Positions 1 through 34,122 of a stretch of 34,122 bases of DNA are shown one piece after another (position 1 is the stretch's first letter; the number at the start of each line of letters is the position of its first letter). Source of the DNA: a virus; the IMG/VR virus record IMGVR_UViG_3300042451_002118, positions 1-34,122 of that record; one strand, given 5' to 3'. The notes beneath the pieces are model-generated. The model ran no database searches. It worked only from the letters and a program-made list of their open reading frames with translations, and had not been told where the DNA came from. The position numbers and the translations under genes were made by a program.

Positions 1-866
1 CCACCATCATTTGATGAATTTTTATTTAAATAAAAATAATAGTTTGCTGAGGCATTTCCGTAATTGAATCTAAAATCACCACCGTCTACTGAGAGTTTAC
101 CTTGAGGACTAGTAGTGCCAATACCTACGTTACCACCATTTGTAATACGCATCCTTTCAGTAACGTTTCCAGGAGCAGATGTTGTACCTCCTGTACCAAA
201 TGAAATTCCATAATTATTTCCATAACCATTGAACTGCATATAACCCATATAAGTTGAGTCAATGCGAAGTTGAATTCGTTTACCTCCATATGTCCAATCA
301 TTTCCGGATGCTTCACGAACGGATTTAATTTCTAATTCTTCAGCATTTGAATTAATGTTGTAGTGGATTGAATTTAACGAATAGTCGCCTGCTGAAGTTC
401 CTAGAGCAGGTGCTGAAATAAAAAGTCTAGCACTAGGGCCAGAAGTACCAATACCTACATTACCTGCAGAAGTAATTCGCATTCTTTCAGTACCACCGTT
501 TTCAAATATAGTATCAGCAGAATAGAAAAATAAATTTCTATAAACTGATGAATCTCTATCATATGAACCTATATATGATGTATTACTGCTATATTGTAAT
601 TCCATACCAGCACCTGAACCAGGGGTGCCAGAGCCTATTATATGAGTATTACCATTTACAGTAAGTTTACTAGTTGGGCTAGTGGTGTTAATACCTACAT
701 TTCCACTATTGTAAACAAATCCACTATTAGCAGATATTACTCCACTATTGTTGTAAAGTACTTGAGTATTTGAACCAGGAGAGGCAATAGATCCAGAAAA
801 TGATCCGGTAATACCTCCTGTAACTATAAGAGAACCTGTTATACTGGTGGATTGTAACTGAGCCAT
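1..866 (-). CDS. Tail fibre protein with GIGTTSP-type repeats, C-terminus cut by window edge
   Basis: The frame is open from the ATG at 866 to the left edge, giving 288 residues with no stop. It begins MAQLQSTSITGSLIVTGG and continues as low-complexity Gly/Ser/Thr beta-rich sequence. It has three copies of the repeat NVGI(N/G)T(T/S)xPxxxL, each after a stretch of about 80-130 residues, two of them preceded by ERMRIT. The same repeat dominates the large fibre gene immediately upstream, and such repeats are common in trimeric phage fibres and S74-type proteins of Bacteroidetes and their phages. The start lies 18 nt after the stop of the 885-6077 gene and 6 nt after an ATATTTATAA box. The C-terminus, where a chaperone or receptor-binding tip would sit, is outside the window. 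The role in host adsorption is inferred from composition and neighbours. Confidence 0.8.
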   Translation of the reverse strand, partial: MAQLQSTSITGSLIVTGGITGSFSGSIASPGSNTQVLYNNSGVISANSGFVYNSGNVGINTTSPTSKLTVNGNTHIIGSGTPGSGAGMELQYSSNTSYIGSYDRDSSVYRNLFFYSADTIFENGGTERMRITSAGNVGIGTSGPSARLFISAPALGTSAGDYSLNSIHYNINSNAEELEIKSVREASGNDWTYGGKRIQLRIDSTYMGYMQFNGYGNNYGISFGTGGTTSAPGNVTERMRITNGGNVGIGTTSPQGKLSVDGGDFRFNYGNASANYYFYLNKNSSNDG

Positions 867-872
867 GTTTTA

Positions 873-882
873 TTATAAATAT
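873..882 (-). promoter_or_regulatory. ATATTTATAA box upstream of the left-edge fibre gene
   Basis: On the coding (minus) strand the sequence reads ATATTTATAATA, 6 nt before the ATG at 866. It is one of eight exact copies of this decamer placed just before genes in the window. It may be a late promoter, or an A/T-rich leader element that helps initiation where no Shine-Dalgarno is present. Confidence 0.45.
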
Positions 883-884
883 TT

Positions 885-3800
885 TTACTTATTAAGTAAT
901 GCATTGATTTGTTCTTGTTGTTTGTCAACTATTTCTTTTAACTCTTTTATTGATTGGATCAATACGGTAGTTAATTTGGAATATTCGATACCTTCAATTT
1001 CTCCATCTTCTGTTTTGGAAACAAATTCTGGATAAATTTTTTCAACTTCATCTGCAATTAAACCTATGTTTGTTTTAGGGTTTGGTTTATCAATCCAATC
1101 AAATGTAACTGGTTCAAGTTGTGCAACTTTAGAAAGTTGAGAATCTAAAGGTTGTATATTTGTTTTATATTTAAGTGCTGAGGTTTCAATTAATGTTGTA
1201 ACGCGAGCTGTTCCGTTTACATCTAAGAGGTATGCAGGGTTAGTAGTTCCGATACCTACATTACCACCATCAGGGTTTAAACTTAATGCTCTATATGCAA
1301 CACCTTGTTCTACAGCTTGTATGTAACTATAATCACTACTATGAACTCCAAATATTAATTGTTCATTTGTACTTGAATATCTTCTAATTACAAGTTGTTG
1401 GTTTGCTCCATCAGAAGTTATTGTTACTGCATTTGCATTAGCACTATCATAAACTTCTAATTTGACTCCCGGGCTAGTAGTACCAATACCTACATTACCA
1501 GCACCAGTAATAATCATACGAGTACTTAATGACCCATATGAAGTATTACCAGTTTTAAATTTGATATCTCCATTATATGGTGAATTTTCTGTAGTAGAAG
1601 AAATTGCAGCACGTACACCAGATAAACTTCCACCTCCACTATCATTAAATAGTATTGCTGTTTCATTACCAACAGATGAACCATCATTATTTAAAATAAG
1701 ATGACCACCTAACCCTGCTGCATTTGCTTTATATATTTCTAAAGGTCCCATTGGAACATTGGTACCAATACCAACACTTCCTTTAAGGACTGTTTTTGTA
1801 ATATTATCGTTACCTAATACAACGCTATTTGAGCCTAGACCCAAAGCGTTCATACCAATTACAACCTGGTTTACTTCACCTGAAGCATTAGCACGAGCTA
1901 AAGATCCTATGAAAATTGAACCACTTGTATCTGTAAGTGAAGATGTTCCTGTACCAAAATATCTTGCAGCATTCCAACCTAGTGCAACGTTATCACTTCC
2001 ATTTGTATTATTGAATAATACAGATCCACCAACGCCTACGTTTTGTGAACCGGAAACATTTAAGCGAATAGCACTGTTACCTACTGCTGTGTTATGATTT
2101 CCGATTGTGTTTGAAAGTAATGCTGCGGCACCTACAGCAATACTTGAAGAACCCACAGTGTTTGCATTTAAAGCAAATGAACCAAATGCAGTATTGTTGA
2201 GGGCCGTTGTATTGTTTTGTAATGCATTTGAACCAACTGCAGTATTATTTATATTTGTATTGTTTACTAATGTGTTATAACCTATAGCAACGTTTTGTGA
2301 TCCAGATATATTGTTTTGTAGAGAATTTGTACCTATTGCAATATTTCTATTATCGGTTGCGTCATCTGATTGTCCAGCATTTGTACCAATAAAAACACTA
2401 TTTCCACCATCATTTAATGCCATTTTACCTACAACACTAAGTTTGTAAGCTGGGGTGGTTGTACCAATACCTACATTACCTTTAAAATATGAAGTTCCAG
2501 TATTAGCTTCGATACTATGGAGTAAATCAGCACCGCTACTATAGAATCCAAATTTTGGCTCTGACCCGCTTCCATAATCAGCAGCTACAGGTATATGGAA
2601 GGACATTATTCTATTTGATACATCAGCTGTTCTTCCAATTAAATAATAGTTATTTGCATTAGTTTGAACTGAAGCATCATCTGGGAGGGTTATAAACGCC
2701 CATGCATTTGTTGGGGCTGTTGTTCCAATTCGTACTATACCAGAATAATTGTTTAAACTACCATCTCCAATAATAGTAGATTTACCTAATGGACTAGTAG
2801 TTCCAATACCTATATTACCTCCAGTTTCATAAATGCTACTAGTTGTAATAGTATCGGTATCAACCCATCTTGTAATATAATTTGCTGTACCAGAACCATC
2901 TACTGGTCCTGCACCAATTGGAATTTCGATTACATTTCCGGAACTATCTACTGCTAGTTTTTGAGTAGCTGTGCCTGTGAATGTACCTGAACCGTATGCG
3001 TTGAATCTAATTGCACCGTTATTTGCAATTCGTAATCGTTCAGACCCACTAGTGTAAAGATAGAATGGATGATTGGTAGATGTACCAATGTATGCTTCAC
3101 TATTAAATGAAGTAAATGCTGCTGATGCATAACCTGGTTGGGTTACAACTAGATTTGCACTATCGGCACCCGCAATTTCTACAGCTCGGTTTGTTGAGTT
3201 ACCTGGAGGGGATGAAGTTCCGATACCTAGATTACCATTACTATTCCAAACACCTTTATAAAATCCATTACCTTCAAAATAATGACTACCTTTTGCTTTA
3301 AAATATACATCTGAATTGTAGTATGATATATAATTATCAACTGTATTTCCTAGTATAAGTGTACCAACGGTAGATGATTCTTGGGCGTGAATACTTCCAC
3401 TTACATCTAATTTATAAGATGGACTATTAGTACCAATACCAACGTTGCCTGTAGATCCTTTAATGATCATTGCATCAAACATAGATCCACCTGTATTCAT
3501 TAATTGAATACCTAAATCTGAATCATAGCCGTTTGATGGATTATAGTTTAAGAACTTAATTGCAACAGCAGATTGGTCATTATAATTTGACTCTAAGAAT
3601 GTAAATGGACTTCCAGCTGCTGGGAATCCTGTTACTTCTATTTTATCGTTCCAAACATGAAGTTTAGAAGTTGGACTAGTAGTACCTATACCTACGTTAC
3701 CTGCTGGGTTAATTCTCATGGCTACTGTAGTTGCGCCATTTACCCAAAATTCAATTCCTCTACCGGTTGCAGCCGCTATGTATAAACCATCTGAAGTGCT

Positions 3801-6077
3801 TTGATGTCCAAATATTCTATTATATCCATCTGTAGTTCCACCAAAGCCTACAACACCATATCCTGCATATGTTCCATCAGTTCCGATTATAGCTTTTGCA
3901 CCTGTACCGAATCTTCCTTCACCTACAACATCTAGTTTGTATGATGGACTAGTAGTACCAATACCTACACTTCCACTGAAGTGGGCATTTCCATTAGATA
4001 ACATGCTAAATGTTGCTGTACCTTGATTGAATACTCTAAATGGATATGCATCTGTAGCTGAGAATCCTCCGGTTCCTTTTACACCAACTTGAATACCTGT
4101 ATTTGCAATTCCGGAATCATATCCAAAAGCATGCATAACAGCAGTACCATCACCACCACCGGAGAAACTTTTAGAAACAGCAAATGCTGGAGCTGATAGA
4201 TTGTTTGATTGGACTTGGAGGTTTGATGTTGGTGTTGTAGTGCCAACACCTAAATAACCTGCAGAGGTTAATTTCATTGTGGCTGAACTATTATAGTACC
4301 ACGTATGATCACCTTGACGTGAATTATATCTAGCGTTACCTGTATTGTTTTCGGTACCTATATATACTTCCCAAGTACCTGCAGTGTTATGATATTCATA
4401 ACCTGCATATCCTGCTAATGTAAGTCTACCGGATCCTGCAACATCTATTTTATATGAAGGGCTAGTAGTACCAATACCAATATTAGTACCATCATCATAC
4501 ATTACACTATTTTCTAGTGCACTTGAACCATTAAATCTAGGTATATAATTGTCTGTACCTGCAATTGAAGGAGTATATGATGCTGTTAATGCATAAGATG
4601 CAGTTGTTGCTGTACTTGCATTACCTATTAAATTTGCAGTTAATGTTGATGAGTTTTCCCATTTAGCAGAAGTATTGTTGTATACTAATGCTTGACCATT
4701 TGTTGGTCCTGAAATAGACACATCGGATAAACCTGCTAATGTTTGGGTTACTATGGAACCACCACCACCTGATCCTCCTACTTGTCTGAATAATCCGCCA
4801 GGATATATTGTAAATGTACTAGCATTAGTAAATACACCATTTTGATTTATAATAATAGCACCAAGATAAATTGCATTGGCTGCAGTATTTGGTGCTTCAA
4901 CAAATGACTCAAAACTAATATTTGCTAAAGCTTCTGCCTCTGTTGGGTAAATAGCATTACCATAGTAAACTACTATTGCTTTTGTTACTGAATTAGGGAA
5001 CCAAAATACTCTTTGTATTGACCAATTACCGGCTCCAACAGAAGTTAAAGTACCATTATTTGAGTATTTGGTTGGATCTATTGTAGTATACCCTGCACCA
5101 GCATTTGATAAATAAACCCAACTAGATCCTGATTGGTAATATCTAAATATTTTAGAAATATTGGTTCCATTATCAACACTATAGTATGGTTCATTTGGAT
5201 CTACTGTATAGTTAGATCCCGGAGCATAAGCTGTACCACTTCCAACTATTAAACTACCCGTTGAAGAACCACTTGGTGATAAAGTATATCCTGAAAGTTT
5301 TAAAGGTCCAAATGCTCTATTAAATACATTTTGTTGTTGTTCAAATCCATATGCTACAGAAGGTTGTGTTTTAACACCATTAATTGTAGATTGGTTTTGA
5401 AAGAATACACTACCTATATTGATTACAGTATCAAATTGACCATTACTAAATGGTGTACCTTGAGCAAAAATATTATTAGTTGAATCAATACCAACAAATG
5501 CTTGTTGATAAGAAGCAGTTAATGGAGCGATACTTGCAGATAAATTTCCCCATTCTAAAAATTGTATTACTGGGTATGGGTCATCACCTAATGATGCATT
5601 TAAGTCTACTATAATACCACTACCACTTGATATTTGGTAAACAGTAGAGGATTGTGTTGTAATTAAACCACCATGTAATAATCCTGTATATAGATTACCT
5701 TCTAACCAACGTAAACGAGTTGTATTAGCATATCCTGATCCGTTTTGGCTAAAATATAAGTCATTTGTGGAACCAGAAACATAAATATAAGATGCAGATA
5801 TTGAAGGGTCGATATTCCTACTAATAGGGTTAAATCTAACAACCCCAGTATGTTGTGTATCACCATAAATTTGAACAGAAGGTGTACTTGGATTTTCGGA
5901 TCCTGAAATTATGATGCTACCTGATAGGGTTGTGTTCCCTAGCAATGTATTATTTCCTATTTGGGTTGTAGAACCAGTTACATTTAGAGATCCTGTTATT
6001 GTAACTCCGCTAGTTACTAGTAAAGAATTCAGGGCGGCATCAGAGCCCGATACTATGACTTTTTTCCAGTTTGGCAT
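885..6077 (-). CDS. Very large tail fibre with C-terminal peptidase S74 (intramolecular chaperone) domain
   Basis: This 1730-residue fibre is probably a trimer. In order it shows: an N-terminus starting MPNWKKVIVSGSDAALNSL, shared with the 6622-7614 protein; ITGSLNVTGS-type repeats; a unique region to about residue 440 ending in a Gly-rich linker; an ALTASYTPS segment; then eleven GIGTTSPxYKLDV-type repeats separated by variable inserts. Among them lies a run of NTAVGxxALxNNT repeats like YadA-type trimeric head repeats. The last ~99 residues match peptidase S74: a Ser-Lys pair at S1633/K1638 (SALKYK), IGLIADEVEKIYPEFV, and a terminal coiled coil. In this family the domain trimerises the fibre and then cleaves itself off at the Ser. 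The start is 81 nt after the 79-aa gene, behind a variant ATATTTATTA box. The receptor is unknown. Confidence 0.88.
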   Translation of the reverse strand: MPNWKKVIVSGSDAALNSLLVTSGVTITGSLNVTGSTTQIGNNTLLGNTTLSGSIIISGSENPSTPSVQIYGDTQHTGVVRFNPISRNIDPSISASYIYVSGSTNDLYFSQNGSGYANTTRLRWLEGNLYTGLLHGGLITTQSSTVYQISSGSGIIVDLNASLGDDPYPVIQFLEWGNLSASIAPLTASYQQAFVGIDSTNNIFAQGTPFSNGQFDTVINIGSVFFQNQSTINGVKTQPSVAYGFEQQQNVFNRAFGPLKLSGYTLSPSGSSTGSLIVGSGTAYAPGSNYTVDPNEPYYSVDNGTNISKIFRYYQSGSSWVYLSNAGAGYTTIDPTKYSNNGTLTSVGAGNWSIQRVFWFPNSVTKAIVVYYGNAIYPTEAEALANISFESFVEAPNTAANAIYLGAIIINQNGVFTNASTFTIYPGGLFRQVGGSGGGGSIVTQTLAGLSDVSISGPTNGQALVYNNTSAKWENSSTLTANLIGNASTATTASYALTASYTPSIAGTDNYIPRFNGSSALENSVMYDDGTNIGIGTTSPSYKIDVAGSGRLTLAGYAGYEYHNTAGTWEVYIGTENNTGNARYNSRQGDHTWYYNSSATMKLTSAGYLGVGTTTPTSNLQVQSNNLSAPAFAVSKSFSGGGDGTAVMHAFGYDSGIANTGIQVGVKGTGGFSATDAYPFRVFNQGTATFSMLSNGNAHFSGSVGIGTTSPSYKLDVVGEGRFGTGAKAIIGTDGTYAGYGVVGFGGTTDGYNRIFGHQSTSDGLYIAAATGRGIEFWVNGATTVAMRINPAGNVGIGTTSPTSKLHVWNDKIEVTGFPAAGSPFTFLESNYNDQSAVAIKFLNYNPSNGYDSDLGIQLMNTGGSMFDAMIIKGSTGNVGIGTNSPSYKLDVSGSIHAQESSTVGTLILGNTVDNYISYYNSDVYFKAKGSHYFEGNGFYKGVWNSNGNLGIGTSSPPGNSTNRAVEIAGADSANLVVTQPGYASAAFTSFNSEAYIGTSTNHPFYLYTSGSERLRIANNGAIRFNAYGSGTFTGTATQKLAVDSSGNVIEIPIGAGPVDGSGTANYITRWVDTDTITTSSIYETGGNIGIGTTSPLGKSTIIGDGSLNNYSGIVRIGTTAPTNAWAFITLPDDASVQTNANNYYLIGRTADVSNRIMSFHIPVAADYGSGSEPKFGFYSSGADLLHSIEANTGTSYFKGNVGIGTTTPAYKLSVVGKMALNDGGNSVFIGTNAGQSDDATDNRNIAIGTNSLQNNISGSQNVAIGYNTLVNNTNINNTAVGSNALQNNTTALNNTAFGSFALNANTVGSSSIAVGAAALLSNTIGNHNTAVGNSAIRLNVSGSQNVGVGGSVLFNNTNGSDNVALGWNAARYFGTGTSSLTDTSGSIFIGSLARANASGEVNQVVIGMNALGLGSNSVVLGNDNITKTVLKGSVGIGTNVPMGPLEIYKANAAGLGGHLILNNDGSSVGNETAILFNDSGGGSLSGVRAAISSTTENSPYNGDIKFKTGNTSYGSLSTRMIITGAGNVGIGTTSPGVKLEVYDSANANAVTITSDGANQQLVIRRYSSTNEQLIFGVHSSDYSYIQAVEQGVAYRALSLNPDGGNVGIGTTNPAYLLDVNGTARVTTLIETSALKYKTNIQPLDSQLSKVAQLEPVTFDWIDKPNPKTNIGLIADEVEKIYPEFVSKTEDGEIEGIEYSKLTTVLIQSIKELKEIVDKQQEQINALLNK

Positions 6078-6101
6078 TTAATATGTTTATTACGGTTGGT
6101 T

Positions 6102-6119
6102 ACACAGAATATGCTGTGT
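6102..6119. repeat. Small hairpin in the leader of the S74 fibre gene
   Basis: ACACAG-AATATG-CTGTGT forms a perfect 6-bp stem with a 6-nt loop, 25 nt upstream of the fibre start codon. No U-tract follows on the coding strand, so it does not look like a terminator. It may be a leader structure or chance. Confidence 0.3.
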
Positions 6120-6147
6120 CCACTTCCCTTTTGGGCCTATAATACGG

Positions 6148-6157
6148 TAATAAATAT
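6148..6157 (-). promoter_or_regulatory. ATATTTATTA box upstream of the S74 fibre gene
   Basis: The coding-strand decamer differs by one base from the ATATTTATAA box. It lies 70 nt before the ATG at 6077, directly after the stop of the 79-aa gene. This is the longest box-to-start distance in the window, so a promoter here would give a leader of about 60 nt that includes the 6102-6119 hairpin. Confidence 0.4.
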
Positions 6158-6158
6158 A

Positions 6159-6398
6159 TTATTGTTTTTTCCTGGTTGTTGTTTTTGTCTCCTCGTGTTG
6201 GATGATTTGTTGAAGACCAAGCATTCTAGATTCTTCTTCAGCTTTGATCATTTGTGTAATTTCCTCTAGTTCTTGCTCTAGTTTAATTTGAATAGAGGCA
6301 CAAAATTTAGCATCCCTTCCTTGAATAGGAACAGTTTCAAGTGCTTGACGTAGAAAATTTAATTCCGCATGGGAAAAGTCAACTGAAAATATATTCAT
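6159..6398 (-). CDS. Small hypothetical protein, predicted helical
   Basis: This 79-residue protein starts MNIFSVDFSHAELNFLRQAL. Its middle is predicted to be helical (KLEQELEEITQMIKAEEESR) and it has a basic tail ending TRKKQ. I do not recognise a family. It lies 6 nt downstream of the 65-aa gene, in a pair between two fibre genes that share an N-terminal motif. That placement suggests a small helper for fibre or tail assembly, but nothing in the sequence shows it directly. No membrane segment or signal peptide is present. Confidence 0.6.
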   Translation of the reverse strand: MNIFSVDFSHAELNFLRQALETVPIQGRDAKFCASIQIKLEQELEEITQMIKAEEESRMLGLQQIIQHEETKTTTRKKQ

Positions 6399-6404
6399 AA
6401 CTTA

Positions 6405-6602
6405 CTATTTTGTTTGTTCTGTGTGTTGGTTTTGTAGTTTTACAACCAAATTGTACAAAGGTTCAATATCCTCTCCAATGAAAGTTGTACGTTTAATCAT
6501 AGAAAGCAAAACCTCTATCTCCTTATCAGTTAATTGATTGGAAGATAGAGGTTGTTCAATTTTTTTATTATCACCAACAAAGTGACCTGCAGTAAAAGAC
6601 AT
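6405..6602 (-). CDS. Small hypothetical protein
   Basis: The start chosen is the ATG at 6602, giving 65 residues beginning MSFTAGHFVGDNKK, 19 nt after the stop of the 6622-7614 gene. A longer frame opens at 6695, but its extra 31 residues lie wholly inside the upstream fibre gene and look like out-of-frame translation. Two short helices are likely (LTDKEIEVLLSMIKR and IEPLYNLVVKLQNQ). I recognise no family. It is followed 6 nt later by another small gene, and both sit between two fibre genes. Confidence 0.6.
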   Translation of the reverse strand: MSFTAGHFVGDNKKIEQPLSSNQLTDKEIEVLLSMIKRTTFIGEDIEPLYNLVVKLQNQHTEQTK

Positions 6603-6621
6603 AACTAATTTTTTTAATTTG

Positions 6622-7614
6622 TTAAGAATAAATATAAATATCGCCTGTATTTGTGTTAACATGTATGTTACCGTATCCGTTTGAAGCGCCACCATAAATT
6701 GGAGCTACTGAAGGTGCTGTTGATGAAACTTCTGTTGTTGTTACATATGCTGCAGCATTAAATGTAGATCCATTAGCTGCATAACTTGAAGTGAACCCCC
6801 AACGATTAATTGAGTTTTCATATCCAAATAATTCACCTACATCTTGTGTAGCTTGTTGAATTACTAAACCACCATCACCGGCAGCATTTGAACCAGAAGC
6901 TAAAAGAATAAATCTATCAGCAACTTCTAAGTTAGTTGTATTTTGGAATGAGGCAGTACCTTGTACAACTAAATTGCCGGTAATTACTTCGTTTCCAGTT
7001 ACTGTTAATGTAGTGCCGTCAAATTGTAAATTAGCCTCACCATTAATTGAACCACCACCAGTTGCAGTTAATACATAATTGTTTGTATTATTGGTGATAT
7101 TATTATTAATGCTAGAAACATTCTGTGCATTTACAGCCCAACTTGCAGTACCATTAACATTACCTAGTAACGAACCTGTAAAGCTAGTTGAAGAAATAGA
7201 GGTAATACCTGTAATAGTTGTTGATAATGTTAAACTATCTGTACCTTCAACTGATAAATTAGTACCTGCTAAATCTTGTAATAAGTCACCATATGTAACA
7301 TATTTGTTAGCACCATCATTAATATAAAATTGATCGGTATTAGCTAAATCAGTCTTTTGAGTAGTAGGAAATGCTGCAGAAACACCAGTTAAGCCAGCAC
7401 CATTACCAAAAAATGAACCACTAAATGAACCTGAAATAGATACTCCAGTAGCACCAGTAGTTGCTAAAATATTTCCAGTACCGTTAATTGCTGTTGAAGA
7501 TAAGTTACCTGTACCACCACCAATTACTACTTGACCGGAAGTTAAGTTGTCTACTTGTAAAGCAGATAAATTTGCTGCACTACCCGAGACGATGACTTTT
7601 TTCCAAGTTGCCAT
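6622..7614 (-). CDS. Tail fibre-like structural protein sharing an N-terminus with the S74 fibre
   Basis: This 330-residue protein is Gly/Ser/Thr/Asn-rich and predicted to be mostly beta. The first ~18 residues (MATWKKVIVSGSAANLSAL) closely match those of the 1730-aa fibre (MPNWKKVIVSGSDAALNSL), suggesting a common docking site or assembly partner. Later parts include GSFSGSFFGNGAGLTGV, a GSLLGNVNGTASWA linker, an Asn-rich stretch (NNITNNTNNY), and a C-terminal region from about residue 225 with ADRFILLASGS and GGLVIQQ. No S74 or HAEG domain is present. It starts 34 nt after the preceding gene, behind an exact ATATTTATAA box. It may be a short fibre or a fibre connector. Confidence 0.7.
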   Translation of the reverse strand: MATWKKVIVSGSAANLSALQVDNLTSGQVVIGGGTGNLSSTAINGTGNILATTGATGVSISGSFSGSFFGNGAGLTGVSAAFPTTQKTDLANTDQFYINDGANKYVTYGDLLQDLAGTNLSVEGTDSLTLSTTITGITSISSTSFTGSLLGNVNGTASWAVNAQNVSSINNNITNNTNNYVLTATGGGSINGEANLQFDGTTLTVTGNEVITGNLVVQGTASFQNTTNLEVADRFILLASGSNAAGDGGLVIQQATQDVGELFGYENSINRWGFTSSYAANGSTFNAAAYVTTTEVSSTAPSVAPIYGGASNGYGNIHVNTNTGDIYIYS

Positions 7615-7631
7615 ATTGTTTTCTTATTTTA

Positions 7632-7641
7632 TTATAAATAT
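7632..7641 (-). promoter_or_regulatory. ATATTTATAA box upstream of the 330-aa fibre-like gene
   Basis: Exact coding-strand decamer in the 34-nt gap between genes, 17 nt before the ATG at 7614. It belongs to the recurrent box set. Confidence 0.45.
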
Positions 7642-7648
7642 GTTATGT

Positions 7649-7900
7649 TTAATCAAGACCAACAAAAAACGAAGCGGAAGTAAAATATATTCCACCGTTT
7701 GGTGCAGGTCCTGTAAGATTTTGAGATTGAGTAGACAAAACTATTACTCCACTTTGAGACACTGCTAAAACGGTAGTATTATTTGCATTTTTAACGAGAA
7801 AAATATCACTAGTGGAACTTTTTACAAACAAAGACCCAGTTATAGCTGCTGAGCCTGTAATGTCTAAAGAACCGGTTATGACAGGGGAAAATAATCTCAT
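7649..7900 (-). CDS. Short fibre-like protein
   Basis: This 83-residue protein begins MRLFSPVITGSLDITGSAAI, matching the ITGSLxITGS repeat that opens several fibres here. It continues with a hydrophobic beta-type segment (FLVKNANNTTVLAVSQSGVIVL) and a C-terminal GGIYFTSASFFVGLD. Most other fibres here are far longer, so this is either a small independent tip or cap protein or the surviving N-terminal part of a larger fibre. The downstream DNA belongs cleanly to the next gene, and I see no remnant of a lost C-terminus. An exact ATATTTATAA box lies 12 nt before its start. Confidence 0.62.
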   Translation of the reverse strand: MRLFSPVITGSLDITGSAAITGSLFVKSSTSDIFLVKNANNTTVLAVSQSGVIVLSTQSQNLTGPAPNGGIYFTSASFFVGLD

Positions 7901-7912
7901 TAATGTATTTTG

Positions 7913-7922
7913 TTATAAATAT
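7913..7922 (-). promoter_or_regulatory. ATATTTATAA box upstream of the 83-aa gene
   Basis: Exact decamer, 12 nt before the ATG at 7900. Its first base is the last base of the stop codon of the 7922-9796 fibre gene. The coding-strand context ATATTTATAACAAAAT is shared with the box before the gp13-like gene. Confidence 0.45.
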
Positions 7923-9796
7923 TATACAAATGACCCTGATCTCCAGGCACCATTCATCCACATATAAAGGAAATATTGTCCTCCTACAGTTGCAGGAACA
8001 ATTTCTCCATCTGTACCTGTCCATGAAGGAGCAGATGATTGAGTAGTAGGAAGAACTATAGAACCAGACATTCTTACTCTAAATGCATCTGAACGGGTAT
8101 TATCAGCAGTACCATTACCTACAATCATTAAAGATGTAGTATCTCCATGAGTATTATATTGGCCTTGTACATGCTGGTATGAGCCTGATGCTATAGTATA
8201 AAGTCCTTCAACATGAGAACCATTAGCACCAATTACTACTATAGTACCGTATCCTTCAGCATGTGAAGCGTTTCCAGCAACATTAGTTCCCTCACCTTCA
8301 GCATGTGAATATTGACCACTAACAATAGTATTTGAACCTTCAGCGTGAGAATGTGGACCCGATGATAATGAATTTAAACCTTCGGCATGAGATGCAAACC
8401 CACTAGCAATAGTATTTTGACCTTCAGCATGAGAATATAGCCCTTGAGAATTAGTACCATTCCCTTCAGCATGAGAAAAATTACCTTGTGCTGTAGTAAA
8501 AGCACCCTCGGCATGAGATGAAGCTCCAAACGTAAGGGTTTGGCGACCTTCAGCATGAGAAAAAAGACCTGAAGAGGTTGTGGAAAATCCTTCAGCATGT
8601 GAGTATGATCCAGAAGAAAATGCATCATAACCTTCAGCATGTGAATAACTTCCTCGAGCTCTTGTAATATTACCTTCAGCATGTGACCATTGTCCTGAAG
8701 CAATAGTATTAGATCCTTGTTGTAAGCTAGAAGAAGAATAAATATAGTTGAAGTTAGATGATGCTCCTAATGCACTTGCACTATTAAATAAAATTTCAGT
8801 ATCATTACCAGGAACAGTAACAGACCCGCCACCTGAACCAAATCCAGCAGCAGCAGCTGATGCTGAGATAAATGTTGGGTCAACATATGAAGCGGTTTGG
8901 GATAGAGTTACATATGAAGCAGTTAAAGCATATGATGCACTTACAGCATTTGTAATACTTCCACTAAAATATGAAGCTGTTAAAGCATATGATGCACTTA
9001 CAGCATTTAAAACGTAGGAAGCAGTTTGTGCATTTTGAACGTAAGAAGCTGTTAAAGCATACGATGCACTTATAGCATTTAAAACGTAAGAAGCAGTTAA
9101 AGCATATGATGCACTTACAGCATTTATAGCATTTGTAATACTTCCACTAAAATAAGAAGCTGTTAAAGCGTATGATGCGCTTGTAGCATTAAATGCATAT
9201 GAAGAAGATACAGCTCCTGAATTTTGCAGAGCACCACCTACAGTTACAACTGCAGTTCCACTTTCTAAAGTAGGGAATGTAATAGTAACAGTATTATCAT
9301 CCGTTAAATCAATATTTTGTGGAATTACTTCGTCAAATGCTGTATCATATACTTGTACAATAACATAACGAGTATCTAAATTATGAATTACTACCCAAGT
9401 AGATTGATTTGTGAATGATTGTGTATAGTTACTACTATATAATGTACTAATAAACGAAGCAGTTGCAGCATATGATGAAGTAATCGCATATGAACTCGAT
9501 AATGCATTTAAAGCATATGATGCTGTTAAAGGAACATTTGAAGCATAAGATGCTGTTAAAGCATATGAACTCGATAATGAGTTTAAGGCATAAGATGCTG
9601 TAGCAATACTAGTTAAAGTTATTGGGAATGTTGTTCCGTTTCCTTTAGTAAAAGTAATAGTATCATTAACCGCAGAAGCAGTTACAACAGCATTATCTAC
9701 ATGAGATGCTGTATATGCAAAGGATGAAGTACCATATAACGAACCCGTTATTTCATAAAATCCTGATCGTAACTGTTCCGGTTTAATATGTGCCAT
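7922..9796 (-). CDS. Tail fibre with 13 YadA-head-type HAEG repeats
   Basis: This 624-residue protein begins MAHIKPEQLRSGFYEITGSL. Residues ~25-300 are rich in SASYALTASY repeats interrupted by a unique beta domain (TQSFTNQSTWVVIHNLDTRY and following). A linker PTFISASAAAAGFGSGGG follows, then 13 tandem 14-residue repeats of the form GxYSHAEGxxTxASG, the last two reading HVEG and HVQG. Such repeats match left-handed parallel beta-roll heads of trimeric adhesins (YadA head family). The C-terminal ~80 residues from THGDTTSLMIVGNG are nearly the same as in two other fibres of the window and probably form the distal knob. It starts in a TAATG overlap with the upstream 47-aa gene. Host recognition is the likely role, by family and context. 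Confidence 0.85.
   Translation of the reverse strand: MAHIKPEQLRSGFYEITGSLYGTSSFAYTASHVDNAVVTASAVNDTITFTKGNGTTFPITLTSIATASYALNSLSSSYALTASYASNVPLTASYALNALSSSYAITSSYAATASFISTLYSSNYTQSFTNQSTWVVIHNLDTRYVIVQVYDTAFDEVIPQNIDLTDDNTVTITFPTLESGTAVVTVGGALQNSGAVSSSYAFNATSASYALTASYFSGSITNAINAVSASYALTASYVLNAISASYALTASYVQNAQTASYVLNAVSASYALTASYFSGSITNAVSASYALTASYVTLSQTASYVDPTFISASAAAAGFGSGGGSVTVPGNDTEILFNSASALGASSNFNYIYSSSSLQQGSNTIASGQWSHAEGNITRARGSYSHAEGYDAFSSGSYSHAEGFSTTSSGLFSHAEGRQTLTFGASSHAEGAFTTAQGNFSHAEGNGTNSQGLYSHAEGQNTIASGFASHAEGLNSLSSGPHSHAEGSNTIVSGQYSHAEGEGTNVAGNASHAEGYGTIVVIGANGSHVEGLYTIASGSYQHVQGQYNTHGDTTSLMIVGNGTADNTRSDAFRVRMSGSIVLPTTQSSAPSWTGTDGEIVPATVGGQYFLYMWMNGAWRSGSFV
8163..8697 (-). repeat. 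Array of 42-nt coding repeats (HAEG units), 13 copies
   Basis: On the plus strand the core ccttcagcatgtgaa recurs every 42 nt with small changes, matching 13 in-frame HAEG-type units of the enclosing fibre. Phase is kept throughout except for one slightly longer unit near the HVEG copy. Confidence 0.85.
8947..9153 (-). repeat. Direct repeats coding SASYALTASY segments
   Basis: The plus-strand word gtaatacttccactaaaat occurs near 8952 and again near 9135. Each copy is followed by the near-identical aagctgttaaagcatatgatgc. Further copies of the latter part lie at about 8920, 9050 and 9095. They encode the FSGSITNA and SASYALTASY units of the fibre shaft. Confidence 0.7.
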
Positions 9797-9939
9797 TATC
9801 TACCTTGTGCTGTGTATGTTTTGGTGTAGTTTTTGCTGCTTTTAAGTTTACTTGACTTTGATTTTGCATGAACTCCTGGTCTCTTTTTGCGTGGTTTCTT
9901 TGTAAAAGAAATAGACGCTTGTGCTTTTGCTTTTGCCAT
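9796..9939 (-). CDS. 47-residue highly basic protein
   Basis: The ATG at 9939 opens 47 codons ending TAA at 9798-9796. The protein begins MAKAKAQASISFTKKPRKKR, continues PGVHAKSKSSKLKSSKNY and ends YTAQGR. Fifteen of 47 residues are Lys or Arg, so it probably binds nucleic acid or another polyanion. Small basic proteins with a KKRPGVH core and a GQGR-like end are, from memory, found in many environmental tailed phages without a known role. Its stop overlaps the start of the next fibre gene by one base (TAATG), which suggests translational coupling. A variant ATATTTATTA box ends 4 nt before the start. The coding call rests on the tight spacing, the strong composition and the recalled family. 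Confidence 0.75.
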   Translation of the reverse strand: MAKAKAQASISFTKKPRKKRPGVHAKSKSSKLKSSKNYTKTYTAQGR

Positions 9940-9943
9940 TTTC

Positions 9944-9953
9944 TAATAAATAT
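9944..9953 (-). promoter_or_regulatory. ATATTTATTA box upstream of the basic-protein/fibre pair
   Basis: One-base variant of the recurrent decamer, 4 nt before the ATG at 9939. If it is a promoter with a start site a few bases downstream, the transcript would be leaderless. Confidence 0.4.
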
Positions 9954-9977
9954 TAAATTTCGATTATATGTTATTTT

Positions 9978-11312
9978 TTAAATTCCTAATGAACTAGTTA
10001 ACCAAGTTCCACCTAAATATACCCACAATACTTTAGCACCTCCAGCAGCAGTTCCAGCAATTATTTCTCCATCCGTTCCTGTCCAACCTGGTTGGCCTGA
10101 TGATGTTGTTGGGAGAACAATTGAACCAGACATTCTTACTTTGAAGGCATCTTTACGAGCATTATCATTTGTACCATTACCTACAATCATTAATGAAGTA
10201 GTGTCCCCATGAGTATTATATCTACCTTGCACATGTTGACTTGAACCCGAAGCAACTGTAAATGTTCCTTCAGCGTGGGAAAAGTTTCCAAGGGCAACAG
10301 TTCCTACACCTTCAGAATGAGCGGCAGTGCCCATAGTTAGAGTAAATTGTCCTTCAGCATGGGAAGATTGACCAATCGCTTCAGTAGAATTTCCTTCGGC
10401 ATGAGAATAATCTCCAGAAGCTATTGATGAATTGCCATAAGCACGAGAATAATTACCGGTTGTTTGGGTACTTTGACCTTGTCTTAGTGTCCCATTAAGT
10501 ACCGTTCCATTTTGAACATCTAATGAGCTAGATATAAGTACATTATTAGATTCTAATATTATATTAGAATTGGATGAAAGCAATGTTAATTCATACGATG
10601 ATCTAATAAGTGTTTGACCAGTTATCCCAACCATTTGAATAATGTTAGGCATATATAAACTACCATCATTAGCACCTAAAATAAGAATATCATTAACTCC
10701 ACTTCTGTAAAGATTTATATTATAATTATTATTACCATCAGTGTACCCCAAGAAAACTGAGCCACTTATTGAGGTTAAAGAACCAGTTATACCTAATGAT
10801 CCAGTAATTTTTGCTGATCCAGTGTATGGGAAGATTGAACCACCTCCACCAGAACCAAATCCAGAAGCAGCAGCTGATGATGAAATAAATGTTGGGGAGA
10901 TATATGAAGCAGTGGTCGCATGAGAAGCACTTACTGCATTTAAAACATAAGATGCGGTTTGAGCTGTAACTACAAATGAAGCTGTTTGAGCTGTTCGAAC
11001 AAATGATGCTGTTGAAGCAAATGAACTTGAAATTGAATTTAAAATATATGAAGCGGTTTGAGCGGATTGAACAAATGATGCAGTAGCAGCATATGAAGCA
11101 GTTGTAGCTGTCCCTTGAAATGAACCAGTAATACCCCCAGTAACAGTTAAACCTCCAGTAATAGTTTGACCAGTACCTTCATTAAATACTAAACTATCAG
11201 TCATGTTAATCATGTTATCTCTTACATCTGCTGCAGAGATATCACCTGAGGTATTATCAGCTAATTGAGTGTTTATAGCTGCTTGTAATGTGGTTTTGTT
11301 TTGTTGAGACAT
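9978..11312 (-). CDS. Tail fibre with 5 HAEG repeats
   Basis: This 444-residue paralogue of the two other HAEG fibres has a distinct N-terminus, MSQQNKTTLQAAINTQLADN, followed by a predicted helical stretch to about residue 35. This is likely the attachment end. Then come GLTVTGGITGSFQG repeats, a TASFVVTAQTASYVLNAVSA shaft, the linker PTFISSSAAASGFGSGGG, and a unique beta region (about residues 190-265). Five 14-residue HAEG-type units follow (one HSEG, the last HVQG), then the shared C-terminal domain starting THGDTTSLMIVGNG. It is the shortest of the three and the only one with this N-terminal part. It starts 22 nt after the gp15-like gene, behind an AT-rich leader. Confidence 0.83.
   Translation of the reverse strand: MSQQNKTTLQAAINTQLADNTSGDISAADVRDNMINMTDSLVFNEGTGQTITGGLTVTGGITGSFQGTATTASYAATASFVQSAQTASYILNSISSSFASTASFVRTAQTASFVVTAQTASYVLNAVSASHATTASYISPTFISSSAAASGFGSGGGGSIFPYTGSAKITGSLGITGSLTSISGSVFLGYTDGNNNYNINLYRSGVNDILILGANDGSLYMPNIIQMVGITGQTLIRSSYELTLLSSNSNIILESNNVLISSSLDVQNGTVLNGTLRQGQSTQTTGNYSRAYGNSSIASGDYSHAEGNSTEAIGQSSHAEGQFTLTMGTAAHSEGVGTVALGNFSHAEGTFTVASGSSQHVQGRYNTHGDTTSLMIVGNGTNDNARKDAFKVRMSGSIVLPTTSSGQPGWTGTDGEIIAGTAAGGAKVLWVYLGGTWLTSSLGI
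10225..10415 (-). repeat. Array of 42-nt HAEG coding repeats, 5 copies
   Basis: Plus-strand cores of the form ccttcagcatggga recur at 42-nt spacing within the 444-aa fibre. They code the same unit as the longer arrays in the two sister genes. Confidence 0.8.
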
Positions 11313-11334
11313 TTTATATTATAATTTTAAATAT

Positions 11335-12681
11335 TTAACTAAAAGCATTAGAAAAAGCACTTGAGAATGCGGATGTTGTTGGTGGAGGAGTTGGTGTTGA
11401 ACTACTAAATTTTCCAATTGCAACTACTTCATCTTGGGAATCAAAACTATATCCTAATTCAGCAGGATTAATTACAAGAGTAGTAAGTACTCCTCCACTT
11501 TCAGTAAATGAAACTATAGCGATATTTTCAATTAAAGCACCATTACAGAATATAGAGAAATTATTAAGTGATGTAGCTGGAAGTCCTGCTGGAGCTGCTA
11601 ACCATCCACTAGCAAATGTTATTGTTGTTGAATTAACAAAAGTACCTAACAATTGAATATTAGTATTTAAGTAAGCTAATGTTGCTGGGTCGATGTTTCC
11701 ACCTCCACCTGCTCCTCCTCCACCATTGGATGGAGTAAGTGGGAAAGAAACTGCAGATTTTTTCTTGGTTAAAGATACAAATTCAGCTTGGCCATTTACT
11801 GTTTCTAAACCAATAATTACTTGAGCTTTACTATTGTATTTTTTAATTGCAGTTACATCTTTTTGGACTGTATCAGGTACAATATACCCAAACAATTTAA
11901 TGGTAAAATTGCCTTTTATGATGCGGTTTGTATTATCAGATACCTCAATCGCGGTACTGTATGAATCAATAGAGGCCTTAAATTTAAAGCGCTCAGGATC
12001 ACCCCAATATGAATCAGATGCATAATTGATTGCCTCAATTATTTTATTCATCTGTTCAACATAGTATGTTTGAATAGCACACGTGTACGTTAAATTAACG
12101 TAGTCAGGCACTACATTGACAACGAATTGCTCTACAGGAATTCGATTTGTTAACACGTTAAAATTCGAATAAGCGTTTTTTGGATTATACCCTTTTGCCC
12201 AAGAAGTATAAAGATGGGGATGATTAGCATCTAACTTGTTTGTAAGAGAACGGTTTTTATCCATTGTATCTCTTTTAAACATAATTAGTGGAGCCATTAT
12301 AGCACCATTTTTGTCTTTATAGTATCCGTCTTTTTGTACTGATTTCCATTTTTCAGGAGAACCATAAATTACAGGTACTTCAATTCGTACACCATTTTGG
12401 TAAACAAATGGACGAATAACATTTTGAAAATAAAACATTATCGCCTCATCAATGTCTTGTAAACCTACAACAAATGGTTTAACAGTATCTCCTTTAAAGG
12501 ACATCTGTTCAGAACGATTAAATTCTATACCACTTTGTCTTGCAGCAGTAAATTGTTGAAATTCAGATGGTATATTAGGATTACCATAAGACTCATCCGT
12601 TTCAGGGAACAAATATGGTTCTACCTGATCATTTGAAAGCTGTTTTTGGCTTTTCGGATTTGGTTTTCTAGCTGATGGCAT
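11335..12681 (-). CDS. 15: gp15-like tail completion / sheath-terminator protein with extra C-terminal domain
   Basis: This protein has 448 residues, against about 270 in T4 gp15. Residues ~70-290 form the core: QDIDEAIMFYFQNVIRPFVY, then VPVIYGSPEKWKSVQKDGYY, and later FKFKASIDSYS. From memory, the 'PV.YGSPEKW' region is characteristic of gp15-type proteins of marine T4-like phages, which cap the tail at the neck. After GGGGAGGGG (about residue 325) lies an added beta-rich domain and a short SAFSSAFSNAFS tail not expected in T4 gp15. It is the third gene of a tight run, 3 nt after the gp14-like gene. The neighbouring gp13/gp14-like genes support the role. The assignment is by motif memory and synteny, so moderate. 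Confidence 0.55.
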   Translation of the reverse strand: MPSARKPNPKSQKQLSNDQVEPYLFPETDESYGNPNIPSEFQQFTAARQSGIEFNRSEQMSFKGDTVKPFVVGLQDIDEAIMFYFQNVIRPFVYQNGVRIEVPVIYGSPEKWKSVQKDGYYKDKNGAIMAPLIMFKRDTMDKNRSLTNKLDANHPHLYTSWAKGYNPKNAYSNFNVLTNRIPVEQFVVNVVPDYVNLTYTCAIQTYYVEQMNKIIEAINYASDSYWGDPERFKFKASIDSYSTAIEVSDNTNRIIKGNFTIKLFGYIVPDTVQKDVTAIKKYNSKAQVIIGLETVNGQAEFVSLTKKKSAVSFPLTPSNGGGGAGGGGNIDPATLAYLNTNIQLLGTFVNSTTITFASGWLAAPAGLPATSLNNFSIFCNGALIENIAIVSFTESGGVLTTLVINPAELGYSFDSQDEVVAIGKFSSSTPTPPPTTSAFSSAFSNAFS

Positions 12682-12684
12682 ATA

Positions 12685-13257
12685 TTATAATCTTTCTCTT
12701 GTAATCTGGACTTTATCTGCAGGTACGTAATGTGCTGTACAAATAATTGAATAGTTTGAACCGTAATTGTCTAATCCTGGGTTAAGTGGGTTTTCGTTAT
12801 ATGGGTATGCTGGGTCTTTTCCAACAAATAATTGATTGTCATTTACATTATCAATTTCCCAATATGATTCATTCCACATAACTATATCTCCTACTTCAGG
12901 TAATATATCTGCTCCATAAGGCGTATTATCATAGTTACCTATATCAGGACCACCACCCGAATTGACAGGATTTTTACCACGTAAATCGTCACGTAAAAAT
13001 CTAAATGTCATAGGACGATCAAAGCTTACACCAAAATCATCTACTGGTGATTGGTTGTCACCTCTCTCAATTAAAACATTAAGTAAAACAGGGCCATTAT
13101 AGTATTTAGCACCTGCGGCTTCACCGTAAATGTTTACTTTAGTTTGATCAGCAATTAATTGATAATAAGCACATTGTTGGGAAATAATATCCCACATCAA
13201 CTCACGGCTGAGGTGTCTGAATAGGGAAACATCACGTTGTGTACCAAATAATGCCAT
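12685..13257 (-). CDS. 14: gp14-like neck protein
   Basis: This 190-residue protein starts MALFGTQRDVSLFRHLSREL and continues with a helical part (MWDIISQQCAYYQLIADQTK) and NIYGEAAGAKYYNGPV. The rest is beta-rich and acidic, with PEVGDIVMWNESYWEIDNV. From memory, the N-terminal pattern of a short GxRD segment, a helix with an xLxREL motif, and then N(I/L)YGE resembles gp14 neck proteins of T4-like cyanophages. Gp14 with gp13 closes the head and joins it to the tail. It starts 1 nt after the stop of the gp13-like gene and is followed 3 nt later by the gp15-like gene, matching the T4 order 13-14-15. It is shorter than T4 gp14 (about 256 residues). Confidence 0.55.
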   Translation of the reverse strand: MALFGTQRDVSLFRHLSRELMWDIISQQCAYYQLIADQTKVNIYGEAAGAKYYNGPVLLNVLIERGDNQSPVDDFGVSFDRPMTFRFLRDDLRGKNPVNSGGGPDIGNYDNTPYGADILPEVGDIVMWNESYWEIDNVNDNQLFVGKDPAYPYNENPLNPGLDNYGSNYSIICTAHYVPADKVQITRERL

Positions 13258-13258
13258 A

Positions 13259-14407
13259 TTATCCTATAAAAATTGTCATTGGAACATCTGCTAATATATT
13301 CTTTTGACTAGCTGCTTCTGCTTCTTTATTTGCTAATAAAGATTTACGTGAAGTAGTATCAAAATAAGCTCTTAAACGTTCAATTAATGCTGTTCTTTCA
13401 CTGGTTGCGGCAGAAATTAAATCACTTTGATTCAATGTAATTTCAGATCCTGGGATTGGAACTGTTTGGTATTTTCCACGAACATATCCTAACATTTCTT
13501 TTGTTAAAGCTAAGGCATATTCAAATATCCATGAACGACCAATTGAATTTATTTGAGAATAAACTGGGTTTTCATAAGGTACATTAGAAGCATTGGTAAT
13601 TAAACTTTGACCATTTCTATCGGTGTAAACTTTATTTCTATCTGATTCTAAAATGTATTGAAACCATAAATCCTGGTAATGTACTACTGGGATAGGGAAT
13701 ATTTTCAGTTGGTTATTCACCAATTCGAATGTGTATTGTGATTTACGAATTTGATCATTGAATTCAATTGCTTGAATTTTTTGTAAGTCGTAGTTAATTG
13801 GCATTAACATAAAGTTAATAGCTGGTGAATAGGAACCCCAACCAAAGCTATCAAGCATTTGCATCATACCTGTACCTGTACCGGCATATGGATCAAAATA
13901 TCGCATAATTGCAGGTGGTGCTTCATAATAGATACGTTTAATTTCAATACGTCCTTGAATTCCGTTATCAAGAGCCCATTTATTCATATCATATTCTTGT
14001 ACACCTCTTTGCAATTTAATTGATCCTGATCGGTAGGTTACTGTACCTCCAACACCTGCTTCTTCTCCATATTGTTGAGATAAGCGAACAATAGAGGCCA
14101 TGTTTTCTTGAATAACCTCATTATTGGCAGCACCAATAGTTGTAGGAGCACCTTGAAAAGACAATAAATTTTCTGCTACTTGATAAGCATATAATTCATT
14201 TCCGTAAGTTGTTACAGCATCTTCAAGTGCAGTATAAAAGTTTATATCTTGTAATTCAACTTCAACTAAAGGATATCCCAAACGTTGAGCAGCAAATTTT
14301 GCAAATTTATCAGCATCGGATTGGAATTGTGGATCATAGTCGTAGAACCCAAATGGAGTATCTCCGGGTTGAAATGAACTTGAGCCTGGCCAAATTGGAA
14401 TGTTCAT
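13259..14407 (-). CDS. 13: gp13-like neck protein
   Basis: This protein has 382 residues. Near the N-terminus is FQSDADKFAKFAAQRLGYPLVEVELQDINFYTALEDAV, a helix-strand-helix pattern I associate with gp13-type neck proteins of T4-like marine phages (xRLGxPxVxVELxxxxFxxxxExAV). A long mixed region and a helical C-terminus follow (ALTKEMLGYVRGKY, SERTALIERLRAYFD). It opens the run gp13-gp14-gp15, behind a terminator and an exact ATATTTATAA box, and so probably begins a separate transcription unit. In T4 gp13 is about 309 residues and lies upstream of gp17, whereas here it is downstream of gp23. The name is moderate confidence and rests on the motif and the three-gene order. Confidence 0.58.
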   Translation of the reverse strand: MNIPIWPGSSSFQPGDTPFGFYDYDPQFQSDADKFAKFAAQRLGYPLVEVELQDINFYTALEDAVTTYGNELYAYQVAENLLSFQGAPTTIGAANNEVIQENMASIVRLSQQYGEEAGVGGTVTYRSGSIKLQRGVQEYDMNKWALDNGIQGRIEIKRIYYEAPPAIMRYFDPYAGTGTGMMQMLDSFGWGSYSPAINFMLMPINYDLQKIQAIEFNDQIRKSQYTFELVNNQLKIFPIPVVHYQDLWFQYILESDRNKVYTDRNGQSLITNASNVPYENPVYSQINSIGRSWIFEYALALTKEMLGYVRGKYQTVPIPGSEITLNQSDLISAATSERTALIERLRAYFDTTSRKSLLANKEAEAASQKNILADVPMTIFIG

Positions 14408-14419
14408 ATTGCTATTTTG

Positions 14420-14429
14420 TTATAAATAT
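14420..14429 (-). promoter_or_regulatory. ATATTTATAA box directly after a terminator, upstream of the gp13-like gene
   Basis: Exact decamer, 12 nt before the ATG at 14407 and 4 nt past the U-tract of the terminator at 14434-14458. The terminator-then-box arrangement is the strongest local support for reading the box as a promoter. Confidence 0.55.
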
Positions 14430-14433
14430 GAAT

Positions 14434-14458
14434 AAAAAAGGGCCTCATTTAGAGGCCC
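14434..14458 (-). terminator. Rho-independent terminator after the 790-aa fibre gene
   Basis: On the coding strand GGGCCTC-TAAAT-GAGGCCC forms a 7-bp GC-rich stem with a 5-nt loop, followed by six U. It lies 23 nt past the stop of the fibre gene and ahead of the gp13-like gene. Confidence 0.85.
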
Positions 14459-14481
14459 ATTTTAATTATGTTGTATTCTTA

Positions 14482-16854
14482 TCATGCTAATGAACCTGAT
14501 CTCCATGCACCAGCCATCCAAACATAGAATCTATGGTTTCCTGTTACTGTGGCAAATACCATTTCACCATCAGTACCAGTCCAAGATGGAGCAGCTGATT
14601 GAGTTGTTGGAAGTACAATTGAACCGGACATTCTTACTTTGAAGGCATCTTTACGAGCATTATCATCTGTACCATTACCTACAACCATTAATGAAGTTGA
14701 ATCTCCATGTGTATTAAATTGACCTTGTACGTGTTGGTATGAACCAGAAGCTACTGTTTGTTTACCTTCAGTATGTGAATATGCTCCTAGTGATATAGTA
14801 AATTCACCTTCGGCATGAGATCCTCCACCTATTGCGTTAGATCCTACCCCTTCAGCATGTGAAGAGTTTCCTGTAGCAGTAGTTTGTTGTCCTTCAGCAT
14901 GGGAGTAACCTCCTAAAGCAATTGTAGAATAACCTTCAGCATGTGAATAATCTCCACTAGCTGATGTGAAATACCCTTCAGCATGAGCATAAGAACCTGA
15001 AGTAAAAGATTGATGGCCTTCGGCATGGGAACCTTTACCTAATGCTATACCACCGTATTGGAATTGACCTCCACCACCTTCAGCATGTGAATAAGCACCT
15101 AAAGCTTTAGATACATATCCTTCAGCATGTGAATAATCTCCACTAGCTGTAGTATAGTAACCTTCAGTATGTGCCCAAGTACCTAATGCTATAGTTTGTT
15201 GTCCTTCAGCATGTGAACCCCATCCTATAGCTTTTGTTGTATTACCTTCAGCATGAGATCCAATACCTTCGGCAACTGTATTAGCTCCTTCAGCATGTGA
15301 ATATTGTCCTATTGCAATAGTACCTGTACCTTCAGCATGTGAATATGAACCAGATGATATAGTTTGAACACCTTCAGCGTGTGAGTAACTACCAGAAGAT
15401 ATAGTTTGTTGTCCTTCAGCATGTGAATAGTCTGCAAATGATACAGTTCGATCACCTTCAGCATGAGAAGAACCTCCTCGAGCTCTTGTACTATCACCTT
15501 CAGCATGTGACCAAGCACCTGAGGCAGTTGTAATATTTCCTTCAGCATGGGCATAGAATCCACTAGCTGAAACTGAAAATCCTTGAGCAAATGAAGTGGA
15601 AGAAACTTTATTATCAGTAAAGCCTGTTCTAAATGATCCAGAATGAGCTATTGAACCTGTAATTGTTTGGTTTCCAATAAATATGTTTGAACCAGTTGTT
15701 GCAAATGATCCAGTATTAATTGTTGAACCTCCACCACCTGAACCAAATCCGGAAGCAGCAGCTGATGCTGAAATGAATGTTGGGTTAATATAAGAAGCTG
15801 TTGTTACTGTTCCTGTAATTCCACTAGTAACACTTAAAGAACCAGTGATTTGAACTTGGCTGCTAGCAGCAAAAATTAAGTTAGATCTATTAAAATCACT
15901 AATACCATTACCAACAATAAACGCTCCATTGGTTGAACTAGACACATTAAACGTACCTTGTACATGTTGATATTGTCCTATGGCTACAGTACCCCAACCT
16001 TCAGCATGTGAATATGATCCAGAAGCAAGTGTAGAAAATCCTTCAGCATGTGAATATTGACCTGTTGAATTTGTAGCTCTTCCTTCAGCATGAGATGCAT
16101 ATCCTGAAGATGTTGTTTGGTATCCTTCAGCATGAGATGCTTGTCCTGAGGATAGAGCACCCCAACCTTCAGCGTGTGAATGAATTCCTAAAGCTATAGT
16201 AGAATAACCTTCAGAGTGAGACATACTTCCGGAAGCAGTTGTACTTTCACCTTCAGCATGTGAGCTTTCTCCTAAAGCATCAGTTCCAGTTCCTTCGGCA
16301 TGTGAATAATTTCCTGTAGCATTGTTAAGGTAACCTTCAACGTGTGAATATAAACCATCAGCAGTACTATTAGTACCTTGAGCAAATGACCCACTTGTAA
16401 CTGTTAAAGTATTACTATTACCAGTTTTCATAGGTCCAATATTTACAAATGTATTTGAACCTGAAACTGTTAATGATCCTGTAATGGTAACACTACCTGT
16501 TACAGTTTGGTTACCTACAAAATTATTTGAGCCTGTTGTTGCACTTCCACCACCTGAACCACCTGAACCAAATCCTGAAGCAGCAGCTGATGCTGAGATA
16601 AATGTTGGGTTAACATATGAAGCGGTTGTGGCAGTTCCTGAGAGTGAGCCTGTAAAACCACCTGTGCTTGTTACACTTCCTGTTATAGTTTGGTTACCGT
16701 TAAAGGTATTTGAACCAGTTGTTGCAAATGATCCGGTATTGATTACAAATGAGCTAGTATTACTAGTAGTAACTACAGGTGAACCATTACTGGTTATAAC
16801 TCCTGTTGTAGCAATTGATCCTGAAATATTTAATGATCCTGAAAAGAAAGGCAT
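14482..16854 (-). CDS. Large tail fibre with two HAEG-repeat blocks (30 units)
   Basis: This 790-residue protein is built as two successive fibre modules. It opens MPFFSGSLNISGSIATTG, then GSNTFNGNQTITGSVTSTGG and the linker PTFISASAAASGFGSGGS. Block 1 has ten HAEG-type units ending in HVQG and a shortened version of the C-terminal domain (VGNGISDFNRSN). A second linker and ITGS segment follows, then block 2 with twenty units ending in HVQG. The full C-terminal domain from THGDSTSLMVVGNG closes the protein. Module 2 alone matches the layout of the 444- and 624-aa fibres, so the gene looks like an internal duplication or fusion. Unit variants include HSEG, HTEG and HVEG. It begins 21 nt after the 92-aa gene and ends at a strong terminator. 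It is likely a receptor-binding trimer. Confidence 0.85.
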   Translation of the reverse strand: MPFFSGSLNISGSIATTGVITSNGSPVVTTSNTSSFVINTGSFATTGSNTFNGNQTITGSVTSTGGFTGSLSGTATTASYVNPTFISASAAASGFGSGGSGGGSATTGSNNFVGNQTVTGSVTITGSLTVSGSNTFVNIGPMKTGNSNTLTVTSGSFAQGTNSTADGLYSHVEGYLNNATGNYSHAEGTGTDALGESSHAEGESTTASGSMSHSEGYSTIALGIHSHAEGWGALSSGQASHAEGYQTTSSGYASHAEGRATNSTGQYSHAEGFSTLASGSYSHAEGWGTVAIGQYQHVQGTFNVSSSTNGAFIVGNGISDFNRSNLIFAASSQVQITGSLSVTSGITGTVTTASYINPTFISASAAASGFGSGGGGSTINTGSFATTGSNIFIGNQTITGSIAHSGSFRTGFTDNKVSSTSFAQGFSVSASGFYAHAEGNITTASGAWSHAEGDSTRARGGSSHAEGDRTVSFADYSHAEGQQTISSGSYSHAEGVQTISSGSYSHAEGTGTIAIGQYSHAEGANTVAEGIGSHAEGNTTKAIGWGSHAEGQQTIALGTWAHTEGYYTTASGDYSHAEGYVSKALGAYSHAEGGGGQFQYGGIALGKGSHAEGHQSFTSGSYAHAEGYFTSASGDYSHAEGYSTIALGGYSHAEGQQTTATGNSSHAEGVGSNAIGGGSHAEGEFTISLGAYSHTEGKQTVASGSYQHVQGQFNTHGDSTSLMVVGNGTDDNARKDAFKVRMSGSIVLPTTQSAAPSWTGTDGEMVFATVTGNHRFYVWMAGAWRSGSLA
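14722..15563 (-). repeat. Array of 42-nt HAEG coding repeats, 20 copies
   Basis: Second (C-terminal) repeat block of the 790-aa fibre. The plus-strand core ccttcagcatgtgaata recurs about every 42 nt, with one longer Gly-rich unit near 15070. It is the largest repeat block in the window. Confidence 0.85.
15956..16352 (-). repeat. Array of 42-nt HAEG coding repeats, 10 copies
   Basis: First (N-terminal) repeat block of the same fibre, ending at its own HVQG unit. The two blocks are separated by a linker and a partial copy of the C-terminal domain. Confidence 0.83.
16555..16620 (-). repeat. Dispersed linker repeat (PTFISASAAASGFGSGGG), one of four copies
   Basis: The plus-strand sequence around ccaaatcctgaagcagcagc and tgatgctgagataaatgttg recurs with few changes near 8830-8880, 10841-10900, 15728-15790 and here. 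It encodes a Gly/Ala-rich hinge between the shaft and HAEG head in all three HAEG fibres, occurring twice in the 790-aa one. It is a likely crossover site between fibre genes. Confidence 0.75.
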
Positions 16855-16875
16855 GATATATAAATTTTTAAATGA

Positions 16876-17154
16876 TTAAGCGGTTCTTATTTGAATAATA
16901 TTACCATTTCTATATAACCCACCTACAGGAACACCTGCAGCTGCTGCTGTTGCATTGTCAACACATTCAAAAGTTAACAAATAAGGTGCTATTAATGAAC
17001 CTGAAGTTGAAATTGATCCAGTTACTGCTAAAGATCCTGTTATAGTAAGAGATCCTGTTATTGCGTGTGAACCAGTAAAATATTCAAAGTTACCATCCAA
17101 TTCGGCATTGGTAAGTGGAGAACCTTTTACTGATCTTAATGTTAAATTTGCCAT
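16876..17154 (-). CDS. Small fibre-associated protein
   Basis: This 92-residue protein begins MANLTLRSVKGSPLTNAELD, followed by GNFEYF. The pattern LxSVKGSPLTxxELDxNF is, from memory, a common N-terminal signature of phage tail fibre and tail-associated proteins. Then come SHAITGSLTITGSLAVTGS repeats like those of the fibres here, and a short C-terminal part (VPVGGLYRNGNIIQIRTA) like a compact beta tip. It lies between the 162-aa protein and the 790-aa fibre, so it may be a short fibre, a fibre adaptor or a fibre-tip partner. An exact ATATTTATAA box lies 10 nt before its start. Confidence 0.68.
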   Translation of the reverse strand: MANLTLRSVKGSPLTNAELDGNFEYFTGSHAITGSLTITGSLAVTGSISTSGSLIAPYLLTFECVDNATAAAAGVPVGGLYRNGNIIQIRTA

Positions 17155-17164
17155 TTTCTTTTAT

Positions 17165-17174
17165 TTATAAATAT
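17165..17174 (-). promoter_or_regulatory. ATATTTATAA box upstream of the 92-aa gene
   Basis: Exact decamer in the extended form TATTTATAAATA, 10 nt before the ATG at 17154. Its first base is the last base of the upstream stop codon. Confidence 0.45.
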
Positions 17175-17662
17175 TAAGTTGATGCTACAAAATACTCTAA
17201 TTGCGTACTTCCTGAAATTGCTTTTGCTTTTACTGAACTAATATAGATTAATGAGCTATAATAAGTTTCATCTACATACCCATCCACTACATAATCACCA
17301 ATTGAAGGAGTATTGATATCAGCATCCCCTAACATTAATGTTTTTCCAGGATCTAAACTAAAAATAGCACTTTCAGTGTTATCATTAGCTATTAAATATA
17401 TTAAAGTGTTGTATTGTGTAGATAAATTGGTAATTCTAACATATTGTGTATCAGATTTTACAAAAGCACCACCTGTTTGTTCTTCTTCACTATCACAAAA
17501 ACGTAAAATTTCAATACCAGAACCACTAAATGTAGTAGCAATAGTATCTACGCGTCGAACAATTTGATTAATATTCGATATAGTTTTAAATACGTTTGTT
17601 TTTTCTGTAGTGGTATTAGGGAGAGTGATTTCTTCCGTAATGGTTACATATAGATTAGCCAT
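17174..17662 (-). CDS. Hypothetical protein, probable virion component
   Basis: This 162-residue protein starts MANLYVTITEEITLPNTTTE. It is predicted to be mostly beta, with a helix near NINQIVRRVDTIATTF, an acidic FCDSEEEQ segment, TQYVRITNLSTQYNTLIYLI, and a C-terminal YFVAST. I do not recognise a named family. Its regular beta pattern and its position between PhoH and the fibre genes, with its own exact ATATTTATAA box, suggest a structural role in tail or virion decoration. No signal peptide or transmembrane segment is visible. Confidence 0.6.
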   Translation of the reverse strand: MANLYVTITEEITLPNTTTEKTNVFKTISNINQIVRRVDTIATTFSGSGIEILRFCDSEEEQTGGAFVKSDTQYVRITNLSTQYNTLIYLIANDNTESAIFSLDPGKTLMLGDADINTPSIGDYVVDGYVDETYYSSLIYISSVKAKAISGSTQLEYFVAST

Positions 17663-17673
17663 TTATCTTTTAT

Positions 17674-17683
17674 TTATAAATAT
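17674..17683 (-). promoter_or_regulatory. ATATTTATAA box upstream of the 162-aa gene
   Basis: Exact decamer in the extended form TATTTATAAATAAA, filling the short gap between the PhoH stop and the ATG at 17662, 11 nt before the start. Confidence 0.45.
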
Positions 17684-17685
17684 GG

Positions 17686-18384
17686 CTATCCTCTGAAAGA
17701 TTTGTATACCTCTAAAATATCGTCTACTATTGGATGTCTGTGATTTCTTTCTAATGTAACTACCTCAAATCCAGGTACTTCTTTCATATGCTTACATACA
17801 ACATCGAACCCAGATGTTTTTTTATCTTTTAAGTCAATTTGAGCACCATCACCACAAAAGATCATTTTACTACCTGAACAAATACGAGTTAGTAATAGTT
17901 CTGTTTGATTGTCTGTTAAATTTTGTGCTTCATCTACTACAACTAAACAATCAGTAAAGTTTCTACCTCGCATAAATGATACAGGTACGATTTCAATTTC
18001 ACCATCTGCTATACATTTTTCGATTTTATCTTTGTTGTATAAACGGTGCATGTTTTCATACACTGGAGCTGTAAATGGAGCAAGTTTTTCATTAACATCT
18101 CCTGGTAAGAAACCAATGTCTTGTCCTGCTACTACAGTTGGTCGAGTAATAATGATTTTTTCAATTTCACGACTAAATAACAAATCAAGTGCTACATTAG
18201 CTGCTAATAAAGATTTACCAGAACCGGCTTTACCACGTAATATGGTTACTGTATTGGTTAAAATTTTAGATTTAGCGGTTTTTTGTTCTTCATTCAATTG
18301 AATGTTAAACTTGATAGGACCTTTTGGTTTTCTTTTTGCTTTAAATACTTCCTGCGCTTCAGGAGTTCTGTTAAAATCTGTCAT
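17686..18384 (-). CDS. phoH: PhoH-like ATPase
   Basis: This protein has 232 residues from the ATG at 18384 (MTDFNRTPEAQ). The frame stays open to 18450, but those extra residues would read through the terminator behind gp23 and lack family character, so the shorter start is preferred. Walker A is G51KAGSGKS58 and Walker B is LVVVDEAQN with D151/E152. RPTVVAGQDIGFLPGD and the HRHP near residue 215 are typical of the PhoH domain (a P-loop ATPase of the SF1-like/KH-less type frequent in phages). The cellular role is unsettled: a phosphate-starvation link is known for the bacterial family name, and RNA-related activity has been proposed. It sits directly after gp23, behind a terminator and a variant ATATTTATTA box. 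Confidence 0.9.
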   Translation of the reverse strand: MTDFNRTPEAQEVFKAKRKPKGPIKFNIQLNEEQKTAKSKILTNTVTILRGKAGSGKSLLAANVALDLLFSREIEKIIITRPTVVAGQDIGFLPGDVNEKLAPFTAPVYENMHRLYNKDKIEKCIADGEIEIVPVSFMRGRNFTDCLVVVDEAQNLTDNQTELLLTRICSGSKMIFCGDGAQIDLKDKKTSGFDVVCKHMKEVPGFEVVTLERNHRHPIVDDILEVYKSFRG

Positions 18385-18398
18385 ATAACTATATTTGC

Positions 18399-18408
18399 TA
18401 ATAAATAT
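18399..18408 (-). promoter_or_regulatory. ATATTTATTA box between the gp23 terminator and phoH
   Basis: One-base variant of the decamer, 14 nt before the ATG at 18384 and just past the terminator at 18413-18444. This is the second case of a terminator followed directly by a box. Confidence 0.5.
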
Positions 18409-18412
18409 TGGG

Positions 18413-18444
18413 AAAAAATAGAAAAGCCTGGCTTTCGCCAGGCT
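18413..18444 (-). terminator. Rho-independent terminator after gp23
   Basis: On the coding strand AGCCTGGC-GAAA-GCCAGGCT makes a perfect 8-bp stem closed by a GNRA-type tetraloop, followed by a U-rich tract (UUUUCUAUUUUUU). It lies 27 nt past the major capsid stop codon. Confidence 0.9.
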
Positions 18445-18470
18445 CTTCATATTTGATTATTTACTACCGA

Positions 18471-20177
18471 TTAAAGTAAGTTCAAATCGTTAACGAAGAT
18501 ACGACCGAAGAATTCAGGACGAATCATTTTCTTAGCGTAACGAGTCAAGAGACCTTTACGTGGAGTAAATGTATCTGGATCGTACACAAGAGGTGTCATG
18601 ATTAATGGAACATACGGAGCAAATACCGCACCAGTTTCAAGGAATTGTGATCCTCTATAACCCATCAAGATCAAGTTTTCTGTCATGTAAGGGTTTTTGT
18701 AAACTGTATAACGGTTGTTCATTTGACCAGCTTTCTGGATACCGAATGCGTAGCTAGCTTTAGTTACATCACCATCAGAAGATGAAGCAAATCCTGGGAT
18801 TGACTCAAGGATAGTTGCTACATTTGGAGAACATACGAGGAAGTTAGCACCACCACGTAATGTCTTTTGGTGAATTTTGTTAGAAACTTTCTGCATTTTA
18901 GTACCTAAAGTTTGGAACCACTGACCTTGAGTGTTGTAGTAACCAGCTGTAGATAACCATTCTGTTTTACCAGCATTCAAGTAAGTGTTTGATTTTGCTG
19001 ACCAGTACTCATCTGCTGCAGATGCATCTTGGATCAACATATCAATTACTTCAAGATCGATTTCCAATGCAATGTACTCGCTCATGATTGAAGTCAATTC
19101 AGCTTCAGCATCCAATGATTGGTATGCGTTCAAATCTTGAGCGAATTCTGGTGTCCATTGTGCTTTCAACTTACGAGTTTTAGCAACAATAGCCTCAGAT
19201 TTCATTTGGATATTGATTTGTGGGATAGCCAATTGGTCTGCAGATGTAGACTCAGCATTTGGATAACCAGCACCGCTGTTATCTTCGAAATCACCTCTGT
19301 AGTTGTCAGCAGGTTGAACATTGTAGAACAATGTGTTAATTGTACTTGAACCTGTAGGCATGCCAGTTAAAGCACCTGAACCAGATACGATGAAAGTAAT
19401 GGTAGTAGAACCATTAGTAGTAGTATACTGTGGTAACAAGTTACTGTAGATTTGTGATGCTGGAGTTGCTGTTGAACCTGAAGCAGGAACAAATGCACGA
19501 ACACCTTTAAAATCTGGACGTGGAACAGTTGTGTTAGCACCTACTGTGTAAACAATTTTCTGAATACCACCTGAAGCAATAGAAGCTGAAAGGGTTGAAT
19601 CGTACTCTACATCTAACCAAGAAGCTGGTGAAGTAGATGAAGTTACAGATGCTGAGAATTGGTTGATAGAGTAGGCAAAACGACCTGCACCATATAAACC
19701 GTTAGTAGGATCAACACCAGGACCTGGGTTAGTAGCACCATACATAGATGAAGTAGTACCATAAGTATCACCACCAGGACCAAACGGACCAACAGGAGCA
19801 GCTTTACCAGAAGCACCGTATTGGAAATCCAAGAAGAATACTAGACCAGAAGGCAAATTCATTGGTTGTACAGAAACGAATTCTTTAGATGATAAAGAAC
19901 CGAATACTTTACGTACCAATGGAAGAGCTACACCAGCCCATTGCTCACCTTGACCTACTTGGAAAGTACCGCCACCTGCGTTTGTAGAAGATTGCTCAAC
20001 AACAAGTTGTTTTGCTTGGTTTTCGAGGATCATAGCCATGTTGTTTTTTTCAACTTCGCTATTCAATCCTTCCAAAAGACCCGTTTTAGCCCATTTTGCG
20101 GACATACGGGCTGCGTCGCTCTGCATGTTTTTCCATCCAGATGCTGCGCTTTCTAAAAGAGAATTAATGTTTGACAT
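18471..20177 (-). CDS. 23: Major capsid protein, T4 gp23-like
   Basis: This 568-residue protein (T4 gp23 has 521) forms the hexamers of the head. The N-terminal ~60 residues carry AAKWAKTGLLEGLNSEVEKN-like helical sequence (here SAKWAKTGLLEGLNSEVEKN) and LENQAKQLVVE, typical of T4-type capsid pro-regions. Prohead protease cleavage probably falls near residue 61. VSVQPMNLPSGLVFFLDFQYG follows, a gp23 hallmark, and near the C-terminus PYVPLIMTPLVYDPDTFTPRKGLLTRYAKK and GRIFVNDLNLL. A central Gly/Ser/Thr-rich insert (about residues 130-290) may be surface exposed. It follows the scaffold gene by 28 nt and ends at a strong terminator. Confidence 0.95.
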   Translation of the reverse strand: MSNINSLLESAASGWKNMQSDAARMSAKWAKTGLLEGLNSEVEKNNMAMILENQAKQLVVEQSSTNAGGGTFQVGQGEQWAGVALPLVRKVFGSLSSKEFVSVQPMNLPSGLVFFLDFQYGASGKAAPVGPFGPGGDTYGTTSSMYGATNPGPGVDPTNGLYGAGRFAYSINQFSASVTSSTSPASWLDVEYDSTLSASIASGGIQKIVYTVGANTTVPRPDFKGVRAFVPASGSTATPASQIYSNLLPQYTTTNGSTTITFIVSGSGALTGMPTGSSTINTLFYNVQPADNYRGDFEDNSGAGYPNAESTSADQLAIPQINIQMKSEAIVAKTRKLKAQWTPEFAQDLNAYQSLDAEAELTSIMSEYIALEIDLEVIDMLIQDASAADEYWSAKSNTYLNAGKTEWLSTAGYYNTQGQWFQTLGTKMQKVSNKIHQKTLRGGANFLVCSPNVATILESIPGFASSSDGDVTKASYAFGIQKAGQMNNRYTVYKNPYMTENLILMGYRGSQFLETGAVFAPYVPLIMTPLVYDPDTFTPRKGLLTRYAKKMIRPEFFGRIFVNDLNLL

Positions 20178-20205
20178 TTTCTGTTTTTGTTTTTTTGTTT
20201 AAAAA

Positions 20206-21540
20206 TTAAATAATTCCAGCCAATTTTTGCATTCTTGCAAATGCCTCGTTTGACTCTACGATTGGTTTTTTAGCGTTTGGTGTTACCATTGCTTTTGAAG
20301 CACTACCTAGGTTTTCTTTGATTGTATTTTTAGAAACTTTGATTCCCTCATTTAAAGTTTCAAATACCATCTTAACTTCACCTACAGTTTTTGCTTTGTC
20401 AAAAGAACTTAACACTTTCACTTTTTGGTTTTCGTTTAAGTTTTTAGCTTTGAAGATTTTATTTGTATAAAGCAATTTAGCATTTAACAAATTGATTTCG
20501 TTCAATTCAGACTTAAGAGATTCGATAGTAGACATTGCTTCAGCCAATTCAGCTTCTAGAGCTTCGTTTGTTTGGCCTAACATTGCTGCTGCTGAATCTT
20601 TTCCAGCTGATGGAGTAGTAGTTTGTTTAAGACCAAGGTCATCACGAAAATCTGCTAACATTTTTATCCCTTTTGTAACGTATTCGTTTTTAGGGTCAAA
20701 ATATTTTTTCATTTTGTCACTTACATCTTCTTGTGTTTGGAGAATATTTCCTACTTTTTCTTTAAACTCTGGAGATTTAGGGTCTAATCCTGCAAGTTCT
20801 GAAGCACCTTTGATGCTTTTTCCTATGTCAGAAGTAAAGAATTTAGCTAATTTAGCTAATGCTTTATCTTCTCTAGATCCTTTTCCTAATCCAAAAAGTT
20901 CGTCTACTGTTTCTTTTTCTTCCATTTCTTCGATTTCTCTTAAAAGTTCTGCTAGGTCGACTTCTTCTTCGTCTTCCATACCTGTTTCTTCAGCTTCCTC
21001 TTCACCTTCTTCACCTTCGTGTCCAGCTTCGAGTTCGCCTGCTTCGATCATGTCTTTGATAACATCTTCAATCATTGATTTAAGATCTTCATCAGTCATG
21101 TCTTCGAGGTCAAGTGGTTCACCTTCTTCTTCCTCATCTTCTGATTCTTCGTCAGACATTTCCATGTCTTCTTCTTCCTCTTCTTCTTCGGCTTCGTTTA
21201 GGTCTTCCATCCCTTCCTCTTCTTCTAGCTCGCGTAAAAGCTCTTCTAAGTCAATTTCCATCATGTCTTTATCTTCAGCTTCGTACATTTCGTCTTCTGC
21301 TTCTGGAATGTTACCTTTAAGAGAATCAAATCCATCATCTCCGTCTTCGGCGTCCATTTTTTCGAATCCAACTTCTTCAAGTTCTTCTTTTTCCATTTCT
21401 TGAAGTTTAGCTGCAAACATGGTTTTCAATTGAGGTGTGAAGGCTTCTTCTAGAGCTGCTTTTGCGTTTGCGATAGCGGTTTCTTTAACAGCTTTAGCAT
21501 CAGCAATTGCTTCTTTGAGCAAGTCTCTGTTTGTTGCCAT
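20206..21540 (-). CDS. 22: Prohead core scaffold protein, T4 gp22-like
   Basis: This 444-residue protein starts MATNRDLLKEAIADAKAVKE, preceded by TTAGGAAAA, one of the few purine-rich leaders here. The N-terminal helix is followed by a long, extremely Glu/Asp-rich region (about residues 50-215). Then comes a mixed helical part and a C-terminal coiled coil (NEALEAELAEAMSTIESLKS) ending NEAFARMQKLAGII. The last part, ending in ARMQ/LAGI-like sequence, and the place between gp21 and gp23 fit gp22, the major scaffold degraded by gp21 during maturation. T4 gp22 has about 269 residues, so the acidic region is expanded. It starts a separate unit: terminator, structured leader, gp22, gp23. Confidence 0.82.
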   Translation of the reverse strand: MATNRDLLKEAIADAKAVKETAIANAKAALEEAFTPQLKTMFAAKLQEMEKEELEEVGFEKMDAEDGDDGFDSLKGNIPEAEDEMYEAEDKDMMEIDLEELLRELEEEEGMEDLNEAEEEEEEEDMEMSDEESEDEEEEGEPLDLEDMTDEDLKSMIEDVIKDMIEAGELEAGHEGEEGEEEAEETGMEDEEEVDLAELLREIEEMEEKETVDELFGLGKGSREDKALAKLAKFFTSDIGKSIKGASELAGLDPKSPEFKEKVGNILQTQEDVSDKMKKYFDPKNEYVTKGIKMLADFRDDLGLKQTTTPSAGKDSAAAMLGQTNEALEAELAEAMSTIESLKSELNEINLLNAKLLYTNKIFKAKNLNENQKVKVLSSFDKAKTVGEVKMVFETLNEGIKVSKNTIKENLGSASKAMVTPNAKKPIVESNEAFARMQKLAGII

Positions 21541-21605
21541 TTTTCCTAAATTATTTTGTTGGGAAAATACGTTTATTAAGAAACGTAATAGAATTTTTTA
21601 TATCG

Positions 21606-21635
21606 ATGCCACATAAGATGTGAGGGGGGTGGCAT
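21606..21635 (-). promoter_or_regulatory. Structured leader with two competing hairpins before the scaffold gene
   Basis: On the coding strand a 7-bp stem ATGCCAC/GTGGCAT encloses a C-run and overlaps a second possible 5-bp hairpin CACAT-CTT-ATGTG. Both use the bases at 21610-21612, so the full forms exclude each other. The element lies 66-95 nt upstream of the gp22 start, in the longest non-coding stretch of the window. It could regulate scaffold and capsid expression or be an RNA-stability element. The function is not shown. Confidence 0.4.
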
Positions 21636-21641
21636 ATTCAA

Positions 21642-21652
21642 GTTATATATAT
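21642..21652 (-). promoter_or_regulatory. Candidate promoter for the gp22-gp23 unit
   Basis: The coding strand reads ATATATATAAC, one mismatch from the recurrent ATATTTATAAC box. A TTGACA-like hexamer lies 15 nt upstream of TATAAC. It sits just after the terminator at 21679-21705 and about 100 nt before the gp22 start. Confidence 0.4.
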
Positions 21653-21678
21653 GGGACAAACATGTCAAAGTCGCAGAG

Positions 21679-21705
21679 AAAAAAAAAGCCCTCAAAAAGA
21701 GGGCT
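21679..21705 (-). terminator. Rho-independent terminator after the prohead protease gene
   Basis: On the coding strand AGCCCTC-TTTTT-GAGGGCT forms a 7-bp stem followed by a run of U. It lies 22 nt past the gp21 stop and separates gp21 from the gp22-gp23 unit. Confidence 0.88.
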
Positions 21706-21727
21706 AATTTTCACCGGTTTGCATATT

Positions 21728-22360
21728 TTAAAATATCGGACATGTACCTTTAGCACATAATATTTCGGTAAGAATAGAATTTGTACGTGCGTATTCGTTT
21801 AAATATGTTGTTCTTGATTCATTTAAAGCACCATTTTTCATCCATGAATCTGGGTTAGATGGATTGGAAACTAAGTCCCAGGTAAGTAGTTCAAAGTCGT
21901 CTTGTACTTCCATTACCTCACCCATTTGTTTTAATGAACCCATTCCACGAGAAGAAATACCAATGATCAAGCCATTTTTAACTAATGCGCCCGCAATGCG
22001 GCCTGATGTAGTACCTAAGTCACCCATATCAGAGAATATTTCTACTTTACCCCAAATTTCATCTCCTCTCCACCATACTTCACGTATAGCGTGTGATGCG
22101 TTTTTAAGGTTGATTACTTGCGAATCAGGGTGGTCCAACTCACCTACCGTTTCGGTAGATTTCATTTGGATTTTGCGTGTAAAATTGTCGATTTCGCGCT
22201 CCCACAATTCACGTTTGTAATAGCGACCATTTCCATTTTTTACCTCTACAGTAGCCAATATCCCTTCAACAAAAACGTTACCGCTTTTGCTCATCCCCTC
22301 AACCAATTTCATTGGTTTTGGATCAAAATGTCTGGTTTCTATTAAAAGTTGCTTGCTCAT
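21728..22360 (-). CDS. 21: Prohead protease, T4 gp21-like
   Basis: This 210-residue protein matches the T4 length of about 212. Motifs of the T4-type prohead serine protease (MEROPS S80) are clear: NGRYYKRELWEREI near residue 44, GELDHP with H77, GISSRGMG with S136/S137 as the nucleophile region, and WDLVSNPSNPDSW with D162. The enzyme sits inside the prohead and cleaves scaffold, capsid and internal proteins before DNA packaging. It follows the 627-aa head protein by 1 nt and ends at a terminator, so it closes the gp17-gp21 unit. The C-terminal ~40 residues are probably a self-cleaved tail. Confidence 0.93.
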   Translation of the reverse strand: MSKQLLIETRHFDPKPMKLVEGMSKSGNVFVEGILATVEVKNGNGRYYKRELWEREIDNFTRKIQMKSTETVGELDHPDSQVINLKNASHAIREVWWRGDEIWGKVEIFSDMGDLGTTSGRIAGALVKNGLIIGISSRGMGSLKQMGEVMEVQDDFELLTWDLVSNPSNPDSWMKNGALNESRTTYLNEYARTNSILTEILCAKGTCPIF

Positions 22361-22361
22361 A

Positions 22362-24245
22362 TTAATAATCCATTCCGTCCATTTTACCTTCTAGATCATT
22401 ACGTAACATGTTTTTCATGTCTAGAGATATATTGTTATAATTGTCAAGGATTGAATCAATACTTTCTCCAGCGTCGTAACGGTTTTCAGCATCTTCTTTA
22501 TATTCTAGATATTCAGCTGATGCTTCTAGTGGAGTTTCAAGTGGAAGTTCTTCATCATCTTCTACTTCATCAATTACTTCTTTAGAGGCTGCTTTTTTAC
22601 CTTTGAATTTCGACATCATTTTTTCAACTTTTTTACGAGCTACCTCTAGTTTTTTAATGTCTTTTTCAAGTTCTTTAACTTTTTTCTTGTCGGTTAAGGC
22701 TTTCATATCCTCATCTTCATCAAGTTTTGAAAGTTTAGAACGTCTATGGTCGATTAAAGCATCAATTTTGTCTAATTTAGCTTGTAGAACTTCGTGTTCT
22801 GCTTCTTTGTTGATATCTGCTAAATCTTTTTCAACACTTTCACGTAATGGTTCCATTGAATCTTCTTCCATAATGTTCAAATTAGGAATCAAGAAATCAC
22901 CTTCAGCCCAATATTGTTTATCACCAGCTTTGTTGAATTGGTCAGCTTTTGCTTTTTCAACTTCTACATTTAATGGATGATATACTCTAAATTCTTTAGG
23001 TAGTTCAGTTGTTGGACCATAGTTATCAGGTTTATTAAGTACCTGTTTTACCATTGGTGGGATATCCATAATCAATTTTTTGATTGCTGGTTGGTTAGCA
23101 TATCCCTTAACTAAATTATTGTATAGAATATCTGAAATATATAATGTTCCACTTCCTGGGTTAAAAACAATATGTTCACCAAAACGTTTTCTAATGTTTT
23201 GTGGGAAAGGAAGTTGATTTGGGATGAAACGTCTACCACCTTCACCACCTCTACCAGAAGTATTAACGCTAGGCATTTGATATGCTTCATCAACATCACT
23301 TTCTTCTATATTTTGAGAAATTGAATTTAATCCAGCACTATGACGAGAATATATTTTTTGAATTGTAGTTAAAGCTGTTTTATCACTTAAATGAGGTTGT
23401 TCAAGTTTAAAAAGAGTATCTTCAAATTCTTCAGAATTTAATTCTTCAAAAATCATATTTTGAACTACTTCACGCAATGCAATTTCTTCAAGTGATTCAC
23501 CTGCTTCTTTTCTACGCTTAAGTTCAGCTTCACGTTTTTGTTTTAGTTTAGCTTTGATTTCTTCATCAGTAAATTTGCTATCTTTTTTTTTAGTTACAGC
23601 ATCTTTAACATCTGATTTAAATTTTTCTACACCTTCTTTCAAATCACCATATCCAGATGATTTGTATTTACCTTTAGCTTCTTTTGGCTCACCTAAACCA
23701 GGATGATCAGTTACGTATCCTAAATCTTTAATACCAAATTGACCATCTTTTGTATAGTAAATTGGATCTTTTGCTAAGTTTTTAAATACGATGTCTTTAA
23801 GTTGTTGCATCGTTTTATCAGCATTTTTAGGATCTTTCATTTCAGCATAATAACCTGTCATAATTTGATCGAAGATCATATTATCCGGGTTTTTATCATC
23901 TTTGTAATCAAAAGCATGATCAAGATCTTCTTCTACAGGTTTAGAAACTTTTTTCTCTTCTGCTTTAACTTTTTCATCGTCATTTTTCTTTTTTGCTTCA
24001 GCTAAGAATGCTTCAAAAGCAGTTTCGTAAGATTCTTTTTTAGGACGATCCATCATAGCAGGCATCACAGAAATTACATTTTCTGAGATGATATTTTTGG
24101 TTTTAAGTGATGCTACTGCTTCATCAAATGTAGCAGCATTGCGTACGATATTTGGAAATTGACGTTTTGCTTCTGTAAGGAAAACACCAACGTGTCCTTT
24201 ACCTTCTTTGATTAACAAATACTGATCTTGTAATGTCTTTTTCAT
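22362..24245 (-). CDS. Hypothetical Lys/Glu-rich protein, probable prohead core component
   Basis: This 627-residue protein starts MKKTLQDQYLLIKEGKGHVG. Long charged helical regions alternate with a globular middle (about residues 320-430: PFPQNIRKRFGEHIVFNPGS, TLYISDILYNNLVKGYANQP). A long coiled coil occupies about residues 490-570 (KLDKIDALIDHRRSKLSKLD), then an acidic segment and a C-terminus ending DLEGKMDGMDY. I do not recognise a family. It occupies the gp20-gp21 interval, which in T4 holds the small core proteins gp67 and gp68, and it overlaps its upstream neighbour by 1 nt. A prohead core or internal virion role is inferred from position and composition only. Confidence 0.7.
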   Translation of the reverse strand: MKKTLQDQYLLIKEGKGHVGVFLTEAKRQFPNIVRNAATFDEAVASLKTKNIISENVISVMPAMMDRPKKESYETAFEAFLAEAKKKNDDEKVKAEEKKVSKPVEEDLDHAFDYKDDKNPDNMIFDQIMTGYYAEMKDPKNADKTMQQLKDIVFKNLAKDPIYYTKDGQFGIKDLGYVTDHPGLGEPKEAKGKYKSSGYGDLKEGVEKFKSDVKDAVTKKKDSKFTDEEIKAKLKQKREAELKRRKEAGESLEEIALREVVQNMIFEELNSEEFEDTLFKLEQPHLSDKTALTTIQKIYSRHSAGLNSISQNIEESDVDEAYQMPSVNTSGRGGEGGRRFIPNQLPFPQNIRKRFGEHIVFNPGSGTLYISDILYNNLVKGYANQPAIKKLIMDIPPMVKQVLNKPDNYGPTTELPKEFRVYHPLNVEVEKAKADQFNKAGDKQYWAEGDFLIPNLNIMEEDSMEPLRESVEKDLADINKEAEHEVLQAKLDKIDALIDHRRSKLSKLDEDEDMKALTDKKKVKELEKDIKKLEVARKKVEKMMSKFKGKKAASKEVIDEVEDDEELPLETPLEASAEYLEYKEDAENRYDAGESIDSILDNYNNISLDMKNMLRNDLEGKMDGMDY

Positions 24246-24748
24246 TATTTTTCTGATAAGAGTTGTTTTATTTCTTTTAAATAGCTTAAAACTATTTCGA
24301 TTGGTTTATTGATATCATATGAACCAGCATTTCCACCGTATAATTCAATAGTTTCATTTTTTGCATTTGAAACAAGTGGTTGAATTTCGTTCATTAATTT
24401 TTCAATTTCGTCTAACGAAGCAATACGTCTTTTTTGAACGTCATTCATTTCGTTTAATGTATCATCTTCCCAAAGTTGTTTAACTTCCAAACCAGACCCT
24501 TTAATTTTTTTAGGTACTAGTGTGTATTTAAATTGCTTTACATAAGCATTATCCTTAACACCTTCAGAACCAGCACTTGGACCCATTCCTAAAGTTGCTC
24601 CAGGACCTTCTTTAATATTTTTTGTTTTTTTAAATGCCTTTGGAGTAGCATAATTCATTCCTTGACCAGGAGAAAACGAAGCACCACCCATTCCGGTAGC
24701 GCTCATTTCTGCTAGTTTTTTGCGAATTATTTCTTTAATTTTTTCCAT
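24245..24748 (-). CDS. Hypothetical head-region protein
   Basis: This 167-residue protein begins MEKIKEIIRKKLAEMSATGM, a short amphipathic helix like those at the N-termini of several proteins here. A Gly-rich segment GGASFSPGQGMNYATPKAF follows, of a kind I recall from head-gene regions of environmental T4-like phages. The middle has FKYTLVPKKIKGSGLEVKQL and the C-terminal half is helical (IASLDEIEKLMNEIQPLVSN, LSYLKEIKQLLSEK). It overlaps the upstream gene by 14 nt and the downstream gene by 1 nt, so all three are probably co-translated. It lies in the gp67/gp68 interval; equivalence to either is not shown. Confidence 0.68.
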   Translation of the reverse strand: MEKIKEIIRKKLAEMSATGMGGASFSPGQGMNYATPKAFKKTKNIKEGPGATLGMGPSAGSEGVKDNAYVKQFKYTLVPKKIKGSGLEVKQLWEDDTLNEMNDVQKRRIASLDEIEKLMNEIQPLVSNAKNETIELYGGNAGSYDINKPIEIVLSYLKEIKQLLSEK

Positions 24749-25598
24749 TTACAGTTTCTAACTCGTTGATTAAATCATAATACTGCAACAAGTCAACTAA
24801 ATCATTATCGGTAATTTTAGCTGTTTTAGCTGGTACCTGGATAATATTGATAATTTCGTTGATTTTGATTTTAGTTACTTCGTTTTTAGTTTTAGCGTTT
24901 AGTTTAGCTAATTCTTCTTTAATTTCAACTACCTTGGTAGTGTAAAATTCTTTTAAACGTGGTTTATTATCAACCGAAGTAATAAATTCTTTAAGGATTT
25001 CTTTTTGACGTGGGTGTAGATCGTTGTATTTTGTATTAAAGCTTTCTAATACCAGTTTATACGCTAAAAAGCGAACGTCTTTATCAGCTTTTTCAAATTC
25101 ACCCATTACCTCGTCACGTACTTTACTTTCAGCAATTTTAGCAGCAGTTAAATGCTCTAAAATAGTTACTTTATTGTTGATAGCTTGATCAGGATCAATA
25201 GTATGTTGAGCATTTGCGATTTCAGTCAACGTATAGAATGCAGCAAACATTTTATAGTTTGGTAGCTTGTGATTAAAAAACTCGTTTAAATCGTAGTGTT
25301 TTTGAATCTCGTTGATCAAATTGTATTTTTGACGTTTGATAGCTCCTCTATTCAATGTTTTAGAAGATTCGATTAATGTATCTACTACAACGTTTGCTTT
25401 ACCTTCAGTTAATGATGTTCTTTTAAGTAACGTTTCATATAACTTATACTCACGACCCAATTCCGACTTAACGAAATATTTTTTAAGTATATCTTTAGCC
25501 GGGGAATCCTTTCCATCCAGTGTGTCTGTGGTGATCTGGCGAACCAAAAGTTCAAAGAGGATACCCGTGTTTTTATACTTTGAATGTTTAACTTGCAT
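24735..25598 (-). CDS. Hypothetical head-region protein, helical
   Basis: This 287-residue protein starts MQVKHSKYKNTGILFELLVR and is almost entirely predicted to be helical: DTLIESSKTLNRGAIKRQKY, ILEHLTAAKIAESKVRDEVM, and a C-terminal coiled stretch YTTKVVEIKEELAKLNAKTK. From memory, the opening (KYKNTGILFELLVRQ) recurs in proteins next to portal genes in T4-like environmental phages, without known function. It lies 40 nt after the portal gene, behind an exact ATATTTATAA box, and begins the core-protein run 287aa-167aa-627aa-gp21. A role in prohead core or portal assembly is plausible but inferred. Confidence 0.68.
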   Translation of the reverse strand: MQVKHSKYKNTGILFELLVRQITTDTLDGKDSPAKDILKKYFVKSELGREYKLYETLLKRTSLTEGKANVVVDTLIESSKTLNRGAIKRQKYNLINEIQKHYDLNEFFNHKLPNYKMFAAFYTLTEIANAQHTIDPDQAINNKVTILEHLTAAKIAESKVRDEVMGEFEKADKDVRFLAYKLVLESFNTKYNDLHPRQKEILKEFITSVDNKPRLKEFYTTKVVEIKEELAKLNAKTKNEVTKIKINEIINIIQVPAKTAKITDNDLVDLLQYYDLINELETVNGKN

Positions 25599-25617
25599 TC
25601 TGGTAATATTTGTTTAT

Positions 25618-25627
25618 TTATAAATAT
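25618..25627 (-). promoter_or_regulatory. ATATTTATAA box upstream of the head-core run
   Basis: Exact decamer in the extended form ATATATTTATAAATAAA, in the 40-nt gap after the portal stop and 19 nt before the ATG at 25598. Confidence 0.45.
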
Positions 25628-25638
25628 ATAGAATTTTC

Positions 25639-27537
25639 TTACTCTCGTATCTGTGATTCATCTAATAGTGAATTCCCCCTAATGTCTGATTCAAAAATCA
25701 TTTGTTTGTGTTGGTTTTTGATATCATTAAACATTCTCTTGTTAGGATTTGGTTTACCTTTAGTTTCAAGTGCTAATGGGCTACCACCTTTGTATTGAGG
25801 TCTAATTGAATCTGATTCGTCTCCGTCTTTTTTAACGCCGTCTGTTCCAAGTCTGTCTTTTCCAAGTGCATTATCTTGTGTATTTTTATCAGTTACTTTT
25901 TCTTCAGGGCGACCTAAATCTTTATCCTCATCATATCCTAAAGGTACTTCAGTTGCTTCATATCTACCTCTACCATATAAGGAAGCTAGATCGTGTGGTG
26001 TACCGTAAGATTTTCCAGTTTCAAGTGGGTCGTTACCTTCGTTTTCAATCTGTGCAATACGGAATTTACGTTTAGCATCTTGTAAAAGCAAGTCTCTATA
26101 TTCATCATATTGATCTTCACTCAAATGGAATAAGTTTTCATATATCCAGTCAGTAGGTAGGAGTTTATTTTCCATCATCTGAGCAGCTAGATCAACTTTT
26201 TCTTTCATCAATGCTACTCTTTCTTGATCGTAAATGATTGAAGGTGTAGTAAGTGATAATTCAAAGTTTGTCATGCTTTCGTCACGATAACCTTGAGAAT
26301 ATAAGTGAACTAAAGCAATTTTAGTCAATTCAGATACAACAATACGTTGAATACGCTCAATTGTACGTGCAAATCGAATATCTTCAGCAGCTAATGTAGC
26401 TTTACCTGTTAAATCTTTTTCGTAACCCATAAATGCTTTAGGCACCTTAAGGGCAGCAAATAATTTATCACGTAAGTAGGTAACGTCTTCAATACCTTGC
26501 CATTGTAGACCTGCTAAATTATCAATTTTAGTTGCTTGATCATTACCACGTACTGGGATATAGAAGTCTTCAAGTAGGTTTTGCATGTTGTACTTCAAGT
26601 TATAATCACCAGTATTTTGGTCAATATAAGGAGTACGTTTCATTTTGGAAATTGTTTTCTGCATGAAGTTTTCTACTTCAGCAGGTGCAATGTTTCCAAC
26701 ATTGATGTAGAAGATACGTTTTTCAGGTGCGCGAACGATACGGTGAATTAACATCGCATCCTCCATCATAATATATTGCTTAAACAGCTTACGAGCAGGC
26801 TCTAAATATGATCTACCATAAGGTAAAAAGTTAGTATCCGTTAATAAACGGAAGTGTGCCATTTCATAGTTGTCAAAGAAAATAGCATTTGCTTGATTAC
26901 CTGAATTTGGTACGTTGTAATAACCATAGTCTGAAGGGGATGAAATACCATCTGGATCAAAACGGAAACGTACTGAATTTGGGTGGTCTTTATCGTACCC
27001 GTCTTGTCTTTCAATATGGAATGCGTTGTAAGGGATTACATTATACACACCAAATTTTTCGGCAATTTCTAGTTTCAAGAAGAAATCACCATATTTCAAC
27101 ATGTTACGAATCCAAGGCCACAAGTTAAATTCTACATTCAATACATCATAGAATAAATTGTATAGAATTTTTTGTACATCTTCATCAGATGAGCGAATTT
27201 GTAATACCTCACCCATGTCATTACGCAATGTACTTTCATCAGCTAAGATATCTAGGGCAGAAGCAATAATAGCATCTGTATCCATTGAATCATATTCGGA
27301 ATAAAGTGTGGGGCGTAAAGTTTGGTAGTTGAAGCTACTTTGATATCCATAAATTGAGGTGTGTGAGTTAGTATAGATACGATTAAATCTATCTACCAAC
27401 GCATTTGTTTCATATTCACCTGAAACTTGGATCTTGTTTATATCAAATACTTTTAACTGGTTATCTCCTTCATTTCGAATGATAACATCAGTTGAAAATA
27501 GTCGTCTTAATCGTGTAAATAATCCTGTATCTGCCAT
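25639..27537 (-). CDS. 20: Portal vertex protein, T4 gp20-like
   Basis: This 632-residue protein (T4 gp20 has about 524) forms the dodecameric ring through which DNA enters and leaves the head. Characteristic parts are YDSMDTDAIIASALDILADE near residue 85, WIRNMLKYGDFFLKLEI near 145, RAPEKRIFYINVGNIAPAEV near 275 with KMKRTPYIDQNTGDY following, and VPKAFMGYEKDLTGKATLAAEDIRFARTIERIQ near 365-400. The C-terminal ~110 residues (from about 520) are polar, low-complexity and rich in Asp/Lys/Gly, which accounts for much of the extra length. It starts 8 nt after the terminase stop, in the same order as T4 with gp18/gp19 absent from between. Confidence 0.94.
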   Translation of the reverse strand: MADTGLFTRLRRLFSTDVIIRNEGDNQLKVFDINKIQVSGEYETNALVDRFNRIYTNSHTSIYGYQSSFNYQTLRPTLYSEYDSMDTDAIIASALDILADESTLRNDMGEVLQIRSSDEDVQKILYNLFYDVLNVEFNLWPWIRNMLKYGDFFLKLEIAEKFGVYNVIPYNAFHIERQDGYDKDHPNSVRFRFDPDGISSPSDYGYYNVPNSGNQANAIFFDNYEMAHFRLLTDTNFLPYGRSYLEPARKLFKQYIMMEDAMLIHRIVRAPEKRIFYINVGNIAPAEVENFMQKTISKMKRTPYIDQNTGDYNLKYNMQNLLEDFYIPVRGNDQATKIDNLAGLQWQGIEDVTYLRDKLFAALKVPKAFMGYEKDLTGKATLAAEDIRFARTIERIQRIVVSELTKIALVHLYSQGYRDESMTNFELSLTTPSIIYDQERVALMKEKVDLAAQMMENKLLPTDWIYENLFHLSEDQYDEYRDLLLQDAKRKFRIAQIENEGNDPLETGKSYGTPHDLASLYGRGRYEATEVPLGYDEDKDLGRPEEKVTDKNTQDNALGKDRLGTDGVKKDGDESDSIRPQYKGGSPLALETKGKPNPNKRMFNDIKNQHKQMIFESDIRGNSLLDESQIRE

Positions 27538-27545
27538 ATTTTAGT

Positions 27546-29147
27546 TTATATAAGCCAAGAAATGTCTTCTTTGCCGTTTGAGTAAGGGTTGTCTATTTGA
27601 AATGGGTTGTTATTATACTTATCAGCATAACTAGGCCCATTGGAATAACCTCCAGCATATGCGGTTTTGGAATTACCAATACCATTTAACATACTTTTAG
27701 TCATTTCCATATTACTTGTTCTAAGTTTAAATGCGGTTTCACGTAAGTAACAACCAATACAAAATGCCATTACTAGGTCATCATTGTATCCTGATTGAGC
27801 TTCTGCTCTACCGTTTCTCCATATAAATACTTTCATTTCCTCCATTAGGCGAGCAGAATGAAAAACAACTCCTTTATCCATAACAGCTTCTTGGAATTTT
27901 CCAATTGCTATAGGACGAGTTGTATTTGACATTGTAAAACCTGGGGTCATTTTACTGTGATCCATATAAGGATCAAAGAAAGAATCTACATTATTTGATC
28001 CACCTTTTGGTGAGTAATAGAAATTTTGATAACCTCTGTCTAAAATGGTTTGTACGGTTGACCAACCTACGCTTTGATTTTCGACTGCTAACAAGGCATT
28101 GTTATATTCCGTTGCAATGCTTGTTAACAAATGTCCATAATCTTTTGTATTAATTTGGCCCTTATATTCACCTACCTGAGTGAATGTTTCGACATCAAAG
28201 ATGTGAAACGCCGAATAATCCTTGCCATCGCCACGCGCTACATCAGCTACGATCAGATAACTCCTCGAATAATCCGCTGGTTCCCAAATCCATAGATTTT
28301 GATCAATACCACGTTTTTCTAGAGGTTCTTTCACGTGAAATTGTTCGTAAAAAGTAATATCTTCAGGGGTGAATACTGTATCACCCGATGTTGTAAAGTC
28401 ACAGTCACATTCCTGTGCTGCCATTCGAATACCTAAATCTTTATCTTGTTGATCTCTCCATGATTGATCTCGTTCAGGGTGAACTTCCCAAGGTAATCTA
28501 ATAGGTAAGAAACTGTTATCACCCATTTCAGCATTAACCCATGTCTGATGGAACCAGTTACCTGTACCATAAGGTGTAGATAATGCAATACATCCACCAC
28601 CAGTAGCTAAGGTTTGTTGAGCTGAGGCCCAAATCTCACCAATGTTGTGAATGAAGGCGGCCTCATCTATAATCAACAATGAAACGGCTTCTGATCGACC
28701 TGCATCTGCTGATGCACCAACTGCTTTAATTTGAGATCCATTTGGCAGTCGAAGTGTTAATTTATTTGCCTCGTCAGGTTTATTTGCAAATTTCAACCAG
28801 GAAGGTAAGCTTTCATACATGAATTTTACCTTGGTAACCATGTTTTTAGCGGTTTCCTGTTTTGTTGCAATACAAAGGATGTTTTTATCTTCATGGAAGA
28901 TCATCATCCACAATGAATAACCTGCGGCTAATGTTGAGATACCTAACTGGCGAGATTTAAGTACTATTGAGTATGGGTTCTCTTGGAATAGAGTAAGTAC
29001 TTTTTCTTGGAATGGATAAAGGTTAAAAGGCATTCGCCCACGCTTCGGATGCTGGATCTGGCAGTATTTTTTCATAAAATATGCCGGTGATTGGGCACAC
29101 TTTATATACTCCTCGCGGACGACTTGTTTTAAACTTTTTTCTTCCAT
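27546..29147 (-). CDS. 17: Terminase large subunit, T4 gp17-like
   Basis: This 533-residue protein is the ATPase motor and nuclease that packages DNA. FNLYPFQEKV (residues 41-50) is a gp17-type adenine-binding region. The P-loop reads VLKSRQLGIST (62-72), with Ile where classical Walker A has Lys and a Lys at 64, as in deviant terminase P-loops. Walker B is LLIIDEAAF (D161/E162) and the coupling motif is STPYGTGNWFH (190-200). The RNase H-like nuclease has YLIVADVARGDGKDY (D302), AVENQS (E356) and YNDDLVMAF (D456/D457). T4 gp17 is about 610 residues. Its start overlaps the previous stop by one base (TAATG), coupling it to the membrane-protein genes. No gp16 (small subunit) gene is evident next to it. 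Confidence 0.95.
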   Translation of the reverse strand: MEEKSLKQVVREEYIKCAQSPAYFMKKYCQIQHPKRGRMPFNLYPFQEKVLTLFQENPYSIVLKSRQLGISTLAAGYSLWMMIFHEDKNILCIATKQETAKNMVTKVKFMYESLPSWLKFANKPDEANKLTLRLPNGSQIKAVGASADAGRSEAVSLLIIDEAAFIHNIGEIWASAQQTLATGGGCIALSTPYGTGNWFHQTWVNAEMGDNSFLPIRLPWEVHPERDQSWRDQQDKDLGIRMAAQECDCDFTTSGDTVFTPEDITFYEQFHVKEPLEKRGIDQNLWIWEPADYSRSYLIVADVARGDGKDYSAFHIFDVETFTQVGEYKGQINTKDYGHLLTSIATEYNNALLAVENQSVGWSTVQTILDRGYQNFYYSPKGGSNNVDSFFDPYMDHSKMTPGFTMSNTTRPIAIGKFQEAVMDKGVVFHSARLMEEMKVFIWRNGRAEAQSGYNDDLVMAFCIGCYLRETAFKLRTSNMEMTKSMLNGIGNSKTAYAGGYSNGPSYADKYNNNPFQIDNPYSNGKEDISWLI

Positions 29148-29575
29148 TACTTAATTATGGTAAATGTAAGAAGAATAAGTATGGAAGACACGAATCCTCC
29201 ACCTAACCATTTAATACCTTTCTTTAAGTTAGTGTTTTTGCGAGTTAGATCTTTAACGTCTTTTTCTAATCCTTTAATTACAGTATCTTGTACAGTAACA
29301 ATCTTTTCATAGTCTGCTACTTGCTTAAGATAATTTTTTTCTTTAGATACGTAAATGCTAATTGTACTATCTTTGGCGTCAATTTTTTCATTCAACTGCC
29401 ATACCATTTTGTTTACAACTTTTAATTCAGCAATAGCAGAATCACCTCGTGTAAGGTCAATTGCAATAGCTCGTGCTTTATCGTGTGAAAAACAAATTTT
29501 ATCTGTAACGGTCTGAGAAAAACTGCTCGAGCTCAGTATTAGAAGCACTAGTAAGATCTTTAATTTTGTTGCCAT
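29147..29575 (-). CDS. Exported coiled-coil protein with C-terminal membrane anchor; possible spanin partner
   Basis: This 142-residue protein starts with a clear signal peptide (MATKLKILLVLLILSSSSFS, cut probably before Q21, in Bacteroidetes style). The mature part is helical with coiled-coil character (residues ~55-120), ending in a hydrophobic segment at about 123-141 (WLGGGFVSSILILLTFTIIK). There is no lipobox Cys, so it is not a typical Rz1-type lipoprotein. The first 77 nt lie inside the 3' end of the upstream membrane gene in the +1 frame, the same arrangement as nested Rz/Rz1. It ends in a TAATG overlap with terminase. An envelope role at lysis is inferred from architecture and overlap; other envelope functions are possible. 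Confidence 0.68.
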   Translation of the reverse strand: MATKLKILLVLLILSSSSFSQTVTDKICFSHDKARAIAIDLTRGDSAIAELKVVNKMVWQLNEKIDAKDSTISIYVSKEKNYLKQVADYEKIVTVQDTVIKGLEKDVKDLTRKNTNLKKGIKWLGGGFVSSILILLTFTIIK

Positions 29576-29864
29576 AATATGTGCGTGTTTGTTGTAGCTC
29601 TTTTTCGGTGTGTTTAATTTCTATATTCAATGAATCAACAATGTGATTTTGTTGATCGAGTTGTTTGTTTAAAACTTTTTGACCAAATTTCAATACTTCA
29701 ATATTGTTTTTTAGTCGCTCAATTTCCTGTTTTTGTTTTTCGTATTTGTCAGTTGGTGTAGGTTTTTCAATATCACACTTAACTAAAAATACTAGTAACA
29801 ATAAAAGTATCCCACCTATGATAAGATGGGATAACTTTAGTTGGAATGTTTTATTTTGGATCAT
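29499..29864 (-). CDS. Membrane-anchored coiled-coil protein, i-spanin (Rz)-like
   Basis: This 121-residue protein has one N-terminal transmembrane helix (residues ~11-29, SHLIIGGILLLLLVFLVKC). A periplasmic-type coiled coil follows (about 40-105) with EKQKQEIERLKNNIEVLKFG and NIEIKHTEKELQQTRTYYGN, and a short polar end. This is the architecture of inner-membrane spanins such as lambda Rz, though length and sequence alone do not prove it. The 3' end overlaps the next gene by 77 nt in another frame, and its start overlaps the upstream stop by 4 nt (ATGA). The Cys after the helix (VKC) could look like a lipidation site, but Lys at -1 makes that unlikely. No holin or endolysin is seen in the window. 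Confidence 0.68.
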   Translation of the reverse strand: MIQNKTFQLKLSHLIIGGILLLLLVFLVKCDIEKPTPTDKYEKQKQEIERLKNNIEVLKFGQKVLNKQLDQQNHIVDSLNIEIKHTEKELQQTRTYYGNKIKDLTSASNTELEQFFSDRYR

Positions 29865-30754
29865 GCTTCAACTTCTCTACCAGCAGCACGTTTCAAATCG
29901 TCCATCATTGATTTAGCGAATTTGAATTTATCTTTTGCTAGTTTTAAAATACCATCAATTTTAGCTTTATCATCTTTATTTTTCTTAACTGAAGCTAGGA
30001 ATTGATTGAATTTAACTTTCTTTTCTTCTGGGGTAGATGCTAATTCTTTTGCTGTTGAATCACTACCTGCTGATTTAGTTGCTGCTGCATCTTCATCATC
30101 AGAATAAGATACATCATCGAATCCATCATCTCCAGGTGTACGAGTAGCTATTTTTGCTTTAGGTTCACCTGCTGGTCTTCCTTTTTTACCTGTAGAAGCT
30201 GGTTTTTCTGGTTTGTTTGGATCTGCTTTTCTACCACGTTGTCCTGGTTCTTTTAAACCTAATGCTTTTAAGATAGCATTGTTTGTTTGATTATCTTGCA
30301 ATTTACTTCCAGAATCGTCAAATTCTGTTTGTTTTTTCAAAGCTTGAGCAACAGCAGAAGTTTGACCTTTACCAGAAATTTGTTGACGGATAGCTTTCAA
30401 AAGACCTTTTAAACCTTCTTTATCCATTTTAGATACATCTGCTTTAGATATTCCTCTATCTGAAAGTGTTCTGTTAACAACTTTTTCCATAGCTGCTTCT
30501 AGTGTATCTTCTTCACCATATTTTGCTGCTACTTGTTTATCAAATCGACCACCGAAATCTGGGACTTCATTAAGTTCTTCTGATTCAGCTACACCGGTTT
30601 TCATCAATTCAGCTTTTTTCTTTTGTAGGGCTTTGATTTCTAAATCGGCAGCTTTAATAGCAGCCATTTGAGCTGCTTTTTCTTCTGCTTCACCTTCATG
30701 TAAAACAGCACTAATTTCTTCACGTATGATTTCGAGTAAACGAGATTTTTTCAT
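29861..30754 (-). CDS. Lys/Ala-rich protein with AT-hook-like segment, possible internal head protein
   Basis: This 297-residue protein begins MKKSRLLEIIREEISAVLHE, an amphipathic helix like those opening several neighbouring genes. A helical Lys/Glu/Ala region follows, then a basic linker with RGRKADP (173-179) and KKGRPAGEP (190-198), the latter like an AT-hook core. Next comes an acidic patch (SYSDDEDAA) and a helical basic C-terminus (KKNKDDKAKIDGILKLAKDK, SMMDDLKRAAGREVEA). Nucleic-acid binding is plausible. It could be an internal protein packaged with the DNA, or a core component. I recognise no named family. An exact ATATTTATAA box lies 13 nt before its start, and its stop overlaps the next start by 4 nt. 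Confidence 0.65.
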   Translation of the reverse strand: MKKSRLLEIIREEISAVLHEGEAEEKAAQMAAIKAADLEIKALQKKKAELMKTGVAESEELNEVPDFGGRFDKQVAAKYGEEDTLEAAMEKVVNRTLSDRGISKADVSKMDKEGLKGLLKAIRQQISGKGQTSAVAQALKKQTEFDDSGSKLQDNQTNNAILKALGLKEPGQRGRKADPNKPEKPASTGKKGRPAGEPKAKIATRTPGDDGFDDVSYSDDEDAAATKSAGSDSTAKELASTPEEKKVKFNQFLASVKKNKDDKAKIDGILKLAKDKFKFAKSMMDDLKRAAGREVEA

Positions 30755-30767
30755 TGTCTAATTTTAT

Positions 30768-30777
30768 TTATAAATAT
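30768..30777 (-). promoter_or_regulatory. ATATTTATAA box between the kinase gene and the AT-hook-like gene
   Basis: Exact decamer in the extended form ATATTTATAAATAAAAT, 13 nt before the ATG at 30754, overlapping the kinase stop codon by one base. Confidence 0.45.
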
Positions 30778-31307
30778 TAGAGACCCATTACTTGTTTCAA
30801 TTTCTTGATTCTCTCCTCGGTAGTACCTGATAGTCTAGCAAAATGAGGAATTTTGGTTTTATGTTTCTCAATAATTTTACAAATCTCTTTATCAATTTCC
30901 ATTCGATATTCTGCATCTATAGCACGCACTCCATTATCTTCTAATTCAACACCATTAGGTGAAACGTAGAAAATATAGTCATATTCGCGCAATAAATGAG
31001 CAGCAACTTCGTTTAATGTATCACCTATATAATATGGAATTGAATCAGCTAAACGCGTAAATGCCATTACATCAATAACAGTACGATCAGTAATTACATT
31101 GTCTAAATACAATTCACTTGAACGTTCAGCCAAAAATACAAATTGACCTTTTAATGTTGAGTCAGTGTTTAATGGAATACCTAAATCACGTAGATATTTT
31201 GAACGTTCTGTTCTAAATTCATAATCTGCAAATTCAGGTAATTCTTTTAATGCATTAACTAGTGTTGTTTTACCAACTGAAATTGTTCCACAAAATCCGA
31301 TTTTCAT
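30777..31307 (-). CDS. P-loop ATPase/kinase, NadR-like (AAA_28 type)
   Basis: This 176-residue protein has Walker A at the extreme N-terminus, MKIGFCGTISVGKTT (G7 to T14). A Glu/Arg-containing lid-like region follows (FRTERSKYLRDLG), then VITDRTVIDVMAF at 71-83, which parallels the (C/T)DRSxxD motif of the NadR nucleotide-kinase domain family. YDYIFYVSPNG lies near 110 and a helical C-terminus closes the protein. NadR-type domains phosphorylate nicotinamide riboside; related small P-loop kinases act on nucleosides or nucleotides, so the substrate is open. It starts 5 nt after the FAD-dehydrogenase stop, so the two are almost surely co-expressed, which favours a redox-cofactor role. It is the size of a stand-alone kinase domain. 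Confidence 0.72.
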   Translation of the reverse strand: MKIGFCGTISVGKTTLVNALKELPEFADYEFRTERSKYLRDLGIPLNTDSTLKGQFVFLAERSSELYLDNVITDRTVIDVMAFTRLADSIPYYIGDTLNEVAAHLLREYDYIFYVSPNGVELEDNGVRAIDAEYRMEIDKEICKIIEKHKTKIPHFARLSGTTEERIKKLKQVMGL

Positions 31308-31312
31308 AACTT

Positions 31313-32614
31313 TTATTTTAAAAAACTTTCTGCTACATAAATTGCTTGTGCTCCTGATACTGTAATACCACGTGCACTTAAAGCATCACCTACGAAATGT
31401 ACGTTAGGATAATCTATTAAACTAAGATTACTATAATCTACTTTTACCTCAGGTGACAAATATTTTACTTCAGGAATGTACATACCCCAATCGTCTCCAA
31501 GTGTAGGAAATACTTTTTTCATATCCATGATAAAATCCCAAACATATCTAAAATAACCACCCATTGATTGTTCTACAACATGAATAAGTGTATCGAAGCT
31601 AATTTGAACTGCACTTACATTGTTACCTTCAGATGTAGAAGATGGTTGTCGAGTGTAATTAGGTGAATAATATAAACCAGTACCACCAGATTGGAGTTTG
31701 TTTACTACTTCACGTGACCAAGTAAATGGATCTTCAATACCATTAATTTCCATTAAGATACCAAAGTTAGTCATGTTATTTCGGTATGCTTCATCTTTCT
31801 TAGCGTGACCATTGTAACTGTGATCTCCATATGTTTCCTCTACAGCAACATAAGCAGCATTATTGTTAGTACAGAATGAACGTAATGATACTCCTTCATC
31901 TTCAAATTTTCTATATAACTTAAAGTCATATGAAATATCGATTAGTTTTTGGAAGTGTTCTTGTGGTGCCTCAAAACGTACTCCGATTTGAACTGATTTA
32001 GGTTCATCTGGGAGTTTATATTCTTGGGCTAATTCTTGAGCAAAGTCAATACCTGATTTGCCTACACCGAAAATAAGTTCATCATATGTGATATCGGCAT
32101 TATGTGTGTAAGCTCGGTTATTTTTAAAATCAATAGATTCTACTTTAGTTTCCCAATGAAATACAACACCTTTAGATACTAAATAATCATACCAGTTTTT
32201 AGCAATTTCAGATAAATAATCTGTACCTACGTGCCATACTGGGAATAATCGTAAGCCGAAATATGGTTTAATGAATTCAGGTTCCTCAACAGGATTTGAA
32301 CATTGTACTTCTTCAGGTTTAGGGTGAAAACGTTTGAAATTGGTAATCACTTGATCCATCAATTCCATTGCTTTATCTTCACCACAATATTTAGACAATT
32401 GTCCTCCAATTGCTGTATGATAAGTCAATTTACCATCAGACCAACCTCCAGCACCGAGAAAACCTGTCATTACTTCTTCAGGTTTACGTTTGTATGGATC
32501 TTTACCCATATCAATTACTGTGATTAATTCTCCAGGATAACCGTTATCCACTAACTTTGTTGCCGCATTCACACCTGCTACTCCGGCTCCTACTATTACT
32601 ATTCTCTTGTCCAT
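31313..32614 (-). CDS. FAD-dependent dehydrogenase-like protein (resembles COG2509)
   Basis: This 433-residue protein opens with a dinucleotide-binding Rossmann motif, RIVIVGAGVAGVNAA (GxGxxG at 9-14). GAGGWSDGKLT (residues 54-64) matches the G-G-x-x-SDGKL signature I associate with COG2509-type FAD-dependent dehydrogenases. The usual FAD-family end motif is present too, FVGDALSARGITVSGAQAI (about 407-425). Length is near the family's lower limit and the frame is intact, so it is probably functional. The substrate is unknown. I do not recall it as a standard T4-like gene, so it looks like an acquired auxiliary metabolic gene. It lies directly after a terminator, has an ATATTTAAAA-like sequence before its start, and is followed after 5 nt by a NadR-like kinase. 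Confidence 0.78.
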   Translation of the reverse strand: MDKRIVIVGAGVAGVNAATKLVDNGYPGELITVIDMGKDPYKRKPEEVMTGFLGAGGWSDGKLTYHTAIGGQLSKYCGEDKAMELMDQVITNFKRFHPKPEEVQCSNPVEEPEFIKPYFGLRLFPVWHVGTDYLSEIAKNWYDYLVSKGVVFHWETKVESIDFKNNRAYTHNADITYDELIFGVGKSGIDFAQELAQEYKLPDEPKSVQIGVRFEAPQEHFQKLIDISYDFKLYRKFEDEGVSLRSFCTNNNAAYVAVEETYGDHSYNGHAKKDEAYRNNMTNFGILMEINGIEDPFTWSREVVNKLQSGGTGLYYSPNYTRQPSSTSEGNNVSAVQISFDTLIHVVEQSMGGYFRYVWDFIMDMKKVFPTLGDDWGMYIPEVKYLSPEVKVDYSNLSLIDYPNVHFVGDALSARGITVSGAQAIYVAESFLK

Positions 32615-32639
32615 ATTCTATTTTATATTTTAAATATAC

Positions 32640-32672
32640 AAAAAAAAGTGACCCAATCCAAAGATTGGGCCA
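32640..32672 (-). terminator. Rho-independent terminator before the FAD-dehydrogenase unit
   Basis: On the coding strand CCCAATC-TTTG-GATTGGG makes a 7-bp stem, followed by GTCAC and then eight U. It separates the small-protein cluster from the dehydrogenase-kinase unit. A weaker GACAG/CTGTC hairpin lies just upstream at about 32696-32714. Confidence 0.85.
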
Positions 32673-32720
32673 CAGCTCCTAAAATTTTTTAAATCGACAG
32701 GCTATGAATCTGTCTATATG

Positions 32721-32990
32721 TTATGCTATTTTTTTAACACTCATTACTCTATCTCCACGTCCAAAAAGATGGTTATCAATTTTATATTGCCATATTTTTG
32801 TTGAGCCCTCAGCATTATCTATATCTTCTTGAGTGATAGTTACTATTTCATCATCACCACCTGAACCACCATCAATAGTATATTCTACTTTATATTTTCC
32901 TGGTTCAGTAGGGAATTGGTCTTTAAGTTCTTCACTTAAAGCACGTTTAAGTTCTTCTTTTACCAATTGTTTTAAGCCGTCTAGCTTCAT
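32721..32990 (-). CDS. Small hypothetical protein with N-terminal amphipathic helix
   Basis: This 89-residue protein begins MKLDGLKQLVKEELKRALSE, a charged amphipathic helix of the type seen at several N-termini here. A compact beta-like part follows (GKYKVEYTIDGGSGGDDEIV, then TITQEDIDNAEGSTKIWQYK), ending RVMSVKKIA. I recognise no family. It overlaps the upstream cupin-like gene by 4 nt (ATGA) and is the last gene before a terminator. The N-terminal helix may be a targeting tag, for example to the prohead; this is speculative. Confidence 0.65.
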   Translation of the reverse strand: MKLDGLKQLVKEELKRALSEELKDQFPTEPGKYKVEYTIDGGSGGDDEIVTITQEDIDNAEGSTKIWQYKIDNHLFGRGDRVMSVKKIA

Positions 32991-33247
32991 GATTTGTGTA
33001 TTTTTAATTTCAAAGTACCATTTCCTTTAATGACTCTATGCCATTCGTGTCTTGGTATAAATATACGTTCTTTTAGGGAGGTAGGCAACTGATCTTCTAA
33101 TTGAAGTTTCCAGTCTGTGTCTTCTAAGATTTCAACTGTTCTATCTTCGTCATCACGATGCCATAATAGTTCAATTGGGTCTATATTTTCGCTAAATTCG
33201 CGAATAATATATTTGTCAGTAACTTCTATGTCTGTATAGGGTCTCAT
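32987..33247 (-). CDS. Small cupin-like protein
   Basis: This 86-residue protein contains IREFSENIDPIELLWHRDDE (about residues 14-33) and IFIPRHEWHRVIKGNGTLKL (about 62-81). The first part gives a His followed by acidic residues, and the second matches a cupin motif 2-type strand-turn (P-x-x-x-x-H). This suggests a small single-domain cupin fold with possible metal binding by the His residues. From memory, similar short proteins with WHRDDEDR occur in marine T4-like phages with no known function. It overlaps both neighbours by 4 nt, within the translationally coupled small-gene cluster. Confidence 0.7.
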   Translation of the reverse strand: MRPYTDIEVTDKYIIREFSENIDPIELLWHRDDEDRTVEILEDTDWKLQLEDQLPTSLKERIFIPRHEWHRVIKGNGTLKLKIHKS

Positions 33248-33489
33248 TCACCTTTTGGTAAAAACCAATTTGAACACCATTTTGAAGGATCTTTAATTTG
33301 ATTACCTTCATTATCTACTAGTTCAGCTGTTCCCATATGTTCTTGATAGTATGAATTACCACACATATGTTTTTCGTTTTCTACATAGTAAAATTTACAA
33401 ACATGGCATCCAAAACCCACAGGTGAATACATGTAAGCGGGAGACTTTTCTGATTGGGTTGCTTCTTTAAGTAGGTCTATTAATTTCAT
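33244..33489 (-). CDS. Four-cysteine protein, resembling a high-potential iron-sulfur protein
   Basis: This 81-residue protein starts MKLIDLLKEATQSEKSPAYM. The Cys pattern is C28-x2-C31-x11-C43-x28-C72, embedded as GCHVCKFYY, HMCGN and KWCSNWF. Four Cys with the first two spaced CxxC and the last in a WCxxW context recall high-potential iron-sulfur proteins, where four Cys hold a 4Fe-4S cluster. Spacing differs from the classical family (x16 and x13). A zinc-ribbon-like or other metal site is the alternative. There is no signal peptide, whereas classical HiPIPs are exported. It overlaps the genes on both sides by 4 nt. Confidence 0.62.
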   Translation of the reverse strand: MKLIDLLKEATQSEKSPAYMYSPVGFGCHVCKFYYVENEKHMCGNSYYQEHMGTAELVDNEGNQIKDPSKWCSNWFLPKGE

Positions 33490-33893
33490 TTTGTTTTACC
33501 CCATTTTTTACCTTTTCCAGGTGTTTTACATTGAGCAGGTGTAGGACGACATGATGGATATTTGGAGCGTTTTTCTCCTTCTTCACGTCCACATGCTTTA
33601 TATCCTTTTATTTTACCGTCTTTTCTAATTGGTGCATTGCAATCAACCCATCCACCCTTTTTACCAGGTGTTCCTTTACGTTTGAACCAAGTGCGGAGGG
33701 TTTCTTTTACTTTTTCTTGAATTACTTCTTCTTTTAAGCCTTTCCAAATAGTACCTTGACGACATTTTACAACAGCGCCAGATTTGTAAGCAGATGGTTT
33801 GTCGTATTTGCGGTCTGCAATACGAAGACATCTGTCACGTTTTTTCTTTTCTTCAGAAATAACTTCGTTAATAAGTTTATCCAATCTATCCAT
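33486..33893 (-). CDS. Small basic Cys-containing protein (DUF5872-like)
   Basis: The start chosen is the ATG at 33893, giving 135 residues and overlapping the previous stop by one base (TGATG). A GTG one codon earlier (33896) is also possible. The N-terminus is MDRLDKLINEVISEEKKKRD, a charged helix. The C-terminal half has GGWVDCNAPIRKDGKIKGYK, ACGREEG, YPSCRPTPAQC and an end KTPGKGKKWGKTK. I associate this WVDC-ACGR-YPxCRP pattern with DUF5872-type proteins of phages and giant viruses, whose function is unknown. Five Cys and high Lys/Arg suggest nucleic-acid or metal binding. It overlaps the next gene by 4 nt. Confidence 0.72.
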   Translation of the reverse strand: MDRLDKLINEVISEEKKKRDRCLRIADRKYDKPSAYKSGAVVKCRQGTIWKGLKEEVIQEKVKETLRTWFKRKGTPGKKGGWVDCNAPIRKDGKIKGYKACGREEGEKRSKYPSCRPTPAQCKTPGKGKKWGKTK

Positions 33894-34122
33894 CACCAGA
33901 ATCCTGAAAAAGATGATTTTAATCCAAGTAATTTAGCATATCTTGGTAAGCGACATGACCAATAAGATGGTTTTGTTCTATCTTTTTTATTTTTACAATC
34001 ATGACGTGCAGCAAATGCTCTACGTGCTTTTGGATCGTTTATTTTAGCAGACATACCTGCTTGTCCAAAAGATACTTTTTTAACTTTTCCTTTATCTCTT
34101 ACGTAAACGTAGAATTTTTTAG
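33893..34122 (-). CDS. Basic hypothetical protein, N-terminus beyond the window edge
   Basis: The frame is open from the right edge to a TGA at 33895-33893, giving about 75 C-terminal residues: KKFYVYVRDKGKVKKVSFGQ, then AGMSAKINDPKARRAFAARH, DCKNKKDRTKPSYWSCRLPR, and an end AKLLGLKSSFSGFW. The pattern FAARHDCxxKKDRTxPxYWSCRLPRYAK is one I recall from many T4-like environmental phages as an uncharacterised small protein. It is basic with two Cys. Its TGA overlaps the ATG of the next gene (TGATG), showing it belongs to the same coupled cluster. Confidence 0.72.
   Translation of the reverse strand, partial: KKFYVYVRDKGKVKKVSFGQAGMSAKINDPKARRAFAARHDCKNKKDRTKPSYWSCRLPRYAKLLGLKSSFSGFW

Follow-up and report, generated by a model that had tools for sequence, protein, structure and literature searches.

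The four-Cys protein encoded at positions 33244-33489 (P0001; minus strand, 81 amino acids plus stop, ATG start; sequence MKLIDLLKEATQSEKSPAYMYSPVGFGCHVCKFYYVENEKHMCGNSYYQEHMGTAELVDNEGNQIKDPSKWCSNWFLPKGE) probably represents a new family of capsid cargo in uncultured T4-like phages, as its sequence features suggest: it starts with a predicted capsid-targeting sequence, and behind this lies a body for which a fold like that of high-potential iron–sulfur proteins (HiPIPs) is predicted. We assign this reading (that is, a capsid cargo with a HiPIP-like four-Cys body) a probability of roughly 0.5; the first part of it, that the protein is a capsid-targeted cargo, we regard as likely, the leader being a stronger result than the HiPIP-like fold. 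Given that a leader of the capsid-loading type stands at its start, the protein is probably a swappable, delivered cargo and not the partner of a nearby enzyme. The window (that is, the whole stretch of DNA analysed, an IMG/VR virus record of 34,122 bases) probably belongs to an uncultured T4-like phage related to phages of Bacteroidota, and all 32 genes placed in it by a simple gene caller lie on the minus strand.

The first-pass annotation had placed an open reading frame exactly here, giving no strand, and had described a CxxC motif with two further Cys residues, the last in KWCSNWF, all of which we recovered. The Cys residues lie at positions 28, 31, 43 and 72 (codons at 33406-33408, 33397-33399, 33361-33363 and 33274-33276, respectively, minus strand), which gives a spacing of CX2C-X11-C-X28-C, and every one of them is conserved across all 106 distinct bodies (by profile HMM, 90 of 90 in family 1, including the window's own, and 16 of 16 in a shorter family 2), with the conservation of the first two or of the last somewhat favoured because some loci were fetched with patterns holding these residues. 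Family 1 goes back to a first IMG/VR search that yielded 121 stretches encoding a relative of P0001, 80 of which were kept, and was widened to 90 distinct bodies by scans with L070, with divergent members (A2) and with the leader pattern; its members have 11-16 residues between the second and third Cys, 28-36 between the third and fourth, and a Trp just after the last. A Tyr nine residues before the first Cys is part of the family 1 search pattern itself; this Tyr, a feature expected in the comparison with HiPIPs, is absent from 16 of 16 family 2 bodies. No relative of P0001 was found by tblastn among 50,697 phage records, and a pattern scan of GTDB genomes gave 90 matching stretches with no distant relative confirmed. 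P0001 has no Pfam family at E ≤ 1 and no PHROGs match; two uncharacterised relatives are present in BFVD, namely A0A6J5M7Z1 (58% identity, TM 0.91) and A0A6J5LZY8 (28%, TM 0.66).

The feature that went unmentioned in the earlier annotation is the N-terminal leader. On the letters alone, residues 1-9 (MKLIDLLKE; 33463-33489, minus strand) resemble a T4-type capsid-targeting sequence with L/I-x-E at its end, and a cut is predicted after Glu9 (L-K-E/A). Similar leaders (MIKLIDILKE and the like) precede unrelated bodies: when the four-Cys family profile was run against all open frames of the loci, weak matches (E 0.17 to 9.9) to many unrelated proteins were returned, in which the likeness was limited to the first ten residues. 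A regular expression for the leader, written after the first matches were known and applied to frames of at least 60 amino acids with the four-Cys genes included, matched at 153 of 1870 first-Met, 30 of 1246 second-Met and 35 of 3295 later positions, and its 209 candidate bodies fall into 41 rough clusters, some of them by chance. A position-specific scoring matrix (PSSM) trained only on 23 distinct four-Cys leaders was applied to the other genes of four contigs (G001, G005, G009 and G010) and of the window; scores of at least 10 bits were reached by 11 of 784 other N termini, compared with 4 of 15,680 shuffled N termini and 2 of 2,623 internal ATGs. Of the 11, at least one (G001 89147-89665) looks like chance; 0 of the 31 other window genes reached 6 bits. 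The strict L/I-x-E motif, sought in the 20-residue stretch that ends at the fourth residue of the body, is present in 82 of 82 family 1 and 13 of 14 family 2 distinct contexts (the family 2 member at L283 has none before its body) as against 1426 of 7514 internal segments of 20 residues (19%), counts that do not amount to a probability because the contexts are related rows and not independent ones. An earlier and more lenient count had given 72 of 72 contexts, compared with 3355 of 9490 segments.

Leaders of this kind may not be confined to the four-Cys protein in the window, as four genes have, by eye, longer leader-like starting helices (33486-33896, 32721-32990, 29861-30754 and 24245-24748). 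The first of these (minus strand) encodes a DUF5872-like protein (PF19197, 27.2 bits against a cut-off of 27.5) with the N terminus MDRLDKLINEVISE and is a possible second cargo; its own PSSM score is below 6 bits, and in relatives other leaders are found on the same kind of body. The second (minus strand; N terminus MKLDGLKQLVKEELKRALSE) is also a possible cargo, its start being better kept than the rest, by eye, in comparison with locus L278. Pfam searches with ten leader-bearing proteins of the loci returned a Zeta_toxin/AAA_33-type kinase (PF06414, E 1.6e-12), one NT5C-type nucleotidase (PF06941, E 4.9e-06) and one P-loop protein (AAA, E 2.1e-04), with weak matches below the cut-offs for the proteins of L010 and L013 and no family at E 0.05 for five. 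Two further leader-bearing types were observed. At L121:11331-12206, MIKLIDLLKE is followed immediately by a Cys and CVIAAVHVDGDTVLAKNRDRGY, so that cleavage would expose an N-terminal Cys; this sequence bears some resemblance to Ntn hydrolases, a reading for which neither Pfam nor the PDB gave support. Proteins with a YHFT/YHFA motif (L146:3829-4395, L008, L015 and G009 39843-40370) are, we presume, perhaps ADP-ribosyltransferase-like, as is T4 Alt; the one at L146:3829-4395 has no Pfam match.

Leader and body of the four-Cys protein assort independently. Family 2, which emerged from the leader search (FPDGFQPAKSVPQGGAMCANC...YVCIWW; 16 distinct bodies with CX2C-X9-C-X22/23-C), is not supported by hhalign as a sequence homologue of family 1 (1.4%), and the same leaders precede both: a MIKL-type leader stands before 69 of the 90 family 1 and 5 of the 16 family 2 distinct bodies and a NITEW-type leader before 14 and 2, respectively, the remaining 7 and 9 being in other contexts, mostly after an insert or another cargo domain. 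When the NITEW leader was sought on bodies other than four-Cys ones, none was found, 16 of 16 matches belonging to family 1 or 2. Neighbours in common with the window are present in 15 of the 17 family 2 loci searched. In locus L278, five of nine matched neighbours are 88.7-93.8% identical to those of the window (for example, terminase 93.8%, dehydrogenase 90.5% and DUF5872-like protein 89.7%; the other four 40-76%), and the slot holds the leader as in the window followed by a different four-Cys body, one of family 2. At the DNA level, the two are identical at 342/390 positions upstream of the leader, at 26/27 within it, at 109/232 in the body and at 217/254 further downstream, which places the break directly behind the predicted cleavage site.

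The body is also found joined to other domains. In L121 and L122 it forms the C-terminal end of a long protein (570 amino acids in L121, starting MIDITKLGTLIAEE), for which PHROGs gave a cytidyltransferase match (phrog_3041, E 1.9e-07) and a weak metalloprotease match (phrog_87, E 0.004), and Pfam no family at E 0.05. This frame (L121:4501-6213, with a similar one in L122) reads as leader, nucleotidylyltransferase-like domain, metallopeptidase-like domain (HELVHH), one unknown domain and four-Cys body, and L-x-E-like sites lie, by eye, near the L121/L122 domain junctions (VIKE/G, TLQE/D and QLTE/S); from this arrangement of domains and sites, it looks like a cargo polyprotein. Other arrangements have a leader, a zinc-ribbon-like insert and QLKE/S before the four-Cys body (L013) or a small insert before it (L119). 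Eight of the 16 distinct family 2 bodies are preceded by a PGLWANIRAKRERGEKP-type domain that ends in KLSE, KLNE or QLNE and that is a separate gene of 55 amino acids in L012 and L013.

For the body itself, the evidence comes mainly from structure prediction. An AF2 model of the body only (residues 16-81; 33247-33444, minus strand), for which 65 of the 106 distinct bodies were used as input (11 of them family 2), has a pLDDT of 89.3 and a pTM of 0.73 and a predicted HiPIP-like fold; a full-length P0001 model with 38 family 1 sequences was poor (pLDDT 58.6), and fold searches with it returned no HiPIP. Foldseek searches of the PDB with the body model gave 30 matches at E ≤ 10 and none at E ≤ 0.001, the top three being benzylsuccinate synthase 4pkf_B (E 0.87), 9pzj_B (E 1.2) and the HiPIP 1isu_A (E 2.0, TM 0.47/0.50), followed by matches that are unrelated, judged by their titles. 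Re-alignment of 63 Foldseek chains (that is, Foldseek's own candidates only) with VIA-align gave nine PDB chains with Z ≥ 2 (Z 2.0-4.8, rmsd 2.5-3.4 Å; middling Z values are common, according to the tool's own warning), and all nine are HiPIPs or HiPIP-fold subunits of glycyl radical enzymes: 9pzj_B (Z 4.8, rmsd 3.0, 53 aligned), 4pkf_B (4.7, 3.4, 55), 1isu_A (3.8, 2.7, 50), 2hip_A (3.7, 2.8, 51), 3h31 (3.3, 2.6, 49), 8z82_a (3.1, 3.0, 53), 1pih (3.0, 3.0, 51), 2y8n_B (2.6, 2.5, 40) and 1hlq_C (2.0, 3.0, 47). Six of these chains are HiPIPs (Z 2.0-3.8, 47-53 residues); from titles and lengths, we infer that 4pkf_B and 9pzj_B are BSS-beta and 2y8n_B the HPAD small subunit. As the nine chains are all of one fold and eight of them span nearly the whole body, a HiPIP-like fold can be argued for despite the low Z values. 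According to the excerpted text of PMC12358834, BSS-beta, MASS-beta, MASS-gamma and HPAD-gamma resemble HiPIP, with 1ISU as the comparison, and MASS-beta is a HiPIP-fold [4Fe-4S] subunit with the ligands Cys32, 35, 51 and 86. Given that the last Cys gap in MASS-beta is long, like the 28 residues here, the difference in spacing from HiPIPs, to which the first-pass annotation had rightly drawn attention (28 residues between the third and fourth Cys in P0001 compared with 13 in the HiPIPs examined), does not by itself exclude the fold. On the basis of the model, we lean slightly towards a HiPIP-like fold for the four-Cys body.

Membership of the HiPIP family by sequence is rejected, as Pfam, PHROGs, PF01355 on the record, PDB sequence searches and hhalign were all negative. 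The Pfam HIPIP profile (PF01355) matched neither P0001 nor the record (0 of 1), so that the profile search proposed earlier went against the family assignment. The CX2C plus two single Cys that the HIPIP family requires are present in 106 of 106 distinct bodies, but the ligand spacing departs from it (28-36 residues between the third and fourth Cys in family 1 and 22-23 in family 2, against 13). As the first-pass annotation had observed, no export signal is visible in P0001 by eye; this includes a twin-arginine-like signal, the RR motif being found in the six bacterial HiPIPs compared. With hhalign (57 of the 90 family 1 and 16 family 2 bodies, against seven HiPIP rows of which six came from plasmids and one was typed, and with L157 left out), family 1 reached 10.7% against HiPIP, aligned only at the DPSKWCSNWFL end, and family 2 reached 6.0%; the 33.5% of a merged profile of both families in local mode is not counted, because the third Cys is unaligned and the value drops to 3.6% in global mode. 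Among PDB sequences, profile A1 matched no HiPIP (one unrelated chain at E 0.37) and profile A3 had no match. A separate candidate, the match of a typed HiPIP to Pseudomonas phage PseuP_222 (tblastn, E 0.9), was rejected, its aligned part being without CX2C. What stands of the earlier HiPIP-like proposal is thus the fold, in part, owing to a confident body model and to matches with HiPIP-fold chains, and what falls is the family, with the Z values remaining low.

It is possible, although we find it doubtful, that the same capsid cargo uses its four Cys to hold one zinc ion or to form disulfides and that the HiPIP-like fold matches are a coincidence. The low Foldseek and Z values against HiPIPs would fit this, as would the BFVD matches that come behind the two clear relatives (a zinc-ribbon protein at rank 4, E 0.16; TFIIS at rank 9, E 0.93; and a rubredoxin-like protein at rank 10, E 0.93) and the zinc-ribbon-like insert in another cargo, that of L013. 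Against it, no zinc finger is among the nine PDB chains with Z ≥ 2, and at the motif level the WCSNWF end is similar to the GWCxSW/Y with which HiPIPs end, and family 2 has CANC as in several HiPIPs. We consider the odds of iron–sulfur rather than zinc in the four-Cys body to be even.

The window encodes a prohead protease of the T4 gp21 type (Peptidase_S77, 21728-22360, minus strand; PF03420 E 2.3e-27, phrog_207) with MSKQLLIE as its own N terminus, and a T4 gp23-type major capsid protein (18471-20177, minus strand; PF07068 E 2.5e-75). Between them lies a probable prohead scaffold (20206-21540, minus strand), a role suggested by position and acidic composition and accompanied by no Pfam match. 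The C terminus of the scaffold candidate, RMQKLAGII, resembles another leader class (...RMQ-LAGIITE) that heads 14 distinct sequences of the loci, some of them related (for example, G001 119579-119884 and 127339-128004), and by this resemblance the leader class and the scaffold tail may bind the same partner. Peptidase_S77 is present in 11 of the 12 long contigs with a four-Cys gene. Among the probable tail or appendage genes of the window are long proteins with many SHAEG repeats (14482-16854, 9978-11312 and 7922-9796), and a repeat protein of 1730 amino acids (885-6077) ends in KYKTNIQPL...GLIADEVEKIYPEFV, which resembles an S74-type intramolecular chaperone.

By terminase, the nearest cultured relative is Flavobacterium phage Immuto (55.5%), in which an S77 protease, gp23 and, by eye, at least seven leader-like N termini (for example, MISIYNILKE, MRLLELLRE and RMQKLAGIITE) occur in the same region on differently annotated genes. 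In Immuto (L295, MW353175.1 95000-144000), a repeated N terminus, F(D/N)L(K/R)(K/S)FL..NKLTxNxxxLxE, heads three genes (locus positions 8807, 22632 and 23633), and a related one is found at G001 49009-49452. The available part of PMC7077304, checked for proteomics of Immuto, does not contain the term FspM.

We consider it unlikely that the N-terminal segment is only a common amphipathic start, spread by recombination, that binds scaffold, tail or membrane without being cleaved. Long amphipathic starts do occur on genes that are not expected to be cargo, such as the terminase (MEEKSLKQVVREEY; window 27546-29147), and the leader heads predicted enzymes that may not be packaged. The segment, however, is short and lies at the N terminus or at domain junctions, L/I-x-E accompanies it in 95 of 96 distinct contexts, the S77 protease co-occurs as described, and the body is replaced right behind the leader, a pattern described for the internal proteins of T-even phages.

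The earlier suggestion of an electron-transfer function linked to the FAD-dependent dehydrogenase (31313-32614, minus strand; PF00070 2.4e-06, phrog_12409 6.6e-22) finds no support in our data. The four-Cys gene does lie upstream of the dehydrogenase unit, as had been stated, with two genes between them (32987-33247 and 32721-32990), every one of these genes being on the minus strand. That the protein is a HiPIP-like electron carrier partnering this enzyme in infected cells is very improbable: HiPIP-fold proteins are favoured by the fold search, and 32 of 71 distinct loci (those of 83 distinct slots with 4 kb downstream, long enough to show it) have the dehydrogenase in that stretch, but it is not there in the other 39, the genes 32987-33247 and 33893-34054 are more constant neighbours (each in 54 of 71, within 4.5 kb), the match to PF01355 is missing, and the leader is absent from the 15 commonest dehydrogenase N termini listed for the relatives. 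The nucleotide-binding motif lies a few residues from the start in all 15, so the dehydrogenase is not a predicted cargo.

For the preferred reading, a capsid cargo with a HiPIP-like body, the course that we infer, from targeting and cleavage through the metal to ejection and target, would be as follows. MKLIDLLKE would dock the protein into the prohead core as a capsid-targeting sequence, and the phage S77 prohead protease would cut after Glu9, as for T4 internal proteins. In the freed body of about 70 residues, the four invariant Cys would hold a cluster, most likely [4Fe-4S], in a HiPIP-like fold; the body would stay in the head, enter the host with the DNA and act on a host target inside the cell, by analogy with T4 Ip1-3, which act against a defence enzyme. 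Action on a host target, we propose, would explain why the body is exchanged between phages and the leader kept. An anti-defence role, which follows this analogy, is a tentative suggestion. Joining these observations, we put forward as a conjecture, and one that may well prove wrong, that aquatic T4-like phages of Bacteroidota use a single exchangeable leader to package an entire set of proteins in the head, some of them as polyproteins, and inject an iron–sulfur cargo. Such a set would comprise iron–sulfur proteins and predicted kinases, nucleotidases, nucleotidylyltransferases and metallopeptidases; some multi-cargo polyproteins would be cut by the prohead protease into separate effectors within the head, and the four-Cys cargo would disable or re-tune a host enzyme after injection.

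If this is true, a short leader ending in L/I-x-E, together with an S77 protease in the genome, would be a sequence rule for head-loaded proteins, and it would cover the infection-delivered proteins of uncultured aquatic T4-like phages, many of which have no family name. An anonymous four-Cys open reading frame would become a testable injected effector, with similar leaders at hand in the cultured phage Immuto. The presence of a cluster protein in a phage head would itself be a surprise, and we know of no earlier iron–sulfur cargo of this capsid kind. The open-access matches listed included no literature on a HiPIP-like capsid cargo or on such leaders in uncultured T4-like phages.

Among known systems, P0001 shares with HiPIPs (PF01355) the CX2C..C..C arrangement, an aromatic residue and WC at the last ligand, and a predicted fold that aligns, but it differs in having no profile match, a gap of 22-36 rather than 13 residues between the third and fourth Cys across its two families, and a capsid-type leader in place of an export signal. 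The HiPIP-fold subunits of glycyl radical enzymes (BSS beta, MASS beta/gamma and HPAD gamma) are the best fold matches of the body, and MASS beta has the same CX2CXnCXnC with a long last gap; unlike these accessory subunits, P0001 has a phage leader and no sequence match to them. The candidate cargo genes of Immuto resemble the window in S77 protease, gp23 and leader-like N termini, but no four-Cys gene was found in Immuto by tblastn of the phage records. A further parallel is with the T4 internal proteins. As reported in the accessible sections of PMC9026906, T4 gp21 cuts after L/I-X-E, the propeptides of the internal proteins are 10-19 residues long, the ten N-terminal residues of IPIII are enough to bring about packaging in the head, and the internal proteins are poorly conserved between relatives while sequences like the capsid-targeting sequence persist. 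Excerpts of PMC12373910 add that T4 Ip1-3 are homologous only in their N-terminal leader and are inhibitors of different GmrSD type IV restriction enzymes, and related statements are found in parts of PMC3012670 on the conserved capsid-targeting sequence and of PMC5694885 on giant phages. Like IPI, IPII and IPIII (and Alt), P0001 has a short leader with hydrophobic positions and L/I-x-E before a small body, MKLIDLLKE having the form of an N-terminal propeptide of about 10 residues; a gp21-type protease (PF03420) is encoded in the same genome, and in the relatives the leader is common to unrelated bodies, which are exchanged as it is kept. Packaging and cleavage, known for T4, are for P0001 predictions from sequence. 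Unlike the T4 internal proteins, P0001 has a leader of nine residues with other letters and a four-Cys body without known relative; in related phages, predicted enzymes too start with the leader, and fused cargos have L-x-E-like sequences at their junctions.
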